Origin: Sphaerisporangium rubeum
GTDB taxonomy: Bacteria; Actinomycetota; Actinomycetes; Streptosporangiales; Streptosporangiaceae
Direction of reading: 5' to 3'
DNA: 64,000 nt
Assembly (NCBI RefSeq): GCF_014207705.1
Contig: NZ_JACHIU010000001.1
Span: 3,154,501-3,218,500 of the forward strand
Shown: piece by piece, positions 1 to 64,000 of the stretch
How the letters are laid out: every line of letters starts with the position of its first letter
Position numbering within the stretch: the first letter of the stretch is position 1
Notes under the pieces: generated by a model
Seen by the model: the letters and a program-made list of their open reading frames with translations, nothing else
Database searches by the model: none
Told to the model about the DNA's origin: nothing
Program-made: the position numbers and the translations under genes

Positions 1-863
1 TCGTGGTCATCGGGTTCTACATCACCTTCATGTCCGGCCAGCTCTCGATGGCCCACCAGATGTTCATGGGGGTCGGCGCGTACGCGGCCGGCTACGCGAG
101 CACCGCGCTCGGCTGGGGCCTGTGGCAGACCCTGCCGCTCTCGGTCGTCCTCGCCGCCGCGGCCGGCGCGCTCACCGGAGTGCTGACGATGCGCTTCTCC
201 GGCATGCATCTCGCGGTCGCCACGCTGGCGCTGGCCGAGGCCGTCGTCGTGGTGCTCAACAACACGCCGATCCTCGGCGGCATCGAGGGGATGGCCGGCA
301 TCCCGCTCAACACGACCGGCGAACTGGCGATCCTCGCGTTCCTCGTCGTCGTGCTGCTCACGGCGCTGCTCGAACGCACGTCGCTGAACCTGTGGTTCCG
401 CTCGACCGGCGACGACGAGCTCGCCGCGCGGTCGGTCGGCGTCCGGGTGATCACGACCAGGATCGCCGCCTTCACCCTCGGCGCCGCGGTCGCCGGGCTC
501 GGCGGTTCCCTGTACGCGCAGTACTACGGCTTCGTCGAGCCCATGACCTTCGGCCTCACGCTCGGCATCAGCCTCCTGCTCGCGATGAAACTCGGCGGCG
601 CGGGCTTCGTCGGCGGCCCGATCCTCGGCACGGCGGTCGTCGTCGGCCTGCCGGAGCTGCTCCGGCCGCTCGGCATCGACCAGGAGGTCGCCTTCGGCCT
701 CATCTTGATCCTCGTCGTGATCGTGCGGCCCGACGGCATCGTCGGCAAACGCGGCGAACTGGCGAACGTGTGGCGGCGGCTGCGCGGCACCGGCCGTACC
801 GGCACGCGGGAGCAGCCGGCGCCACGGGTGAGCGGCGAGTCGCTACAGGAGGTGGACCGATGA
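1..863 (+). CDS. livM: Branched-chain amino acid-type ABC transporter permease LivM (5' truncated by window)
   Basis: Inner-membrane permease of a Liv/HAAT-type importer. The visible 286 residues are strongly hydrophobic, with repeated membrane segments typical of LivM and the family's conserved loop before an ATPase-contact region (LLLAMKLGGAG, around residues 192-202). The reading frame is open at base 1, so the true start lies outside the window. The C-terminus has a short charged tail. Its stop overlaps the livG start by 4 nt (ATGA), so the two are translationally coupled. LivH would be expected just upstream. The substrate could be an aromatic or amino-acid-like compound rather than a branched-chain amino acid, because the operon continues into catabolic genes. 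Confidence 0.9.
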   Translation, partial: VVIGFYITFMSGQLSMAHQMFMGVGAYAAGYASTALGWGLWQTLPLSVVLAAAAGALTGVLTMRFSGMHLAVATLALAEAVVVVLNNTPILGGIEGMAGIPLNTTGELAILAFLVVVLLTALLERTSLNLWFRSTGDDELAARSVGVRVITTRIAAFTLGAAVAGLGGSLYAQYYGFVEPMTFGLTLGISLLLAMKLGGAGFVGGPILGTAVVVGLPELLRPLGIDQEVAFGLILILVVIVRPDGIVGKRGELANVWRRLRGTGRTGTREQPAPRVSGESLQEVDR

Positions 864-1612
864 CGTCACGACCGGCTCGGGACGGTGACGTCCTCACCGC
901 GACCGGCATCTCCAAGTCGTTCGGCGGTGTCCGCGCGCTGCGGGACGTCGGGCTCACGGTGTCCCCCGGGACGATCTGCGCGCTGATCGGCCCGAACGGC
1001 GCGGGGAAGACGACACTCGTGAACGTCCTCACCGGGGTCTACACCCAGGACGCCGGGGACATCACCTTCAAGGGACAGGACATCGGCAGGACCGGCGCGG
1101 ACCGGCGCGCTCGCGCCGGCATGGTCCGCACCTTCCAGCGTGTGCGGCTGTTCCCCCAGCTGTCGGTGCTGGAGAACGTGCTCGCCGGACAGTGGTCACG
1201 CCGTCCGTTCGGCGGCAGGCCGGCCGCGACCAAGGAGCGCGCGCTGCGTGAGCTGGAGGAGTTCGGGCTGCTCAAGCACGCGCACCGGTCCCCGGCCGGG
1301 CTGACCTTCGCCGACTGCCGCCGCGTGGAACTGGTCCGCTGCCTGCTCGGCGACCCGGCGCTGATCCTGCTGGACGAGCCCGCCGCCGGGATGAACCCCG
1401 AGGAGGCCCAGCGGTTCGTCGAGCACGTCGCCGAGGTCCAGCGGGAACGCGACCTCACGATCCTGCTCATCGAGCACAACATGAACGTCGTGATGAGCCT
1501 GGCGTCGTGGATCTACGTCCTGGACTTCGGTCAGCTCATCGCGGCCGGCACTCCCGGCGAGGTCCGGCGGGACGAACGCGTGATCAAGGCCTACCTGGGA
1601 GCCGGAGAATGA
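860..1612 (+). CDS. livG: ABC transporter ATP-binding protein LivG
   Basis: ATPase subunit of the Liv-type importer, 250 residues, the usual family length. Walker A is GPNGAGKTT (residues 44-52) and Walker B is LILLDEPAAGMNP. The signature motif is degenerate (LTFADCRRVE instead of the LSYGDQRRLE-like form common in LivG), worth noting but not clearly inactivating. A C-terminal YLG motif is present. The ATG at 860 overlaps the livM stop by 4 nt and the gene's own stop overlaps livF by 4 nt. Confidence 0.92.
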   Translation: MTSRPARDGDVLTATGISKSFGGVRALRDVGLTVSPGTICALIGPNGAGKTTLVNVLTGVYTQDAGDITFKGQDIGRTGADRRARAGMVRTFQRVRLFPQLSVLENVLAGQWSRRPFGGRPAATKERALRELEEFGLLKHAHRSPAGLTFADCRRVELVRCLLGDPALILLDEPAAGMNPEEAQRFVEHVAEVQRERDLTILLIEHNMNVVMSLASWIYVLDFGQLIAAGTPGEVRRDERVIKAYLGAGE

Positions 1613-2364
1613 TCGTCGTCGAGTCCCTGCAGGTCTCCTACGGAGCGATCCGCGCCGTCGAGGATCTGTCGCTGACGGTGGCCCCCGGCTCGATCGTGGC
1701 CCTGATCGGCGGCAACGGCGCGGGGAAGTCCTCGACGCTGCGCGCCGTCGGCGGCCTCGTCCGGCCCGCGCGCGGGTCGATCACGGTGGACGACCACGTC
1801 GTGACCGGCCGGCCGGCCCACAAGATCGCGCGGCTCGGCATGCGGCTCGTCCCCGAAGGCGGCGGGGTGTTCGCGACGATGTCCGTCGAGGACAACCTGC
1901 TCACCGGCCTCACCGGGACGAAGGGCAAGGAGTCCGGGGTCGAGGCCGCCTACGAGCGCTTCCCCGTGCTGGCGGAGCGGCGCAGGCAACTCGCCGGGTC
2001 GCTCAGCGGCGGCGAACGCCAGATGCTCGCCATCGGCCGCGCGCTGATCGCACGGCCCAGGTACCTGCTGCTCGACGAGCCGTCCCTCGGTCTCGCGCCG
2101 CTGCTCATCGCCGAGATCTTCACGATCGTCGCGGACCTGCGCGAGCAGGGCATCGGGGTGCTGCTGGTGGAACAGAACGCCGAACAGGCGCTGCGGATCG
2201 CCGACCAGGCCCACGTGCTGGAAGCCGGGACCGTGGTCCAGTCCGGGACCGGCGACGAGGTGCGCCGCGACGCCGGCGTCGTGGACCGCTACCTCGGCGC
2301 CGAGCGCGCGCCTGACGGGGGAGCCGCCGCCGTGCGGGGATCGAGAGGGGATCGAGATGGATGA
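1609..2364 (+). CDS. livF: ABC transporter ATP-binding protein LivF
   Basis: Second ATPase of the Liv-type importer, 251 residues. It has Walker A (GGNGAGKSS), a canonical signature LSGGERQMLAIGRAL and Walker B YLLLDEPSLGLAP. The start at 1609 is chosen because it forms an ATGA overlap with livG and matches the family N-terminus (MIVVESLQVSYGAI); a longer in-frame extension is only a read-through of the livG coding region. The last 8 nt overlap the next gene, a cyclase-family protein, which places uptake and catabolism in one transcript. Confidence 0.92.
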   Translation: MIVVESLQVSYGAIRAVEDLSLTVAPGSIVALIGGNGAGKSSTLRAVGGLVRPARGSITVDDHVVTGRPAHKIARLGMRLVPEGGGVFATMSVEDNLLTGLTGTKGKESGVEAAYERFPVLAERRRQLAGSLSGGERQMLAIGRALIARPRYLLLDEPSLGLAPLLIAEIFTIVADLREQGIGVLLVEQNAEQALRIADQAHVLEAGTVVQSGTGDEVRRDAGVVDRYLGAERAPDGGAAAVRGSRGDRDG

Positions 2365-3178
2365 CGAGACGATCGGGCCGCTGCTGACCGCGATGGCGGA
2401 CGAGCGGCTGCGCGTGTTCGACCTGGAGCAGGTGCGTTCCACCGAAGGCGCGTGGCATCCGGTCCAGCATCCGGGGTTCCACTACGGGCTGCACCGCCGG
2501 CACGGCGACGGCGGGCCGCGGGGCCGTACCAGCGCGTCGGGGGTCATCGTCACCGTCGACCACTTCGCGACCCACGTGGACGCCTTCTGCCACCAGGCCG
2601 TCGGCGGACGCATGTTCGGCGACGTCGCGGTCACGCATGAGACCGAGACCGACCGCGGCTTCTCCGTGCACGGAGCGGAGACGATCGCGCCGTTCGTGTG
2701 CCGCGGCGTGCTGATCGACGTCGCCGCGGCGGGCCTCGTCACCGGCGAGCCTCGCCTCGTCGGGGCCGACGACCTCCGAGCCACCCTCGACAAGCAGGGC
2801 CAGACGCTGCGGCCCGGTGACGTCGCGCTGGTGCGCACCGGGTGGGGCCGGTTCTGGGCCGCCGACAACGACCGCTACCGCGAAGGCCCCGGCGTCGACG
2901 CGTCGGGGTCGCGCTGGCTGGCCGGCCGCGGTGTGTCGGCCGTGGGGGCCGACACCATGGCGTGGGACGCCGTCGGCCATCACGACGACGAGCTCGGCGA
3001 CTTCCCCGGACACGTCCTGCTGCTCGTGCGCGCCGGGATCTACATCTTCGAGAACCTCCGCCTGGAGGAGCTGGGGGAGAGCGGCTGCCGCGAGTTCCTC
3101 TTCGTCGCCGCACCCCTCAAGTACGAGGGGGCCACCGCCGGACCGGTACGGCCGCTCGCGATCGGACGCGCGACATGA
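2357..3178 (+). CDS. Cyclase-family (kynurenine formamidase-like) metal-dependent hydrolase
   Basis: 273-residue protein of the cyclase/kynurenine-formamidase superfamily, which usually hydrolyses amide or lactone-type bonds with a divalent metal. The family metal motif HxGTHxDxPxH appears as HFATHVDAFCH (residues 69-79), so the His/Asp ligands are kept although the Gly and Pro are replaced. It overlaps livF upstream and the paralogous cyclase gene downstream (ATGA). Cyclases of this type occur both in tryptophan breakdown and in lactone or aryl-amide catabolism. No kynurenine-pathway genes are nearby, so the substrate is left open. Confidence 0.75.
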   Translation: MDDETIGPLLTAMADERLRVFDLEQVRSTEGAWHPVQHPGFHYGLHRRHGDGGPRGRTSASGVIVTVDHFATHVDAFCHQAVGGRMFGDVAVTHETETDRGFSVHGAETIAPFVCRGVLIDVAAAGLVTGEPRLVGADDLRATLDKQGQTLRPGDVALVRTGWGRFWAADNDRYREGPGVDASGSRWLAGRGVSAVGADTMAWDAVGHHDDELGDFPGHVLLLVRAGIYIFENLRLEELGESGCREFLFVAAPLKYEGATAGPVRPLAIGRAT

Positions 3179-4044
3179 GCGCCGGACGTGAGGTCGCCGG
3201 GACGATGACCACGATCGACCCGGCCGCGGTCCGGGCCGCGGCGTCGCTGGTGCGCGACGGGATCGTGGTCCCGTTGAACCTGCCGCTCACGGTGCACCTG
3301 CCGAAGCGTCCCGCGCCGGTGCACCAGATGCTCGAACACCAGTCGCTGCGGCCGATGCCGGACGGCCGGTTCGCGGTGGTGAACGACGACCGGCTGACGC
3401 TGTCCATGCAGGGCAGCACGCACTGGGACGCGCTCGGCCACTTCGGCGTGCTGGAGACCGGCCGTCCCGACGTCTACTTCGGCGGACGCGAGCTGACCGA
3501 GACCTCCGGCGGCGGCCAGGCGGCGACGCTCGGGATCGGCGCGCTGCCTGCCGCGATCGTCACCCGCGGTGTGGTGCTCGACCTCGTCGCCTCGATGGGG
3601 TTCGCCGACCGAGGATGGCTGCCGCCGGACGCGCGCGCCGGCGTCGGCGAGGTCCGGCGGTGCCTGGAGGAACAGGACGTCGAGCTGCGCAGGGGTGACG
3701 TCGTTGCGCTGTACACCGGCTTCGAGAACCGCCTGGAGTCGTCCGGCGGGGTCTTCCCCGACGCGGCGGCCGGGCTGGACGTCGGCACCCGGCACCTGTG
3801 GGCCGAGCACGGCACCGCGGGCCTGGTCTGCGACACCCATGGGCTGGAGCCGGTGCCGGCGGACTTCGCCGTGCACGCGGCCTTCCTGAAGGAGGACGGC
3901 ATGGCGCTCGGCGAGATGTGGGCCCTGCGGGAGCTCGCGGCGACCGCGCGCCGGCTGGGCCGGTTCGAGTTCCTCCTGACCAGTGTGCCGCTGGCCATGC
4001 CGGGCCTGTACGGATCACCCGCGAACGCCGTCGCCGTCTTCTAG
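3175..4044 (+). CDS. Second cyclase-family hydrolase
   Basis: 289-residue member of the same superfamily, but of the longer type with the metal motif STHWDALGHFG (residues 81-91; His83, Asp85 and His89 are the likely ligands). The ATG at 3175 overlaps the stop of the preceding cyclase by 4 nt. The two cyclases differ in length and motif, so they are old paralogues rather than a recent tandem copy. They could act on successive substrates or form a mixed complex. The downstream ThDP enzyme follows after 16 nt with its own ribosome site. Confidence 0.75.
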   Translation: MSAGREVAGTMTTIDPAAVRAAASLVRDGIVVPLNLPLTVHLPKRPAPVHQMLEHQSLRPMPDGRFAVVNDDRLTLSMQGSTHWDALGHFGVLETGRPDVYFGGRELTETSGGGQAATLGIGALPAAIVTRGVVLDLVASMGFADRGWLPPDARAGVGEVRRCLEEQDVELRRGDVVALYTGFENRLESSGGVFPDAAAGLDVGTRHLWAEHGTAGLVCDTHGLEPVPADFAVHAAFLKEDGMALGEMWALRELAATARRLGRFEFLLTSVPLAMPGLYGSPANAVAVF

Positions 4045-4060
4045 CGAGGAGAAGAGTCCA

Positions 4061-5698
4061 GTGAAGGTCTACGAAGCCATCGCGGCGGCCTGTGTCGCGG
4101 AGGGGCAGAGCCCGGTGTTCGCGCTGATGGGTGACGGCAACATGGAGCTGCTGTCGGCGCTGGACGAGCGCGATGCCGGCCGGGTCGTCCACACGCGGCA
4201 CGAGAACGCCGCCGTCGCGATGGCGGACGGCTGGGCCCGCGTGTCCGGCGACGTCGGCGTGTGCACGGTGACGAGCGGGCCCGGTCTGACGCAGGTCGCC
4301 ACATCGCTGGTCGTGGCCGCGCGGCACGGGTCGCCGCTGGTCGTGCTGGCGGGGGACACCCCGCGCCTCGCGCCGTACAACCTGCAGGGCTTCGCGCAGG
4401 AACGGTTCGCCGCCGCCTGCGAGGCCGCCTTCGTGCCGCTGCGGTCCCCCGGCACCGCGCTCGACGACGTCCGTGAGGCGTTCCTGCGCGCGCGCTGCGA
4501 GCGGCGGCCGGTCGTGCTCGGCATGCCGATGGACATCCAGCAGGACACCTACCCGTGGGAGGCCGTGCACGAGCCGTCGGCGCGATCGGTGCCGCGCACC
4601 CCGCCGGTCAGCCCGTCGGCCGACGACCTGCGGGAGATCGCCACGATGCTGACGTCCTGCGAGAAGGTCGTGGTGCTCGGCGGACGGGGCGCGACCGGGT
4701 CCGGCCGCCACCTGGTGGAACTGGCCGACCGGCTCGGCGCGCTGCTCGCGACGTCACTGCGGGGCAAGGGCCTGTTCGACGGGAACGAGTGGGACCTCGG
4801 CATCGCCGGGGCTTTCAGCTCCTCCGGCGCGCGCGCGTTGTTCGCCGAGGCCGACGGGGTCGTCGCGTTCGGCGCCGGCCTCGGCTACTACACCACAGAA
4901 GGCGGCTACCTCTTCCCCGGCGCCACGATCGTCCAGGTCGACACCCGGCCGAGAGGCGTGTTCGAAGGTCAGCGTCCCGCGCACGTGCAGATCACCGGCG
5001 ACGCCGGGATGGTCGCGCGGAAGCTGTCCGCGCTGGTGGCCGGGTCGGCGCCGCGCACCGCGTACCGCGCCGCCGCCAAGGGGGTTCTGTCCGGCGAGCG
5101 CGGCACGCCGGCCGGCCCGGCCGGCGCCGGCGGACTGGACCCCGCGACGGTGCTGCGGACGATCGACGAGGCCGTCCCCGCCTCCGCTCCGGTGGTGGTC
5201 GGCGCGGGGCACTTCTGGAACTTCGCGGTGCCGGCGCTCACCGGACGTCCCCCGGAGAAGTACGTCTTCACCTACGACTTCGGCTGCATCGGCCAGGGTC
5301 TCCCTGTCGCCATGGGGGTCGCGCGCCATTCGGGCCGGACGTTCGTCGTGGAGGGGGACGGGAGCCTGCTGATGAACGTGCAGGAGCTGGAGACCCTGGC
5401 ACGTCACCGCGCGCCGGTGCTGTGTTTCGTGATGAACGACGGCGCCTACGGCGCCGAGGTCCACAAGCTGCGTGCCAAAGGCATGCGAGGAGAACAAGCG
5501 GCATTCGGCCGTACCGATCTGGCCGCCGTGGCGGACGCACTCGGCGTGCGCGCCGTGCGCGTCACGTCACCGGAGCAGATCGGCCCGGCCGTCGAGGAAT
5601 TCATGGCGTCGGGGGCGCCGACGGTGGTCGACGTGCACATCTCACCCGAGGTGATCTCACCGACGTACCGCCGTCTGTACTACGGCGAGGCGGAGTAG
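4061..5698 (+). CDS. Thiamine-diphosphate-dependent enzyme, acetolactate synthase/benzoylformate decarboxylase-like
   Basis: 545 residues with the three-domain ThDP fold. The catalytic Glu region is TRHENAAVAMADGWAR and the ThDP/Mg site is GDGSLLMN...NDGAYGAEV near the C-terminus. Such enzymes decarboxylate or carboligate 2-oxo acids or cleave 2-hydroxyacyl-CoA. The start is set at GTG 4061 because GAGGAG (4046-4051) lies 9 nt before it and the protein then begins like the family (VKVYEAIAAACVAEG); a longer in-frame start at 3983 lies inside the previous gene. A paralogue of similar length lies at 16817-18433. Confidence 0.8.
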   Translation: MKVYEAIAAACVAEGQSPVFALMGDGNMELLSALDERDAGRVVHTRHENAAVAMADGWARVSGDVGVCTVTSGPGLTQVATSLVVAARHGSPLVVLAGDTPRLAPYNLQGFAQERFAAACEAAFVPLRSPGTALDDVREAFLRARCERRPVVLGMPMDIQQDTYPWEAVHEPSARSVPRTPPVSPSADDLREIATMLTSCEKVVVLGGRGATGSGRHLVELADRLGALLATSLRGKGLFDGNEWDLGIAGAFSSSGARALFAEADGVVAFGAGLGYYTTEGGYLFPGATIVQVDTRPRGVFEGQRPAHVQITGDAGMVARKLSALVAGSAPRTAYRAAAKGVLSGERGTPAGPAGAGGLDPATVLRTIDEAVPASAPVVVGAGHFWNFAVPALTGRPPEKYVFTYDFGCIGQGLPVAMGVARHSGRTFVVEGDGSLLMNVQELETLARHRAPVLCFVMNDGAYGAEVHKLRAKGMRGEQAAFGRTDLAAVADALGVRAVRVTSPEQIGPAVEEFMASGAPTVVDVHISPEVISPTYRRLYYGEAE

Positions 5699-5762
5699 TG
5701 GACGTCAGAAGCGCATTTCCTGCCCGGTGCGGCATCCCCCGATCCCAGCGAGGAGACCTCAG

Positions 5763-6944
5763 ATGAGAAGGCCCATAGCGAAGTCGAGACTGGTCCAGAT
5801 GATGGTGGTGATCGCCGCGCTCTCCGCGGGGATCACCGGATGCTCGTCCGGAGGTGACGGTGACACGGCGGCGTCGGGGACGGGGCCGATCGTCATCGGG
5901 GGTCTGCTCGACGAGACCGGCGCCGCCGCGCCGTACGGCACGGCGGCCCTCAGAGGCGCGCAGATCGCGTTCGCGCAGGTCAACGGCAAGGGTGGGGTGA
6001 AGGGCCGCACCATCGAGCTGCGGCAGTCCGACGGCGGGTTCGACGTCGCGCAGTCGACCGGCATCCTGCAGCGGTACGCGGCCGACGACGACATCGTCGC
6101 CGTCATCGGGCCGAACTCCGACACCGTCTCGATCCCGCTGACCGAGCGCATCAACCGGGCCAAGCTCGTGGCCGTGCAGACGTCGGGCTCCACGGCCCGC
6201 ACCAAGGAGGAGTACGGCCAGTGGCTGTTCAGCGTGCCGGTGCGCAACCGCGCGCTGATCGAGCAGGTGAGCAACGAGCTCGCCGCGCGCGACCTGAAGC
6301 GGGTCGCCGTGGTCTACGCCACCTCGCGCGCCTTCGCCGTCACCGCCAAGGACGACTTCCTGAAGGCGGCGGCCGCGAGCGGCCTCAGCATCGTCGGCAA
6401 GCCGATCGGCTACAACGACGCGGACGTCGACTTCTCGACCGTCGTGACCACGCTGCGGTCCTCGGGGCAGGTCGACGCCGTCTTCTGTTCCTGCCTGCCG
6501 CCGGCCGCCGGTCCCATGATCGCGCAGTCGAGCGACGCCGGCATGAAGGCCGTGTGGGCCAGCGACGCCTCGCTGCTCGACCCCACCTTCTACAAGCTCT
6601 CCAAGAGCAAGGGTGAGGGGACCCTGGTCGCGACCCCCTTCTCGCCGACCAGGGAGGACGCGGTCGTGAAGCAGTTCATGACCGACTACAAGGCCAAGTT
6701 CGGCGACGACCCGAACCTGTACGCGGCGTACGGCTACGACGCCGCGCTGGCGGTCGTCCGTGCGATCGAGTCGGTGAACGGCGAGATCACGCGGGACGCG
6801 GTGCGCGCGGCGATGGGGAAGGTCAGCTTCGAGGGGGCGACCGGCACCATCAGCTTCCCCGACGGCCAGGGTGCCGCCGCACGCCAGACGGTCTTCCTCG
6901 TCGAGATGCACGACGGGACGTTCACGCCGGTGAAGGCGTCGTAG
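5763..6944 (+). CDS. Liv-type ABC transporter substrate-binding lipoprotein
   Basis: 393-residue type-1 periplasmic-binding-protein fold (ANF receptor/LivJ-like). A lipoprotein signal ends in the lipobox ITGC (about residues 23-26) followed by a Ser/Gly/Asp-rich tether, so it is anchored outside the membrane. The body starts with IVIGGLLDETGAAAPYG, as in LivJ-like receptors. It most likely feeds the LivMGF transporter encoded upstream in the same orientation. ATG 5763 was chosen over an in-frame start at 5727 because it gives a proper signal peptide and follows GGAGACCTCAG. The receptors for aromatic acids and for amino acids cannot be told apart by eye. Confidence 0.88.
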   Translation: MRRPIAKSRLVQMMVVIAALSAGITGCSSGGDGDTAASGTGPIVIGGLLDETGAAAPYGTAALRGAQIAFAQVNGKGGVKGRTIELRQSDGGFDVAQSTGILQRYAADDDIVAVIGPNSDTVSIPLTERINRAKLVAVQTSGSTARTKEEYGQWLFSVPVRNRALIEQVSNELAARDLKRVAVVYATSRAFAVTAKDDFLKAAAASGLSIVGKPIGYNDADVDFSTVVTTLRSSGQVDAVFCSCLPPAAGPMIAQSSDAGMKAVWASDASLLDPTFYKLSKSKGEGTLVATPFSPTREDAVVKQFMTDYKAKFGDDPNLYAAYGYDAALAVVRAIESVNGEITRDAVRAAMGKVSFEGATGTISFPDGQGAAARQTVFLVEMHDGTFTPVKAS

Positions 6945-6961
6945 GAACAGGAGGTGCGCTC

Positions 6962-7018
6962 ATGAGGTTCGCCTGCGCGGACTTCGCGGCGTGCGGCCGC
7001 GGCGGGGTGCGATCATGA
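6962..7018 (+). CDS. Candidate 18-residue leader ORF overlapping the next gene
   Basis: A strong Shine-Dalgarno (CAGGAGG, ending at 6954) precedes ATG 6962, which opens a tiny frame encoding MRFACADFAACGRGGVRS. Its stop overlaps the ATG of the LLM gene (ATGA at 7015). The LLM gene has no comparable ribosome site of its own, so translation of this peptide would plausibly load ribosomes onto it. Its expression is unproven. It could also be a remnant of a longer N-terminus. Confidence 0.35.
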   Translation: MRFACADFAACGRGGVRS

Positions 7019-8037
7019 CCCCGCCGCGTGTCGGCCTGCTGGTGGACACCGACGTGACGTCGCCGGACGGCGTCGACGTCGGCGCGTTCACCCGCCACGT
7101 CGTGGACATGGGGGTGCTCGCCGAGGAGGCGGGCTTCGACGGCGTCTTCTTCCCCGACCGGCACATGCGCGCCACCACGCTCGCGCCGAGCCAGGTGGTG
7201 AACGCGGCGGCCGTCGCGGCGCGGACGAGCCGCGTCGACGTCGGGTCCTACTGCTCGGTCCTGCCGCTGTACAACCCGATGGAGTTCGCCGAGTCGTGGG
7301 CGGCGATCGACCAGCTGTCCGGCGGCCGGGCCGTCGTCGCGGTCGGCGCCGGCTACAACGAGGACTACCTGCGGTTCTACGGCGTCGGCAAGGAGGGGTA
7401 CCGCAAGCGGTTCGTCGAGGCGGGACAGATCCTGCGGCGCGCCTGGAGCGAACGCCGGCCGTGGTCGTACGAGGGTGAGATCTTCACCTTCCGCGACGTG
7501 TGCCTGCTCCCCGGGCCGGTACGCGAGGGGGGCCCGCCGATCTGGGTGGCCGGTCAGGGGCCCTGGGCCGTCAGGCACGCCGCCGGGACCGGGGACGGGT
7601 ACGCCGGCGATCCCTTCCCGATCACGCCGGAGTCGTGGCGCGAGCGCGTCGAGACGGTACGGGACGGTGCCGCGCGGCGCGGCGCTCCGGCCCCGGAGGT
7701 GGTCCTGATGCGCCACGTCTACCTCACCGACGACGCCGGCGAGTGCGACGCCGTGATCGAGGAGGTGTGCCTGCCGCAGTTCCGGTTCTACGAGGCCGCC
7801 GGGTTGCTGCGGGGCCGGCTGCCGGACGGCGTGGCCGTCGACATGGACATCGCGCGCGACACCGTCATCGTCGGCGACGCCGAGCGGTGCGCCGAGCGCC
7901 TCGCCGCGTTCACCCGGGACTACGAGGCGACCTATCTCATCCTGAAGATCATGCGTCCGGCACGCCTCACCCGTGCCGCCGAACTGGAGATGGTGACCGC
8001 GCTCGGAGAGAAGGTGCTCCCCGAGGTCGGCCGCTGA
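7015..8037 (+). CDS. LLM-class flavin-dependent (F420/FMN) oxidoreductase
   Basis: 340-residue luciferase-like TIM-barrel protein. The N-terminus (PPRVGLLVDTDV), an early strand ending FDGVFFPDRHM, the segment LSGGRAVVAVGAGYNEDY and a later PIWVAGQGPWAV segment all fit the LLM family, which uses F420 or FMN for monooxygenation or reduction. The start at ATG 7015 is inferred from the ATGA overlap with a small upstream leader ORF; an upstream in-frame GTG at 6991 is possible. It is the last gene of this transcript, followed by a strong terminator. Confidence 0.8.
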   Translation: MTPPRVGLLVDTDVTSPDGVDVGAFTRHVVDMGVLAEEAGFDGVFFPDRHMRATTLAPSQVVNAAAVAARTSRVDVGSYCSVLPLYNPMEFAESWAAIDQLSGGRAVVAVGAGYNEDYLRFYGVGKEGYRKRFVEAGQILRRAWSERRPWSYEGEIFTFRDVCLLPGPVREGGPPIWVAGQGPWAVRHAAGTGDGYAGDPFPITPESWRERVETVRDGAARRGAPAPEVVLMRHVYLTDDAGECDAVIEEVCLPQFRFYEAAGLLRGRLPDGVAVDMDIARDTVIVGDAERCAERLAAFTRDYEATYLILKIMRPARLTRAAELEMVTALGEKVLPEVGR

Positions 8038-8040
8038 GTC

Positions 8041-8066
8041 CCCCCGCCGTGACGGCACGGCGGGGG
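8041..8066 (+). terminator. Intrinsic terminator-like hairpin after the Liv/LLM operon
   Basis: A perfect 11-bp stem, CCCCCGCCGTG pairing with CACGGCGGGGG, with a 4-nt loop (ACGG), starts 4 nt after the LLM stop codon. No U-tract follows, as is usual in high-GC actinobacteria. Confidence 0.7.
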
Positions 8067-8138
8067 CCGTACGAACCACTGGTCCCACGCCGGGACGCGG
8101 GGAGCGACCGGCGCTCGATCCGCTCACCCTTTCACCAC

Positions 8139-8172
8139 GGCCGCCGCCGGGAGAGATCCCGGTCGGCGGCCG
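8139..8172. terminator. Second hairpin, possible back-up terminator
   Basis: GGCCGCCGCCGGGA pairs with TCCCGGTCGGCGGCC around a GAGA loop, with one bulge, and is followed by a weakly T-rich stretch (GTTCCTTGT). It may reinforce termination before the next promoter. Confidence 0.45.
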
Positions 8173-8277
8173 TTCCTTGTCTCCGCGGTGGTCCCGGCGG
8201 CCGTCGTGGCCCTCGTCATGTGCCGGTTTTCTTGCGTGACATGCACATGCGGACCGTACATCCCTCGATGTCCGTTC

Positions 8278-8338
8278 TTGACGCGCGAAAAGGCGAAGCG
8301 ATATCGTCCCACTATGAGGAACTAGAACCACAATATGG
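8278..8338 (+). promoter_or_regulatory. Promoter and putative IclR-type operator of the SsuABC/HyuA operon
   Basis: TTGACG at 8278-8283 resembles a -35 element; AT-rich DNA 17-18 nt further on could be the -10. Positions 8322-8338 (CTAGAACCACAATATGG) match 14 of 17 bases with CTAGACCCACATTATGA at 19281-19297, in front of the iclR/hyuB divergent promoter. The similarity continues upstream with a TATGAG/TATAGAG block after a 2-nt gap. A repressor bound here would cover the likely transcription start. The regulator is inferred to be the IclR protein encoded at 18441-19238. Confidence 0.55.
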
Positions 8339-8361
8339 TCCAGTTGGTGGGAGGAAAGTCC

Positions 8362-9330
8362 ATGACGGTGCGGAATTGGCGAGTTGGAGCGGTGGCGCTG
8401 CTGGCGGCCGGTCTGCTGGTGGGGTGCGCTGACAACAAGCAGGCCGGGGACGAGCCCGCGGACGCCGCCACTGCCACCGCCGGGCAGCAGATCAGCCTCG
8501 GGGTGGGGGTCGACCCAGCCTATTCGCCGTTCTACCTGGCGAGTCAGGAGGGCCTTTTCACCAAGGCGGGACTGGACGTCAAGGTCATGCAGTACCAGGA
8601 GGGCACGGGAGGGCTCGACGCCATCTTGGCCAAGCAGGGACAGGTGGCGGCCAACACCGAGTCCAGCCTGCTGAACCGGGCCACCCGCGGCGACATCAAG
8701 GCCCTGGCGGTGTTCTCGCAGTCCCCGAGCTTCATCAAGCTCGTGGCCCGCAAAGGCATCGGCGACGTGACGCAGATCAAGAAGTACGGGGTGGTGAAGG
8801 GGACGGTCAACGAGTTCGCCACCAACAAGGTGCTGTCGGCCAAGGGCATCGCCAAGGACGACGTGACGTTCGTCAACGCCTCACCCGCCGAGATGCCGGC
8901 GCTGCTGGAGCGCGGTGACGTCGACGGCTACATCATGTGGGAGCCGTGGCCGAGCCGCGGGGTCGCCGGCGGCGGCAAGATCCTCCTCACCAGCGGCGAC
9001 ATCGGCTACACCTACAACCTCGTCCTGGACGTGGACGGCGCCTGGTACGAGTCCAACAAGGACGCCGCCAAGAAGATCGTGGACGTCCTGGCCGAGGCCT
9101 GCGACACGATCACCTCCGATCCCCAGGCCGCGGGGACCGCCACCGAGCAGGCCATCAAGGTGCCGGCCGCCGAGGCCGTCACCCTGCTCGACGGCGTCCA
9201 GTGCAAGGTCAGGGACTTCACCGACGAGGACGTCGCCAACTACGGCGAGATCGCGAAGTTCCAGCAGGAGAACAAGATCGTGGACAAGGCGGTCGACGTC
9301 GATTCGGTCCTCGTCCGGGGAGTGGCGTGA
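8362..9330 (+). CDS. NMT1/SsuA-like ABC transporter substrate-binding lipoprotein
   Basis: 322 residues. A lipoprotein signal with lipobox LVGC near residue 22 is followed by a short acidic tether and then the SsuA/TauA/NMT1-like fold (ISLGVGVDPAYSPFYLA, GYIMWEPW). This family binds sulfonates, nitrate, pyrimidine precursors, riboflavin and aromatic acids. The start at ATG 8362 follows GGGAGGAAAG; an in-frame ATG at 8335 lies inside the putative operator and lacks a ribosome site. It is the first gene of a long, tightly packed operon, and its stop overlaps the ATPase gene by 4 nt (GTGA). Confidence 0.85.
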   Translation: MTVRNWRVGAVALLAAGLLVGCADNKQAGDEPADAATATAGQQISLGVGVDPAYSPFYLASQEGLFTKAGLDVKVMQYQEGTGGLDAILAKQGQVAANTESSLLNRATRGDIKALAVFSQSPSFIKLVARKGIGDVTQIKKYGVVKGTVNEFATNKVLSAKGIAKDDVTFVNASPAEMPALLERGDVDGYIMWEPWPSRGVAGGGKILLTSGDIGYTYNLVLDVDGAWYESNKDAAKKIVDVLAEACDTITSDPQAAGTATEQAIKVPAAEAVTLLDGVQCKVRDFTDEDVANYGEIAKFQQENKIVDKAVDVDSVLVRGVA

Positions 9331-10166
9331 CGACCGGCGCCACGGCGCGGCCCGGCTCCGGGATCCGGATCCAGGCGGTCGACATCCGCTTCGGGGACTT
9401 CGCCGCCGTCAGCGGCGCCGACCTCGACATCAGGGCCGGGGAGTTCGTCTGCCTGCTCGGCCCGAGCGGATGCGGCAAGTCCACCCTGCTCAACGCGGTC
9501 GCCGGCTTCGTGCCGCCGGCCGCGGGGCAGGTGCTCGTGGACGACACTCCGGTCGGCGGCCCCGACGTGTCGCGCGGTGTGGTCTTCCAGAGCGGCGAGG
9601 CGCTGTTCCCCTGGCTCACCGTGCGGCAGAACGTCATGTTCGGGCCCCGCATGCGCGGCGTCCCCAAGGCCGGCCAGGCCGAGCTCGCCGAGCGGTACCT
9701 CGCGATGGTCGGCCTCGCGCACAGCGCCGACAAGATGCCGGGCGAGCTGTCCGGCGGCATGCGGCAGCGCGTGCAGCTCGCCAGGGTGCTGGCCAACGAG
9801 CCGTCGCTGGTGCTGATGGACGAGCCGTTCGGCGCGCTCGACGCGCAGACCCGGCAGGTCATGCAGGTGGAGCTGGACCGCATCTGGCGCGCGTCCGGCA
9901 AGACCATCGTGTTCGTCACGCACGACATCGGCGAGGCACTGCTGCTCGCCGACCGGGTGGTCACGATGACCGCCGGACCGGCCGCGCGGATCAAGGAGAT
10001 CTACCCGGTGGACCTGCCGCGTCCGCGCGACCTGACCGACCCCGCCTGCGCGCGGCTGTACCGGGACCTGCGCGACGACATCGGCGCCGAGGTGGCCCGC
10101 ACGCTGCGCGCGCAAGGGCTGGACGACGGCCACATGCCGGGAACCGGAGGACCTGATGGCGGTTGA
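9327..10166 (+). CDS. SsuB/TauB-like ABC transporter ATP-binding protein
   Basis: 279 residues with Walker A GPSGCGKST (45-53), Q-loop FQSGEALFPW, signature LSGGMRQRVQLARVL, Walker B LVLMDEPFGALD and the H-loop Thr-His-Asp. The Pro-Phe-Gly after Walker B is typical of the nitrate/sulfonate/taurine subgroup. The start GTG 9327 overlaps the binding-protein stop (GTGA). The gene overlaps the permease start by 11 nt. It powers the importer formed with its two neighbours. Confidence 0.92.
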   Translation: MTTGATARPGSGIRIQAVDIRFGDFAAVSGADLDIRAGEFVCLLGPSGCGKSTLLNAVAGFVPPAAGQVLVDDTPVGGPDVSRGVVFQSGEALFPWLTVRQNVMFGPRMRGVPKAGQAELAERYLAMVGLAHSADKMPGELSGGMRQRVQLARVLANEPSLVLMDEPFGALDAQTRQVMQVELDRIWRASGKTIVFVTHDIGEALLLADRVVTMTAGPAARIKEIYPVDLPRPRDLTDPACARLYRDLRDDIGAEVARTLRAQGLDDGHMPGTGGPDGG

Positions 10167-10971
10167 CCTGGAGTCCACCCCGAAGCTGTCCGCGCCGCCG
10201 GGCCGCGCGGGACGGCGCAGGCGGGTGCCGGGGTTCGTGTACCCGGTCGTGTCGGTGCTGCTCGGCCTGCTGATCTGGAACCTCGTCAGCATGAACTACA
10301 CGTCGTTCTTCCTGCCGTCGCCGAAGCTGACGTGGGACGGCGCCGTGGAGCTGATCAAGGACGGCACGCTGTGGCAGGCGATGACGGCGTCGTCCGGCCG
10401 CATCTTCGCCGGCTGGGCCCTCGGCGTGGTCGTCGGCGTCCCGGTGGGGCTGCTGACGGGCCGCATCCAGTGGCTGCGCCTGATGCTGGACCCCTACATC
10501 CAGTTCTTCAGGTTCGTCCCCCCGATCGCGTTCGTCACGCTCGCCATCATCTGGCTCGGCCCGGGGGAGTCCTCCAAGATCGCGCTGATCTTCTACACCA
10601 GCGTCTTCATCGTGGCGCTCAACACCCTCGCCGGTGTGCTCGCGGTGGACGAGCTGCGCCTGCGCGCGGCGCGTTCGCTCGGCGCGGGCCCGGTCCGCAC
10701 GCTCGTGTCCGTGGTGCTCCCCTCGACGGTCCCGTACGCGGTGACCGGCGCGCGCCTCGCCATGGGCAACTCCTTCCTCACCATCGTCTCCGCCGAGATC
10801 GTCGCCGCGCAGACCGGTCTCGGGTCGCTGATCTGGACGGCGCGCAACTACGCCAAGACCGAATGGGTGTTCGTCGGGATCATCGCGCTCGGTGTCCTCG
10901 GCTACCTCTTCGACTGGGTGCTGCGCGCGCTCACCCGCGCGACGCTGCGCCGTTACGGCGTCAACGGCTGA
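10156..10971 (+). CDS. SsuC-like ABC transporter permease
   Basis: 271-residue BPD-type inner-membrane permease with about six membrane segments and the cytoplasmic EAA-type coupling loop (RAARSLGAGPVRTLVSVVLP). The N-terminal 25 residues are basic and Pro-rich, in the cytoplasm. The start at ATG 10156 follows GGAGG. Together with the preceding lipoprotein and ATPase it makes a complete importer, likely for the substrate of the enzymes encoded next. Confidence 0.9.
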   Translation: MAVDLESTPKLSAPPGRAGRRRRVPGFVYPVVSVLLGLLIWNLVSMNYTSFFLPSPKLTWDGAVELIKDGTLWQAMTASSGRIFAGWALGVVVGVPVGLLTGRIQWLRLMLDPYIQFFRFVPPIAFVTLAIIWLGPGESSKIALIFYTSVFIVALNTLAGVLAVDELRLRAARSLGAGPVRTLVSVVLPSTVPYAVTGARLAMGNSFLTIVSAEIVAAQTGLGSLIWTARNYAKTEWVFVGIIALGVLGYLFDWVLRALTRATLRRYGVNG

Positions 10972-11000
10972 CTCGCGAAGCCGGCACACGAAAGGGTCAC

Positions 11001-13016
11001 ATGTTCTTCATCGGGGTCGACATCGGTGGCACCTTCACCGACGTCATCGTGTACGAGCCCGCCACCGCGCGGCTGCGGGAGGCCAAGACGCTGTCCACGC
11101 CGGCGGACCCGGCGCGGGCCATCGTCGAGGGTCTCGCCAAGATCGGCGTCGACCTGGCGGCGGCGGGCCGGTTCGTCCACGGCACCACCCGTGTCACCAA
11201 CGCGCTGCTGGAAGGCTCGGGGGAGCCGGTCGCGGTGATCACCACGGCGGGGTTCCGCGACGTGCTGGAGATGGGTCTCGGCCACCGGCCCCGCCTGTAC
11301 AGCGTGAAGGAGCCGCCCCGGCCGCCGCTCGTGCCGCGCCGCATGCGCCACGCCGTGCAGGAACGGATCATGGCGGACGGCACGGTGAGCGTGCCGCTCG
11401 ACCTCGGCGACCTCGACCGGGCCGCCGACGCGATCGCCGCGGCGGGACCCGGCGCGGTGGCCGTGTGCTTCCTGCACTCCTACCGCAACCCCGAGCACGA
11501 GCACGCCGCCGCGCGCCGCATCACCGAGCGGTACCCGTCGGTCGTGTGCAGCGTCTCCTCCGACGTGGTGCCGGAGCACGGCGAGTACGAGCGGTTCACC
11601 ACGACGGTGCTGAACGCCACGGTGCGCGGCGCCGTCAGCGAGTACCTCGGCGGTCTCGGCGGCGCGCTCGCCGACGGCGGCTACACCCGGCCGCTGGCCA
11701 TCATGACCAGCAGCGGCGGCGTCGTGTCCACCGAGCAGGCCCGCAGGTTGCCGATCAACCTGGCGTTGTCGGGACCGGCGGGCGGCGTCGCCGCGAGCGT
11801 CCACGTCGCGGCGCGCGCCGGCTTCGGCAACGTGATCACCTGCGACATCGGCGGCACCAGCACCGACGTGTGCCTCATCAAGGACGGCGCGCCGCTGATG
11901 ACCAACCACGGCCAGATCGCGGGGTACCCCAACAAGACCTTCCAGCTGGAGATCAACACGATCGGCGCCGGCGGCGGCTCGGTGGCGTGGCGCGACGTCG
12001 GCGGCGAGCTGCGCGTCGGTCCCCGCAGCGCCGGCTCCACCCCCGGCCCCGCCGCGTACGGCAGAGGCGGCACCGAGCCGACCATCACCGACGCGCACCT
12101 GCTGGTCGGCCACCTCGACCCGCGCGCCAGCCTCGGCGGCGAGGTCGGCCTGCGGACCGAGCCGGCCCGCGACGCCATGGGACGGCTGGCTGAGGAGTTC
12201 GACGGCGTCGGGGACGTCGAGCTGGCGTACGGCGTGCTGCGGCTCGCCACGATCAAGATGACCAGCGCGATCAAGGAGATCTCGGTGGCACGCGGCCACG
12301 ACCCGCGTGACTTCGTGCTGATGCCGTTCGGCGGCGCCGGGCCGATGCACGCCACCGCGCTCGCCGACGAACTCGGCATCGTGCGCGTGCTGGTCCCCCC
12401 GGTCCCCGGCAACTTCTCCGCGCTCGGCTTCGTCACCGCCAGAGCCCGGCACGACTACGTGCGCACCGCTCTGGTGGCCGCCGACGACGCCGGCCTCGAC
12501 GTCGTCCGGTCCCTGGTGGAGGAGATGCGCGAGGCGGCACGCGAGCAGATGAAGACCGAGGACGGCCTGGACCCCGGTGAGATCGGGTTCGCGGTCAGCG
12601 TCGGCATGCGGTTCCGCGGCCAGAGCTTCGACCTCGCGGTCCCGGTGGCCGAACTGCCGGCCACGGCCGACGAGCTGGTCGAGGCCTTCCACGCGGCGTA
12701 CGCCGAACGGTACTCCTACGTGCGCGGCGGCCACCCGGCCGAGATCGTCAACTGCCGGGTCACGGCGTTCGGCGCCGAGCCGGACGTCACGTTCCCGCCG
12801 CCGGACCCGGCGGCCCCCGCGAGCGGCGAGCCGTCCCGGATCTACGGCGCGGACGGCTGGGCCGAGGCGACGGTGTGGCGGCGGGCCGCGCTGGCCGAAG
12901 GCACCACCTTCGAGGGACCGGCCGTGGTCAGGGAGAGCGGCAGCACCACGGTCGTCGGCGCCGGCTGGACCGCGACGGTCGACGGGGACCGCAACCTGCT
13001 GCTCGTCCGCTCATGA
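11001..13016 (+). CDS. hyuA: Hydantoinase/oxoprolinase A-type subunit (HyuA)
   Basis: 671 residues. The N-terminal actin-like ATPase motif is GVDIGGTFTDV (residues 5-15), followed by VHGTTRVTNALLEG, a second phosphate-loop region (CDIGGTSTDV) and FGGAGPMHATALADEL. HyuA-type proteins pair with a HyuB subunit for ATP-dependent opening of cyclic amides (hydantoins, 5-oxoproline, lactams) or, in a different branch, for ATP-dependent carboxylation of ketones. Unusually, the B partner is not adjacent: it lies at 19346 in the next operon. ATG 11001 lies 29 nt after the permease stop, with a weak AAAGGG ribosome site. Confidence 0.88.
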   Translation: MFFIGVDIGGTFTDVIVYEPATARLREAKTLSTPADPARAIVEGLAKIGVDLAAAGRFVHGTTRVTNALLEGSGEPVAVITTAGFRDVLEMGLGHRPRLYSVKEPPRPPLVPRRMRHAVQERIMADGTVSVPLDLGDLDRAADAIAAAGPGAVAVCFLHSYRNPEHEHAAARRITERYPSVVCSVSSDVVPEHGEYERFTTTVLNATVRGAVSEYLGGLGGALADGGYTRPLAIMTSSGGVVSTEQARRLPINLALSGPAGGVAASVHVAARAGFGNVITCDIGGTSTDVCLIKDGAPLMTNHGQIAGYPNKTFQLEINTIGAGGGSVAWRDVGGELRVGPRSAGSTPGPAAYGRGGTEPTITDAHLLVGHLDPRASLGGEVGLRTEPARDAMGRLAEEFDGVGDVELAYGVLRLATIKMTSAIKEISVARGHDPRDFVLMPFGGAGPMHATALADELGIVRVLVPPVPGNFSALGFVTARARHDYVRTALVAADDAGLDVVRSLVEEMREAAREQMKTEDGLDPGEIGFAVSVGMRFRGQSFDLAVPVAELPATADELVEAFHAAYAERYSYVRGGHPAEIVNCRVTAFGAEPDVTFPPPDPAAPASGEPSRIYGADGWAEATVWRRAALAEGTTFEGPAVVRESGSTTVVGAGWTATVDGDRNLLLVRS

Positions 13017-14545
13017 CCGCGCTGGACCGGATCCTGCTGGAACGCGCCGCTCGCGAACCGGACCGGCCGCAGTTCGCCTTTCCCGAGCTCGCGGCCCCGC
13101 TGACGGTGGGGGAGTTCGCCGGACTGGCCCACGGCGCCGCCGCGGCCCTGGCCGCGGAAGGGGTCGGCACGGGGGACCGGGTCGCGGTGTGGGCCGAGAA
13201 CGGGCTGCCGTGGCTGGTGCTGCTCGCGGCGGCGGCCTGGCGCGGCGCGACGCTGGTCACCCTGCATCCGGGGCTCGGCGACGGCGACCTCACCGAAGGC
13301 CTGCGCCGCTCAGGCGCCGGCCTGCTGCTCGCCGCCACCCGCATCCGCGGCGAGGACGTCACCGCGCGGGCCCGGCGGCTGCCGGTCCGGGTCACCCCGT
13401 TCGACCAGGACGCCGGGCCGGACGCGCTGACCGGCCTGCAGGGCTTCGGCCGTCCCGTCCCGGCCCCGGCCGCCGATCCGGACGCGCTGCTCAACATCCA
13501 GTTCACCTCGGGCTCCACCGGGACCCCGAAGATGGTGGGTCTGTCGTCGCGCGCGCTGGTGCGCAACGCCGGATGGACCGCGGCGGCGGCCGGCATCGGC
13601 GGCGGCGACGTCGTCGCGTCGCCGTTGCCGCTGGCGCACGCGGCGGGGCTCGGCAGCGGGGCCGTGCTCGCGCTCGTCACCGGCGCGCTGTGGGTGTCGG
13701 TCCGCCGGTTCCGGCCGGACGACGTGCTGGCGCAGATCGAGCGGCACCGCGGCACCGTGCTGCAGATGGTGCCGACGATGGCCACGATGCTGTGCGAACG
13801 GCTGGCCGCCGAGCCCGGACGCTTCGACGTCTCCTCGCTGCGGCTCGGCTACCTTGGCGGCGCGCCGTGCGACGCCGCGCTCCGCGAGCGCGTCACCCGC
13901 ACCCTCGGCCTGGAGCGCCTCGCCATCGTCTACGGCCAGACCGAGGCGGGGCCGACCATCAGCGTCGACCCCGGCGACGGTTCCGTGCCGCCGGGGACGA
14001 CCGGCCGGGTGCTGCCGGAACTGACCGCCATCGTCACCGCTCCCGGCGGCACGGAGCCCCTGCCGGACGGCGAGGACGGCGAGCTGCTCGTCCGCGGCGG
14101 CTGCCTGGCCGACGGCTACGTGGACGACCCCGCCGCCACGGCCGCCACGTTCATCCCCGGCGGCTGGCTGCGCACCGGCGACCTGGCACGCCTGGACGGG
14201 GACGTCCTCACGCTCGCCGGGAGACTCAAGGAGCTGATCATCAAAGGCGGGGAGAACGTCGCCCCCGCCGAGGTCGAGGCGGCTCTGACCGCCTGCGACG
14301 GCGTCGCGCGCGCCTGCGTCGTCGGGGTGCCGTCCCCCCGCTGGGGTGAGGAGGTCGCGGCCCTGGTCGTCGCCGAGCCCGGCAGGCCCGTGGACCCGGC
14401 GCGGCTCATGGTGGAGCTGGCCGGCCGCCTGGCCCGGCACAAACTGCCGACCCGGCTGGCCTTCGTCCCCGAGCTCCCCCTCCTGCCCTCAGGCAAGGTC
14501 GACGGCCGCGCGGCCACGCTCATCCTCGAAGGGGAGGCCTCGTGA
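13013..14545 (+). CDS. AMP-dependent acyl-CoA synthetase/ligase
   Basis: 510-residue ANL-family ligase that would activate a carboxylic acid to its CoA thioester through an acyl-adenylate. Motifs seen are the P-loop FTSGSTGTPK, the YGQTEAG block, GWLRTGDLARLDGD, the hinge region GRLKELIIKGGENV and the C-terminal catalytic Lys in PSGKVDGRA. The start at ATG 13013 overlaps the hyuA stop (ATGA), so the two are coupled. Substrate class cannot be read from motifs; aryl- and medium-chain acids are both possible. Confidence 0.88.
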   Translation: MTALDRILLERAAREPDRPQFAFPELAAPLTVGEFAGLAHGAAAALAAEGVGTGDRVAVWAENGLPWLVLLAAAAWRGATLVTLHPGLGDGDLTEGLRRSGAGLLLAATRIRGEDVTARARRLPVRVTPFDQDAGPDALTGLQGFGRPVPAPAADPDALLNIQFTSGSTGTPKMVGLSSRALVRNAGWTAAAAGIGGGDVVASPLPLAHAAGLGSGAVLALVTGALWVSVRRFRPDDVLAQIERHRGTVLQMVPTMATMLCERLAAEPGRFDVSSLRLGYLGGAPCDAALRERVTRTLGLERLAIVYGQTEAGPTISVDPGDGSVPPGTTGRVLPELTAIVTAPGGTEPLPDGEDGELLVRGGCLADGYVDDPAATAATFIPGGWLRTGDLARLDGDVLTLAGRLKELIIKGGENVAPAEVEAALTACDGVARACVVGVPSPRWGEEVAALVVAEPGRPVDPARLMVELAGRLARHKLPTRLAFVPELPLLPSGKVDGRAATLILEGEAS

Positions 14546-16068
14546 CATCCGGCACCTACGGCACCGCAGGCCGGATGGCCGGCGGGACCCATTGCACAGC
14601 GGACCACGGCGCCTGCGGTACCCGCGGGACCTGTGGCACAGCGGACCACGGGACCTGCGGCGCGGGTGACCACGGCGCGTGCGGGGCCTTCGGGACGTGC
14701 GGCACGGCGGGGGGCCTGGAGTCCTGTTTCCTGGACTCGCTGACGGTGACGAGCTTCTTCGGCAACGCCGAGATGCGCGCGGTGTTCGACGACCGCGGCC
14801 TCATGCAGTCGTGGCTGGACGTGGAGGCGGGCCTGGCCCGCGCGCAGGCCGGGCTCGGGATCGTCCCCACCGCCGCCGCCGACCGGATCACCGCGACGGC
14901 GCGGGTGGACCGGCTGGACCTGACGGCGCTGCGTGCCGCGGCGCGCCGGACCGTGCATCCGCTGGTCCCGCTGGTCAGAGCGCTGGCCGAGGCGTGCGGG
15001 GAGGAAGCGGGGGGCTATGTGCACCTCGGCGCGACCACGCAGGACGTGATGGACACCGGGTTCGTGCTGCGCGCGCGCCAGGGCCTGGACATCGTGGGAC
15101 GGCAGGTCGGCGAGCTGGTCCGGCTGCTGCGGCGGCTCGCGCTGCGCCACCGCGACACCCCGATGGCGGCCCGCACCCACGGCCAGCAGGCGCTGCCGAC
15201 GACGTTCGGCCTGCGGTGCGCGGTGTGGCAGAGCGAACTGCAGCGGCACCGCGACCGGCTCGCCGAGATGACGCCGCGGCTGCTGGTGACCAGCATGGGT
15301 GGCGCGGCGGGGACCATGGCGGGGTACGGGCCGAAGGCGTTCGCGCTGGAGGCGGCGCTCGCCGGCGAGCTCGGGCTGACCCCGGCGCGGGTCCCCTGGC
15401 ACTCGGCTCCGGACCGGTTCGCCGAGTGCGTGACCGTGCTCGCGCTGATCGCCGCGACCGCCGAGAAACTCGCCAGAGAGGTGTACTTCCTCGGCCGCAC
15501 CGAGATCGGCGAGGCGGGGGAGCCGCAGGGGGACGGTCAGGTCGGCAGCAGCACCATGCCGCACAAGCGCAACCCGATCAGATGCGAGGCCGTGATCGCC
15601 GCGGCGACGACGCTGCGCGCGCAGGTGCCGGTGGCGTTCGGCGCGATGGTCGCGCAGGACGACCGCGACATGGGGGTCGGCATGACCCTGTGGAAGCTGC
15701 TGCCGGAGTGCTTCATCCTCATCGGCGGCGCGCTGGAACGGCTCATCGAGGTAGTCGCCGGTCTGCACGTCGACACGGCGCGGATGCGCGCCAACCTGGA
15801 CGTCACCGGGGGCCTCGTGCTGTCGGAGGCCGTCATGCTCCGGCTGGCCCCGCGCCTCGGCAGGGAACGGGCCCACTCCCTGGTGCACCGGATCGTGCGC
15901 GAAGGGCTGGAACGTGACATCCCCTTCGCCGCCATGCTGCGGACCGACCCCGAGGTGACGGCGGCCCTCGACACCGGCGAGCTGGAACGCCTGCTGGACC
16001 CGCTCTCGTACGTAGGCCACGCCGCGGCCCTGGTGGACCGCGCGCTGCTCGACTCGGAGACCCCATGA
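14542..16068 (+). CDS. Fumarase/aspartase-superfamily lyase (adenylosuccinate lyase/carboxymuconate cycloisomerase-like) with Cys-rich N-terminal extension
   Basis: 508 residues. The catalytic body has the superfamily signature GSSTMPHKRNP and the cycloisomerase/adenylosuccinate-lyase-like start EMRAVFDDRGLMQSWLDVEAGLARAQ. Before it, residues 1-66 form an odd Gly/Thr/Cys-rich stretch with seven Cys (18, 25, 31, 39, 47, 53, 62) and three DHG(A/T)CG units. This extension is likely translated, because GTG 14542 overlaps the previous stop (GTGA) after GGGGAGG and no good internal start precedes the conserved body. Beta-elimination or cycloisomerisation of a dicarboxylate or amino-dicarboxylate is the family chemistry; the substrate is unknown. 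Confidence 0.78.
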   Translation: MTSGTYGTAGRMAGGTHCTADHGACGTRGTCGTADHGTCGAGDHGACGAFGTCGTAGGLESCFLDSLTVTSFFGNAEMRAVFDDRGLMQSWLDVEAGLARAQAGLGIVPTAAADRITATARVDRLDLTALRAAARRTVHPLVPLVRALAEACGEEAGGYVHLGATTQDVMDTGFVLRARQGLDIVGRQVGELVRLLRRLALRHRDTPMAARTHGQQALPTTFGLRCAVWQSELQRHRDRLAEMTPRLLVTSMGGAAGTMAGYGPKAFALEAALAGELGLTPARVPWHSAPDRFAECVTVLALIAATAEKLAREVYFLGRTEIGEAGEPQGDGQVGSSTMPHKRNPIRCEAVIAAATTLRAQVPVAFGAMVAQDDRDMGVGMTLWKLLPECFILIGGALERLIEVVAGLHVDTARMRANLDVTGGLVLSEAVMLRLAPRLGRERAHSLVHRIVREGLERDIPFAAMLRTDPEVTAALDTGELERLLDPLSYVGHAAALVDRALLDSETP

Positions 16069-16820
16069 ACGCACAGAACGCGCGGCCGACGGTCACGCTG
16101 ACCGTCGAGAACCGGGTGGCGACCGTCACGCTGGCACGGCCGGCGCGGCGCAACTCGTTCGACCTGGACATGCTCGCCTGTTTCGAGGACGTCCTGCACC
16201 GGCTCGGCCGCGCGGACGGCGTCGAGGTGGTGCTGCTCACCGGGGAGGGCCCGGCGTTCTGCGCGGGGACCGACCTGGACGAGCTCGCGAAGCTGGACCC
16301 GGCGACCACGCTGCGCGTCCAGCACCGCACGGCGGACCTGGTGGAACGCTGGCACCGGCTGGAGCAGACCACGGTGACCGCGTTCAACGGCCCGGCCATC
16401 GGCTCAGGCGCCGTGCTCGGTCTGGCGTCCGACCTGCGGATCGCCGCCGCCACGACGTTCTTCGCCTTCCCCGAGGTGAGCTTCGGCATCCCGCTGACCT
16501 GGAGCGGCATGGCGATCCTCGCCGACCTCGCCGGCGCCGACCGCGCCAAACGCTGGGTCATGCTGGGGGACCGCCTCGACCGTGAGGAACTGCTGCGGCA
16601 CGACCTCGTCATGTCGGTCGTCCCCGCCGACGGCCTGGCCGGCGCCGCCGCGCGGCTCGTCGACCGGCTGCTCGCCGACCCGCCGCTCGGCCGGGCCATG
16701 ACCAAACGCGCCGCGCGGCTCGCGGGCCCCCGCTTCGAGGCCGTCGCCGCCGACCCCTACCTCGGCGCGCTCGGCGTGGCCCTGCGTCCCGGCGGCGCCT
16801 ACCCCAAGGGGGGCCGGTGA
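16065..16820 (+). CDS. Crotonase-fold (enoyl-CoA hydratase/isomerase family) protein
   Basis: 251 residues with the crotonase oxyanion region (FCAGTDLDEL) and the segment SDLRIAAATTFFAFPEVSFGIP. The Glu of the usual GGGxE motif is replaced (AIGSGAVLGLASD), while the second Glu in FPEVS is kept. This argues against a standard hydratase and for an isomerase, decarboxylase or thioesterase activity. ATG 16065 overlaps the lyase stop (ATGA). The next gene overlaps in turn, so it is embedded in the operon and likely acts on the CoA ester made by the upstream ligase. Confidence 0.82.
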   Translation: MNAQNARPTVTLTVENRVATVTLARPARRNSFDLDMLACFEDVLHRLGRADGVEVVLLTGEGPAFCAGTDLDELAKLDPATTLRVQHRTADLVERWHRLEQTTVTAFNGPAIGSGAVLGLASDLRIAAATTFFAFPEVSFGIPLTWSGMAILADLAGADRAKRWVMLGDRLDREELLRHDLVMSVVPADGLAGAAARLVDRLLADPPLGRAMTKRAARLAGPRFEAVAADPYLGALGVALRPGGAYPKGGR

Positions 16821-18433
16821 GGGCCTACGAGGCGCTGGCCGACGAGCTGGTGGCGCACGGCGTCGACACGGTCTTCGGCCTCATGGGTGACGCCAACATG
16901 TTCCTGATCGCGGACCTCGTCGAACGGCACGGCGTGCGGTACGTGGCGGCGCGGACCGAAGGCGGCGCGGTGATGATGGCCGACGGGTACGCGCGCGTGA
17001 CCGGCAGGACCGGTGTCGCGACCGTCACTCAGGGGCCGGGGCTGGCGAGCGCAGGCAACGCGCTGACCGTCGCGCGGCACGCGCGCACCCCGCTGCTGCT
17101 GGTCGCGGGGGACACCCCGGCCGAGGACCCGCTGCACGTGCAGAACTTCGACCAGGCGCCGTTCGCGCGCGCCACGGCCGGCCGGGAGATCACGGTCGCG
17201 GCGCCGCGCACCGTCCGCCGCGACACCGCACGCGCGCTGCGCGCCGCCGCCGAGCACCCCGGGCCGGTCGTGCTCAACGCCGGCATGGACCTGCAGGACA
17301 CCGAGGTGGACCCGGCCGGCCTGCTGCCTGCCGCTCGCCGGCCGGTGTCCGCCGCGCCACCGGTGCCACCGGACCCCGAAGGCCTGGCCCGCCTCGCGGA
17401 CGCGCTGCGCGCGGCGCGCCGTCCGGTGCTGCTCGCCGGACGCGGGGCCGAGGCCGCGCGCGGCGAACTGGTGGAGCTCGCCGACCACGCAGGCGCGATG
17501 CTCGCCACCACGGTCATGGCCGCCGGCCTGTTCGCCGGACATCCCTACCACCTCGGCGTGGCCGGGGGCCTGGCCAGGCCGCTCACCCGTGAGGTGCTGG
17601 CCGAGGCGGACCTCGTCGCCGCGTTCGGCGCCGGCGTCAACCGGTGGACCACCGACCACGGCGCGCTGTTCCCCCGCGCGACGCTGGCCGCCGTGGACCG
17701 CTCCGCCGAGGCGCTCGGCGCGCGCTGGCCGGTGGACATCGCCGTGCTCGGCGACGCCGCGACGGCGGCGCGGGCCCTGCGCGCGGAGACGGCCGCCGGT
17801 GGACGTCCGCTGTGGCGCACCGAGGAGCTGGCGGCGCGGATCGCGTCCGCCGGCCCGTTCGCCGGGATCACGTACGCCGCCGAGGACGGCAGGATCGACC
17901 CGCGCGCGTTCATGGAGATCTGCGCGAGGCGGCTGCCGCGCGATCGCACGACGGTCGTCGGGGTCGGCCAGTTCGGCGGATGGCCGAACCTGTTCCTCGA
18001 CTCACCCGCCGTGGACCGGGCCTTCGTCGCGCCGTGGGACTTCGGCAGCATCGGCGTCGGGGTGCCGTTCGGCATCGGCGCCGCCGTGGGACGGCCCGGC
18101 CGGCCGGTCGTCGTGTTCGAGGGGGACGGCAGCCTGCTGACCGTGCTCGGCGAGCTCGACACCCTGGCGAGGACCGGCGCGCCGGTCCTCGTCGTGGTGC
18201 TCGACGACGGCGCGTACGGCGCCGAGGTGCGCAAACTCGCGCCGCGCGGCGCGGACACCGGTCTCGCGACGTTCCCGGGACGCGACCTGGCCGCCGTGGC
18301 GCAGGCGCTCGGCGTACCGGCGCATGTGGTGTGCGACGCGGAGTCCGCCGAGCGGGCCTTCGACGCGTCGCCGGCCGGTCCGGTGCTGATGCAGGTGAAG
18401 GTGGCGCGTGGTGTGGTCCAGCGGCACTTCTGA
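16817..18433 (+). CDS. Second thiamine-diphosphate-dependent enzyme
   Basis: 538 residues, paralogous to the product of 4061-5698. Both start with a similar block (YEALADELVAHGVDTVFGLMGD) and share the C-terminal DGAYGAEVRKL segment. The presumed catalytic acid is in ARTEGGAVMMADGYAR and the ThDP motif is GDGSLLTV...DDGAYG. Likely chemistry is 2-oxo-acid decarboxylation or C-C cleavage. Start GTG 16817 overlaps the crotonase stop (GTGA). It is the last gene of this operon and ends only 7 nt from the convergent iclR stop, with no clear hairpin between. Confidence 0.8.
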   Translation: MRAYEALADELVAHGVDTVFGLMGDANMFLIADLVERHGVRYVAARTEGGAVMMADGYARVTGRTGVATVTQGPGLASAGNALTVARHARTPLLLVAGDTPAEDPLHVQNFDQAPFARATAGREITVAAPRTVRRDTARALRAAAEHPGPVVLNAGMDLQDTEVDPAGLLPAARRPVSAAPPVPPDPEGLARLADALRAARRPVLLAGRGAEAARGELVELADHAGAMLATTVMAAGLFAGHPYHLGVAGGLARPLTREVLAEADLVAAFGAGVNRWTTDHGALFPRATLAAVDRSAEALGARWPVDIAVLGDAATAARALRAETAAGGRPLWRTEELAARIASAGPFAGITYAAEDGRIDPRAFMEICARRLPRDRTTVVGVGQFGGWPNLFLDSPAVDRAFVAPWDFGSIGVGVPFGIGAAVGRPGRPVVVFEGDGSLLTVLGELDTLARTGAPVLVVVLDDGAYGAEVRKLAPRGADTGLATFPGRDLAAVAQALGVPAHVVCDAESAERAFDASPAGPVLMQVKVARGVVQRHF

Positions 18434-18440
18434 GCGAGGG

Positions 18441-19238
18441 TCAGCTGCCCCAGATGTCGCCGACTCCGTACCCGAGCTGGACCGACAGCTCACCGGCGGT
18501 GACGGTCGCGGCGGAGACCAGCTCCTTGACCCGGTCGTCGGTGAGCCGGAAGATCGGCCCGGAGACGCTGATCGAGGCGGTGACGGCCCCGTGCCGGTCG
18601 CGGACCGGCACGGCGATGACGCGCAGCCCTTCCTCGCTCTCCTGGTCGTTGAGAGCCCAGCCGCGCTCGCGGACCTCGGCGAGCATGCCGAGGAACTCCT
18701 CGATGTCACCGGCGGTGCTCGGCGTGAGCCGGGTCCACCTCGCCGGCGCGAGCAGCGCGCGGACCGCGTCGTCGTCCAGGTCGGTCAGCAGGACTTTGCC
18801 GGCGGCGCTGCACCACAACGGGATGCGCCGGCCGAGCCGCGACACCAGTTGCAAGGTGTGCGTGCCGGGGACCACGTCGATGGAGATGGCGTCCATGCCT
18901 TCGCGCAGCGCGAGGTTCACCGACTCGCCGGTCCGCTCGGCCAGCTCGCGCAGCAACGGCCGGGCCATGGCGTGCACGTCGAGCCCCGCGAGGTAACGCG
19001 CGCCGAGGTCGAACACCGTGACACCGAGCCGGTAGCCGCCGGTCTCCTCGTTGCGCCGCAGGAATCCGGCGTCGGTGAGCGCGCGGAACAGCCTGCTCGC
19101 CGTCGATTTGTGCAGGCCGAGCTCCCTGCTCACGTCGCTGACCTTGCGCTCGGGGGTGTCCCGGTGGAAGGCCAGCAGGATGCTCAGGGCCCGGTCCAGC
19201 GCCTGCGTGCCGGAGTCCCTGACCGGTTCGGCCGTCAT
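18441..19238 (-). CDS. IclR-family transcriptional regulator
   Basis: 265 residues with an N-terminal winged helix-turn-helix (about 33-61, RKVSDVSRELGLHKSTASRL) and a C-terminal IclR effector domain that normally binds a small aromatic or organic acid. The start is placed at ATG 19238 because GAGAGGTGG lies just before it; a longer in-frame ATG at 19271 would sit inside the TATAAT promoter element. The gene is divergent from hyuB and convergent with the ThDP gene. Its probable operators are at 19275-19297 and 8313-8338. Confidence 0.9.
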   Translation of the reverse strand: MTAEPVRDSGTQALDRALSILLAFHRDTPERKVSDVSRELGLHKSTASRLFRALTDAGFLRRNEETGGYRLGVTVFDLGARYLAGLDVHAMARPLLRELAERTGESVNLALREGMDAISIDVVPGTHTLQLVSRLGRRIPLWCSAAGKVLLTDLDDDAVRALLAPARWTRLTPSTAGDIEEFLGMLAEVRERGWALNDQESEEGLRVIAVPVRDRHGAVTASISVSGPIFRLTDDRVKELVSAATVTAGELSVQLGYGVGDIWGS

Positions 19239-19257
19239 GTCTGTGCGCCACCTCTCT

Positions 19258-19302
19258 TTGGTATGGTTCATATTATAGAGCTAGACCCACATTATGAAAC
19301 AA
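19258..19302. promoter_or_regulatory. Divergent iclR/hyuB promoter with putative IclR operator
   Basis: On the minus strand TATAAT (19277-19272) is a perfect -10 for iclR, with a weak GTTTCA -35 at 17-nt spacing. On the plus strand TTCATA (19267) and CATTAT (19290) could serve hyuB. Between them lies CTAGACCCACATTATGA (19281-19297), nearly the same as the site before the SsuABC operon. The block is also flanked by the inverted pair TTCATA/TATGAA. Binding here would control both directions. Confidence 0.6.
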
Positions 19303-19345
19303 CTAGGAATCCGCAACCGCCGGGACGACCCCTGTGAGGCCGTGT

Positions 19346-21361
19346 ATGACGCTGAACCCGATCGATCTGGAGGTCGTGACCGAGGGTCTGATCTCGATTG
19401 TCCGCGAGATGCGGCAGACCATCTTCCGCACGGCGCACTCCCCGGTCATCGCCGAGGCGCAGGACTTCTCCTGCGCGCTGTTCGGCCCCGGCGGCGAGAT
19501 GGTCGCGCAGGGCCGCGACATGCCGGGCCACGTGATCGCGATGCCGGCCTCCGTGGCCGAGATCCTCGCCGACTTCCGCGCCGGGATGCGTCCCGGCGAC
19601 CTCTACATGGTCAACGACCCCTACCGCGGCGGCAGCCACCTCAACGACGTCACCCTCATGGCGCCGGTGTTCGTCGGCGACGAGCTGTTCGTGTTCCCCT
19701 GCGTGCGGATGCACTGGGCCGACATCGGCGGCATGACCCCCGGCAGCGTCTCCGGCCAGGCCACCGAGATCCTCCAGGAAGGCATGCGCGTGCCGCCGAT
19801 CCGCCTGATGGAGGCCGGCGAGGAGAACGCCGCGGCGTACAGCATCCTGTTCGCCAACGTCCGCATGGCCGACGAGCGCCGCGGCGACCTCGCGTCGTGC
19901 GTGGCCGCCTGCCGCACCGCCGAGCGCCGCCTGCGCGAGATGGTGGAGCGGTACGGCGCGGACGCGGTGCTCGACTGCGTGACGGCCAACATGGCCCGCA
20001 CCGAGGCCCGCCTGCGCGACCGGATCGGCGACCTCGCCGACGGCACCTACCACTACGAGGACTACCTCGACCTCTACACCGACGGACGGTACGACGCCGC
20101 GCTCGTCCGCTGCGCGCTCACCGTCGAAGGCGACCAGATCACCGCCGACTTCCGCGGCTCCTCCCCGCAGGTCGCCGCCGTCGTCAACTCCTCGCTCGCG
20201 ATGACCACCGCCGGGGTCTTCATCGCCGTCAAGTCGGCGCTCGACCCCGGCGGCATGGTGAACCACGGCGCGTTCCGGCCCCTCACCGTCGTCACCGACC
20301 CCGGCACCGTCGTGCACGTGACCTACCCCGCGCCGGCCAACGCGCACAGCGAGGTGCGCAAACGCGTCATCTCGGCGGTGATGGCGGCACTCAGCCAGGT
20401 CGCGCCGGACCTGGTCGCCGCCGACCAGTTCGGCACGACGTTCCAGAACCTCATCGGCGGCGTCGACGCCGGACGGCCCTACCTGTACTACGACTACCCG
20501 GCAGGCGGCAACGGCGGCTACCTGGAGTCCGACGGCCCGAGCGCGATGAACCCGGTCGACCTCGGCGACATCTCCACCATCCAGTCGGTGGAACGCCTGG
20601 AGAGCGAGATCCCGATCCTGGTGGAGGCGTGCGAGCTGCGGCCCGGCTCGGGAGGCGACGGCCTGCGCCGCGGCGGCCTCGGCACCCGCAGAGCCACCCG
20701 CCTGCTCGCCGGCTCCGGCTCCTACTCGGTGCAGACCGACCGCACCACCGTCCCGCCGTACGGCCTGGCGCTCGGCGGCCCCGGAGCCCCCACCGGCACC
20801 CACATCCTGCGCGACGGCGAGCGGATCGACTTCGACACCCCCGGCAAGGTCGCCGGGTACCCGATGCGGCGCGGCGACGTGCTGGTGATGGAGTCGGCCG
20901 GCGGTGGCGGCTTCGGCGACCCCCTCGACCGCGACCCAGCCGCGGTCGCCGCGGACGTGGCCGAGGGCTACCTCGACGAGGCCGCGGCGCGCGACCGCTA
21001 CGGCGTCGTGCTGACCGGCGGCGAACCCGACGCGACCGCGACCGGCCAGGCCAGGCAGGAGTCGCGCGCCGCACGCCGGCGGCTGCCGGTCGCCGGCGGG
21101 GACCGTCCCGCCTACACCGGCGTACGCGGCAGGCGGCGCCTCGCGCGCACGGCCCCCGGCGGCGGGCTCGCCGACGGCACCCTGGTCGAACTGCACGGCC
21201 GCAACCCCGCGCCGCTGCGCGCCTGGATCGGCCACGACCCCGGCGTGCCGGCCGGCCTGATCACCCTCGACGACGACGCGCTGCGCATCCTCGGCCTCGG
21301 CGAGGGGGAACCCGCCGACGTCCGGGTGCTCGCGGACCCCGGCACAGGAGGCGCACGATGA
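19346..21361 (+). CDS. hyuB: Hydantoinase/oxoprolinase B-type subunit (HyuB)
   Basis: 671 residues with the HyuB N-terminus (NPIDLEVVTEGLISIVREM), the segment AEAQDFSCALFGPGGEMVAQG, RPGDLYMVNDPYRGGSHLNDV and the Gly-rich C-terminal SAGGGGFGDPLDRDP. HyuB is the catalytic partner of HyuA in ATP-dependent ring-opening or carboxylation enzymes. It heads the dioxygenase/microcompartment operon, while its presumed partner is in the previous operon. The last ~100 residues, after about residue 560, are more basic and less like the family. ATG 19346 follows GAGG; its stop overlaps amnB (ATGA). Confidence 0.9.
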   Translation: MTLNPIDLEVVTEGLISIVREMRQTIFRTAHSPVIAEAQDFSCALFGPGGEMVAQGRDMPGHVIAMPASVAEILADFRAGMRPGDLYMVNDPYRGGSHLNDVTLMAPVFVGDELFVFPCVRMHWADIGGMTPGSVSGQATEILQEGMRVPPIRLMEAGEENAAAYSILFANVRMADERRGDLASCVAACRTAERRLREMVERYGADAVLDCVTANMARTEARLRDRIGDLADGTYHYEDYLDLYTDGRYDAALVRCALTVEGDQITADFRGSSPQVAAVVNSSLAMTTAGVFIAVKSALDPGGMVNHGAFRPLTVVTDPGTVVHVTYPAPANAHSEVRKRVISAVMAALSQVAPDLVAADQFGTTFQNLIGGVDAGRPYLYYDYPAGGNGGYLESDGPSAMNPVDLGDISTIQSVERLESEIPILVEACELRPGSGGDGLRRGGLGTRRATRLLAGSGSYSVQTDRTTVPPYGLALGGPGAPTGTHILRDGERIDFDTPGKVAGYPMRRGDVLVMESAGGGGFGDPLDRDPAAVAADVAEGYLDEAAARDRYGVVLTGGEPDATATGQARQESRAARRRLPVAGGDRPAYTGVRGRRRLARTAPGGGLADGTLVELHGRNPAPLRAWIGHDPGVPAGLITLDDDALRILGLGEGEPADVRVLADPGTGGAR

Positions 21362-22347
21362 GCAAGGTCTTCCGGCTCCCCGCACCCGGCGGCACCCACG
21401 GCCGCAGGCCGGCCCCCGCCACCACGCCGTCCCCGTCCGTGCCGTCGTCCCGTGGCCGCGCCGGGATCGTGGCCGGCTACCTCAGCCCTCATCCGCCGCA
21501 CCTGGTGTACGCCGAGAACCCGCCGCAGAACGAGCCGCGCTCCGAAGGCGGCTGGGAGACGCTGCGCTGGGCCTACGACCGGCTGCGCAGGCGGATCAAG
21601 GAGGTGCACCGGCCGGACACGCTGATCGTGCACGCGCCGCACTGGATCACCATGGTCGGCCACCACGTCAACTGCGCGCCGAACCCCAAAGGCGTCTCGG
21701 TCGAGCCGATCTTCCCGCACCTGTTCCGCTACCACTACGACTTCCGTACCGACGTGCCGCTGGCCGAGGCCATCGCCGACGAGGCCGAGGGCCTGGGCCT
21801 CGTCACCAGCCGGATGCGCGACCCCGATGTGCGGGTCGACTACGCCACCATCGGCGCGCTCCACATGGTCAACCCCGACTGGGACATCCCCGTGGTGTCG
21901 CTGTCGGCCAACAACAACCCCTACTTCTACTCCGACGCGTCGCTCGGCGACATGGAGGTCCTCGGCGAGGCGACCCGCCGCGCCGTCGAGCGCACCGGCC
22001 GCCGCGCCGTGCTGCTCGGGTCCAACTCGCTGTCGCACCTGCACTGGCACGAGGAACCCGAGCTCCCCGAGGACATGGAGCGCGAGCACCCCTACAACAA
22101 CCACCAGTACCGCTGGGACATGAAGCTGCTCGAAGCCATCAGGCGCGGCCCCACCGCGCCGCTCAAGGAGCTGATCTCCGAGCACATCGAGGCCACCGCC
22201 TCGGAGACCAAGGCCGGCAGCCTCACCTGGCTGCTCGCCGCCATGGGCTGGCCGCGGGTCCCCGGCGACGTCCTCGGGTACGGCACGATCATCGGCACCG
22301 GCAACGCCGTCGTCGAGTGGACACCTGAGGAGGACCACCATGGCTGA
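21358..22347 (+). CDS. amnB: 2-Aminophenol 1,6-dioxygenase catalytic beta subunit (class III extradiol dioxygenase)
   Basis: 329 residues of the LigB-type extradiol family. The diagnostic segment HPPHLVYAENPPQNEP (45-60) and HAPHW (92-96) carry the likely Fe(II) ligands His45 and His95; the Glu ligand lies near the C-terminus. It would cleave 2-aminophenol to 2-aminomuconate 6-semialdehyde. Residues 1-35 precede the normal family start: a short tail (MSKVFRLPAPGG) and a Pro/Ser/Thr linker, which may be a shell-targeting peptide. ATG 21358 overlaps the hyuB stop. Catechol could be an alternative substrate. Confidence 0.85.
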   Translation: MSKVFRLPAPGGTHGRRPAPATTPSPSVPSSRGRAGIVAGYLSPHPPHLVYAENPPQNEPRSEGGWETLRWAYDRLRRRIKEVHRPDTLIVHAPHWITMVGHHVNCAPNPKGVSVEPIFPHLFRYHYDFRTDVPLAEAIADEAEGLGLVTSRMRDPDVRVDYATIGALHMVNPDWDIPVVSLSANNNPYFYSDASLGDMEVLGEATRRAVERTGRRAVLLGSNSLSHLHWHEEPELPEDMEREHPYNNHQYRWDMKLLEAIRRGPTAPLKELISEHIEATASETKAGSLTWLLAAMGWPRVPGDVLGYGTIIGTGNAVVEWTPEEDHHG

Positions 22348-23170
22348 GCCGGCCGGCGTCGTCGCCGCCGCGATGCTGCCAGGCATGCCGCACCTGCTCG
22401 CCGCCGACCAGGCCCCCTCGTGGGCCGAGCTCGCCGGCGCCGCGCGCGAGGTCGGCGACCGGCTGCGCGCGCTGCGGCCCGACGTGGTGCTGCTGCTGTC
22501 CACCCAGTGGTTCACCGTGCTCGGCCACCAGTTCCAGTGCGACCCGCGCGTGTCGGGCCGGCACACCGACGAGAACTGGTACGCCTACGACTACGGTCAC
22601 CTGGAGTACGACCTGCGGTTCGACGTGCCGTTCACCGAGCGGTGGGCCGGCGCCGTGGACGCGCGCGGCATGCAGGCCCGCCGCACCCGCTACGCCGGGT
22701 TCCCCATCGACACCGGTCTCATCGTGGCGTCCGCGCTGCTCGACCCGCGCCACGAGCTGCCGCTCGCGCAGGTCTCCTGCAACCTGTACGCCGGGCCGGA
22801 GACCCTCGCCGAGGTCGGCGCGGCCGGCGCGCGGGCCGCGCGGGACGCCGGGCTGCGTGCCGCCGTGGTCGTGGTCACCGGCCTGTCGTCCGGGCTGATC
22901 CAGCAGTGGATCGAGCCGCGTGAGGACCGGATCGCCGACCCCGCGCACGACCGGTGGAACACCCGGATGCTCGGCCTGCTCACCGAGGGCCGCACCGACG
23001 AGGCGCTCGCGCTGCGCGAGGACTTCGCGCGGCAGGCCCTCGCCGACAGCCAGTTCCGCGCCTTCGCCTTCCTCGACGGCGCCGGTGGCGCCTGTGGACC
23101 GGCACACCTGCACGCCTACGGCCCGGTGTGGGGGACCGGCGGCGCGGTCCTGTCCTGGAACCTGACCTGA
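22340..23170 (+). CDS. amnA: 2-Aminophenol 1,6-dioxygenase alpha subunit (non-catalytic LigB homologue)
   Basis: 276-residue LigB-fold protein. At the positions of the beta subunit's metal ligands it has PGMPHLL and STQWF, so the second His ligand is missing and it is likely a structural subunit, as known for the alpha subunit of AmnAB. It overlaps amnB by 8 nt and has the ribosome site GAGGAGG before ATG 22340, so the two subunits are made together. The shell genes follow after 35 nt. Confidence 0.82.
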   Translation: MAEPAGVVAAAMLPGMPHLLAADQAPSWAELAGAAREVGDRLRALRPDVVLLLSTQWFTVLGHQFQCDPRVSGRHTDENWYAYDYGHLEYDLRFDVPFTERWAGAVDARGMQARRTRYAGFPIDTGLIVASALLDPRHELPLAQVSCNLYAGPETLAEVGAAGARAARDAGLRAAVVVVTGLSSGLIQQWIEPREDRIADPAHDRWNTRMLGLLTEGRTDEALALREDFARQALADSQFRAFAFLDGAGGACGPAHLHAYGPVWGTGGAVLSWNLT

Positions 23171-23205
23171 TCTGGCGATCCCTACAACACACTCCTGGAG
23201 GTTCA

Positions 23206-23499
23206 GTGCCGAACATGGCGGCGGGATTCGTGGAAGCCGAAGGCTTCGTCCCGATTTTCGATGCGGTGGACGCGATGGTGAAGGCCACCGAGGTCGAGGT
23301 GACCGGCGTGGTCCGGCTCGGCGGCGGCATCGTCGCGGTGGCCGTACGTGGTGACCTCGCCACCGTCGAGGAGGCGGTGGACCTCGGCGAGCAGGTCGCC
23401 GCGGCCAAGGCGGGCCGCTCGGTCCGTTCCATCGTCTTCGCCAGCCCGTGCGACGCCGTCTCGGCGCTCGCCGTGGACCCCCGGCTGCTCGGCAGCTAG
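23206..23499 (+). CDS. Bacterial microcompartment hexameric shell protein (BMC-H), first copy
   Basis: 97 residues, the size of a single BMC domain. It follows the family pattern (GFVEAEGFVPIFDAVDAMVKATEVEVTG, then the pore loop and EEAVDLGEQVAAAKAG). The pore loop is LGGGIV, where PduA-type proteins have IGSGLV, so the pore is lined by Gly. GTG 23206 lies 4 nt after GGAGG (23197-23201); ATG 23215 is the alternative start at 13 nt. The protein would tile the facets of a protein shell around the dioxygenase and dehydrogenase. Confidence 0.85.
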   Translation: MPNMAAGFVEAEGFVPIFDAVDAMVKATEVEVTGVVRLGGGIVAVAVRGDLATVEEAVDLGEQVAAAKAGRSVRSIVFASPCDAVSALAVDPRLLGS

Positions 23500-23533
23500 C
23501 GGGGACCCGCTCCAGCAAGAAGGAGAGATCACG

Positions 23534-23863
23534 ATGTCCAGTGACAAGGCGATCGGCATCGTCGAGACCCGCGGCGTGGTGGCGCTGTCCGCCGGGATCG
23601 AAGCCATGATCAAGACGGCGGACGTGCAGTGCGTCGCCGTGGAGCGCGTGACCAGCGGCTACCTCGCCGCGGCCGTGCAGGGCACCCTGGCCGCCGTGCG
23701 CCAGGCCGTCGCGGCCGGTGAGGCCGCCATCCGGCAGCACGGCGAGCTGCGCAGCTCGCAGGTCTACCCAAAGCCCGACCCCGTGACCGCCGCGCTGCTC
23801 GACGACCCCCAGCCGTCGCGGATCCGCGAGGTCATGGCCGGGCTCCCCGGAGCGGCACGGTGA
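23534..23863 (+). CDS. Bacterial microcompartment hexameric shell protein (BMC-H), second copy
   Basis: 109 residues, one BMC domain (AIGIVETRGVVALSAGIEAMIKTADV) plus a short C-terminal tail (SRIREVMAGLPGAAR). The pore loop reads VTSGYL, with Ser and a bulky Tyr, unlike the Gly pore of the neighbouring copy, so the two hexamers probably pass different molecules. ATG 23534 follows AGGAGAG. The stop overlaps the vertex gene (GTGA). Confidence 0.88.
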   Translation: MSSDKAIGIVETRGVVALSAGIEAMIKTADVQCVAVERVTSGYLAAAVQGTLAAVRQAVAAGEAAIRQHGELRSSQVYPKPDPVTAALLDDPQPSRIREVMAGLPGAAR

Positions 23864-24114
23864 TCATCGCCGACGTGGTCGGCAAGGTCTGGCCCGACCG
23901 CGTCCTTGAGTCCCTGCGGGGACGGCGGCTGGTGCTCGTCCGTGAGCGGCCCGCCGGCCCCGACCGGGTGGCCGTCGACCTGCTCAACGCCGGCATCGGG
24001 ACCACTGTGCTGGTGGCGACCGATGAGGCGGCCGCCGCGGCCACCGGCGAGCCGGCCTGCGACGCCGCCGTCGTCGCACTGGTCGCCGACCCGGCCCCGG
24101 GAGGCACGCGATGA
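23860..24114 (+). CDS. Microcompartment pentameric vertex protein (BMC-P, EutN/CcmL family)
   Basis: 84 residues with the EutN/CcmL N-terminus (MIIADVVGKVWPDRV), a central LVLVRERPAG strand, and VAVDLLNAGIGTTVLVATDEAA, which matches the family pattern of a strand followed by a Gly-rich turn. Five copies close each vertex of a polyhedral shell. GTG 23860 and the stop both overlap the neighbouring genes by 4 nt. Only one vertex gene and no double-BMC (trimer) gene are present in the window. Confidence 0.85.
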   Translation: MIIADVVGKVWPDRVLESLRGRRLVLVRERPAGPDRVAVDLLNAGIGTTVLVATDEAAAAATGEPACDAAVVALVADPAPGGTR

Positions 24115-25631
24115 CCGTCACCACCCTCGATCCGGGGCTCATGGCCGGCCGCCGCGCCGGGCCCGCCGGCGAGCTGCGCAACTACGTCGGCGGCCGGTTC
24201 GTCTCCGGCGAGGGGTTCTTCGAGAAGGCGAGCCCCGTCACCGGCGAGGTCATCTGGCGGGTGGCCGAGGCCGGCGCGTCCACGGTGGACGCCGCCGTCA
24301 CCGCGGCCCGCGCGGCGCTGCGCGGCCCCTGGGGGAGGACCGGCGAGCAGGAGCGCGCCGCCGTGCTCCGCAGGATCGCCGCCGAGCTGGAGCGCAGGTT
24401 CGACGATCTGGTCACGGCCGAGGTCGCCGACACCGGCAAGTCCATCACGCAGGCCCGCACGCTGGACATCCCGAGAGGCGCGGCCAACTTCCGCGCGTTC
24501 GCCGACATCATCGCCGCCACCCCCGGTGAGACGTTCACCACGGTGACGCCGGCCGGGGGACGCGCGCTCAACTACACGGTGCGCAAACCCGCCGGCGTGG
24601 TGGCGATCGTGGTGCCGTGGAACCTGCCGTTGCTGCTGCTCACCTGGAAGGTCGCACCGGCGCTCGCCTGCGGCAACGCCGTGGTCGTCAAGCCGTCGGA
24701 GGAGACCCCGGGGTCGGCGACGCTGCTCGCCGAGGTCATGGCCGCCGCCGGTGTGCCGGACGGGGTGTTCAACCTCGTGCACGGCTTCGGTCCGGGATCG
24801 GCGGGGGAGCACCTGACGCGGCACCCCGGGGTGGACGCGATCACCTTCACCGGCGAGTCGGCGACCGGCAGCGCGATCATGCGCGCGGCGGCCGACGGGG
24901 TCAAGGCCGTGTCGTTCGAGCTCGGCGGCAAGAACGCCGGGGTCGTGTTCGCCGACGCCGACCTCGACGCCGCCGTCGAGGGGTCGGTGCGGTCGTCGTT
25001 CACCAACGGCGGCCAGGTGTGCCTGTGCACCGAGCGCCTGTACGTGCAGCGGCCGGTGTTCGAGGAGTTCACCGAGCGGCTGGCCCGGCGCGCGGCGGAA
25101 CTGTCGTTCGGGTGGCCCGCCGACGAGGCGGCCGTGATGATGCCGATGATCTCGGCGGCGCACCGCGAGAAGGTCCTCGGTCACTACCGGCTGGCCCGTG
25201 AGGAAGGCGCGCAGGTGCTCACCGGCGGCGACGTGCCGGTGTTCGGCGACGCGCGGGACGGCGGCGCGTACGTCCGGCCGACCGTGCTCACCGGTCTCGG
25301 ACCCGATGCGAGGACCAACCGTGAGGAGATCTTCGGGCCGGTGTGCCACATCGCGCCGTTCGACGACGCCGACGAGGCGTTCGCGCTGGCCAACGACAGT
25401 CAGTACGGCCTCGCCGCCACCGTGTGGACGCGTGACCTCACCACGGCGCACCAGGCCGGCCGGGTCCTCGACGCCGGGCTGGTCTGGGTCAACACGTGGT
25501 TCGTCCGCGACCTGCGCACCCCGTTCGGCGGGGTGAAGGCATCAGGCGTCGGCCGTGAAGGCGGCACGCATTCCCTCGCCTTCTACTCCGAGCTCACCAA
25601 CGTCTGCGTCGACCTGGGGGAGACCACGTGA
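24111..25631 (+). CDS. amnC: 2-Aminomuconate 6-semialdehyde (or 2-hydroxymuconate semialdehyde) dehydrogenase
   Basis: 506-residue NAD(P)-dependent aldehyde dehydrogenase. The catalytic Cys304 is in GGQVCLC and the general base Glu270 in FELGGKN; PWNLPLLLLTWK and the C-terminal PFGGVKASGVGREGG fit the hydroxymuconic/aminomuconic semialdehyde subgroup. It oxidises the unstable product of AmnBA. About 20 residues at the N-terminus precede the usual family start. Its position right after the shell genes suggests it is a core enzyme inside the compartment. Starts and stops overlap neighbours by 4 nt. Confidence 0.87.
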   Translation: MTVTTLDPGLMAGRRAGPAGELRNYVGGRFVSGEGFFEKASPVTGEVIWRVAEAGASTVDAAVTAARAALRGPWGRTGEQERAAVLRRIAAELERRFDDLVTAEVADTGKSITQARTLDIPRGAANFRAFADIIAATPGETFTTVTPAGGRALNYTVRKPAGVVAIVVPWNLPLLLLTWKVAPALACGNAVVVKPSEETPGSATLLAEVMAAAGVPDGVFNLVHGFGPGSAGEHLTRHPGVDAITFTGESATGSAIMRAAADGVKAVSFELGGKNAGVVFADADLDAAVEGSVRSSFTNGGQVCLCTERLYVQRPVFEEFTERLARRAAELSFGWPADEAAVMMPMISAAHREKVLGHYRLAREEGAQVLTGGDVPVFGDARDGGAYVRPTVLTGLGPDARTNREEIFGPVCHIAPFDDADEAFALANDSQYGLAATVWTRDLTTAHQAGRVLDAGLVWVNTWFVRDLRTPFGGVKASGVGREGGTHSLAFYSELTNVCVDLGETT

Positions 25632-26380
25632 TCAGCGAATTCGCGGCACTGCTGGACGAGGCGGCCCGTACCGCCACCCCGGTACCGGGCCGCGCCGACC
25701 GGCCGGATTTGGACCTGGACACGGCCTACGACGTGCAGGCCGCGTCGGTGGGGCTGCGGCTGGCGCGGGGTGAGCGGCCGGCCGGGGTCAAGATGGGCTT
25801 CACCAGCGAGGCCAAGATGCGGCAGATGGGGGTGAACGAGATGATCTGGGGCCGCCTCACCGACGCCATGCGCGTCGAGGACGGCGGCACGTTCGGCGTC
25901 GGCGCGCACATCCACCCGCGCGCCGAGCCCGAGATCGCGTTCCGGCTCGCACGCGCCCCCGGGCCCGGTGCGGATCCCGCCGCCGTGGTCGAGGCGGTGG
26001 CCCCGGCCATCGAGATCATCAACTCGCGGTACGTCGACTTCCGGTTCACCGTGCCGGAGGTGATCGCCGACAACGCCTCCGCCGCCGCGTTCGTCGTTGG
26101 TCCCTGGGTCCCGCTCACCGGACCGCTGGACGATCTGGACGTCGTGCTGGAGATCGACGGCGAGCCCGCGCAGAAGGGCTCCACCGCGGCCATCCTCGGC
26201 GACCCGCTGCGCGCGCTGACGGAGGCGTTCGACCTCACCGCGCGGCGCGGGCTGCGCCTGTCGGCCGGCGACATCGTGCTCGCCGGCGCGGCCACCGCGG
26301 CGGTCCCGGTACGGCCCGGCAGCCGCGTACGCGCACGGGTGGCGGGCCTCGGCTCCGCCGGTTTCACGGCCGTGCCGTGA
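25628..26380 (+). CDS. amnE: 4-Oxalocrotonate decarboxylase
   Basis: 250-residue member of the hydratase/decarboxylase family. The segment [25 protein letters not shown] is typical of the decarboxylase branch (XylI/AmnE-like), in contrast to the hydratase branch seen at 28772-29566. EPEIAF and [10 protein letters not shown] mark the metal-binding core. It converts 4-oxalocrotonate to 2-oxopent-4-enoate and normally works in complex with the hydratase, here encoded on the opposite strand. GTG 25628 overlaps amnC (GTGA). Confidence 0.82.
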
Positions 26381-26790
26381 GCGGCGGCCTGGTCCCCGGC
26401 AAGGCGACCCCCCGTGGCAGGTTCCCGCACGTCAAGGTCGCGGGCCGGCTGGTGTTCGTCTCCGGGACGAGCAGCCGCCGGCCGGACGACACCATCGAAG
26501 GCGCGCGCGTGGACGCGCTCGGCACCACCGACCTGGACATCCGCGTCCAGACCCGGGCCGTGATCGAGAACATCCGCGACATCCTGCGCTCCGTCGGCGC
26601 CGATCTCCCCGACTTGACGCAGGTCACGACATATCTGGTCTCCATGAACGACTTCGGCGGCTACAACGAGGTCTACGCCGGGTACTTCGACGAGTCGGGG
26701 CCGACGCGGACCACCGTCGCCGTCCACCAGCTACCGCACCCCCACCTGCTGATCGAGATGCAGGCGATCGCGGTGCTGCCGGAGGACTGA
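26377..26790 (+). CDS. amnD: RidA-family 2-aminomuconate deaminase
   Basis: 137 residues of the YjgF/RidA family, with [23 protein letters not shown] near the start and MQAIAVLP at the end. In the 2-aminophenol route this family hydrolyses 2-aminomuconate to 4-oxalocrotonate plus ammonia. Its presence favours an amino substrate over catechol, whose route would need a tautomerase instead. GTG 26377 overlaps amnE (GTGA). It is the last gene of the operon and is followed by a bidirectional hairpin. A general imine-deaminase role is the alternative. Confidence 0.8.
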
Positions 26791-26803
26791 GAAGCCACCG
26801 GAA

Positions 26804-26824
26804 GGGGGCCGCGCCGCGGCCCCC
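26804..26824. terminator. Bidirectional terminator between convergent amn operons
   Basis: GGGGGCCGCG (26804-26813) and CGCGGCCCCC (26815-26824) form an inverted repeat with almost no loop, flanked by CCGG on both sides, in the 45-nt gap between two convergent genes. Confidence 0.65.
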
Positions 26825-26835
26825 ACCGGCGCCTC

Positions 26836-27882
26836 TCAGACGGCGGCGCGTTCGCGTTCGGCGACGAGCTGCAGCGCCACGTCGATGATCATGTCCTCCT
26901 GGCCGCCGACGTACCCGGCCTCGCCGACCCGCTGCAGGATCTCGTGCGCGGGGACCCCGTACCGCTCGGCGGCGCGTTCGGCGTGCAGCAGGAAACTGGA
27001 GTACACCCCCGCGTACCCCTGCGTGATGGACGAACGGTCCGCGAACGGCAGGCGGTGCAGGAACGGCTTGACGACGTCCTCGGCCGCGGCGAGGGCACCC
27101 TGCACGTCCACGCCGGTGGGGATGCCGAGCCGTTCGAACGTGGCCGCCAGCACCTCGGTGGGGGAGTTGCCGGCGCCGGCCCCGAGCGCGCACAGCGCGC
27201 CGTCGATCTGCCTGGCGCCGTTCTGCGCGGCCAGCACGGAGTTGGCGACGCCGAGCGACAGGTTCTGGTGGCCGTGGAAGCCGACCTGCGCCTCGTGGCC
27301 GATCTCGGCGACCAGCGCCGTGATCCGGTCCTGCGCCTCACCGAGCACCAGAGCGCCGGCCGAGTCGACCACGTACACGCACTGCGCGCCGCCGTCCACC
27401 ATGATCCGGGCCTGTGCGGCGAGCTCGGCGGGGCCGATCCGGTGCGACAGCATCAGGAAGCCGACGGTCTCCATGCCGAGTTCGCGCGCGGCGGCGAAGT
27501 GCTGGAGCGACACGTCGGCCTCGGTGCAGTGGGTGGCGATCCGCGCCACCGACGCGCCGGCCCCCTGAGCCCGCCGCAGGTCCTCCACCGTGCCGAGCCC
27601 CGGCAGCAGCAGCACGGCGATCCGCGCCTGCGTGGCCTCGTCCACCGCGGCGGCGACCAGGGAGATGTCGTCCTCGAGGGAGAAGCCGTAGTTGAACGAC
27701 GAGCCGCCGAGGCCGTCGCCGTGGGTCACCTCGATGACCTCCACCCCGGCGCGGTCCAGCGCGTGCACCACGCCGCGCACCTGGCCCTCGGTGAAGCGGT
27801 GCGCCATGGCGTGGCTGCCGTCGCGCAGCGTCGAGTCGGTGATCCTGATCCGCTTCGGCGCGGTGTCCTGCGTGGCGGTCAC
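26836..27882 (-). CDS. amnG: 4-Hydroxy-2-oxovalerate aldolase
   Basis: 348-residue DRE-TIM aldolase of the DmpG/MhpE family. [11 protein letters not shown] (residues 16-26) carries the catalytic Arg20-Asp21 pair, and [16 protein letters not shown] carries the metal-binding HGH. It splits 4-hydroxy-2-oxovalerate to pyruvate and acetaldehyde and channels the aldehyde to its partner dehydrogenase. GTG 27882 overlaps that dehydrogenase's stop (GTGA), so both are made in equal amounts. It is the last gene of the minus-strand operon. Confidence 0.92.
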
Positions 27883-28775
27883 GCGGCCACCTCCCTTTCT
27901 GCCAGCCGCTCACCCACGCGGGCCGCCGCGGCGGTCATGATGTCGAGGTTCCCGGCCCACGGCGGCAGGAAGTCGCCGTTGCCGCGGACCTCCAGGAACA
28001 CCGCGACGCGCGCCATGCCGTTCCAGATGTCGCGCGGCGGGTCGAACTGCGGCTCGGCGCGCAACGTGTAACCCGGCACGTAGGCGGCGACCTCGGCGAC
28101 CATCTGGTGCACCGACGCGGTGACGGCCTCGGTGTCGGCGTCGGCCGGCACGGCGCAGAACACGGTGTCCCGCATGATCATGGGTGGGGTGACCGGGTTG
28201 AGGATGATGATGGCCTTGCCGCGCGCGGCCCCGCCGACCTGCTCGATGGCACGCGCGGTCGTCTCGGTGAACTCGTCGATGTTGGCCCGCGTCCCCGGGC
28301 CGGCCGAGCGGGAGGCGATGGAGGCGATGATCTCGGCGTAGGACACCGGCACGACCCGCGAGACGGCGTGCACGATCGGGATGGTCGCCTGGCCGCCGCA
28401 CGTGATCATGTTGAGGTTCGGCACACCGGACAGCGAGTCCAGGTTGACCGGGGGGCAGACGAACGGGCCCACGGCGGCGGGGGTGAGGTCGATCGCGGTG
28501 ATCCCGGCCTCGGCGTACCGCGGCGCGTTGGCGAGGTGCGCCTTCGCCGAGGTCGCCTCGAACACCAGGTCAGGCAGCCGGTCCTGCGCCAGCAGCCAGT
28601 CGACCCCCTCGGCCGACGCGGGGACGCCGAGGTCACGGGCCCGCGCCAGGCCGTCGGACGCGGGGTCGACCCCCACCATGGAGTGGACCTCGACGACGTC
28701 GCCGCGCAGCAGCTTGACCAGCAGGTCGGTGCCGATGTTGCCGGGCCCGACGATGGCGGCGCTGAGGCGGCTCAC
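27879..28775 (-). CDS. amnH: Acetaldehyde dehydrogenase (acetylating)
   Basis: 298 residues of the DmpF/MhpF family. The Rossmann motif GPGNIGTD is at 10-17 and the catalytic Cys126 is in [13 protein letters not shown]. It turns acetaldehyde, CoA and NAD+ into acetyl-CoA, in complex with the aldolase encoded next. GTG 28775 was chosen because it overlaps the hydratase stop by 4 nt and gives the family N-terminus ([12 protein letters not shown]); longer in-frame extensions run through the hydratase gene. Confidence 0.92.
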
Positions 28776-29566
28776 CGGGCCTCCCCGGCGAAGCGCGCGG
28801 TGACCGACCCGATGCCGGCGAACGTCGCGGTCACGGTGTCCCCGGCGGTCACCGGGATCGCCGCGGTGATCGACCCCGGCAGCACGACGTGGCCGGCCTC
28901 CAGGCTGACCCCGCGCTCGCCGAGCGTGTTGGCCAGCCACACCAGCGCGTTGACCGGCGAGCCGAGCACGGCCCCACCGGCGCCGGTCTGCTCCAGCACG
29001 CCGTTCCTGTGCAGCAGGCAGCCGGCCATGGCGAGGTCCAGCGCGTCCAGCCGGACCGGCCGGGTGCCGAGCACCACGCCGCCGCTGGAGGCGTTGTCGG
29101 CGATGGTGTCCGCCAGCGTGATCTTCCAGTCCGCGATGCGCGAGTCGATGATCTCCAGCGACGGCAGCACGAAGTCCACCGCGGACACGGCCTGCGCGGC
29201 GGTGACGCCGGGGCCCTTCAGCGGACGGCCGAGCACGAACGCGATCTCCGGCTCGATCCGCGGCTGGAGGAACCGGCCCGTGTCGATCGGCGCCGCGTCC
29301 AGATGGAACATCGAGCCGGTCAGGTGCCCGTAGTCGGGCTGGTCCACCCCCAGTTGGCGCTGCATGGCGGCCGAGGTCAGACCCACCTTGTGGCCCTTGA
29401 TCACCTCTCCGCCGCCGGTCCACCTGTCCACCTGCGCGAGCTGGACCGCGTACGCGTCGGCGAGCGTGATGCCGGGATGGGTGACCGTGAGCGGTGCGAT
29501 CGCGGTGCGCGTGGCGTACGCGTCGAGCAACGCGGCCGCGGCCTTCTCCACGGAACTCGCGTCCAT
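28772..29566 (-). CDS. amnF: 2-Keto-4-pentenoate hydratase
   Basis: 264-residue hydratase-branch member (MhpD/XylJ-like): [23 protein letters not shown] and [12 protein letters not shown]...[10 protein letters not shown] are characteristic. It adds water to 2-oxopent-4-enoate to give 4-hydroxy-2-oxovalerate. The start is at ATG 29566 after GAAAGGAAG; upstream in-frame ATGs run into the promoter shared with the divergent iclR gene. It heads the hydratase-dehydrogenase-aldolase operon. Confidence 0.88.
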
Positions 29567-29631
29567 GGGCTTCCTTTCGTCGTCCTCCATGTCGGACCCT
29601 GGCGCGTCACGACCCGGCCCGGCAACACCGC

Positions 29632-29650
29632 CGTCCCACGTGACGGGACG
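29632..29650. promoter_or_regulatory. Inverted repeat in the divergent amnF/iclR2 promoter region
   Basis: CGTCCC-ACGTGAC-GGGACG is a 6-bp inverted repeat with a 7-nt spacer, 19 bp overall, 20 bp before the start of the IclR gene at 29670. Size and position fit an IclR operator. It differs from the site used near the first IclR gene, so the two halves of the pathway may answer to different regulators. Confidence 0.4.
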
Positions 29651-29669
29651 CGGCAGGTAAATTGACGCC

Positions 29670-30443
29670 ATGTCACCCAAGGCCACCGACGAGAGCACCT
29701 ACCTGCGGCGGGTGGTCGCGGTGCTGCGGGCCTTCCGCGCCGACGACGACGGCCTCGGCCCGGCCGAGCTGGCGAGGCGCACCGGCCTGCCGAAGTCCAC
29801 CGCGCACCGCATCGCCGCCGACCTCGCCGAGACGGGTCTGCTCGAACGCCACGGCGCCGGGACACGCCTCGGCCTGACCCTGTTCGAGATCGGCCAGAAG
29901 GTCCCCCGCCAACGCGTCCTCCGCGACGCCGCACTGCCGTACATGTCCGACCTGCGCGAGGCCACCCGGCAGACCGTCCACCTCGCCGTCCTGGAGGGCC
30001 ACGAGGTCGTCTACGTCGAGATCCTCCCCACCCCCGGCGGCCCCGACCTCCCCTCACGCGTCGGCGGCAGGCTCCCCGCCGTGGTCACCGGCGTCGGCAA
30101 GGCCATCCTCGCCTTCTCCCCCGAGAGCACCGTGCGCGCCGTCCTGGAACGCGGCCTCCCGCGCGTCAGCGAACGCAGCCTCACCGCACCAGGCGTTCTC
30201 ACCCGCGAACTCGACCGCATCCGCACCGACGGCGTGGCCTACGACCGTGAGGAGTCGGGCCCCGGCATCGTCTGCGCCGCCAGCCCCGTCCTCGCCCCCG
30301 ACGGCACCGCGCTCGCCGCGCTCTCGGTCTCCGGCTGGAGCACCCACATGCGCACCCGTCACACGGCCCCGGCCGTCCACACGGCGGCCCTGGCCCTGTC
30401 CCGTGCCCTCAGCGTGCCGGGCCGCGAGGACGCCGCGCGCTGA
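29670..30443 (+). CDS. Second IclR-family transcriptional regulator
   Basis: 257 residues. The winged HTH is at about residues 29-60 (LGPAELARRTGLPKSTAHRI) and the IclR effector domain follows (VHLAVLEGHEVVYVE...ILAFSP...VSGWS). It is divergent from the amnF-amnH-amnG operon and likely regulates it and itself. It is clearly not a recent copy of the IclR at 18441. No strong ribosome site precedes ATG 29670; AGGT lies 13 nt upstream and leaderless translation is possible. Confidence 0.88.
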   Translation: MSPKATDESTYLRRVVAVLRAFRADDDGLGPAELARRTGLPKSTAHRIAADLAETGLLERHGAGTRLGLTLFEIGQKVPRQRVLRDAALPYMSDLREATRQTVHLAVLEGHEVVYVEILPTPGGPDLPSRVGGRLPAVVTGVGKAILAFSPESTVRAVLERGLPRVSERSLTAPGVLTRELDRIRTDGVAYDREESGPGIVCAASPVLAPDGTALAALSVSGWSTHMRTRHTAPAVHTAALALSRALSVPGREDAAR

Positions 30444-30468
30444 TCGGGCCAGGTGGCCGGACGTCCGG

Positions 30469-30500
30469 CAGCCGCCGGCCCCTCCAGGGACCGGCGGCTG
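30469..30500. terminator. Terminator between convergent iclR2 and esterase genes
   Basis: A perfect 10-bp stem, CAGCCGCCGG with CCGGCGGCTG, and a 12-nt loop, followed by TGTTCC. It lies in the 75-nt gap between convergent genes. Confidence 0.65.
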
Positions 30501-30518
30501 TGTTCCACGGCGGCGTCG

Positions 30519-31892
30519 TCAGACGCGGGTCCACTTCTGGTTGTTGCCGCCGTTGCAGCTCCAGATGTGCACCTTGGAGCCGTTGGCCGTGGCGGCTCCG
30601 CTGACGTCGAGGCACTTGTTCGCGCCGACGGCGGTGATGCTGCCGTCGGAGTTGAAGCGCCACTTCTGGTTGTTCTGGCCGTTGCAGTCCCAGATGATGA
30701 CGGAGCTGCCGTCGGCGGTGCCGGCGCCGTTCACGTCGAGGCACCTGTTGTTGACGCGCAGCTCACCGGAGCTGGTGGCGGTGAAGCGCTGGTTGTTACC
30801 GCCGTTGCAGTCCCAGATCTGCGCCGTCGCGCCGTTGCTCTGCGCGTTGCCGGTGATGTCCAGGCAGCGGCCCGAGCCGGTGCCCCGGAGCGCGCTCGTC
30901 GACGGCGGGTTGCCGGTGGGGGTCACCGTGGGGGTGGCCGTCGGGGTCGCGGTCGGGGTGGGGTTGGAGCCGCCGAACTGCGTGAAGAAGTTCCACACGA
31001 CCTGCCTGGTCCAGGAGTTCTCGCCGGGCTCGAAGTCGCCGGGCCTGCCGTCCACGGGGTTCGGCGTGTGTCCCTGGTCGAACGCGGCCCACGCGACCGG
31101 GTAACCGGCGCGGCAGCCCGAGTAGTAGGTGACGACGTGCGACAGGCTGCCGGACGCGGGCTCCGGCGGGTTCTGCGCGGTGCAGCCGTTGTTCCTGACG
31201 AACCGGTCACGCAGCGACCGGCCGGTGGAGATGTTGAGCACCGGGTCCCGCAGGCCGTGCAGGCCGATGTACGCGATCGGGTCGTTGCCGCCGCTGCAGC
31301 CGCTCAGCTGGCCGCCGGAGTAGACCGCCACCGCGCGGAAGACCGAGGCCCTGGAGCAGGCGAGTGAGTAGCTCATGCCGCCGCCGTAGCTGAAGCCCAT
31401 GGCGAAACGCTGCGCGGTGTCGACGCAGAGGTCCGCCTCGATCCGCCGGATCATGTCGTCGACGAACGTGATGTCCTCGCCGCCGGAGTTGGCCCAGCCG
31501 TTGTTGAAGCCCTGCGGCGCGACGAAAATGGCGCTGTTGTTGGATATCGCTCTGGTCCCGTAGTAGGACCACACGTATCCGCTGGTGCCGCCGGAGTCGA
31601 CGTCGTTCATGGTGCCGCCGTTCCAGTGGAATCCGAAGATCAACCGGTACGGCGTGTTGTTGTTGTAGTTGTCGGGGATCCGCAGGATGAAACTGCGGTT
31701 CTTCCCGCTGGTCGTGATCGACTGCGTGCCGCTTCTCAGCGTCGGGGCCTTGCCGCATCCGGCGGTCGGCGCGAGAGCGGCCGACTTGGCGGCCGGCCGT
31801 GCCGTGCTGCTGCCAAGCGCCGACGGCGCCATGGCGAGGACGAGCAGCGCCGTTGTCGCGAGAGCGGTGAGGAGGGGTCTGTGCCTCGACAT
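30519..31892 (-). CDS. Secreted PHB-depolymerase/CE1-like esterase with ricin-type lectin domain
   Basis: 457 residues. A Sec signal (1-27) is followed by an alpha/beta-hydrolase domain to about 308 with a catalytic triad seen as Ser168 in GFSYG, Asp216 in HGLRD and His275 in DQGH. A Pro/Thr linker (PTPTATPTATPTVTP) leads to a C-terminal CBM13/ricin B domain (about 333-457) with QxW-type repeats. The family includes polyhydroxybutyrate depolymerases and feruloyl/acetylxylan esterases; the plant-polymer neighbours favour an esterase on hemicellulose. ATG 31892 follows AAAGGAA at 8 nt. Confidence 0.82.
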   Translation of the reverse strand: MSRHRPLLTALATTALLVLAMAPSALGSSTARPAAKSAALAPTAGCGKAPTLRSGTQSITTSGKNRSFILRIPDNYNNNTPYRLIFGFHWNGGTMNDVDSGGTSGYVWSYYGTRAISNNSAIFVAPQGFNNGWANSGGEDITFVDDMIRRIEADLCVDTAQRFAMGFSYGGGMSYSLACSRASVFRAVAVYSGGQLSGCSGGNDPIAYIGLHGLRDPVLNISTGRSLRDRFVRNNGCTAQNPPEPASGSLSHVVTYYSGCRAGYPVAWAAFDQGHTPNPVDGRPGDFEPGENSWTRQVVWNFFTQFGGSNPTPTATPTATPTVTPTGNPPSTSALRGTGSGRCLDITGNAQSNGATAQIWDCNGGNNQRFTATSSGELRVNNRCLDVNGAGTADGSSVIIWDCNGQNNQKWRFNSDGSITAVGANKCLDVSGAATANGSKVHIWSCNGGNNQKWTRV

Positions 31893-32425
31893 CACGCGAA
31901 TTCCTTTGCTCTTTGCATGCTGAAACACGGGGACGAGATAGCCGTTCAGCTCCACGCTCTCCGAGGAACGGGACGCGCGCGCCGCCGGTTTACCGGGCTG
32001 TGGATCTCCCTGATATCCGGCCGGTGCGAGGGGGGTTTTCTCACGACCTTTTCAACGCTGGATCGCGTGTTTCTCCCGGACGGTGGAGTATGGCGTGTTA
32101 GCGCTCACTATGTGCCGCCTGAATCGATGTCTCCTTTCTGCGGAGGCGGCGGTGCGAGGTGCAGCGGAGCAAATATGACTGTCATGAGACCTGTCAAGGC
32201 CGGCCGGTTCCGGTGTCCCGGCCGTCCCTGTGCCGTGCTCCGCCGCTCCCCGTCTCTGGCCTGGGGAAGGTGCCGCGATGACCGCCGGTGCCGCGGATGA
32301 AAATTTCACCCGCGACACCGGTGATCGGCCGCCGGGGGACTCCTGTGCCGGTCGCTTGACGTAAGACGTCATACGAGTTACGTTCACACATCACCGGCCG
32401 CGAGGAGACCCCCGGGACGGCCGGC
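31893..32425. other. Intergenic/regulatory region upstream of the esterase
   Basis: 533 bp without a credible gene. It contains GTTAGCGCTCAC (32097-32108), close to the symmetric LacI-family operator pattern GTGAGCGCTCAC; a partial GAATCGAT (32121-32128); and the palindrome TGACGT-AAG-ACGTCA (32357-32371), which could be a GntR-type site. These are candidate controls for the esterase gene. Confidence 0.45.
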
Positions 32426-33970
32426 TCAGCGGTAGCCGGCGGCGATGATCTCGGCCTGGACGGCGTTCTCGGTGGCGTCGCTCGGGTAGCCGGCGACCAT
32501 GGCGCCTTCGTAGAAGGTGCCGGCGCTGAGGTTCGCGCCGCCGTCGGGCTTGCAGCAGTCACCGCCACTGCCGAGGATGATGGCCCCCTGCTTCTTCATC
32601 GGGCTGTAGCCGTTGGGAAGCGCGCCGTCGTACAGCGTGTACAGGGTGCCGGACTGCGCGTTGCTGCCCTTGATGGCGAAGCGCGACGTGCCGTTGTTCT
32701 TGAGCGTCGCGGTGACGAACTTGTGGGGGAAGCCACGCTGGTTGGGGTTCCACGACTGGCTGCCGCCGGGGAACAGGCCCCACTCCAGGTCGGCCTGGAC
32801 CCATGGGCCCGAGCCCTGGCAGCCGCCGAACCAGCACTGGGTGCTGAAGTTGATGGCGTCCATGGCGCCGGCGGCGTCGGCCTTCCGCGTGGTCTCGCTG
32901 TTGCCGTAGTCGAAGCAGCAGCCGTTGTTCACGTGGGTGCCGCTCGTCACCATGTACATGCCCTCAGGCGCGCTGCCGGTGGGGACGCCGGTCAGGTGGC
33001 CGTCCCGCCAGTAGCTGTTGCCGGGGTTGATGTACAGCGAGTACGCCTTGTTGCCGCCGACGGTCAGCGACTCGGTCGTCGCGGTCGCCGGCCTGCTCTG
33101 CGGGGAACCCGGGACCACGCTGGACCCCTGGTACCACAGGTCGTTGCCGCGTCCGGACTGGTCGTACACGACCGTGATGACACAGGTCGTGCCGGCGCAG
33201 AACGAGTCCTGGGCCGCGGCGTTGGCGACACCTCCCGCGGTCAGGACGGCGATGTTCCTCGTGGTGTTGTCGGAGGAACGCCTGACCTGGTACAGGTTGC
33301 CGTTGTAGGCGTTGTAGAGCGCGCGCGTCGTGCTGTGCGCCGCCACGCACGCCGTGCCGCCTGCGGCGTAGATGTCGCACGGCCGCGAGCCGGGAGGCGG
33401 CGGGGACGGCGTCACCGTCGGCGTGGGGGTCGGGCTGGGCTGGGTCCCGCCGGTGGTCCACTTCTGGTTGTTCTGGCCGTTGCAGGACCAGATCTGCACC
33501 CTGGAGCCGTTGGCGGTGCCGTTGCCGGAGACGTCGAGGCACTTGTTCGCGCCGACGGCGGTGATGCTGCCGTCGGAGTTGAAGCGCCACTTCTGGTTGT
33601 TCTGGCCGTTGCAGTCCCAGATGATCACGGCGCTGCCGTCGGCGGTGGCGTTGTTGCTGACGTCGAGGCACTTGTTGCCGTAGACCCGCAGCTCACTGGC
33701 GGTCGTCGTCGTCCACTGCTGGTTGGCCTGGCCGTTGCAGGTCCAGATCAGTGTCGTCGCGCCGTTGGCCTGGGAGGCCCCGTTGACGTCCAGGCACCGG
33801 CCTGAGGCGACGCCGACCAGCGGGGTCGTCGCGGCCGAGGCCGGCGCCGACCAGGTCAGGCCGGTGGCGAGGACGGTCGCCGCCGCGGCGGCGATCGACG
33901 CGAGGACGGCCGTCCGGCGGCGCCACCCGCGCGCCGCACGGCTCCGTCGTGGAACGGAGGAAGGCTGCAT
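32426..33970 (-). CDS. abfB: Secreted GH54-like alpha-L-arabinofuranosidase with N-terminal ricin-type lectin domain
   Basis: 514 residues. A basic Sec signal (about 1-47) is followed by a CBM13 domain (48-173), a Pro/Thr linker (175-195) and an AbfB catalytic domain (197-514). The GH54 active-site segment ADLEWGLF gives Glu396 as likely nucleophile, and GGDCCKPDGGANLSAGTFYEG places Asp471 as likely acid/base; their 75-residue spacing is close to that recalled for fungal AbfB. There is no C-terminal CBM42, which many GH54 enzymes carry. It would remove arabinose side chains from arabinan or arabinoxylan. GAGGAG precedes ATG 33970. Confidence 0.88.
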   Translation of the reverse strand: MQPSSVPRRSRAARGWRRRTAVLASIAAAAATVLATGLTWSAPASAATTPLVGVASGRCLDVNGASQANGATTLIWTCNGQANQQWTTTTASELRVYGNKCLDVSNNATADGSAVIIWDCNGQNNQKWRFNSDGSITAVGANKCLDVSGNGTANGSRVQIWSCNGQNNQKWTTGGTQPSPTPTPTVTPSPPPPGSRPCDIYAAGGTACVAAHSTTRALYNAYNGNLYQVRRSSDNTTRNIAVLTAGGVANAAAQDSFCAGTTCVITVVYDQSGRGNDLWYQGSSVVPGSPQSRPATATTESLTVGGNKAYSLYINPGNSYWRDGHLTGVPTGSAPEGMYMVTSGTHVNNGCCFDYGNSETTRKADAAGAMDAINFSTQCWFGGCQGSGPWVQADLEWGLFPGGSQSWNPNQRGFPHKFVTATLKNNGTSRFAIKGSNAQSGTLYTLYDGALPNGYSPMKKQGAIILGSGGDCCKPDGGANLSAGTFYEGAMVAGYPSDATENAVQAEIIAAGYR

Positions 33971-34371
33971 TGTTCGTACTCCTCGGAGGGAGAGCGAGGC
34001 GGAGACGGCCTCGTCTGGGGGCCGCGGTCACCTCGCCGGGGACGGAGATGGTGCCGTCATCGCAGAGACGGCCGCCGCGGTCACCTCCCACCGCGAGAGC
34101 CGCTTCGCGGCCGGTCGGCACCATCGGTGCGAATCGATTCGCCTGCGGTCTCGATGTGGTGCAGGACAGCGGTTCACGGCGAAGCACATATGAACGGCGG
34201 ACCACGTGTCAAGATTCGCGATCGCCGGCTCAGCGCCGCGGGACCCCGGCCGCCTCTCTCATCGGCGACGCGCCACGACCGCCGGGACTCCTGCCGATGA
34301 AACGTTCACCCGCCACGCGGGCCATGCCGCGTCCGATGCAGTCGAATCGGTTCGCACGCGCGGACGGAGAT
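33971..34371. promoter_or_regulatory. abfB upstream region with palindromic operators
   Basis: A 401-bp gap. GCGAATCGATTCGC (34129-34142) is a perfect 14-bp palindrome about 160 bp upstream of abfB, and CGAATCGGTTCG (34343-34354) is a near copy. The centre CG and arm lengths fit a LacI-family operator. The same 12-bp core recurs at the sugar-importer promoter (38309-38320). No LacI gene is in the window. Confidence 0.55.
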
Positions 34372-35112
34372 TCAGGGGGACGAGGAGAAGAGCAGCTGCT
34401 GGATCTCCCTGCGGTAGTCGTCGAGGGTGTTGTCGATGTGCGTCGCCGCGGCCTGCGCGGCGGCCTCCGGCTCACCCGCGCGGATGGCCTGGTAGATGGC
34501 GTCGTGCTCCTCCACGGCCTTGGCGGCGTGTCCCCCGACCGACCCGCGCATGCCGATGAGGCTCGACTGCGCCTGCAACCTGCGGGCCTCGCGCACCGCG
34601 ATCTGCAGGAACATGTTGTGCGACGCCGTGGCGATGGCGGTGTGGAAGGTGTCGTCACCGGAGTTGAACAGGTCCTCCTGGCCGGACTCGAAGCCGTGCC
34701 GGCACACCCCGGCCGCCTCCTCGATGGCCCGCAGCTCGGCGGGGGTGGCCCGCCGAGCGGCCAGCCGGCTGGTCTCCATCTCCTGGGCCCGGCGGAACTC
34801 GAACAACATGTAGATGTGGTCCAGGTCGGTCGGCAGGAAGAACGAGGCCCAGCGACCGGTGCCGAGCATCCCCTCGTCGTCGGCCACGTACAGGCCGCGG
34901 CCCTTCTGCGCGCGCACCCGGCCGAGCGCGGAGAGGATCTTCACCGCCTCCCGCACCACGGTGCGGCTGGTGCCGAGCTGCCTGGCCAGCTCGTTCTCGG
35001 TCGGCATGCGGTCACCCGGACGCAGGCGCAGCCGGACGATCAACTCCAGTACCTGCTCGGCGGCGACCTCGTAGCCGGGCCGGTATCCGCTCTCGCGTGA
35101 GGTGTCGGTCAC
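34372..35112 (-). CDS. GntR-family (FadR/FCD subfamily) transcriptional regulator
   Basis: 246 residues with a winged HTH (LRLRPGDRMPTENELARQLGTSRTVVREAVKIL) and a helical FCD ligand domain (EFRRAQEMETSRLAARR, later HTAIATASHN with likely metal-binding His). FCD regulators usually sense sugar acids, 2-oxo acids or similar metabolites. The start is set at GTG 35112 because AAGGAGG ends 6 nt before it; an ATG at 35118 would abut the ribosome site directly. It lies between arabinofuranosidase and beta-helix genes and may control them. Confidence 0.85.
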   Translation of the reverse strand: MTDTSRESGYRPGYEVAAEQVLELIVRLRLRPGDRMPTENELARQLGTSRTVVREAVKILSALGRVRAQKGRGLYVADDEGMLGTGRWASFFLPTDLDHIYMLFEFRRAQEMETSRLAARRATPAELRAIEEAAGVCRHGFESGQEDLFNSGDDTFHTAIATASHNMFLQIAVREARRLQAQSSLIGMRGSVGGHAAKAVEEHDAIYQAIRAGEPEAAAQAAATHIDNTLDDYRREIQQLLFSSSP

Positions 35113-35520
35113 GTGCATCCTCCTTGCCGTTCCCCTGCACAAGTATGACCGCTCAGCGGCCGTCTTCCCGAGATGGACCTGCGGCGACGTATCAGTACGA
35201 CACATCTGAACGGTTCACCGGAGCGCGGCCCGCGCGACTCCAGCGTTGGGACGGACATTCCCGCTGGTGGACGACGAGTGGCGATTAACGACGGCCGGCA
35301 CCGGCATGTGCGAAGCACGAAATAAGTGGGCTTAAGGTCTTGACGGGTACCGGTGATCCGAACGTAATTGGTACCGAGGTCTCAGAGGGCGAGCTCCTTC
35401 GGGAACCTCCGCGGCCGGAGCAGTGGGGCGGTCCCTGTCCGGCTGCGGGCTCCACCTCACCGAAGGCGACCTGCCTGAGGGGCGTGACCTGACCACACTC
35501 CTACCCTCCAAGGAATCACC
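35113..35520. promoter_or_regulatory. Divergent gntR / beta-helix enzyme promoter region
   Basis: A 408-bp gap. CGTA-TCAG-TACG (35188-35199) is a short inverted repeat in the gntR upstream region and may be its own operator. For the plus-strand gene TTGACG (35340-35345) with GTAATT (35364-35369) forms a plausible promoter with 18-nt spacing. Two GGTACCG copies (35347 and 35370, 23 nt apart) flank the -10 and could be regulator half-sites. No gene is seen here. Confidence 0.45.
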
Positions 35521-37935
35521 GTGCGTTCATTCTCGTCCGTCACGGCGCTGAGACCGGTCCTGACCGGCCTTTTCGCCGCGGCGCTGGCCGCGGCGTACGC
35601 TCTCGCCGTCCCGGCAGGCGCGGCACTCGCCGCCACCACGACCCTGTACGCCGCACCCTCGGGGACCGGCACCGCCTGCACCTCCGCGCAGCCGTGCTCA
35701 CTGACCTCCGCGCAGACGGCGGTGCGTTCCCTGAACGGCGCCATGTCCGGGGACATCGTCGTCGAGCTGGCCGACGGGGTGTACCGGCTGTCGGCGCCGC
35801 TGCGGTTCACCGCCGCCGACTCCGGCAACAACGGCTACACCGTCAAGTGGCAGGCCGCCGCCGGGGCGCGACCCGTCATCAGCGGCGCGCGGGCCGTGAC
35901 CGGCTGGACGCAGGTCGACTCCGGCAAGAACATCTGGCGTGCCAACGTCGGCACCGGCCTCGACACACGCCAGCTCTACGTCAACGGCGCCATCGCGACA
36001 CGCGCGCGCACGCAGGTCAACCGGGCCGACTTCACCGCGAGCAGCACCGGCATGCGGTTCACCAACGGCGCGCTGAACTACCTGAACAACCTGGCGAACC
36101 AGAACCGGGTCGAGATGGAGAGCGTGAACTCGTTCACCGACCGGTACTCACCCGTGCAGAGCATCAGCGGCGGCATGATCACGATGCAGCAGCCGGCGTG
36201 GAACAACAACAACTTCGGCTACGACACCTTCACCCAGCCGCACCGGGCCGGGCCGATGTACCTGGCCAACGCCTACGAGTTCCTCGACGCGCCGGGTGAG
36301 TGGTACCTCAACACCGCCAACGGCCAGCTCAACTACATCCCGCTCTCCGGCCAGAACATGAGCAATGTCTCCGTCGAGCTGCCGGTGCTGCAGTCGCTGG
36401 TGAACCTCGGCGGGACCTACGACGCGCCGGCGCACCACATCACGTTCGGCGGGATCACCTTCACCGGCACCACCTGGCTCGGCCCGAGCGGCAACCAGGG
36501 CTTCGTCGACCAGCAGACCGGCTCCTACATGACGGGGAACTGGAACTGGCCGGGCTTCACCACCTGCCACAACGGCTGCACGCAGTTCGAGGCCACGAGG
36601 CCCAACTGGAACCAGATGCCGGCCGCGGTGCAGGTGTCGGCGGCCAACAACGTCACCTTCACCGACTCCCAGTTCACCAACCTCGGCCAGACGGCCATCG
36701 GCATCGGCAACGACGCCAACGCGCACGCCAGCGGCGTGGGCCTCGGGGCGAGCAACATCACGGTGACCCGGTCGGAGATCGCGCGCAACTCGGCCGGAGG
36801 CATCGTGGCCGGCGGCGTGCGCGCCGACGCGCACCACCCCGGCGACCAGCGGATGGTGAACCGCAACATCAACGTCACCAACAACCGCATCCACGACCTC
36901 GGCATCGAGTACCGGGGCATCGTCTCGGTGCTCACCACGTACGTCACCACCACCGACGTGTCGCACAACGAGGTCTACAACCTGCCCTACACCGGTATGT
37001 CCATCGGGTACGGCTGGGGTGCCAACGACGCCGGCGGCAACAACAACTACGCCAACCGTGGCCTGTACAACTACCAGCCGCGGTACACCACGGCGACGAC
37101 CGCGTCCGGCAACCAGCTCGTCGGCAACTACGTCCACGACGTCATGCAGCAGATGAACGACGGCGGCTGCATCTACACCCTGTCGGCGAACCCCAACGGC
37201 CAGATCAGGAACAACTACTGCCTGCGGACCAACGGGTACTACGGCGTCTACTTCGACGAGGGGTCCCGGTACTACTCGGTCACCGGCAACGTGTTCTCCA
37301 GCACCGGCACCTGGGCCACCGCCAACTACTGGGGCGGCGAGAACATGGGGAACTGGACCGTCACCGGCAACTGGTCGACCAACGGCAGCACCAACGTCAC
37401 CAACGGCGACCGCGGCAATGTCGTCAACAACAACACCACGGTGAGCAACGGCAACTGGCCGTCGGGTGCGCAGGCCGTGATGGCGGCCGCCGGGCCGAAC
37501 GGCACGACACCCTCTCCCTCCCCGTCGGCCACGCCGTCGTCGCCGCAGGACGGCACGAGCGCGATCCGGGGGGTCGGTTCGGGCCGCTGCCTGGACATCA
37601 CCGGCTCGGCGCAGAGCAACGGCGCGACGGCGCAGATCTGGGACTGCAACGGCCAGGCCAACCAGCGCTTCACCGCCACGAGCTCCGGTGAGCTGCGCGT
37701 CAACAACAGGTGCCTCGACGTGAACGGCGCCGGCACCGCCGACGGCAGCTCCGTCATCATCTGGGACTGCAACGGCCAGAACAACCAGAAGTGGCGCTTC
37801 AACTCCGACGGCAGCATCACCGCCGTCGGCGCGAACAAGTGCCTGGACGTCTCCGGCAACGGCACCGCCAACGGCTCCAAGGTCCACATCTGGACCTGCC
37901 ACGGCGGCAGCAACCAGAAGTGGACCCGCGTCTGA
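35521..37935 (+). CDS. Secreted right-handed parallel beta-helix enzyme with ricin-type lectin domain
   Basis: 804 residues. A Sec signal (about 1-39) is followed by a long Asn/Gly-rich beta-helix region to about 665 with recurring turns (NNVTFTDSQFTNLGQTAIGIG, NVTNNRIHDLGIEY, NYVHDVMQQMNDGGCIYT). The early block RPVISGARAVTGWTQV is typical of secreted polysaccharide-active beta-helix proteins (GH141-like or pectate-lyase-like). A Ser/Pro linker leads to a C-terminal CBM13 domain (about 680-804) nearly identical to that of the esterase. The exact glycan is not evident. GTG 35521 is used; CCAAGGAATC precedes it. Confidence 0.75.
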   Translation: MRSFSSVTALRPVLTGLFAAALAAAYALAVPAGAALAATTTLYAAPSGTGTACTSAQPCSLTSAQTAVRSLNGAMSGDIVVELADGVYRLSAPLRFTAADSGNNGYTVKWQAAAGARPVISGARAVTGWTQVDSGKNIWRANVGTGLDTRQLYVNGAIATRARTQVNRADFTASSTGMRFTNGALNYLNNLANQNRVEMESVNSFTDRYSPVQSISGGMITMQQPAWNNNNFGYDTFTQPHRAGPMYLANAYEFLDAPGEWYLNTANGQLNYIPLSGQNMSNVSVELPVLQSLVNLGGTYDAPAHHITFGGITFTGTTWLGPSGNQGFVDQQTGSYMTGNWNWPGFTTCHNGCTQFEATRPNWNQMPAAVQVSAANNVTFTDSQFTNLGQTAIGIGNDANAHASGVGLGASNITVTRSEIARNSAGGIVAGGVRADAHHPGDQRMVNRNINVTNNRIHDLGIEYRGIVSVLTTYVTTTDVSHNEVYNLPYTGMSIGYGWGANDAGGNNNYANRGLYNYQPRYTTATTASGNQLVGNYVHDVMQQMNDGGCIYTLSANPNGQIRNNYCLRTNGYYGVYFDEGSRYYSVTGNVFSSTGTWATANYWGGENMGNWTVTGNWSTNGSTNVTNGDRGNVVNNNTTVSNGNWPSGAQAVMAAAGPNGTTPSPSPSATPSSPQDGTSAIRGVGSGRCLDITGSAQSNGATAQIWDCNGQANQRFTATSSGELRVNNRCLDVNGAGTADGSSVIIWDCNGQNNQKWRFNSDGSITAVGANKCLDVSGNGTANGSKVHIWTCHGGSNQKWTRV

Positions 37936-37946
37936 CGGCACCTTCA

Positions 37947-37989
37947 CCGCCTTGCCCCGGGACGGGATCCCCGTCCCGGGGCAAGGCGG
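37947..37989 (+). terminator. Strong intrinsic terminator after the beta-helix gene
   Basis: A perfect 19-bp stem with a 5-nt loop (GATCC): CCGCCTTGCCCCGGGACGG (37947-37965) pairs with its reverse complement at 37971-37989, 12 nt after the stop codon. It is the most stable hairpin noticed in the window. Confidence 0.85.
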
Positions 37990-38535
37990 CTCGCGGTGGC
38001 CGCCGCGGGACGGCGGCGGTGCTCATGCGGTCGCGGCCCATCGACGACGGCCCGAGCAGGAGCTGGCCGTCCGCGGGTCCGGACACTCATGAAAGTTTCA
38101 GCCTCATCAGGCGATGGCCTCGGGAAACATCGGGTCTAATCGCCTCGATATTGAACCGGCGCACGATGTGCGCCACGATCTACCGTGCGCACACTGGGAT
38201 TTCCCCGGAAGACCGAAAAGTTGACGCGGGAAGTATCCGATGTGTGGGTGTTCGATCAACTGGATAAGCATGCTTGACAGTGATGTTGAGTAGACCTATT
38301 TTCGTCCCCGAATCGATTCGACCAGGGTCATATCGCAGGCCCGGCCGCGCCACGGGACATCCGCTGGGGGGCACCGGACCGCCGGTCCGGTGGCGGCGGC
38401 GTGCTCACCGGCGACCGGCCCGGTGAACCGCATGCGGGGCCCCGCACCACCTTGTTAGGAGAGCCCCGTGCATGACTCTTCTCGCGCCTCGGCGCCGAGA
38501 ACCCTCGCGGCCGGTCCGGCCGCCCGGCCCGCCGG
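37990..38535 (+). promoter_or_regulatory. Sugar-importer promoter and palindromic operator
   Basis: TTGACA (38274-38279) and TATTTT (38297-38302) with exact 17-nt spacing form a near-consensus housekeeping promoter, rare in this GC-rich window. The perfect palindrome CGAATCGATTCG (38309-38320) begins 7 nt after the -10, over the transcription start, as expected for repression. The rest of this stretch shows no gene except the small leader frame described at 38468. Confidence 0.7.
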
Positions 38536-38551
38536 GTGGGCCGCGTGCTGA
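38468..38551 (+). CDS. Possible leader ORF overlapping the sugar-importer ATPase start
   Basis: TTAGGAG (about 38455-38461) is the only good ribosome site before the importer ATPase, yet it points to GTG 38468, which opens a 27-codon frame (VHDSSRASAPRTLAAG...) ending at TGA 38549-38551, just past the ATPase start. This could be a coupling leader, or a sign that the ATPase's own start is displaced by a frameshift. Confidence 0.3.
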   Translation: MHDSSRASAPRTLAAGPAARPAGWAAC

Positions 38552-39978
38552 AGATGGCCGGCATCGGCAAGAGCTTTCTCGGCGTACGGGTCCTCGGCGG
38601 TGTCGACCTCGAGGTGGCGGCCGGTGAGGTCCACGCGGTGGTGGGGGAGAACGGCGCGGGGAAGTCGACGCTGATGAAGATCCTCGCCGGGGTGCACATC
38701 CCCGACGAGGGAACGATCGAGATCGACGGCGAGAGCGTCGCGTTCAAGCACCCCATCGAGGCGCGGCGGGCCGGGGTGTCGATCATCTACCAGGAGCTCA
38801 CCCTGCTGCCGGAGCGCACGGTGGCGGAGAACGTCTTCCTCGGCAGGGAGCCCGTCCGGCGGGGGCTGGTCGACAGGAAGGCCATGGAGTCGGCGACGGC
38901 CGAGCTGCTGAGCTCGCTCGGCGAGGAGTCGTTCGGGCCGCGCGACCTCGTGCGCAACCTCTCCGTCGCGCGGCAGCAGGTCGTCGAGATCGCCAAGGCG
39001 CTGTCGCTGAACGCGCGGATCGTGGTGATGGACGAGCCGACCGCCGCGCTCGCCGGTCACGAGGTGGAGCTGCTGTACACGCTGGTGCGCCGTCTGACCG
39101 CGCGCGGCATCGCGGTCCTGTACATCTCGCACCGGCTCCCCGAGGTCTTCGAACTGGCCGACTGGATCACCGTGCTCAAGGACGGCGCCAGGGTCACCAC
39201 CGCGCCGGCGTCGAGCCTGGACACCGCGGGCCTGGTCCGCCTGATGGTCGGCAGGGAACTGGACTCCTACTACCCGCCGCGCTCGGCGGAACCGCCGGGT
39301 GAGGTGCTGCTGAGCGTGCGCGGCGGCGGCAACGCCAGGCTGCACGACATCGACCTGGAGCTGCGCGCGGGGGAGATCGTCGGCGTGGCGGGCCTGCAGG
39401 GCTCGGGCCGTACCGAGCTGGCCAAGGCGCTGTTCGGCGCCGAGCCCTTCACCACCGGCGCGATGACGCCGCGCCGTCCCCGTTCGGTACGCCAGGGCAT
39501 CGCCGCGGGGATCGGCCTCGTCACCGAGGACCGCAAGGCGGAGGGACTGCTGCTCAACCAGCGGGTGCGCGACAACGCGCTGCTCGTCGCGCGCGCCACC
39601 GGCCGGCGTCCCCCCGCGATCGAGAAGCTGCTCGAACGGGTGCGGCTCTCGCCGCCGCGACCGGCCCAGGAGGTACGGCTGCTGTCCGGCGGCAACCAGC
39701 AGAAGGTCGTGCTGGCCAAGTGGATGACCGTCGCGCCGCGGGTCCTGCTGTTCGACGAGCCCACGCGGGGTGTCGACGTCGGCGCCAAGGCCGCCGTCCA
39801 CGACCTGATGCGCGAGCTGGCCCGCGACGGCATGGCCATCTTGATGATCTCCTCCGAGCTTCCCGAGCTGATCGGCATGAGCGACCGCGTCGTGGTCCTG
39901 CGGGACGGCCGCATCGCCGGGGAACTGCCCCCCGGGTCCACCGAGGAGGCCGTGATGCGCCTGGCGGCCGCGTCATGA
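38536..39978 (+). CDS. Ribose-type sugar ABC transporter ATP-binding protein (two ATPase domains)
   Basis: 480 residues with two fused ABC domains, as in RbsA/MglA/XylG. The first has Walker A GENGAGKST, signature LSVARQQVVEIAKAL and Walker B VVMDEPTAAL. The second has the usual degenerate P-loop (GLQGSGRTEL), signature LSGGNQQKVVLAKW and LLFDEPTRGVDVGAK. GTG 38536 is the first possible start in frame but lacks a ribosome site; GTG 38545 or ATG 38554 are alternatives. It powers import of a pentose or hexose with the three genes that follow. Confidence 0.88.
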   Translation: MGRVLKMAGIGKSFLGVRVLGGVDLEVAAGEVHAVVGENGAGKSTLMKILAGVHIPDEGTIEIDGESVAFKHPIEARRAGVSIIYQELTLLPERTVAENVFLGREPVRRGLVDRKAMESATAELLSSLGEESFGPRDLVRNLSVARQQVVEIAKALSLNARIVVMDEPTAALAGHEVELLYTLVRRLTARGIAVLYISHRLPEVFELADWITVLKDGARVTTAPASSLDTAGLVRLMVGRELDSYYPPRSAEPPGEVLLSVRGGGNARLHDIDLELRAGEIVGVAGLQGSGRTELAKALFGAEPFTTGAMTPRRPRSVRQGIAAGIGLVTEDRKAEGLLLNQRVRDNALLVARATGRRPPAIEKLLERVRLSPPRPAQEVRLLSGGNQQKVVLAKWMTVAPRVLLFDEPTRGVDVGAKAAVHDLMRELARDGMAILMISSELPELIGMSDRVVVLRDGRIAGELPPGSTEEAVMRLAAAS

Positions 39979-40970
39979 CCGAGCAACTGAAACTCAGGAC
40001 CGTCCCGGCCGGGGACACGTTCTGGCGGCGCCTGTCCGCCGACCGGCCCGCGCGTCCGGTCTACGTGGCCCTGGCCCTGCTCGTCGTGCTCGGCTGGCTG
40101 CTGTTCTCCCTCGACGGGGTGCAGTTCCTCAGCCAGGAGAACATCGTCGGCATCCAGCAGCGGTCGGCGGCCCTCGGCATCGTCGCGGTCGGCCAGACAC
40201 TGGTGATCCTCGCCGGGAGCCTCGACCTGTCGGTGGCCTACCTGATCAGCCTGACGTCGCTGGTGGCGGCCGAGATCATGGCGGGCTCCGGCGCGAACGT
40301 GCCGGTCGCGATCGCCGCGGTGCTCGCCGTGAGCGCGCTCGCGGGCCTGGTCAACGGCCTGATCGTCACCCGGCTCCGGGTGCACGCCTTCATCGCCACC
40401 CTCGGCGTCGCGCTGATCCTCCGAGGGGTGCTCGACCAGATGTACGACGGGCCGGCCGGCAGCGTGCCGGAGTCCTTCCAGCATCTCGGGTACGACCGCA
40501 TCGGGCCGGTGCCGGTGTCGGCGCTGCTGCTCGTGGCGGTGGCCGTGGCGGCGGCGATCCTGCTCGGCCGGACCCGGCTCGGGTACCGCATCTACGCGGT
40601 CGGCGGGGACGCCGAGGTCGCGCGCCTGTCGGGGGTGCGCACCGGACGGGTCGTGGTCGCCGCGCACGTGCTGTGCTCGCTGTGCGCCGGGATCGCCGGG
40701 CTGCTGCTCGCGTCCCGGCTCGGCGCGGGTGCGCCGACGGTGGGGACCGACGGCGGGTACGACCTGGAGTCGATCGCCGCGGTCGTGCTCGGCGGCACCG
40801 CGCTGGCCGGCGGCCGCGGCGGGGTCGCGGGGACCGTCGGCGGTGTGCTGGTCCTCGCGGTGCTCGACAGCATCTTCAACCAGCTCGAGGTGAACTCCTT
40901 CGCCAAGGACGTCGTGCGTGGCGTGGTCCTGGTCGCGGCGCTGGCCATCTACGCGAGGCGGAAGTCATGA
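39975..40970 (+). CDS. Sugar ABC transporter permease (RbsC-like), first
   Basis: 331 residues with about ten hydrophobic segments and the BPD-2 family signature region (SIAAVVLGGTALAGGRGGVAGTVGG). ATG 39975 overlaps the ATPase stop (ATGA). It likely forms a heterodimeric channel with the next gene product. Confidence 0.9.
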   Translation: MTEQLKLRTVPAGDTFWRRLSADRPARPVYVALALLVVLGWLLFSLDGVQFLSQENIVGIQQRSAALGIVAVGQTLVILAGSLDLSVAYLISLTSLVAAEIMAGSGANVPVAIAAVLAVSALAGLVNGLIVTRLRVHAFIATLGVALILRGVLDQMYDGPAGSVPESFQHLGYDRIGPVPVSALLLVAVAVAAAILLGRTRLGYRIYAVGGDAEVARLSGVRTGRVVVAAHVLCSLCAGIAGLLLASRLGAGAPTVGTDGGYDLESIAAVVLGGTALAGGRGGVAGTVGGVLVLAVLDSIFNQLEVNSFAKDVVRGVVLVAALAIYARRKS

Positions 40971-41899
40971 GACGCTCGCTGCCGATCTTCGTGGTGCTGG
41001 CCCTGCTGCTGGCCGCGATCGCGTTCGTCAACCCGTACTTCCTCGAACCGCCGGCCTTCCTCGCCTTCGTCAAGCGGGCCGCGCCACTGGTGATCCTCGC
41101 GGCGGGACAGTACTTCGTCATCGTGTCCGGCGAGTTCGACCTGTCGGTCGGTTCCCTCGTCACCGCCGAGGTGGTGATCGCGGCCCGGCTCATCGACGGC
41201 TCCGCGGAGGCGACCTGGCCCGTCCTCGGCCTGCTGATCGTCGTCGGTGTGCTCGTCGGCCTGGTCAACGGGGTCGTCACCACGCTGCTGCGCGTCCCGT
41301 CGTTCATCACGACCCTCGGGACGCTGCTGATCCTGTCCGGCGCGATCTTCCTGTGGACGGGTGGCGCTCCTCGTGGAGCCCTGTCGGAGGAGTTCCGCGC
41401 GCTCGGCCGGGGAAGCCTCGGCCCGGTGCCGTGGTCGGTTCTGATTCTTCTCGCGGTGGCGGCGGCGGCCGTGTACGCGATGCGCTCCCGTTTCGGTCAC
41501 ACGCTGATCGCGACCGGCGACAACGACAGGGCCGCGGCGCTGTCGGGTGTCCGCGTCGCGCGTGTGCGCACGGCGGCGTTCATGATCTCCGGGCTGTCCG
41601 CGGCGGTCGCCGCGATCCTGCTCGGTGGCTTCGCAGGGGTGTCGGCACAGGTCGGCCAGGGACTGGAGTTCCAGGCCATCACCGCCGTCGTGCTCGGCGG
41701 CGTGGTGCTCGGGGGCGGCCGCGGCTCCGTGGTCGCCGCGATGGCGGGTGCCCTCACCCTGGAGGCGTTGTTCACCCTTCTCAACCTCTACGGCGTCTCG
41801 GGGGCGCTGGAACCCGCCGTGCAGGGAGTGATCATCATCGCCGCGGTGGCGCTGGGGGCCCTGAACCTCCCGCGCCGCAGAGCCGCGGCCGTTTCGTGA
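40967..41899 (+). CDS. Sugar ABC transporter permease (RbsC-like), second
   Basis: 310 residues, same family as its neighbour, with GEFDLSVGSLVT near the second membrane segment and the conserved ITAVVLGGVVLGGGRGSVVAA near the end. ATG 40967 overlaps the first permease's stop (ATGA). Having two distinct permeases rather than one homodimer is a common variation. Confidence 0.9.
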   Translation: MRRSLPIFVVLALLLAAIAFVNPYFLEPPAFLAFVKRAAPLVILAAGQYFVIVSGEFDLSVGSLVTAEVVIAARLIDGSAEATWPVLGLLIVVGVLVGLVNGVVTTLLRVPSFITTLGTLLILSGAIFLWTGGAPRGALSEEFRALGRGSLGPVPWSVLILLAVAAAAVYAMRSRFGHTLIATGDNDRAAALSGVRVARVRTAAFMISGLSAAVAAILLGGFAGVSAQVGQGLEFQAITAVVLGGVVLGGGRGSVVAAMAGALTLEALFTLLNLYGVSGALEPAVQGVIIIAAVALGALNLPRRRAAAVS

Positions 41900-41913
41900 G
41901 AAAAGGAAGAAGC

Positions 41914-43134
41914 ATGCGTGCATATCCGCGGCGGGTCCTCGCCGTCGCCGCGCTGTCGGCGCTGACGTTGTCGGCGGCCGCCTGCACCAGCGACAAGCCC
42001 TCGCCGTCCGCCTCGTCCTCCGCCGCCGCGCCGTCCGACGCCGGCGCGGCCAAGGACAAGGGCACGGGGGAGCAGTCGAAGTTCTTCGTGCAGGCCGACT
42101 ACGACGCGCAGATGGCCATGCGCAAGGCACAGCCGGAGGGCCCGGAGGGCAAGCCGTGGGAGCAGACCATCGACGCGCAGATGGTCGACACCGCCAAGTA
42201 CAAGAAGGACGGGCCGTACAACCTGTGCTTCTCCAACGCCGCGGTCGACAACCCCTGGCGGCAGGTCGGCTGGAAGACCATGCAGGCCGAGGCCGGCCTG
42301 CACAAGGAGATCGCGCGCCTCACGGCCCTGGACGCCGAGGGCAAGGACGACAAGCAGATCTCCGACATCGCCGAGCTGCAGGGCAAGAACTGTGACGTCC
42401 TGATCGTCTCGCCGAACACCACCGCGACGCTCACCCCCGCGGTGGCGGGTGCCTGTCCCAAGGTGCCGGTCATCGTGTTCGACCGCGGTGTGCAGACCGA
42501 CTGCCCCGTCACCTTCATCAAGCCGATCGGCGGCTACGCCTTCGGCGCCGAGGCGGCCGAGTTCCTCATCCAGAAGGTGCCGTCCGGCGGCAAGATCCTC
42601 GCGCTGCGCATCCTGCCGGGTGTGGACGTGCTGGAGACCCGGTGGTCGGCGGCGAAGGTCGCCTTCGACCAGAGCGGCCTCGACGTGGTCGGCGTGGAGT
42701 TCACCGACGGCGACGCCGCCAAGACCAAGAGCATCGTCAGCGACTACATCCAGCGCCACGGCAAGATCGACGGCGTCTGGATGGACGCCGGCGCGACCGC
42801 CGTCGCGGCCGTCGAGGCGTTCGAGGACGCGGGCCAGCCCGTGCCGCCGATCAACGGCGAGGACCAGCAGGACTTCCTGAAGAAGTGGAGCGACGCCAAA
42901 CTCACCGCGATCGCCCCCACCTATCCGACGTACCAGTGGCGCACCCCGATCATCGCCGCACTCAAGATCCTCAAGGGGGAGCAGGTGCCGAAGGTCTGGA
43001 ACCTCCCGCAGCCGACGATCACCCAGGAGAACCTCCCCACCTACCTCAAGCCGGGCATGCCGCCGCTGCACTACGCGCTGTGCGGGTGCGAGGACATGCC
43101 GGGCTACCCGGAGAAGTGGGGCGGCACGTCGTGA
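41914..43134 (+). CDS. Sugar-binding lipoprotein of the importer
   Basis: 406 residues. Lipoprotein signal with lipobox SAAAC (Cys24) and a long Ser/Ala/Lys linker, then a type-1 sugar-binding fold (YNLCFSNAAVDNPWRQVGWKTM, CDVLIVSPNTTATLTP, VPVIVFDRGV). About 90 residues of extra sequence lie between the linker and the fold. AAAAGGAAG precedes ATG 41914. It delivers the sugar to the permease pair; arabinose or an arabino-oligosaccharide is suggested by context only. Confidence 0.88.
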   Translation: MRAYPRRVLAVAALSALTLSAAACTSDKPSPSASSSAAAPSDAGAAKDKGTGEQSKFFVQADYDAQMAMRKAQPEGPEGKPWEQTIDAQMVDTAKYKKDGPYNLCFSNAAVDNPWRQVGWKTMQAEAGLHKEIARLTALDAEGKDDKQISDIAELQGKNCDVLIVSPNTTATLTPAVAGACPKVPVIVFDRGVQTDCPVTFIKPIGGYAFGAEAAEFLIQKVPSGGKILALRILPGVDVLETRWSAAKVAFDQSGLDVVGVEFTDGDAAKTKSIVSDYIQRHGKIDGVWMDAGATAVAAVEAFEDAGQPVPPINGEDQQDFLKKWSDAKLTAIAPTYPTYQWRTPIIAALKILKGEQVPKVWNLPQPTITQENLPTYLKPGMPPLHYALCGCEDMPGYPEKWGGTS

Positions 43135-43982
43135 TCGGCGTCAACACCTGGGTCTGGGTCTCGCCGCTCACCGACGGGACCCTGGCCCGCCTCGCGCCGC
43201 GGATCGCCGGCTGGGGGTTCGACGTGATCGAGCTGCCGATCGAGCGGCCCGGTGACTGGGACCCCGCCAAGGCGGCGGCCCTGCTGCGCGAGCTCGGGCT
43301 CGGCGCGTCGGTGGTGCTCACCATGCCGCCGGGCCGCGAGCTCGTCGGCGCCTCGCCGCCGGTGGTCCAGGAGACCCAGGACTACCTGCGGCACTGCGTG
43401 GACGTCGCGGTGACCGTCGGCGCGCCGGCGGTCTGCGGCCCCGCGTACTCCTCGGTCGGCCGGACCTGGCGCCTGAGCCCCGGCGAGCGGCGCGCGGTGT
43501 ACGCCGAACTCGGGGCCGGCCTGAAACCCGTGCTGGAGTACGCCGCCGAGCGCGGCGTCCGGATCGGGGTCGAACCGCTCAACCGCTACGAGACCAGCGT
43601 CATCAACACCGTCGAGCAGGCACTCGAAGCGCTCCCGGAGGAATGCGGGCTCGCGCTCGACACCTACCACATGAACATCGAGGAGAAGGACCCCCTGGCG
43701 GCCGTCCGGCTGGCGGGGGACCGGATCGCGCACATCCAGGTGTGCGGCACCGACCGCGGCGCACCGGGCAGCGACCACTTCGACTGGCCCGGCTTCGCCG
43801 CCGCCGTACGCGACGTGGACTACCGCGGCCCGCTCGTCATCGAGTCCTTCACCGCCGACAACAAGACCATCGCCACCGCGGCGTCCATCTGGCGTCCCCT
43901 CGCCGCGAGCCAGGACGCGCTCGCAACGGAAGGACTCGCGTTTCTCAGAACCCTAGAAGACGTGACCGCCCGCCCGTCCTGA
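43131..43982 (+). CDS. Sugar phosphate isomerase/epimerase-like TIM-barrel protein
   Basis: 283 residues of the xylose-isomerase-like TIM-barrel family (AP endonuclease 2 fold), similar to ketose 3-epimerases. Likely metal ligands are Glu in RIGVEPLNRYE, Asp/His in LALDTYHMNIEE, and Glu in LVIESFT. GTG 43131 overlaps the binding-protein stop (GTGA), so it probably acts on the imported sugar. The exact ketose is not inferable. Confidence 0.82.
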   Translation: MIGVNTWVWVSPLTDGTLARLAPRIAGWGFDVIELPIERPGDWDPAKAAALLRELGLGASVVLTMPPGRELVGASPPVVQETQDYLRHCVDVAVTVGAPAVCGPAYSSVGRTWRLSPGERRAVYAELGAGLKPVLEYAAERGVRIGVEPLNRYETSVINTVEQALEALPEECGLALDTYHMNIEEKDPLAAVRLAGDRIAHIQVCGTDRGAPGSDHFDWPGFAAAVRDVDYRGPLVIESFTADNKTIATAASIWRPLAASQDALATEGLAFLRTLEDVTARPS

Positions 43983-47558
<3,576 letters not shown>

Positions 47559-47578
47559 CGATCCGGACATGACGCCCC

Positions 47579-47622
47579 GCCCCGGGGCCGGCCCGCATGC
47601 TCCCGCGGACCGGCTCCGGGGC
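47579..47622 (+). terminator. Terminator after the mosaic protein gene
   Basis: GCCCCGGGGCCGG (47579-47591) pairs with CCGGCTCCGGGGC (47610-47622) with one G-T wobble, around an 18-nt loop. It starts 21 nt after the stop codon and lies before a convergent gene. Confidence 0.6.
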
Positions 47623-47659
47623 GGCGGTCCTTCCGGAGCCTTCGACGACCCGGCCGTGT

Positions 47660-49033
47660 TCAGTCGAGTTTGTCGATGAAGGTCTTGAGCTGCCGGACGT
47701 TGCGGCACTCGTAGACGCCGTCGCAGTGCCGCGCGTAGGCGCTCATCACCGAGTCGCCGCTGTCCCAGGCCGCACGGGGCTCGGGGTTGAGCCAGTACAC
47801 GTGGCCGGCCCGCTGGTGGATGAGCCGCAGGGACTCAGCACGCGGCGCGTGGTAATTGGTGCGCGCGTCGCCGAGGACCAGCACGGTGCTGCTCGGGGTG
47901 AGCCCGGCACCCCAGCGGTTCCAGAAGGTCTGGAAGGTGTTGCCGTAGTCGGAGCGGCCGTCGAGCCAGACGCCTGCCGCGGCGGCGTTGATCTCGGCCG
48001 CCGCGTCGGCGATGTGGGACGTGCGGCTGAACACCTCGGTGACCTCGTCGACGCCGTCGACGAAGACGAAGCTGCGCACCGCGGCGAACTCCGAGCGCAG
48101 CGCGTCGACGAGCTGCAGGGTGAACGTGGCGAACGACGACACCGAACCGGAGATGTCGGCCACGACGAGCAACTGGGGCTTGGACACGTGCGGACGCCGG
48201 AACACCGGCTCGGCGGGGACGCCGCCGGTCGACATCGACCGCCGCACCGTCCTGCGGAAGTCCAGCGCGCCGCGCCGGTTGTGCTCGCGTCTGCGGGCCA
48301 GGCGGCTCGCCAGTTTGCGCGCGAGCGGCCGTACGGTGGCGCGCACCGCCTCCAGTTCCCCCCGGCCCGCGGTGAGGAAGTCCACGTCGTCCGGCAGGGG
48401 GGTGCGCAGCGTGCGGGCCACCGCGCCGGCGCCGCGGTCGGCGACCAGCCGTAGGCGGATCTGCGCCTCCACCTCCGCTCTCAGCCGGTCGAGCAGCTCC
48501 TCGGCCCGCTCCGCGGCGATCCGCCGGCCGAGCTCGTCGTGCGCCTGGTCCTCAGCCGTGTCCTCCTCCGGCAGCAGGCCCGCGAGGACGGCGTCCTGGT
48601 CGAGGGCCCGCATCGTGCGGAACAGGTAATAGGTGCCGGCGACCGGCTGGCCGGGGACGATGCGCGCGTGCCGGTCGACGAGGACACCCGCGCCGAACCG
48701 TACGGTCGTCATGTCCTGCGCACGCAGCGCCTCGATCAGCACCTGCCGCATCGCGTCGTCGTCGAGGTCGGCGAGGCGCGGCGGCGGGCTCACGGGGCCG
48801 GCGTCCTCGGCGTCCGGCGCCGGCGGCGCGAAGAACAGGTCGAACACGGTCTCGAAGGCGTGCTCGTGCTCGTGCTTCTTGACCAGTGTGGCGCGCAGCG
48901 CGGACTTGACCTCGCCGCGCTCGGCGAGCGCCACGTGGCGCAGCGCGCGGACGGCGTCGATCTGCTCCGACACCGACACCGGCACACCGATCGTCCGCAG
49001 CTCCCTGACCAGGCCTTCGACGGCCGTCAGCAC
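47660..49033 (-). CDS. VWA-domain protein, CoxE-like
   Basis: 457 residues. The C-terminal half has a von Willebrand A domain with a MIDAS motif (VVADISGSVSSFATF) and later LDGRSDYGNTF and LVLGDARTNY; the N-terminal half is helical and charged. CoxE-like proteins work with MoxR ATPases in metal insertion or maturation of enzymes such as CO dehydrogenase. GTG 49033 is the only start in range that fits the family; the ribosome site is weak (GGTGGGA). It follows the MoxR-like gene after 19 nt. No CO dehydrogenase genes are seen, so its client here is unknown. Confidence 0.8.
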   Translation of the reverse strand: MLTAVEGLVRELRTIGVPVSVSEQIDAVRALRHVALAERGEVKSALRATLVKKHEHEHAFETVFDLFFAPPAPDAEDAGPVSPPPRLADLDDDAMRQVLIEALRAQDMTTVRFGAGVLVDRHARIVPGQPVAGTYYLFRTMRALDQDAVLAGLLPEEDTAEDQAHDELGRRIAAERAEELLDRLRAEVEAQIRLRLVADRGAGAVARTLRTPLPDDVDFLTAGRGELEAVRATVRPLARKLASRLARRREHNRRGALDFRRTVRRSMSTGGVPAEPVFRRPHVSKPQLLVVADISGSVSSFATFTLQLVDALRSEFAAVRSFVFVDGVDEVTEVFSRTSHIADAAAEINAAAAGVWLDGRSDYGNTFQTFWNRWGAGLTPSSTVLVLGDARTNYHAPRAESLRLIHQRAGHVYWLNPEPRAAWDSGDSVMSAYARHCDGVYECRNVRQLKTFIDKLD

Positions 49034-49052
49034 GGTCCCACCGTGAGGCTCG

Positions 49053-49937
49053 TCATGCCGGGATCACCCCGAGCTCGCGCGCGGCCAGCACGATGTCCGG
49101 CTGGTGCTTGAGCAGGACGTGCAGGTGCGCGCCGACCGACTCGGCGCCGGCCGAGGTCGCGCCGAGCAGGACCAGCGTGCGGGCCCAGTCCAGGGTCTCG
49201 GAGACCGACGGCCGCTTCTTCAGGTCGAGCGCGCGCAGCGAGCGGACCACCTCGGCGACCCCCGTCGCGAGCTCCTCGCCGATCCCGGGGACCCGCGCGA
49301 GGACGATGTCCCGCTCACGCTCCACCGCCGGGTAGTCGATGTGCAGGTACAGGCAGCGCCGCTTCAGCGCCTCCGACAGCTCACGCGAGTCGTTGGAGGT
49401 CAGGAACACCTGCGGCGTGCCGCGCGCGGCGACGGTGCCGAGCTCGGGGATGGAAACCTGGAAGTCGGAGAGCACTTCGAGCAGCAGCGCCTCGGTCTCG
49501 ACGTCGAGCCGGTCGACCTCGTCGATGAGCAGCACCACCGGGTCCTCGGCGCGGATGGCCTCGAGCAGCGGCCGGGTGAGCAGGAACCCCTCGCTGAAGA
49601 TGTCGTTCTCCAGGTCGTCCCAGCCGGCGCCGTCCCGCGACGCCTGGATCCGCAGCAGTTGCTTGCGGTAGTCCCATTCGTACAGCGCCTTGGCCTCGTC
49701 CAGCCCCTGGTAGCACTGGAGCCTGATGAGGCGCGCACCGGTCGCGCGCGCGACCGACTTGGCCAGCTCGGTCTTGCCGGTGCCGGCGGGGCCCTCCACC
49801 AGGATCGGCTTGCCGAGCCGCTCGGCGAGGAACACGGTGCCCGAGATCTTCTGGTCCGCGAGGTATCCGGTGTCCCGCAGCCGCCGGGAGACCTCCGCCG
49901 CGGACTCGAAGCGGCTCGTCGCATGCGTCTCTACCAC
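49053..49937 (-). CDS. MoxR-family AAA+ ATPase
   Basis: 294 residues: Walker A GPAGTGKTE, Walker B VVLLIDEVDRLD, sensor 1 VFLTSNDSRELSEALKRRC. MoxR ATPases act as chaperones that help assemble or load cofactors into partner enzymes together with VWA proteins, such as the one encoded next. GTG 49937 is selected after GGAGAAGGTGG; an upstream in-frame ATG at 49991 lies within the AT-rich promoter. It is divergent from an acyl-CoA dehydrogenase operon. Confidence 0.88.
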   Translation of the reverse strand: MVETHATSRFESAAEVSRRLRDTGYLADQKISGTVFLAERLGKPILVEGPAGTGKTELAKSVARATGARLIRLQCYQGLDEAKALYEWDYRKQLLRIQASRDGAGWDDLENDIFSEGFLLTRPLLEAIRAEDPVVLLIDEVDRLDVETEALLLEVLSDFQVSIPELGTVAARGTPQVFLTSNDSRELSEALKRRCLYLHIDYPAVERERDIVLARVPGIGEELATGVAEVVRSLRALDLKKRPSVSETLDWARTLVLLGATSAGAESVGAHLHVLLKHQPDIVLAARELGVIPA

Positions 49938-49978
49938 CAGTGGCCACCTTCTCCGTGCGTAGGACACCAGAAATATTA

Positions 49979-50097
49979 GATAGGAAAACAACTATCAAAG
50001 TAAGAGTGGCCGGGTCAACGGCACGGCGCGGCCGGGTGCGCGCGGCCGGGGGAGCATTGACCCCTCATGACTGTGTAGATAGTTTTAGAATTGTCTA
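49979..50097. promoter_or_regulatory. Divergent promoter with two GATA-type inverted repeats
   Basis: GATAG-GAAAACAA-CTATC (49979-49996) lies on the moxR side. On the other side TAGATA...TGTCTA (50076-50097) is a second inverted repeat overlapping a TTGACC (50057-50062) / TAGTTT (50080-50085) promoter with 17-nt spacing. Related AT-rich motifs occur before the MaoC operon and the ArsR-like genes. Confidence 0.5.
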
Positions 50098-50136
50098 ATC
50101 ACATGAGGTGAAGGAAGGCACAGTGAGGGAGCTCAG

Positions 50137-51270
50137 ATGGATCTCGACCTGACGGCGGACCAGAAGCTCTTCCGCACCACCAGCAAGAAGTTCCTGGACA
50201 CGGAGACCCCGCTGACCAGGGTGCGGGAGCTGTCCGAGAGCGCGGAGGGGTTCGACCGCGACTGGTGGAGCAGAGGCGCGGAGCTCGGATGGGCCGCGAT
50301 GCTCGTCCCCGAGGAGCTCGGCGGCGGCAGCGTCTCGGGGGAGGGCCTCGCCGACCTCGCCATCGTGGCCGAGGAGATGGGACGCATGGTGACCCCCGGC
50401 CCGCTGATCGCCACCAACGTCGTCATCGCCGGCCTGGTGGCCGCGCGGGAGACCGGCGGTCCCGGCCACAGCGCCGACATCGAGCGCCTGGCGGCGGGGG
50501 AGGCCGTCGCGACCTGGGCCGTCTACGAGCCCGGCACGCAGTGGCGGCCCGGCCGGCCCGGCGTCACCGCCAGGGCCGGCGGCGACGGCTACGTGCTCGA
50601 CGGCGTCAAGGACCGGGTGGAGGCGGCCGGCCAGGCCGACCTTCTCCTGGTGACCGCCGGCACCGAGGACGGGCCGCTGCAGTTCCTCGTCGAGACCACC
50701 GCGCCGGGGGTCACCGTCACGCCGTCCGACGGCCTCGACCTCGTCCGCAGGTTCGGTCAGGTGCGTCTCGACGGGGTGACGGCCGGCCGCGACGCCGTGG
50801 TCGGCACGCCGCGGAGCACGCCGGAGATCCTTGAGCGGCAGCTCCAGGTGGCCCTGGTGCTCCAGTGCGCCGAGACCTGCGGCGCCATCGACCGCGTCTT
50901 CGAGTTCACCGTGCAGTGGGCCTTCGACCGCTACTCCTTCGGCCGTCCGCTGGCCTCCTACCAGGCGCTCAAGCACCGGTTCGCCGACATGCGCACCTGG
51001 CTCGAGGCGTGCCATGCCACCACAGGAGCCGCGGCCCGCGCCGTGCAGGCCGGCGCCGCCGACGCCGCCGAGCTGGTCAGCGTGGCCAAGGCGTACGTCG
51101 GCGCGCGCGCGACCGAGATCGTGCAGGACTGCGTGCAGCTGCACGGCGGCATCGGCGTGACCTGGGAGCACGACCTGCATCTGTACCTGCGCAGGGTGAC
51201 CGTGAACCGCGCGCTGTACGGCACGCCGGACGACCACCGGCGCCGGATCGCCGACCTCCTCGAAGTCTGA
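50137..51270 (+). CDS. Acyl-CoA dehydrogenase, shorter partner of a pair
   Basis: 377-residue FadE-like flavoprotein. It has the acyl-CoA dehydrogenase N-terminal helical domain (FRTTSKKFLDTETPLTRVREL), a reduced middle domain, and the C-terminal block FGRPLASYQALKHRFADM...VQLHGGIGVTWEHDLHLYLRR. It is shorter than the full-length dehydrogenase that follows after 13 nt; such long/short pairs in actinobacteria form alpha2beta2 enzymes on bulky CoA esters. GGGAG lies 6 nt before ATG 50137. Confidence 0.85.
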   Translation: MDLDLTADQKLFRTTSKKFLDTETPLTRVRELSESAEGFDRDWWSRGAELGWAAMLVPEELGGGSVSGEGLADLAIVAEEMGRMVTPGPLIATNVVIAGLVAARETGGPGHSADIERLAAGEAVATWAVYEPGTQWRPGRPGVTARAGGDGYVLDGVKDRVEAAGQADLLLVTAGTEDGPLQFLVETTAPGVTVTPSDGLDLVRRFGQVRLDGVTAGRDAVVGTPRSTPEILERQLQVALVLQCAETCGAIDRVFEFTVQWAFDRYSFGRPLASYQALKHRFADMRTWLEACHATTGAAARAVQAGAADAAELVSVAKAYVGARATEIVQDCVQLHGGIGVTWEHDLHLYLRRVTVNRALYGTPDDHRRRIADLLEV

Positions 51271-51283
51271 CCGGGAGAACGAG

Positions 51284-52522
51284 ATGGGTGACATGGAAGA
51301 CGTCGAATCGTTCCGCCTGCGGGCCCGCGCGTGGCTCAAGGAGAACATGCCCCGCGTGCCGGAGCGGCACGGCCCGCCGGAGAGCGGTGACGACGACCAG
51401 GAGTGGCTGCGGGCCCGCGAGCTGCAGAAGATGCTGTACGCCGGGGGGTTCGCCGGGATCTGCTTCCCCGCCGAGTACGGCGGCCTCGGCCTGACCCCCG
51501 CGCACCAGCGCGCCTTCACCGAGGAGTCGCGCGGCTACGAGATGCCGCTGCTGCTCAACGTCCCGACGTTCTCGATCTGCGCGCCGACCATCCTCGACAT
51601 GGGAAGCGAGCAGCAGAAACGGGACCGCGTCTCGGCGGCCGTCAGAGGCGACGAGGTGCTCGTGCAGTTCCTCAGCGAGCCGAGAGGCGGCTCCGACCTG
51701 GCCGGAGTGATCACCCGGGCCACCAGGGACGGCGACGTGTGGGTGCTGAACGGCGCCAAGACCTGGAGCACCAGCGCCTACGCGGCGGACTACGCGCTGT
51801 GCCTGGCCCGCACCGACTGGGACGCACCCAAGCACCGTGGACTGACCATGTTCCTGGTCAAGGTGCACCAGCCGGGGATCACGCTGCGCCGCATCAAGAT
51901 GGTGAACGGCTCCACCGAGTTCTGCGAGGAGTTCTTCGACGACGTGATCCTCCCCGCCGACTCGGTGGTCGGCGAGGTGAACGGCGGCTGGGCCGTCGCG
52001 TCCCGGCAGCTCGTCCACGAGCGCACCGCCGTCGGCGGCGGCTCGCCGTACGTCAGCGGGGAGGGCAGGGCCAACCTGCACGGTCCCGAGTACGACTTCG
52101 CCGACCTGGCCCGCCGCACGGGGCAGACCGGCGACGTCGCGGTCCGCGAGCTGATCGGCGAGGCGCGCATGATGCGCCGCGTGCAGGAGCAGCTCATCGA
52201 CCGGGTGATGTCCGGGCTGAACAGCGGTCAGCTGCCGCCGCCGGCGGCGTCGATCATCCGGCTGTTCCACGCGGAGACCGACTGGAAGAACGCCGACATC
52301 GGGGTGCGCATCGGCGGGGCCGACGTGGCGGCGGGTGCCTTCGGCGACCATGGGGGGCTGGACTACGGCCACTATTACCTGTCGCGGCAGGGGGCCAGCC
52401 TCGGTGGCGGCAGCACCGAGATGTCGCGGAACATCATCAGCGAACGCATCCTCGGGATGCCGAGAGAGTACGCCGCCGACCGCGACGTGCCGTTCAACCA
52501 GGTCTCCCAGGGCCGCACCTGA
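51284..52522 (+). CDS. Acyl-CoA dehydrogenase, longer partner of the first pair
   Basis: 412 residues with the full three-domain pattern: GGFAGICFPAEYGGLGL, the flavin/substrate region VQFLSEPRGGSDLAGV, and the C-terminal GGGSTEMSRNIISERILGMPR. It most likely pairs with the preceding subunit for the alpha,beta-desaturation of a CoA ester. GGGAG lies 6 nt before ATG 51284. It is followed by a strong hairpin. Confidence 0.88.
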   Translation: MGDMEDVESFRLRARAWLKENMPRVPERHGPPESGDDDQEWLRARELQKMLYAGGFAGICFPAEYGGLGLTPAHQRAFTEESRGYEMPLLLNVPTFSICAPTILDMGSEQQKRDRVSAAVRGDEVLVQFLSEPRGGSDLAGVITRATRDGDVWVLNGAKTWSTSAYAADYALCLARTDWDAPKHRGLTMFLVKVHQPGITLRRIKMVNGSTEFCEEFFDDVILPADSVVGEVNGGWAVASRQLVHERTAVGGGSPYVSGEGRANLHGPEYDFADLARRTGQTGDVAVRELIGEARMMRRVQEQLIDRVMSGLNSGQLPPPAASIIRLFHAETDWKNADIGVRIGGADVAAGAFGDHGGLDYGHYYLSRQGASLGGGSTEMSRNIISERILGMPREYAADRDVPFNQVSQGRT

Positions 52523-52533
52523 ACGACCCGCAC

Positions 52534-52565
52534 GACGAGGGCGGGCCGGCCGGCCCGCCCTCGTC
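52534..52565. terminator. Bidirectional terminator, perfect palindrome
   Basis: A 32-nt perfect palindrome: GACGAGGGCGGGCC, a GGCC centre, and the reverse complement. It lies between the convergent dehydrogenase and acyl-CoA synthetase genes and is followed by CATAT. Confidence 0.8.
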
Positions 52566-52636
52566 CATATGTACCTCTGTGCACCTCTGCGCGCCGTCCC
52601 GCCGGCGGCCGGTCACCCCGGCCGCCGGCGCGCGTC

Positions 52637-54754
52637 TCAGTGCCGGCGCTCCGGTGCGCGGACCAGGCACAGCGCGTCGACCGCCACGAAGCCGTCCGGG
52701 GTGAAGACGAGCGGGTTCAGGTCGAGGGACTCGATCCACCCGCGGCCGGACACCGCCAGCCGGCCCGCCGCCACGAGGATCTCCGCGAGCGCGTCCAGGT
52801 CCCACGCGGGCCGGCCGCGGAAGCCGTGCATCACCTTGGCGTCGGCGAACTCGTCGATCAGCGACCGCGCGTCCCGCGCGCTCAGCGGCGCCATGCGGCC
52901 GCCGACCCGCTGCAGCACCTCCACGAAGACGCCGCCGAGACCGAAGACGACCAGCGGCCCGAGCTCGCTCTCTCCCTGGACGCCGATGAACGCCTCGCCG
53001 AGGATCTCGACCTGCGGCTGCACCGCCACCAGCGGCGGCAGCCCGTGAACGGCCGCGAGCGCGCGCAGCTCGGCGACCGCGTCACCGAGGCCGTCCGCGG
53101 TCACCCCGAGGCGCACCGCGCCGTGCTCGGTCCGGTGCGCGACGTCGGCGAGCTTCACGACGTACGGCCCGGGGAACGGCGCGCCGGTCACGTCGTCGCC
53201 GGCCGCCACCAGGTGGTAGGGGGCGATCGGGACACCGGCGGCGCGGATCATCTCCAGCGTGGGGCCGAACGGCAGCATCTGTCCCTCCGCCACCGCGACC
53301 GTCGCCACGTCGGGCCTGCGGGTGCTCGGCGGGACGGGGGTGTCCTCACGCCGGGCCGCCTCCTCGCGGTGACGGACGAACGCGCCGAGGGTCTGCAGGC
53401 CGCGCAGGGTGGGCCGCAGGCCGCGGCCTGCGGCGACCTTCCCCGAGGGCAGCCGGTCCAGGACGAACCGGCCGGGGGCTCCTGAGCAGTTGGTGACGAC
53501 GAACGGCTTGCCGGCGTCCTGTGCGGCCTTGGCGAACTCCTCCACGAGCTGGACGGTCGAGTCGCTCTCGTCCTCGTCGGCCAGCGGGTGCAGGTACAGC
53601 AGCGCGTCCGACTCGGCGCAGGTGGCGTACCTGCGCACGACCTCGGGCCAGATCGCCGCGCCGAAACCGGTGGTGTCCAGGGGGTTGGCCACGGTCACGC
53701 CGGGGATGTTGTCACGTACCCAGGGTTCGAGTTCGCTGAGCGGCGGGATGCTCATGCCGTCGGCCTCGGCGAGGTCCACCGAGAGCGACGCGAAGCCACC
53801 CGTCATGGTGATCACGCCGAGTCCCTCGACCGCGGACCAGTTGGCCGGGTCGAGCTGCTCGAACAGCGCGAGCCGGTCGACGAGCTCCTCGGGGTCGGCG
53901 ACCACGGTGACGCCGGCCTGGCGCAGCGCGACGTCGTACACCCAGGCGTCGCCGGTCAGCGCGCCGGTGTGGGAGGCCGCCATCTGCTGGGAGCGGTTGC
54001 TGCGGGCCAGCTTCAGCACGGCGATCGGCTTGCCGGCCTCGGTGGCGCGCCGCGCGGCGGCGAAGAACGCCGCGGGCCTGCGGATCTTCTCGACCACCAG
54101 GCCGATCGCGCGCGTGTCGGGGTCGGCCGCGAGAAAGTCCACGTAGTCGGCCAGGTCGGTGACCGCCTCGTTGCCGGCGCTGATCAGCAGGTTGAGCCCG
54201 CAGCCGGGGTGTTCCCACGCGGCCATGGCGACCCCGCTGAGCAGCGCGCCGCTCTGCGACACCACGGAGATGCCGCCGGGCCGCCGCTTGTGCGGGCTGG
54301 CGATCGTCAGGCTGACCCGCCGGGGGACGTTGATGAACCCGAGCCCGTTGGGTCCGACGACCGGCATGCCGGCGCTGCGCGCGGCGGTCACCATGCGGCT
54401 CTGCAGCGCCGCGCCGTCCGCACCCGTCTCGGCGAACCCGCCGGCGATGCACACCAGGCCGCCGACGTCGAGGCCCGCGGCCTCCTCGACCAGCAGGGTG
54501 CTGCGCTCTGCCGCCATCATCGAGATGATCGCGTCGAGGGGACGGCCGATCGAGGTCAGGTTCGGGTGGGTGGGCCGGCCGAGCACGGTGGCGTGCTTGG
54601 GGTGGACGAAGAAGACCTCCGCGTCCCCGTCCAGGGTCGGGCTGACGTAGTCCCGGAAGTTGGAGGTGTCGCTGAGCCCGACGACGGCGATGGTGCGTGG
54701 CTTCAACAGACGGTTCAGGGCCTCATGATCGGCGGTGCCGGTCCCAGCGTTCAC
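52637..54754 (-). CDS. ADP-forming-type acyl-CoA synthetase (acetate-CoA ligase family)
   Basis: 705 residues with fused alpha (CoA-binding, about 15-130, RTIAVVGLSDTSNFRDYVSP), ligase-CoA (SQSGALLSGVAMAAWEH, SHTGALTGDAWVY) and ATP-grasp-like beta domains (PGPYVVKLADVAHRTEHGAVRLGV). The Ser-His-Thr-Gly block holds the catalytic His that is phosphorylated in this family. It would activate the pathway's acid. GTG 54754 is chosen because GGAAGG lies 5 nt before it; GTG 54760 is also possible. A GATACATT motif lies in its upstream region. Confidence 0.85.
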   Translation of the reverse strand: MNAGTGTADHEALNRLLKPRTIAVVGLSDTSNFRDYVSPTLDGDAEVFFVHPKHATVLGRPTHPNLTSIGRPLDAIISMMAAERSTLLVEEAAGLDVGGLVCIAGGFAETGADGAALQSRMVTAARSAGMPVVGPNGLGFINVPRRVSLTIASPHKRRPGGISVVSQSGALLSGVAMAAWEHPGCGLNLLISAGNEAVTDLADYVDFLAADPDTRAIGLVVEKIRRPAAFFAAARRATEAGKPIAVLKLARSNRSQQMAASHTGALTGDAWVYDVALRQAGVTVVADPEELVDRLALFEQLDPANWSAVEGLGVITMTGGFASLSVDLAEADGMSIPPLSELEPWVRDNIPGVTVANPLDTTGFGAAIWPEVVRRYATCAESDALLYLHPLADEDESDSTVQLVEEFAKAAQDAGKPFVVTNCSGAPGRFVLDRLPSGKVAAGRGLRPTLRGLQTLGAFVRHREEAARREDTPVPPSTRRPDVATVAVAEGQMLPFGPTLEMIRAAGVPIAPYHLVAAGDDVTGAPFPGPYVVKLADVAHRTEHGAVRLGVTADGLGDAVAELRALAAVHGLPPLVAVQPQVEILGEAFIGVQGESELGPLVVFGLGGVFVEVLQRVGGRMAPLSARDARSLIDEFADAKVMHGFRGRPAWDLDALAEILVAAGRLAVSGRGWIESLDLNPLVFTPDGFVAVDALCLVRAPERRH

Positions 54755-54993
54755 AGTCACCTTCCGCACGGCAGACAACAGTTTGAGACTTATGAATGTA
54801 TCGACATGCTAGGGCCGTGTCCCGCCGGGGTCAACGGCCGCCGAGCGTACGGGCCGCCTCCCGGCCGTCCGCCGCACGCCGCTCGGACGGCGGCCGATCG
54901 GCGAGGGTGCGGCAGGGGAAGGGTTGACGGCGGGGGAAATCATTCGATAGTTCTACAAATTATATGTCGTCACAACGGCGTCTGGAGGCACAC
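54755..54993. promoter_or_regulatory. Divergent promoter region of acyl-CoA synthetase and MaoC genes
   Basis: For the plus-strand gene TTGACG (54924-54929) and TAGTTC (54948-54953) at 18-nt spacing overlap CGATAGTTCTACAAATTATA (54945-54964), which resembles the motif before the first dehydrogenase pair. On the minus strand GATACATTC (54802-54794) recurs in the ArsR-like gene's promoter. Confidence 0.5.
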
Positions 54994-55515
54994 GTGCCAG
55001 AGACCAACATCTCCGCCGCGATGCGGGAGGCCATCGGTGGCGAGCTCGGCCGCCGGGTGAGTTTCCCGGTGGCGGAATCGGACATCCGGCGATGGGCCAT
55101 CGCAGTCTACTGGCCGGGTCCGCCGCCACCCCTTTTCTGGGACCAGGTGTACGCCGCGGGCAGCCGGCACAAGGGAATCGTGGCCCCTGAGGATTTCAAT
55201 CCTTTCGCGTGGATGTCGGCGGAATCATCGGCCCGCGAGGACGAAAGCGCCGACGCCAACGACCCCGACCGTACCGAGCTGCTGCTCGGCATCCCGGGGC
55301 CGGGACTGAAGTTCCAGCTCAACGGTGGCGTGAGCGTGGAGTACGGCGAGCGGATCAGGCCGGGGGACGTGATCACCGGCGTCAACCGCCTGGAGTCGTA
55401 CACCGAGCGGGAAGGCCGGCTCGGCCTGATGCTCATGACCGTCACCGAGGACACCTGGACCCGGGCCGACGGCACGCTCGTCAAGCGCAGCCGCAACACT
55501 CTCATCCGGTACTGA
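54994..55515 (+). CDS. MaoC-like / FAS1-type hydratase subunit, N-terminal half homologue
   Basis: 173 residues of the hot-dog (FAS1-like dehydratase) group: REAIGGELGRRVSFPVAESDIRRWAIAVYWP and later GVSVEYGERIRPGDVITGVNRLESYTEREGRLG. It lacks the hydratase active-site motif found in its partner encoded 11 nt downstream. GTG 54994 is chosen as it lies 5 nt after GGAGG; ATG 54964 upstream has no ribosome site. It probably forms a heteromeric enoyl-CoA hydratase with the next product. Confidence 0.8.
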   Translation: MPETNISAAMREAIGGELGRRVSFPVAESDIRRWAIAVYWPGPPPPLFWDQVYAAGSRHKGIVAPEDFNPFAWMSAESSAREDESADANDPDRTELLLGIPGPGLKFQLNGGVSVEYGERIRPGDVITGVNRLESYTEREGRLGLMLMTVTEDTWTRADGTLVKRSRNTLIRY

Positions 55516-55526
55516 ACGGAGCCGTC

Positions 55527-55934
55527 ATGCCGACCATCGACATCGGGCAGGAACTGCCGGCTTTCACCCGGGAGACGGGTCTCGCGACCTGGAACCGCTA
55601 CGCCGCCGTCAACGACGAGTTCGTGCCGATCCACATGGACGACGAGGCGGGCCGCGCGGCCGGTTACGCGTCGGCCTTCGGGATGGGCAACCTGCAGTGG
55701 GCCTACCTGCACAACGCGCTGCGCGACTGGATGGGGGACGACGGCAGGATCGTCAGCCTGTCCTGCCAGTTCCGGGGGGCCAACACCAAGGGGATGACGC
55801 TGACCGTCACCGGCACCGTCACCGGGGTGCGGGAGGAGGACGGCACGCGTCTGGTCGATCTCGACCTGGCGGTCAAGGATCAGGAAGGCCGGACGCTCAC
55901 GCCGGCCACCGCGACCGTGGCGCTGGACACCTGA
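55527..55934 (+). CDS. MaoC-like enoyl-CoA hydratase, catalytic partner
   Basis: 135 residues with a MaoC hot-dog fold. The R-hydratase active-site segment appears as NDEFVPIHMDDEAGRAAGYA, keeping the catalytic Asp and His. Together with the preceding subunit this resembles split MaoC pairs used for bulky substrates such as steroid side chains. The gene ends the transcript; a 14-nt palindrome (CGGGTGCGCACCCG, 55935-55948) follows and may weakly terminate. Confidence 0.83.
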   Translation: MPTIDIGQELPAFTRETGLATWNRYAAVNDEFVPIHMDDEAGRAAGYASAFGMGNLQWAYLHNALRDWMGDDGRIVSLSCQFRGANTKGMTLTVTGTVTGVREEDGTRLVDLDLAVKDQEGRTLTPATATVALDT

Positions 55935-56063
55935 CGGGTGCGCACCCGCGGCGGTGTGGTGACCGCGACGGGACGCCGGGCCCGGCCCGGCGGCCACGCG
56001 GTCACCAGGACGGTCACCGGCCCGGCGGGCCGGGCCGGTTGGCCGGGCCGGCGGGTCAGTGGG

Positions 56064-56519
56064 TCACCAGGTCAGCAGGACGGCGTCCCGTTCCACGGGC
56101 TCGCCTCCGGAGGTGGCCACCGCAGGCGCGGCGGCCACGGCCGGCGCGGACGCGAGGCGGCGCCGGGTCGTCCGCCGGCGCTTGACCGCCTCGGACTCGT
56201 GGTCGATCCTGCCCTCCCGCACCGGACGCGGTGCAGGCGCGAGTGCCCAGACGTGGTCCATGATCTCGTTCAGCACGTCCTGGCGCAGGGTGTAGTAGTA
56301 GTTGCGGCCTTCCTTGCGCACGTGCACCAGACCCGCCTGCGTCAAGATCTTGGTGTGGTAGGAGATGGTCGGCTTGGAAACCGGCAGAGTCTCCTCAAGC
56401 GTGCTGCACGCGAGCTCGTCGACCTCCGCCATCTGGCGGATGATCTCCCACCGGATCGGATCGCCGAGAGCCTTGAAGATCTCGGTCGGCGAGCCGGCCA
56501 CCGCGGCGCTTGCCTTCAC
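56064..56519 (-). CDS. ArsR-like (winged HTH) regulator, first of a paralogous pair
   Basis: 151 residues. The HTH core is EIFKALGDPIRWEIIRQMAEVDELAC...VSKPTISYHTKILTQAGLVHVRKEGRNYYYTLRQD, as in ArsR regulators. No Cys-box metal site is evident, so it probably senses an organic or CoA ligand. The tail is Ala/Arg-rich and ends in AVLLTW. GTG 56519 is chosen because GGAGGAGAA lies just before it; GTG 56567 is a longer option. A paralogue is divergently encoded at 56886. Confidence 0.82.
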   Translation of the reverse strand: MKASAAVAGSPTEIFKALGDPIRWEIIRQMAEVDELACSTLEETLPVSKPTISYHTKILTQAGLVHVRKEGRNYYYTLRQDVLNEIMDHVWALAPAPRPVREGRIDHESEAVKRRRTTRRRLASAPAVAAAPAVATSGGEPVERDAVLLTW

Positions 56520-56885
56520 GGAGTTCTCCTCCCCCTTGGGCCGGGCCCCTGTGCCGGCCACACTCACTTCTAGAATTAGCTACCTATCAATGTACCCTCT
56601 GCACGGGCCCCGCTCGAACCATTCATGTAAAGGTCAGATGAGATTCATGTTTCGGGCCGCCGTATCGTCGAACCGCCTCGATTTCCCCGGCGTGCACGGG
56701 GATCGCGGCTCTCCGGCGGGTCCGGCCCGGCACGCCGGACGGCCGCCGCGCCGGTGGCCCCCCCATGACCCGGGTCACCCTCCGTCGCCGGCCGGTAGCG
56801 GCCGCGGGGGTGTGCAGCGGACGGCTCCACCGATACATTTGATACATTGAAAAATTTCGGTCAACCTCACGGGGGTGGGACCACG
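56520..56885. promoter_or_regulatory. Divergent region between the two ArsR-like genes
   Basis: 366 bp. CTATC (56584-56588, GATAG on the minus strand) next to an AT-rich block (TAGAATTAGC) lies before the minus-strand gene. A tandem direct repeat GATACATTT-GATACATTG (56832-56849) lies before the plus-strand gene. The middle (about 56650-56820) is GC-rich with no gene seen. Confidence 0.5.
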
Positions 56886-57290
56886 ATGACATCCGAGACC
56901 GACGCGGCGGTCAGGGCCACCGACGTCTTCAAGGCGCTGGGCGATCCGGTCCGCTGGAGCATCCTGCGGCAGATGGCGCAGGCCGACGAGCTGGCCTGCC
57001 GTGTGCTGGAGGAGACCCTGCCGGTCTCGAAGCCCACGATCTCCTACCACATGCGGGTCCTGGTCCAGGCCGAACTCGTCTCCGTGCGCAAGGAGGGCCG
57101 CAACTTCTACTACACGCTGCGCAGGGACGTCCTGCGCCGGATCGTCGACGAGCTGTGGCAGGTGGCGCCTGAGCCCCGCCTCGTCACCGAGGACGGCCTC
57201 GACCTGCAGCCGGCGGCCCGCCGCCGCAGGCCGGCCGCGACGCCCCGCGCCGCCGACGCGCAGTGCGAGGTGGTCCTGCTCACCTGGTGA
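56886..57290 (+). CDS. ArsR-like regulator, second of the paralogous pair
   Basis: 134 residues, closely similar to its divergent neighbour across the HTH (DVFKALGDPVRWSILRQMAQADELAC, VSKPTISYHMRVL) and again ending in VVLLTW. The Ala/Arg-rich tail between is shorter. ATG 56886 is chosen; an in-frame ATG at 56847 overlaps the GATACATT repeats and lacks a ribosome site. It lies just upstream of the second dehydrogenase pair and may control the whole island. Confidence 0.82.
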   Translation: MTSETDAAVRATDVFKALGDPVRWSILRQMAQADELACRVLEETLPVSKPTISYHMRVLVQAELVSVRKEGRNFYYTLRRDVLRRIVDELWQVAPEPRLVTEDGLDLQPAARRRRPAATPRAADAQCEVVLLTW

Positions 57291-57372
57291 CCCGCCTGCG
57301 GCGGTCTTGACGCGGCCCGCTGTATGTAGAAATATGCAGAAACATCGAACAATAGCTTCGAGGAGGCGGACC

Positions 57373-58425
57373 GTGACCGACGCGACCGGGTTCGAGCTGC
57401 GGCGCAACGACTACTCCCTCAGTGAGGACCAGGAGTCGGTGCGGGACGCCTTCGCTGAGTTCTTCACCGCCGAGTGCCCCGCGACCCGCGTACGCGCCGC
57501 CGAACCGCTCGGGTACGACGAACGGCTCTGGCAGGACCTCGTGAAGATGGGTGCGGTCTCCATGGGCCTGCCGGAGGCGGCAGGCGGGGACGGCGCCACC
57601 ATGGTGGACCTCGCGCTGGTGGCCGAGGAGTACGGCAGAGTGCTCGCGCCGGTGCCGTTCGTGGAGGCCGTCACCGCCGCGCGCGCGCTCGCGCGCTGCG
57701 AGACAGAACAGGCCGCGCGGTCGATCACGGACACCATGGCCGGTCAGGCCCCCGCGACCCTCGCGCTGCACCCCGTGACCGCCGGCACGCGGCAACTGCT
57801 CCCCGCCGGCGCGATCGCCGCCGCCGTCGTCGCGCTCGACGGCGACGACCTCGTGCTGTACACGCGGGAGGACCCGGCGGCCCACGTCCCCAACCAGGGT
57901 GGCGCGCCGCTCGCGTGGTGGCGGCCCTCCGGCGCGGCCCGCGAGGTGCTCGCCACCGGCCCCGCGGCCCGCGAGATCTTCGACGCCGCGCTCGCCGAGT
58001 GGAAGGTCCTCACCGCCGCGGCCCTGGTGGGCCTAGCCGACGAGGCCAAGCGCCTCGGCGCGGAGTTCACCAAGACCCGCAGCACCATGGGGGTGCCGAT
58101 CGGATCGCTGCAAGGGGTCTCCCATCCCCTCGCGACCGTGGAGATCGAGGTCTCCGGCGCGCGCAACCTGACGCGCAAGGCGGCCTGGTTCCGCGAGCAC
58201 GAGCCGGCCGCGCGGCCCGAGCTCGTCCCCATGGCGTACGCGAACGCGGCACGCTGCGCCACCCTCGCGACCCGGGTCGGCCTGCACGTCCAAGGCGGGC
58301 TCGGCTTCACGCTGGAGTCCGACGTGACGCTGTACTTCCGGCGCGCCAAGGGATGGAGCGTGCTGCCCGGTGATCCGTCCGACGAACTGCTGGCGATCGG
58401 CGACGTGCTCGCGGCGTCCGCCTGA
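57373..58425 (+). CDS. Acyl-CoA dehydrogenase, shorter partner of the second pair
   Basis: 350 residues, with the dehydrogenase N-terminal domain (LSEDQESVRDAFAEFFTAECP) and C-terminal block GVPIGSLQGVSHPLATVEIEV...GLHVQGGLGFTLESDVTLYFRR. The middle domain is reduced. GTG 57373 follows GAGGAGG. The upstream AT-rich patch (57320-57350) may be its promoter. It precedes its long partner by 17 nt, repeating the arrangement at 50137-52522. Confidence 0.85.
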   Translation: MTDATGFELRRNDYSLSEDQESVRDAFAEFFTAECPATRVRAAEPLGYDERLWQDLVKMGAVSMGLPEAAGGDGATMVDLALVAEEYGRVLAPVPFVEAVTAARALARCETEQAARSITDTMAGQAPATLALHPVTAGTRQLLPAGAIAAAVVALDGDDLVLYTREDPAAHVPNQGGAPLAWWRPSGAAREVLATGPAAREIFDAALAEWKVLTAAALVGLADEAKRLGAEFTKTRSTMGVPIGSLQGVSHPLATVEIEVSGARNLTRKAAWFREHEPAARPELVPMAYANAARCATLATRVGLHVQGGLGFTLESDVTLYFRRAKGWSVLPGDPSDELLAIGDVLAASA

Positions 58426-58442
58426 GCCGGAGAGGAACGGCC

Positions 58443-59651
58443 ATGGATTTCTCCCGCATCGAGGTCGACGACGACCTGGCGGCGTTCGTCGCCGAGGTAC
58501 GTGACTTCATCGCCACCCACGTCACCGAAGAGGTGCACGAGGAGGAACGGCGCACCGGCGGCAGCTTCAACCTCGCGCTGCACAAGGCGCTCGGCGCCAA
58601 AGGCTGGATCCTCCCGCGCCGGCCCCCCGAGCAGGGCGGCGCCGGCCTGGACCGGGTACGCGAACGGGTGCTGGAACTGGAGATGGAACGCGCCGGCGCA
58701 CCCGACATCACGCTCGGCACGACCCGCCTGGTCCTGACGGCGGTGGAGAAGTACGCGGCACCGGATCTCGCCGCCGAGCTCGTGCCGAAGGTCGCACGCG
58801 GCGACGTCCGCTTCTGCCTCGGGTACAGCGAACCCGATGGCGGCTCCGACATCGCCGCGGCGCGCACCCGCGCGGTGCGCGACGGCGACCAGTGGACGAT
58901 CAACGGCCAGAAGATCTTCACCACCGGCGCGCAGAACTGCCAGTACACGTTCCTCATCACCCGCACCGACCCCGACCTGCCGAAGCACAAGGGCCTGACG
59001 ATGTTCCTGGTCCCGCTCGACTCGCCGGGAGTGGAGATCGGCCCCATCCACACCGTCGGCGGCGAACGCACCAACGTCGTCTACTACGGCGACGTGTGCG
59101 TGTCCGACCGCTACCGGCTCGGCCCCGTCAACGGCGGCTGGGGTGTGCTGCGCGGCCCCCTGGACGAGGAGCACTTCGGCGCCGGCCACGACGACGGCCT
59201 CTCCGACCTCGGCATCGGCTCCAGCTGGGCCCGCCGCCAGGAACGCGACGTCCGCGCCGCCGTCCGCTGGGCCCGCACCGCGCGGCGTCCCGACGGCAGC
59301 CGTCCCATCGACGACCCCCGCGTGCGCGCACGCCTCGGCCAGGCGGCCCTCGACGTCGAGGCGTCCCTCGCCACACCGGGTCCCATGGGCCGCGTGCGCG
59401 TCTCCGAGACCATGATCGAGGTCGCCGCCGGCCTGGTCGACCTGATCGGCCCCGAAGCCCTCCTGCCCCACGGCGCCGACGGCTGCCTGGAGGACGGCGC
59501 CTTCGACTACGCGCACCGCTTCGCGCAGGGAACCGCCATCTACGGCGGCACCACCGAGGTCTTCCGCAACATCATCGCGCAGCACGTCCTCGGCCTGCCG
59601 AGACCGGTCTACCCCGGCAGCAGGAAACTCGCCGACTCCCGCGGCTCCTGA
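58443..59651 (+). CDS. Acyl-CoA dehydrogenase, longer partner of the second pair
   Basis: 402 residues with the full domain set: GWILPRRPPEQGGAGL, FCLGYSEPDGGSDIAAART, and the C-terminal IYGGTTEVFRNIIAQHVLGLPRP. GGAGAGGAAC precedes ATG 58443. It likely forms a mixed oligomer with the preceding product. It differs enough from the 51284 enzyme to act at another step. Confidence 0.88.
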   Translation: MDFSRIEVDDDLAAFVAEVRDFIATHVTEEVHEEERRTGGSFNLALHKALGAKGWILPRRPPEQGGAGLDRVRERVLELEMERAGAPDITLGTTRLVLTAVEKYAAPDLAAELVPKVARGDVRFCLGYSEPDGGSDIAAARTRAVRDGDQWTINGQKIFTTGAQNCQYTFLITRTDPDLPKHKGLTMFLVPLDSPGVEIGPIHTVGGERTNVVYYGDVCVSDRYRLGPVNGGWGVLRGPLDEEHFGAGHDDGLSDLGIGSSWARRQERDVRAAVRWARTARRPDGSRPIDDPRVRARLGQAALDVEASLATPGPMGRVRVSETMIEVAAGLVDLIGPEALLPHGADGCLEDGAFDYAHRFAQGTAIYGGTTEVFRNIIAQHVLGLPRPVYPGSRKLADSRGS

Positions 59652-59714
59652 CCGTCCCCGTCCGGTCTCGTCCGCCGGACGACGTTCCACTCCGCATGCC
59701 TTCCCGGCCAGGGA

Positions 59715-59744
59715 TCCACTCGAACGGCCTTGTGGCCGAGTGGA
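59715..59744. terminator. Hairpin between convergent dehydrogenase and CoA-transferase genes
   Basis: TCCACTCG...GGCC pairs with GGCCGAGTGGA across a TTGT loop, with an AAC bulge. It lies in the 115-nt gap between convergent genes. Confidence 0.55.
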
Positions 59745-59766
59745 CCCTTCGGCACGAGTCGTGCGG

Positions 59767-61077
59767 TCAGACGACCCCTCGCTCGCGCAGATCGCTGATC
59801 TCCGCCTCCGGCAGGTCCAGCCACTCGCGCAGGACCTCGGTGGTGTGCTCGCCGAGGCGGGGTGCCGGCCGGCGTACGCGGGCCGGGGTGACGCTCAGCC
59901 GCAGCGGCGGGCCGGGCTGCTCGGCCGGCGGGAGGTCGGGGTGGCCCGTCTCCACGACGAACCCCCTGGCGCGGTGCTGCGGATCGCGGGCCACGTCCTC
60001 GCCGTTCTGCACCACCCCCGCCGCGATCCCCGCGCGCTGCAACAGCATCATCGCCTGATGCGGGGTGTGCCGTGCGGTCCAGGCGCGGAGCGCCTGCTCC
60101 AGGCGATCTCCGGCGGACACCCCGAGGAACGCGCCGAGCGTCGCGGCGTCCGCCTCCCCGGTCAGCTCGACCGCCACCCAGGCGTCCTCGCCACGGCACG
60201 GGAACACCCCCGACAGCGCGGCCCCCGGCACGGCGTTCCCCGCAGGCGCGGGGTCGTCCCCGTTGACCAGGTACTCCAGCAGCAGCGGCCCCATGACGGC
60301 CGCCGCCGTCTCGGTCTGCGCGAGGTCGATGTGGGACCCGAGCCCGGTACGGTCGCGCTGAGCGAGCGCGGCGAGCACGGCGGCGACGCCGTGGATCTGC
60401 GCCACGTGGTCGTAGTGCGTGCCGTGCGCCGCTCCCCACAGATGGGTCAGCCCGGTGAACGACGAGATGTTCGACCCGTAGGCGTAGTACCCCGACCGCG
60501 GCCCGGTCCTGCCGTACCCGGAGATCGACAACATCACCAGCCGCGGATTCACCGCCGCCAGCCGCTCGTACCCCACCCCCCACCGGTCCATGACCCCGGG
60601 CCCGAAGTTCTCGATGACCACGTCCGCCACCCCGGCCAGCCGTTCGAGCACCTCGACGGCCCCGTCCCGCTTCATGTTGAGCACGATCCCCCGCACGCTG
60701 CGATTGAACGCCGCGAACATCGTCGACGTGCTCGCCCCCGACGGCTCACGTCCCGGCGATTCCCCGGCCAGCCCCAGCCGCCGCACGTTGTCCGGACGAT
60801 CCCGTCCTTCGACCTTCACCACATCGGCCCCGAGCTCGGCCAGCACCGACGACGACACCGTCCCGGCGATCGCCGTCCCGAACGAGATGACCCGCAGCCG
60901 CTCCCTCTCCCCGATGGCCCCGTCAGGTCCCCGTGACTCATGAGGTGGCGGGGGCCGGTGCGGTGTGGGGGTTCCCTCGGGTCTCTGGGGTTGTTCAGAC
61001 CGCCTCGCCGACTTCTCTGAGCTTTCCGGCTCCTGCTTATACGCGGACATGTGGGATTTCTTGGATAGCTCAGACAA
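59767..61077 (-). CDS. Class III CoA transferase (CaiB/BaiF family)
   Basis: 436 residues. The CaiB core begins near residue 62 (RVISFGTAIAGTVSSSVLAELGADVVKVE), with RSVRGIVLNMKRDGAVEVLERL and VIENFGPGVMDRWG; the catalytic Asp is expected in the block LGSHIDLAQTE. The first ~60 residues are a disordered Pro/Arg/Glu-rich extension. ATG 61077 is used because it overlaps the upstream gene's stop by 8 nt, but an internal start nearer the core cannot be ruled out. It transfers CoA between acids or swaps CoA onto the substrate. Confidence 0.8.
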   Translation of the reverse strand: MSELSKKSHMSAYKQEPESSEKSARRSEQPQRPEGTPTPHRPPPPHESRGPDGAIGERERLRVISFGTAIAGTVSSSVLAELGADVVKVEGRDRPDNVRRLGLAGESPGREPSGASTSTMFAAFNRSVRGIVLNMKRDGAVEVLERLAGVADVVIENFGPGVMDRWGVGYERLAAVNPRLVMLSISGYGRTGPRSGYYAYGSNISSFTGLTHLWGAAHGTHYDHVAQIHGVAAVLAALAQRDRTGLGSHIDLAQTETAAAVMGPLLLEYLVNGDDPAPAGNAVPGAALSGVFPCRGEDAWVAVELTGEADAATLGAFLGVSAGDRLEQALRAWTARHTPHQAMMLLQRAGIAAGVVQNGEDVARDPQHRARGFVVETGHPDLPPAEQPGPPLRLSVTPARVRRPAPRLGEHTTEVLREWLDLPEAEISDLRERGVV

Positions 61078-62338
61078 GGCCCGCCTCCTGCCACTCCGCC
61101 GGCTCGTTCGCGTCGTGGCCGAGCCGGTCGATGTACTCCTCGTCGTTGTGCTCGCCGGTCAGTGGCGCGCGGCGGGGATGCTCGGTGAACAGCGGCACGG
61201 TGGCGCGGAACGGCCAGGCCGGCATGGGGAGGCCGCTTGTGTCCGTCACGCCGCCGCGTGCGCGTACCTGCTCGTCCTCGGCGAACTCGCCGATCGTGTT
61301 GATCGGGCCGCACGGCACCCCGAGGCGCTGGCCCTCGCGCACCAGGTCACCCCGGTTCGCGGCGCCGACAAGAGGTTCGATCACCGCGGTCAGCTCGGCG
61401 GCACGCGGGGCCCGTGCCGCGGGGTGGGCCAGCGCGGGATCACGCAGTGCCTCAGGCGAGCCGATCAGTTCGACGAAGCCGTGCCAGTGCCGGTCGGTCC
61501 ACACCTGGAACTCGACATCGCCGTCACGGCACCGCCACACCCCCGACGGCGGGGTGCCGGGGGCGGGTCCCCGGCCGGTCAGGTGGCCGGTCGCGGTGTA
61601 GTGGGCCAGGGAGCCGTCGGTCGCCGTCATCACCTCGTGCGCGGACAGATCGAGCACCTGGCCGCCTGACCTGCCGCGCTCGCGCAGCGCGGCGAGCACC
61701 GCGACCGCGAGCCACGCGCCGACCTCCGCGTACTTCTGCTCACCGGGGATCACGACCGGCGGCCCCTCCACGGGCCCCTGCGTGTGCATGCCGCCGCTCA
61801 TCGCGTGCAGTGTCAGATGGGTGGCCCGGTAGGACCGGTACGGGCCGGTGAGCCCGAACGGTGTGACCAGGCAGACGATCGCGTCGCGCGGGGCCCAGCT
61901 CAGGGCCGGTCGCGCGGGGTCGAGGCCGGCGACGGGGGAGTGAGGGGCCGGGGACGTGACCACCGTGTCGGCGTCCCCTGGGCCGGCGTCGACCGTGCCG
62001 GGGTTCGCCGTGAGGCCGGCGATGGGGGAGAGCGGTCCTGGTGAGGCGATCACCACGTCGGCGTCGCGTGCCAGGTCGGTGAGCAGGGGGAGGGCCGCGG
62101 GGACGGTGACGTCGAGGGTGACGGCACGTTTTCCCGTGAACAAGTACGCGAACGGCAGTCCGTAGGCACTCGATGTGCCGGTGGGGAAAGGTGGCCGGCG
62201 GCGCAGTTCGTGGCCTCCTGGGGGCTCGACGACCAGGACGTCGGCGCCGAGGCCGGCGAGCAGCCGGGTGCCGTAGGCGGTCAGCTCGCTCGCCAGGTCG
62301 AGTACACGGATCCCCGTCAGCGGTGGCGTCGCGTCCAT
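61070..62338 (-). CDS. Second class III CoA transferase (CaiB/BaiF family) with internal repeat
   Basis: 422 residues with the CaiB N-terminus (GIRVLDLASELTAYGTRLLAGLGADVLVVEPP) and VLDLSAHEVMTATDG holding the likely catalytic Asp. Residues 92-109 and 122-139 are a 30-residue-period repeat (ADVVIASPGPLSPIAGL against ADTVVTSPAPHSPVAGL), an insertion not expected in the family. GGAAGGT precedes ATG 62338. It overlaps the following CoA-transferase gene by 8 nt. Heteromeric CaiB pairs are known. Confidence 0.82.
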   Translation of the reverse strand: MDATPPLTGIRVLDLASELTAYGTRLLAGLGADVLVVEPPGGHELRRRPPFPTGTSSAYGLPFAYLFTGKRAVTLDVTVPAALPLLTDLARDADVVIASPGPLSPIAGLTANPGTVDAGPGDADTVVTSPAPHSPVAGLDPARPALSWAPRDAIVCLVTPFGLTGPYRSYRATHLTLHAMSGGMHTQGPVEGPPVVIPGEQKYAEVGAWLAVAVLAALRERGRSGGQVLDLSAHEVMTATDGSLAHYTATGHLTGRGPAPGTPPSGVWRCRDGDVEFQVWTDRHWHGFVELIGSPEALRDPALAHPAARAPRAAELTAVIEPLVGAANRGDLVREGQRLGVPCGPINTIGEFAEDEQVRARGGVTDTSGLPMPAWPFRATVPLFTEHPRRAPLTGEHNDEEYIDRLGHDANEPAEWQEAGLV

Positions 62339-62364
62339 CGGCTACCTTCCGCAGGCAATGCTAG

Positions 62365-62382
62365 GATATATTTAAAAATATC
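62365..62382. promoter_or_regulatory. AT-rich palindrome in divergent CoA-transferase/LLM promoter
   Basis: GATATATTTAAAAATATC is a near-perfect 18-bp palindrome between divergent genes, 26 nt from the CoA-transferase start and 30 nt from the LLM start, so it can serve as an operator for both. It is strikingly AT-rich for this genome. Confidence 0.55.
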
Positions 62383-62412
62383 ACAGCATTCGCCGCGGCG
62401 CCTGGAGGCAGG

Positions 62413-63276
62413 ATGAAGTTCGGACTGTCGTTGATGGGTCTGCGTCCCCGGTGGCACGGCACTGTCGCCAAGCACGCCGAAGACCTCGGGTTCGAGTCGG
62501 TGTGGATGCCGGAGCACCTGATCCTCCCCGCGGAACTGCCGCCGACCTACCTGTACTCCGGCGACGGACGGGCCCCCATCGACCCCGGCACCCCGCTGTA
62601 CGACCCCTGGGTGATGCTCGCCGGCGTGGCGAGCGTCACCAGCAGGATCCGCCTCGGGACCAACGTGTACGTCCTGCCGCTGCGCCACCCGCTCGTGACG
62701 GCGCGCTCGGTCGTCAGCCTGGACCGGCTCTCCGGCGGCCGGGTCACGCTCGGGGCCGGTGTCGGCTGGCTGGCCGACGAGTACACCGCCGCGGGCCAGG
62801 ACTTCCACACCAGAGGCAGCCGGATGGACGAGATCATCCCCCTGCTGCGCACCCTGTGGACGGCGAGGGAACCGGTCGAGCACCACGGCAGGCACTACCG
62901 GTTCGGGCCGGTGGTCTTCTCGCCGAGGTCGCTGCAACGTCCCTGCATCCCCATCGAGATCGGCGGGACCAGCGCCGCCGCGCTGCGGCGCGCCGGACGC
63001 CTCGGGGACGGCTGGATCGAGCTCGGGTCGGAGAACCACGAGGAACTGGCCGGCCGGATCGCGGTGATCCGGACGGAACGGGCCGCCACCGGACGCGCGC
63101 ACCTGCCGTTCGAGATCACCTCGGGTGCCCCCGGGGACGCCACAGAGATCGAGGAACTCGCCGCGCTCGGGGTCACCCGGGTCGTCACCTCCTACCCGGC
63201 CGGCCTCGCGTCCTCCGTGGACGACGTGCTCGACTGGCTCGACGACTACTTCACGTCCGTCATGGCCAAGTGCTGA
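62413..63276 (+). CDS. LLM-class F420-dependent oxidoreductase
   Basis: 287-residue luciferase-like TIM barrel: MKFGLSLMGLRP start, FESVWMPEHLILP, RIRLGTNVYVLPLRHPL, LSGGRVTLGAGVGW and PIEIGGTSAAALRRAGRLGDGW are typical of F420-dependent members in actinobacteria. GGAGG lies 4 nt before ATG 62413. It faces the CoA-transferase pair and ends 28 nt from the convergent MFS gene. It may reduce or oxidise a pathway intermediate. Confidence 0.85.
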   Translation: MKFGLSLMGLRPRWHGTVAKHAEDLGFESVWMPEHLILPAELPPTYLYSGDGRAPIDPGTPLYDPWVMLAGVASVTSRIRLGTNVYVLPLRHPLVTARSVVSLDRLSGGRVTLGAGVGWLADEYTAAGQDFHTRGSRMDEIIPLLRTLWTAREPVEHHGRHYRFGPVVFSPRSLQRPCIPIEIGGTSAAALRRAGRLGDGWIELGSENHEELAGRIAVIRTERAATGRAHLPFEITSGAPGDATEIEELAALGVTRVVTSYPAGLASSVDDVLDWLDDYFTSVMAKC

Positions 63277-63304
63277 CCGGTCCGCCGACGCTCCGGCACT
63301 TCGC

Positions 63305-64000
63305 TCAGCGTGAGTCGACGCGGCACGCGAGGAGCAGCACGCAGGCGAGGCCGGAGCCGGCCGCCAGGAGGAGCAGCGGCGCGCGGTAGCCGTCGAGTAC
63401 GCCATGGAGGATCCCGAGCAGGACCGGCCCCCCGGCGGTGCCGCCGGTGGACACGAGGTTGAGCCGCGCGAACATGGGGTCGAAGCGTGGCAGGCCGTAC
63501 ACCGCCAGGGTGTGCAGCGGCATGAGCACCACGGCGTTGCCGACGGTCACGCCGAGGAGCGCCGCGCCGGCCACGAAAGCGGTCAGGCCGTCCGCGACGG
63601 CGGTGAGCACCAGCGACGCGGCCTGGAGCGCGGCGATGACCAGGCTGAACCGCAGCAGGCCGAGCCGGGCCGACACCGCGATCCCCGCGAGCCGGCCGCA
63701 GACGCTGGACACCGCCAGCGCGGTGAGCGCGAACTCGGCACCCTGGACGCCGCGGTCGTTCGCGATCGACAGCAGGTGGGTGATCGTCCCCACCTGGGAC
63801 AGCATGAGCAGGCCGAAGGCCACACTGACGACGGGGAACGTCCACGCGGGCCAGGTGGTGCCGTCCGCCGCGGCGGCCCGCGCCGCGCCGGTCGAGGCGA
63901 CCGGTGACCGGACGACCGGTGGCTCGCGTACCACGGCCGCGACGACGGCGACGACCGCGATGGTGAGGAGCCCGAGCAGGCCGGCGGCGGCCTCGAACCC
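63305..64000 (-). CDS. MFS transporter, N-terminal part outside window
   Basis: The C-terminal 231 residues of a major-facilitator-superfamily protein: a membrane helix at the window edge, a hydrophilic central loop (VVREPPVVRSPVASTG), then about six membrane segments. The stop is at 63305 and the frame is open through base 64000. It may export or import a substrate of the CoA-dependent island; the substrate is not identifiable. Confidence 0.8.
   Translation of the reverse strand, partial: GFEAAAGLLGLLTIAVVAVVAAVVREPPVVRSPVASTGAARAAAADGTTWPAWTFPVVSVAFGLLMLSQVGTITHLLSIANDRGVQGAEFALTALAVSSVCGRLAGIAVSARLGLLRFSLVIAALQAASLVLTAVADGLTAFVAGAALLGVTVGNAVVLMPLHTLAVYGLPRFDPMFARLNLVSTGGTAGGPVLLGILHGVLDGYRAPLLLLAAGSGLACVLLLACRVDSR

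Follow-up and report, generated by a model that had tools for sequence, protein, structure and literature searches.

ARO (aromatics) microcompartments are a published class of bacterial organelles (Sutter et al. 2021, PMC8217296; Doron et al. 2023, PMC10470539), and for the ARO system of Micromonospora rosaria the activity and structure of AmnAB and the activity of AmnC have been published. With 2-aminophenol the M. rosaria dioxygenase reaches a turnover of 277 per second, about seven times that with catechol (38 per second); it also cleaves catechol, with ~fivefold higher affinity, and 2-amino-5-chlorophenol (PMC10470539). 2-Aminophenol does not support growth of M. rosaria and is harmful to it above 100 uM; the natural substrate and inducer of ARO were left open in 2023, and decarboxylation to 2-aminophenol or catechol was suggested (PMC10470539). 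Aminophenol pathways of the Comamonas testosteroni CNB-1 type have no shell (PMC10470539). The locus described here, located in a 64,000-nucleotide stretch of the Sphaerisporangium rubeum genome (the window), is a member of the ARO class. This kind of organelle is already described in actinobacteria, and the new part is the evidence that probably ties a neighboring importer/ring-opening operon to the system.

Positions 19346 to 29566, from the ATG of hyuB to the start of amnF, hold every gene named in the first-pass annotation, as checked by open reading frames and profiles. The predicted features of this core and its two regulators are as follows, with profile scores in bits.

18441..19271, - strand: IclR1 regulator, divergent to hyuB (PF01614, PF09339)
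19346..21361, + strand: HyuB, metal-binding subunit, oxoprolinase/hydantoinase family (PF02538, 535; scanned from 19358)
21358..22347, + strand: AmnB, 2-aminophenol 1,6-dioxygenase beta (catalytic) subunit (PF02900, 93.1; cut-off 26.3)
22340..23170, + strand: AmnA, dioxygenase alpha subunit (PF02900, 38.8; cut-off 26.3)
23215..23499, + strand: BMC-H1 (PF00936, 58.8; cut-off 24.5; 86% identical to M. rosaria)
23534..23863, + strand: BMC-H2 (PF00936, 69.4; cut-off 24.5; 86% identical to M. rosaria)
23860..24114, + strand: BMC-P shell vertex protein (PF03319, 58.2; cut-off 25)
24111..25631, + strand: AmnC, aminomuconic/hydroxymuconic semialdehyde dehydrogenase (PF00171; TIGR03216, 785; cut-off 693)
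25628..26380, + strand: AmnE, 4-oxalocrotonate decarboxylase (FAA_hydrolase; best TIGR03218, 193, below the cut-off of 351)
26377..26790, + strand: RidA-family 2-aminomuconate deaminase, AmnD (PF01042; 86% identical to the M. rosaria gene)
26836..27882, - strand: AmnG, 4-hydroxy-2-oxovalerate aldolase (HMGL-like and DmpG_comm; TIGR03217, 473; cut-off 286)
27879..28775, - strand: AmnH, acetaldehyde dehydrogenase, acetylating (AcetDehyd-dimer; TIGR03215, 444; cut-off 282)
28772..29566, - strand: AmnF, 2-keto-4-pentenoate hydratase (FAA_hydrolase; best TIGR03220, 280, below the cut-off of 409)
29670..30443, + strand: IclR2 regulator, divergent to amnFHG (PF01614, PF09339)

The nine genes from hyuB to ridA form a tight run in which adjoining genes overlap by 4 or 8 bases at six of eight junctions and the remaining two are gaps of 44 and 34 bases that flank BMC-H1; amnF-amnH-amnG overlap by 4 bases at each junction. 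These junctions and the Pfam and NCBIfam matches agree with the first-pass annotation, which had placed amnB-amnA, two BMC-H, one BMC-P, AmnC, AmnE and RidA in one coupled operon and a hydratase, an acetylating aldehyde dehydrogenase and an aldolase on the facing strand, seen here as amnF-amnH-amnG on the minus strand. AmnE, AmnF and RidA (Rid family, 70 vs. a cut-off of 106) have the expected family as their best NCBIfam match despite scores below the cut-offs. The named core was thus right, but the extent of the locus was drawn too narrowly, as HyuB, HyuA, the divergent iclR1 and the importer/ligase/lyase/crotonase/ThDP operon at 8362-18433 were missed; likewise, the amnFHG genes were correctly named, but their separate ancestry was not noticed.

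The three small proteins read as shell proteins all score above the PF00936 and PF03319 cut-offs, and a profile search of the whole genome finds only two PF00936 proteins, both in the locus. The assignment to the known ARO class agrees with PMC10470539: identity to nine Micromonospora-type loci, including that of M. rosaria DSM 803, is 80-87% for BMC-H and 68-71% for BMC-P. By our assignment, BMC-H1, which has no P(R/K)P motif, is probably the type named lipstickred in the ARO papers, and BMC-H2, which has PKPD at the edge-motif position, probably the type named cerulean. Among 13 relatives examined, six carry PKPH and seven a different last residue, which suggests that a P(R/K)PH edge motif is no defining mark of the class.

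For the dioxygenase, we examined two marks of ARO systems, an AmnB N-terminal extension of 30-35 residues and a position of the dioxygenase genes directly upstream of the shell genes. AmnB residues 1-329 align, extension included, to the 2-aminophenol dioxygenase 7txy_B (E 2.1e-184), an end-to-end match that bears out the earlier naming of an aminophenol enzyme, whereas the alignment to the shell-less 3vsg_B begins at residue 36; amnA lies 44 bases before BMC-H1. AmnC is of the NAD-dependent type typical of ARO, not the CoA-acylating type, as judged by its TIGR03216 score above the cut-off, and IclR-type regulators adjoin the locus as iclR1 and iclR2. The amino subtype had been proposed from RidA; this deaminase is encoded in the locus, while the genome's only tautomerase match (PF01361) lies at 5.36 Mb, ~2 Mb away, and the 2-aminophenol subtype is therefore supported. 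It is very improbable that the enzyme's physiological substrate is something other than 2-aminophenol itself, be it catechol or a substituted aminophenol: the catechol affinity and 2-amino-5-chlorophenol cleavage of the M. rosaria enzyme would fit such a substrate, as would the hydroxymuconic name borne by the best family of AmnC, but the shell operon closes with a RidA-type deaminase gene, the tautomerase is distant and turnover favors 2-aminophenol.

In a tree, AmnH groups with Pseudonocardiaceae, which suggests that the facing amnFHG genes have an ancestry other than that of the core and that the locus is composite, an ARO core joined to lower-pathway genes from another lineage. IclR2 is 58-59% identical to the regulator adjoining amnFHG in Kibdelosporangium.

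A conserved block begins near position 8,325, upstream of the core, and comprises the following features.

8325..8341, + strand: palindrome GAACCACAATATGGTCC before the importer operon, a putative regulator-binding site (0 mismatches to GNACCACAWTATGGTCC)
8362..9330, + strand: ABC importer substrate-binding lipoprotein, NMT1/SsuA type (PF09084, 65.8 bits)
9327..10166, + strand: ABC importer ATPase (PF00005)
10156..10971, + strand: ABC importer permease, TauC/SsuC type (PF00528)
11001..13016, + strand: HyuA, ATP-binding subunit, oxoprolinase/hydantoinase family (PF01968, PF05378, PF19278)
13013..14545, + strand: AMP-forming acyl-CoA ligase (PF00501, PF13193; scanned from 13010)
14542..16068, + strand: PcaB/adenylosuccinate-lyase-superfamily lyase, N-terminus uncertain (PF00206, PF10397)
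16065..16820, + strand: crotonase-family (enoyl-CoA hydratase-like) protein (PF00378)
16817..18433, + strand: thiamine-diphosphate (ThDP) enzyme (PF02776, PF00205, PF02775)
19284..19300, + strand: degenerate palindrome copy in the iclR1-hyuB gap (4 mismatches)

The open reading frame of the binding protein opens at 8335, and the start that resembles a signal peptide is at 8362. Because the lyase scores above the TIGR00928 purB cut-off and below those of 3-carboxymuconate cycloisomerase, only a superfamily-level name is given. The block recurs in Actinomadura viridis and in nine Micromonospora-type loci, that of M. rosaria included. The order importer-hyuA-ligase-lyase-crotonase-ThDP-iclR1-hyuB-amnB, with all three importer genes, is kept in A. 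viridis and in all eight Micromonospora-type stretches fetched upstream, and the order from hyuA to hyuB in all nine Micromonospora-type loci. In the distant contig L035, whose AmnB is 63% identical, the order hyuA-ligase-lyase-crotonase-iclR-hyuB-amnB persists without the importer and the ThDP gene. This contig is titled Betaproteobacteria and stops inside amnA; its reading as a proteobacterial ARO locus was dropped. No BMC-H1 match was found in the L035 genome, an empty search answer that alone is not proof of absence.

Several genes before 8,325, namely those for a luciferase-like monooxygenase, a periplasmic binding protein, a first ThDP enzyme, a PF04199 cyclase and branched-chain ABC proteins, were rejected as upper-pathway parts because the monooxygenase is matched only distantly (38% identity or less among the matches listed from 12 genomes with ARO-type dioxygenase loci) and because, upstream of hyuA, conservation in the fetched stretches stops at the importer binding protein, beyond which there are only weak 21-36% matches in L128.

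The search returned 80 loci, of which 31 bear shell genes, all actinobacterial by title. As the stretches covered for 22 of these 31 contain no comparable HyuA-ligase-lyase block, the block is no general ARO part. This distribution, together with the close relationship of the nine Micromonospora-type loci, whose shared order is partly inheritance, would also fit a co-travelling catabolic unit with no metabolic tie to the organelle, which HyuB alone, or nothing, would serve. We consider such an independent operon quite unlikely, since HyuA and HyuB are two subunits of one enzyme whose genes lie in different operons in the window, in A. viridis and in each of the nine Micromonospora-type loci, the palindrome precedes both operons and the gene order persists in L035.

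In its 18-base form with up to 3 mismatches, the palindrome is expected 0.01 times in the window, and position 8325 is the sole place in the genome with 0-1 mismatches. In each of five genomes the single 0-1-mismatch place falls within the ARO locus, against an expectation of ~0.06-0.1. The iclR1-hyuB gap carries a 0-1-mismatch copy in seven of the nine Micromonospora-type loci, and the hyuB side of the window and of A. viridis shows only a copy with 4 mismatches or, within that limit, no copy; the palindrome hence precedes one or both operons, depending on the genome. The amnF-iclR2 gap yielded no copy at up to 4 mismatches. IclR1 is 68-72% identical in the nine Micromonospora-type loci.

HyuA has ATP-site motifs DxGGTxTD, DxGGT and GxxPGP at residues 7, 282 and 345, and the metal ligands essential in CapB, the tetrad Asp-His-Asp-His (CapB D41, H99, D102 and H124), are all four conserved in the aligned HyuB, the roles of these motifs and ligands in CapAB being taken from passages of PMC8453981. 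Caprolactamase alpha is the best NCBIfam match of HyuA (471.5 bits), and HyuB scores 261 bits with the caprolactamase profile; with cut-offs of 1000, HyuAB is a member of the wider family only, not caprolactamase CapAB proper. In passages of PMC8453981 the same metal tetrad is reported in carboxylases, so the ligands cannot separate hydrolases from carboxylases and are no proof of hydrolysis. HyuAB could act as a carboxylase/decarboxylase whose substrate is an aryl ketone or aryl acid and which works together with the CoA ligase and crotonase in one sequence of steps, in the manner of acetophenone degradation; acetophenone/acetone carboxylase subunits match both proteins significantly, a CoA ligase lies within the conserved block and a decarboxylation was proposed in PMC10470539. 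We regard this as unlikely, as hydrolases outscore carboxylases for HyuA (N-methylhydantoinase 438 and 6yra 364, vs. 243 and lower) and for HyuB (226 and 209, vs. 105 and lower), and in three further ARO loci other HyuAB pairs adjoin amnB without ligase, lyase or crotonase.

Close relatives of HyuB in the protein collection have at least 73% identity, followed by others at 54-66% and many at 50-56%. Some of the 50-56% relatives stand under non-actinobacterial names. On plasmids, searched for settings that might reveal what HyuAB acts on, 99 records gave a best identity of ~37% and none above 60%. At E 1e-150 or 1e-160 and with only a few candidates scored per genome, neither 395 further genomes from the same phylum nor 273 further genomes from L035's class yielded another close HyuB.

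Building on the gene families, block conservation, intact catalytic residues and recurring site computed here, we propose that the locus probably encodes an ARO organelle of the 2-aminophenol subtype with a whole catabolic route, fed by a second operon under a shared palindrome. AmnAB would convert 2-aminophenol to 2-aminomuconic semialdehyde inside a shell assembled from two BMC-H and one BMC-P, AmnC would oxidize the semialdehyde ahead of its cyclization to picolinic acid, and RidA/AmnD, AmnE, AmnF, AmnG and AmnH would carry the product onward to pyruvate and acetyl-CoA. As the feeder, the operon at 8362-18433 would bring in a precursor through its ABC importer; HyuA and its partner subunit HyuB, encoded in the shell operon, would use ATP to open a cyclic amide or carbamate and thereby free 2-aminophenol; the remainder of the precursor may be processed by the CoA ligase, lyase, crotonase and ThDP enzyme; and an IclR-type regulator bound at the shared palindrome would switch both operons. 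We infer the assembly of the shell, the encapsulation of the enzymes, the chemistry and precursor of HyuAB, what the ligase, lyase, crotonase and ThDP enzyme do and which protein binds the palindrome. The proposal is supported by the identity to M. rosaria and 7txy_B, the gene families, the block order, the palindrome, the conserved CapAB residues, the restriction of BMC-domain proteins to two and the occurrence of other HyuAB pairs next to amnB in three more ARO loci, as well as by the release of 2-aminophenol during benzoxazolinone breakdown in soil, described in passages of PMC8195599. It is weakened by the failure of M. rosaria, with the same block, to grow on 2-aminophenol (PMC10470539), the HyuAB scores far below cut-off, the 22 of 31 loci without the block, the weak hyuB-side site and the lack of a BMC-H1 match in the L035 genome.

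The feeder operon may supply the natural starting material left open by PMC10470539, and the conserved importer, the two-operon enzyme with intact catalytic residues and the 17-base site make the question of substrate and inducer directly testable. Tentatively, and with the chances against it, the precursor may be a plant or microbial benzoxazolinone/benzoxazinone-type N,O-heterocycle that HyuAB opens to 2-aminophenol plus CO2 or glyoxylate under one palindromic operator. If so, soil actinobacteria would eat allelochemicals that otherwise give toxic aminophenoxazinones. Other ARO lineages have different upper modules, a split PEP-synthase-like pair or a Baeyer-Villiger-type monooxygenase. The organelle may thus serve several precursors, with an upper half that would be swappable among these modules and HyuAB and a shelled lower half that stays fixed.

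Compared with known systems, HyuA and HyuB can be matched along most of their length to both N-methylhydantoinase and the ATP-dependent CapAB caprolactamase of Pseudomonas jessenii and keep the metal ligands and ATP motifs, but they score well under the equivalog cut-offs and their genes lie in two operons. The shell-less cnb pathway of C. testosteroni CNB-1 shares the ring-cleavage chemistry; its AmnB is 54.9% identical over 87% of the length, and the match begins at residue 37, beyond the extension. With the ARO microcompartments of M. rosaria and other Actinobacteria (PMC8217296; PMC10470539), the locus shares two BMC-H and one BMC-P, the AmnAB pair with its extended AmnB N-terminus, AmnC, RidA, IclR and HyuAB; its AmnB and BMC-H are both 86% identical to those of M. 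rosaria. The two loci, this one and that of M. rosaria, differ in the BMC-H2 edge motif, PKPH in M. rosaria and PKPD in the window, and in the placement of amnF, amnH and amnG, which lie between amnC and amnE in M. rosaria, whereas here they occupy the opposite strand next to a separate regulator gene, iclR2.

Every gene named by the first-pass annotation, which had described a complete 2-aminophenol meta-cleavage pathway with its own shell, is present in Pfam and NCBIfam scans, and the window is organized as follows:

3-8037: second catabolic-looking cluster, with branched-chain-type ABC genes, PF04199 cyclase, ThDP enzyme, periplasmic binding protein and luciferase-like monooxygenase
8362-18433 (+): importer/hyuA operon, with three importer genes, hyuA, CoA ligase, PcaB/ADSL-type lyase, crotonase and ThDP enzyme
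18441-19271 (-): iclR1, divergent to hyuB
19346-26790 (+): hyuB-amnB-amnA-BMC-H1-BMC-H2-BMC-P-amnC-amnE-ridA
26836-29566 (-): amnG-amnH-amnF
29670-30443 (+): iclR2, divergent to amnFHG
30519-31955, ricin-type lectin-domain protein
32426-33970, ricin-type lectin-domain protein
35521-37935, ricin-type lectin-domain protein
44031-47558, ricin-type lectin-domain protein

The run from hyuB to ridA is tight, with six overlaps and two gaps of 44 and 34 bases. Position 19346, where the interval of the first-pass annotation begins, is the ATG of hyuB, a gene that it did not mention; the HyuB query for our searches began at 19358, four codons past this ATG. The three proteins claimed as shell components are two PF00936 proteins (BMC-H1 and BMC-H2, 58.8 and 69.4 bits, cut-off 24.5) and one PF03319 protein (BMC-P, 58.2 bits, cut-off 25). 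AmnA and AmnB are predicted by Pfam to be two LigB dioxygenase subunits, the aldehyde dehydrogenase AmnC scores above the TIGR03216 cut-off, and the aldolase AmnG and acetylating acetaldehyde dehydrogenase AmnH both score above NCBIfam cut-offs. AmnE, AmnF (FAA-hydrolase fold) and RidA have the expected families as best matches, but score below the equivalog cut-offs. The two IclR regulators were identified by the same Pfam and NCBIfam scans.

The dioxygenase is of the aminophenol type, as had been claimed: AmnB aligns end to end, N-terminal extension included, with PDB 7txy_B (2-aminophenol 1,6-dioxygenase subunit beta; E 2.1e-184), whereas its alignment to 3vsg_B, a beta chain without this extension, starts only at residue 36. 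H45, H95 and E283, which we take to be the iron ligands, are invariant across 16 aligned AmnB sequences. The extension (window 21358-21462) has a short conserved start (consensus MSRVFxL) and then a variable linker, and is a candidate encapsulation signal. Identities between the window and the published model locus, that of M. rosaria DSM 803, are 86, 86 and 71% for BMC-H1, BMC-H2 and BMC-P and 86, 82 and 86% for AmnB, AmnC and RidA, respectively. A whole-genome search found no further BMC-domain protein in S. rubeum, and the sole tautomerase match of the genome is at 5.36 Mb, while the window is at 3.15-3.22 Mb. Because of the 7txy_B match, the M. rosaria identities, the BMC set and the remoteness of the only tautomerase, the locus is an aromatics (ARO) microcompartment locus of the 2-aminophenol subtype; with RidA present, its earlier reading as a known compartment of the amino subtype was correct. 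Elsewhere in the genome are one further LigB-family match (stretch L146, 5933330-5934091) and one further HyuA match (stretch L001, 2730203-2731045).

Scanning genome contigs with the alignment of the 16 AmnB sequences gave 460 relatives, the best 80 of which were retained. Shell genes were found in 31 of these best 80, all actinobacterial by title and including M. rosaria (L012), while the other 49 had none within the stretch examined. BMC-H1 was matched at E 1e-15 in 3 of 341 genomes of the host's family, to which Microtetraspora glauca and Actinomadura viridis also belong, and BMC-H1 matches occurred in 5 of 396 genomes drawn from the phylum, the window's own genome being counted both times. 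At the position where M. rosaria reads PKPH, BMC-H2 (window 23534-23863) reads PKPD; PKPH is found in six of 13 relatives examined and another last residue in seven, and the hexamer-edge motif is not fixed among ARO shells.

The importer/hyuA operon is one unit in which a 29-base gap separates the importer genes from hyuA and 4-base overlaps join all five genes from hyuA to the ThDP enzyme gene. A. viridis and all nine Micromonospora-type loci (eight with Micromonospora titles, one with a Verrucosispora title) preserve the order hyuA-ligase-lyase-crotonase-ThDP-iclR1-hyuB-amnB; the importer precedes this block in A. viridis and in each of the eight Micromonospora-type loci for which upstream DNA was fetched. 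Identities of the block genes are about 61-84% by gene, with one permease match (L124) split. A distant MAG contig titled Betaproteobacteria (L035; AmnB 63%) retains hyuA-ligase-lyase-crotonase-iclR-hyuB-amnB and breaks off within amnA; the ThDP enzyme and a window-type importer were not found in the contig, and a BMC-H1 search of its genome gave no match. L035 may be mis-binned, because its long-branched AmnB is placed within the actinobacterial ARO sequences (86/91). The cluster next upstream, at 3-8037, showed no conservation with the ARO block among the relatives examined.

When the iclR1-hyuB gaps are aligned, most Micromonospora-type loci show an inverted repeat, GGACCACAWTATGGTCC; before the importer, at 8325, the window carries GAACCACAATATGGTCC. 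Mismatches were counted against the pattern GNACCACAWTATGGTCC, which was composed after its sites had been seen, and the Micromonospora loci are closely related. Before hyuB, the pattern occurs with no mismatch in six of the nine Micromonospora-type loci, with one in another and with three in another, and is absent at up to 3 mismatches from the ninth. Before the importer, it has no mismatch in the window, one in A. viridis and three in seven of eight Micromonospora-type stretches, with none found in the eighth. Counting against a shared site, the window copy before hyuB has four mismatches, and no copy was found there in A. viridis at up to four mismatches or in L035 at up to three. Fourteen other ARO-type stretches (two overlap a third) gave four scattered matches at up to 3 mismatches, and the 18-base form at up to 3 mismatches matched once in the window, against 0.01 expected. 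Across five whole genomes, places with 0-1 mismatch number one per genome, all five inside the ARO locus, against 0.06 to 0.1 per genome expected from base composition. At the 2-mismatch level, the pattern gave a total of 14 matches and its reversed control 16, no mismatch classes being given for the control; as the pattern is no commoner than the control, these matches are attributed to chance. The strongest points for the site are that every near-perfect match is in an ARO locus and that one motif precedes two different operons, which we read as one regulon under a shared palindrome, a putative regulator site.

For the lower-pathway proteins AmnF, AmnH and AmnG, identities are 46-51, 55-61 and 50-53% against the Micromonospora-type loci (for AmnG without L008, whose contig ends) and 61-62, 74-75 and 73-74% against Kibdelosporangium; for AmnG and AmnH they are 71-72 and 73-76% against Actinomycetospora. 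The AmnH tree, of 23 rows, groups the window with ten rows from Pseudonocardiaceae (100/100) and separates it from Micromonospora and Microtetraspora, and the layout of iclR2 and divergent amnFHG is that of the two Kibdelosporangium loci. AmnB is nearest to Micromonospora by tree path, its exact place being without support, and no amnF, amnH or amnG match was found in the 40 kb fetched from A. viridis. From these relationships we infer that a satellite-type lower module was joined to an ARO core. Further downstream, the four ricin-type beta-trefoil lectin proteins lie inside 17 kb; one has an arabinofuranosidase domain and one has ThuA, GSDH, PKD and CBM6 domains, and all four are probably secreted carbohydrate-degrading enzymes.

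Against solved structures, HyuA scores 438 bits with N-methylhydantoinase, 364 with 6yra_A and 243 with acetophenone carboxylase, and HyuB 226, 209 and 105 bits in the same order. The 6yra structure is taken to be the caprolactamase CapAB because its chain lengths equal the 696 and 581 given for CapA and CapB (PMC8453981). All four CapB metal ligands, reported there as essential by mutation and as a tetrad also found in carboxylases, are present in HyuB, as are the CapA ATP motifs in HyuA. Both proteins score far below the caprolactamase equivalog cut-offs, so the assignment goes no further than the wider family. In the ARO loci of Streptomyces sp. SID8352, Nocardioides soli and M. glauca, HyuAB pairs of another sort occur near amnB, with identities of 37-39% and 29-33% to the window pair and without ligase, lyase or crotonase. 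Because of this recurrence in three other ARO loci, we place HyuAB at the step that would yield 2-aminophenol. In N. soli and M. glauca an M24 peptidase-family gene precedes hyuB-hyuA. We hypothesize that a cyclic carbamate or lactam substrate would suit the HyuAB family; breakdown of benzoxazolinone in soil is described as yielding 2-aminophenol (PMC8195599). A point against is that BxdA, a published benzoxazinoid-opening enzyme, is named a lactonase (PMC11297187) and is another kind of enzyme than HyuAB. Literature searches found no paper joining benzoxazolinone with a microcompartment, or hydantoinase, aminophenol and Micromonospora.

The upper modules of the 31 shell-bearing loci (from the best 80 of 460; family names from one representative each) varied. 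The window-type HyuAB block is found in nine and other HyuAB pairs in three, while 15 (L014, L016-L021, L023, L024, L026-L029, L032 and L036), from Pseudonocardiaceae and some other Actinobacteria, have near the shell genes a split PEP-synthase-like pair (a PPDK_N protein and a PEP-utiliser protein) with a HAD-type gene. Part of this set is at a contig end in one locus (L031), a Baeyer-Villiger-type monooxygenase is found in one whose stretch lacks HyuAB, and two stretches (L015 and L022) end before an upper module could show. The PPDK_N and PEP-utiliser proteins of region L131:14915-18676 have 370 and 607 aa, sizes that, we assume, recall phenylphosphate synthase subunits, and the pair is perhaps another upper or priming step. 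In the SID8352 locus (L025:7052-17183), a Beta_elim_lyase gene stands ahead of amnB, and amnC is followed by genes for a Baeyer-Villiger-type monooxygenase and an alpha/beta hydrolase; locus L030 also has such a monooxygenase (69%). A monooxygenase and an esterase could convert an aryl ketone such as 2-aminoacetophenone to an aminophenol.

A literature search on the ARO microcompartment found nothing besides PMC10470539, whose main text does not mention ABC, transporter, ligase, lyase, thiamine, dikinase or monooxygenase, although its figures or supplement may draw such genes. Doron, Sutter and Kerfeld (2023, PMC10470539) and Sutter et al. (2021, PMC8217296) already describe ARO shell composition, loci of simple and of extended form, subtypes for aminophenol and for catechol, the dioxygenase structure, in vitro AmnAB and AmnC activity and satellite loci with their own IclR; HyuAB is the sole upper-pathway candidate they name, and the 2-aminophenol precursor is stated there as unknown. 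According to PMC10470539, Micromonospora, Verrucosispora, S. rubeum and A. viridis have in common the region that lies upstream of the IclR gene. To the known ARO class this analysis adds three things: a conserved importer/HyuA operon, a palindrome shared by two operons and a composite lower pathway. With these, the question of the precursor can be put to a test.
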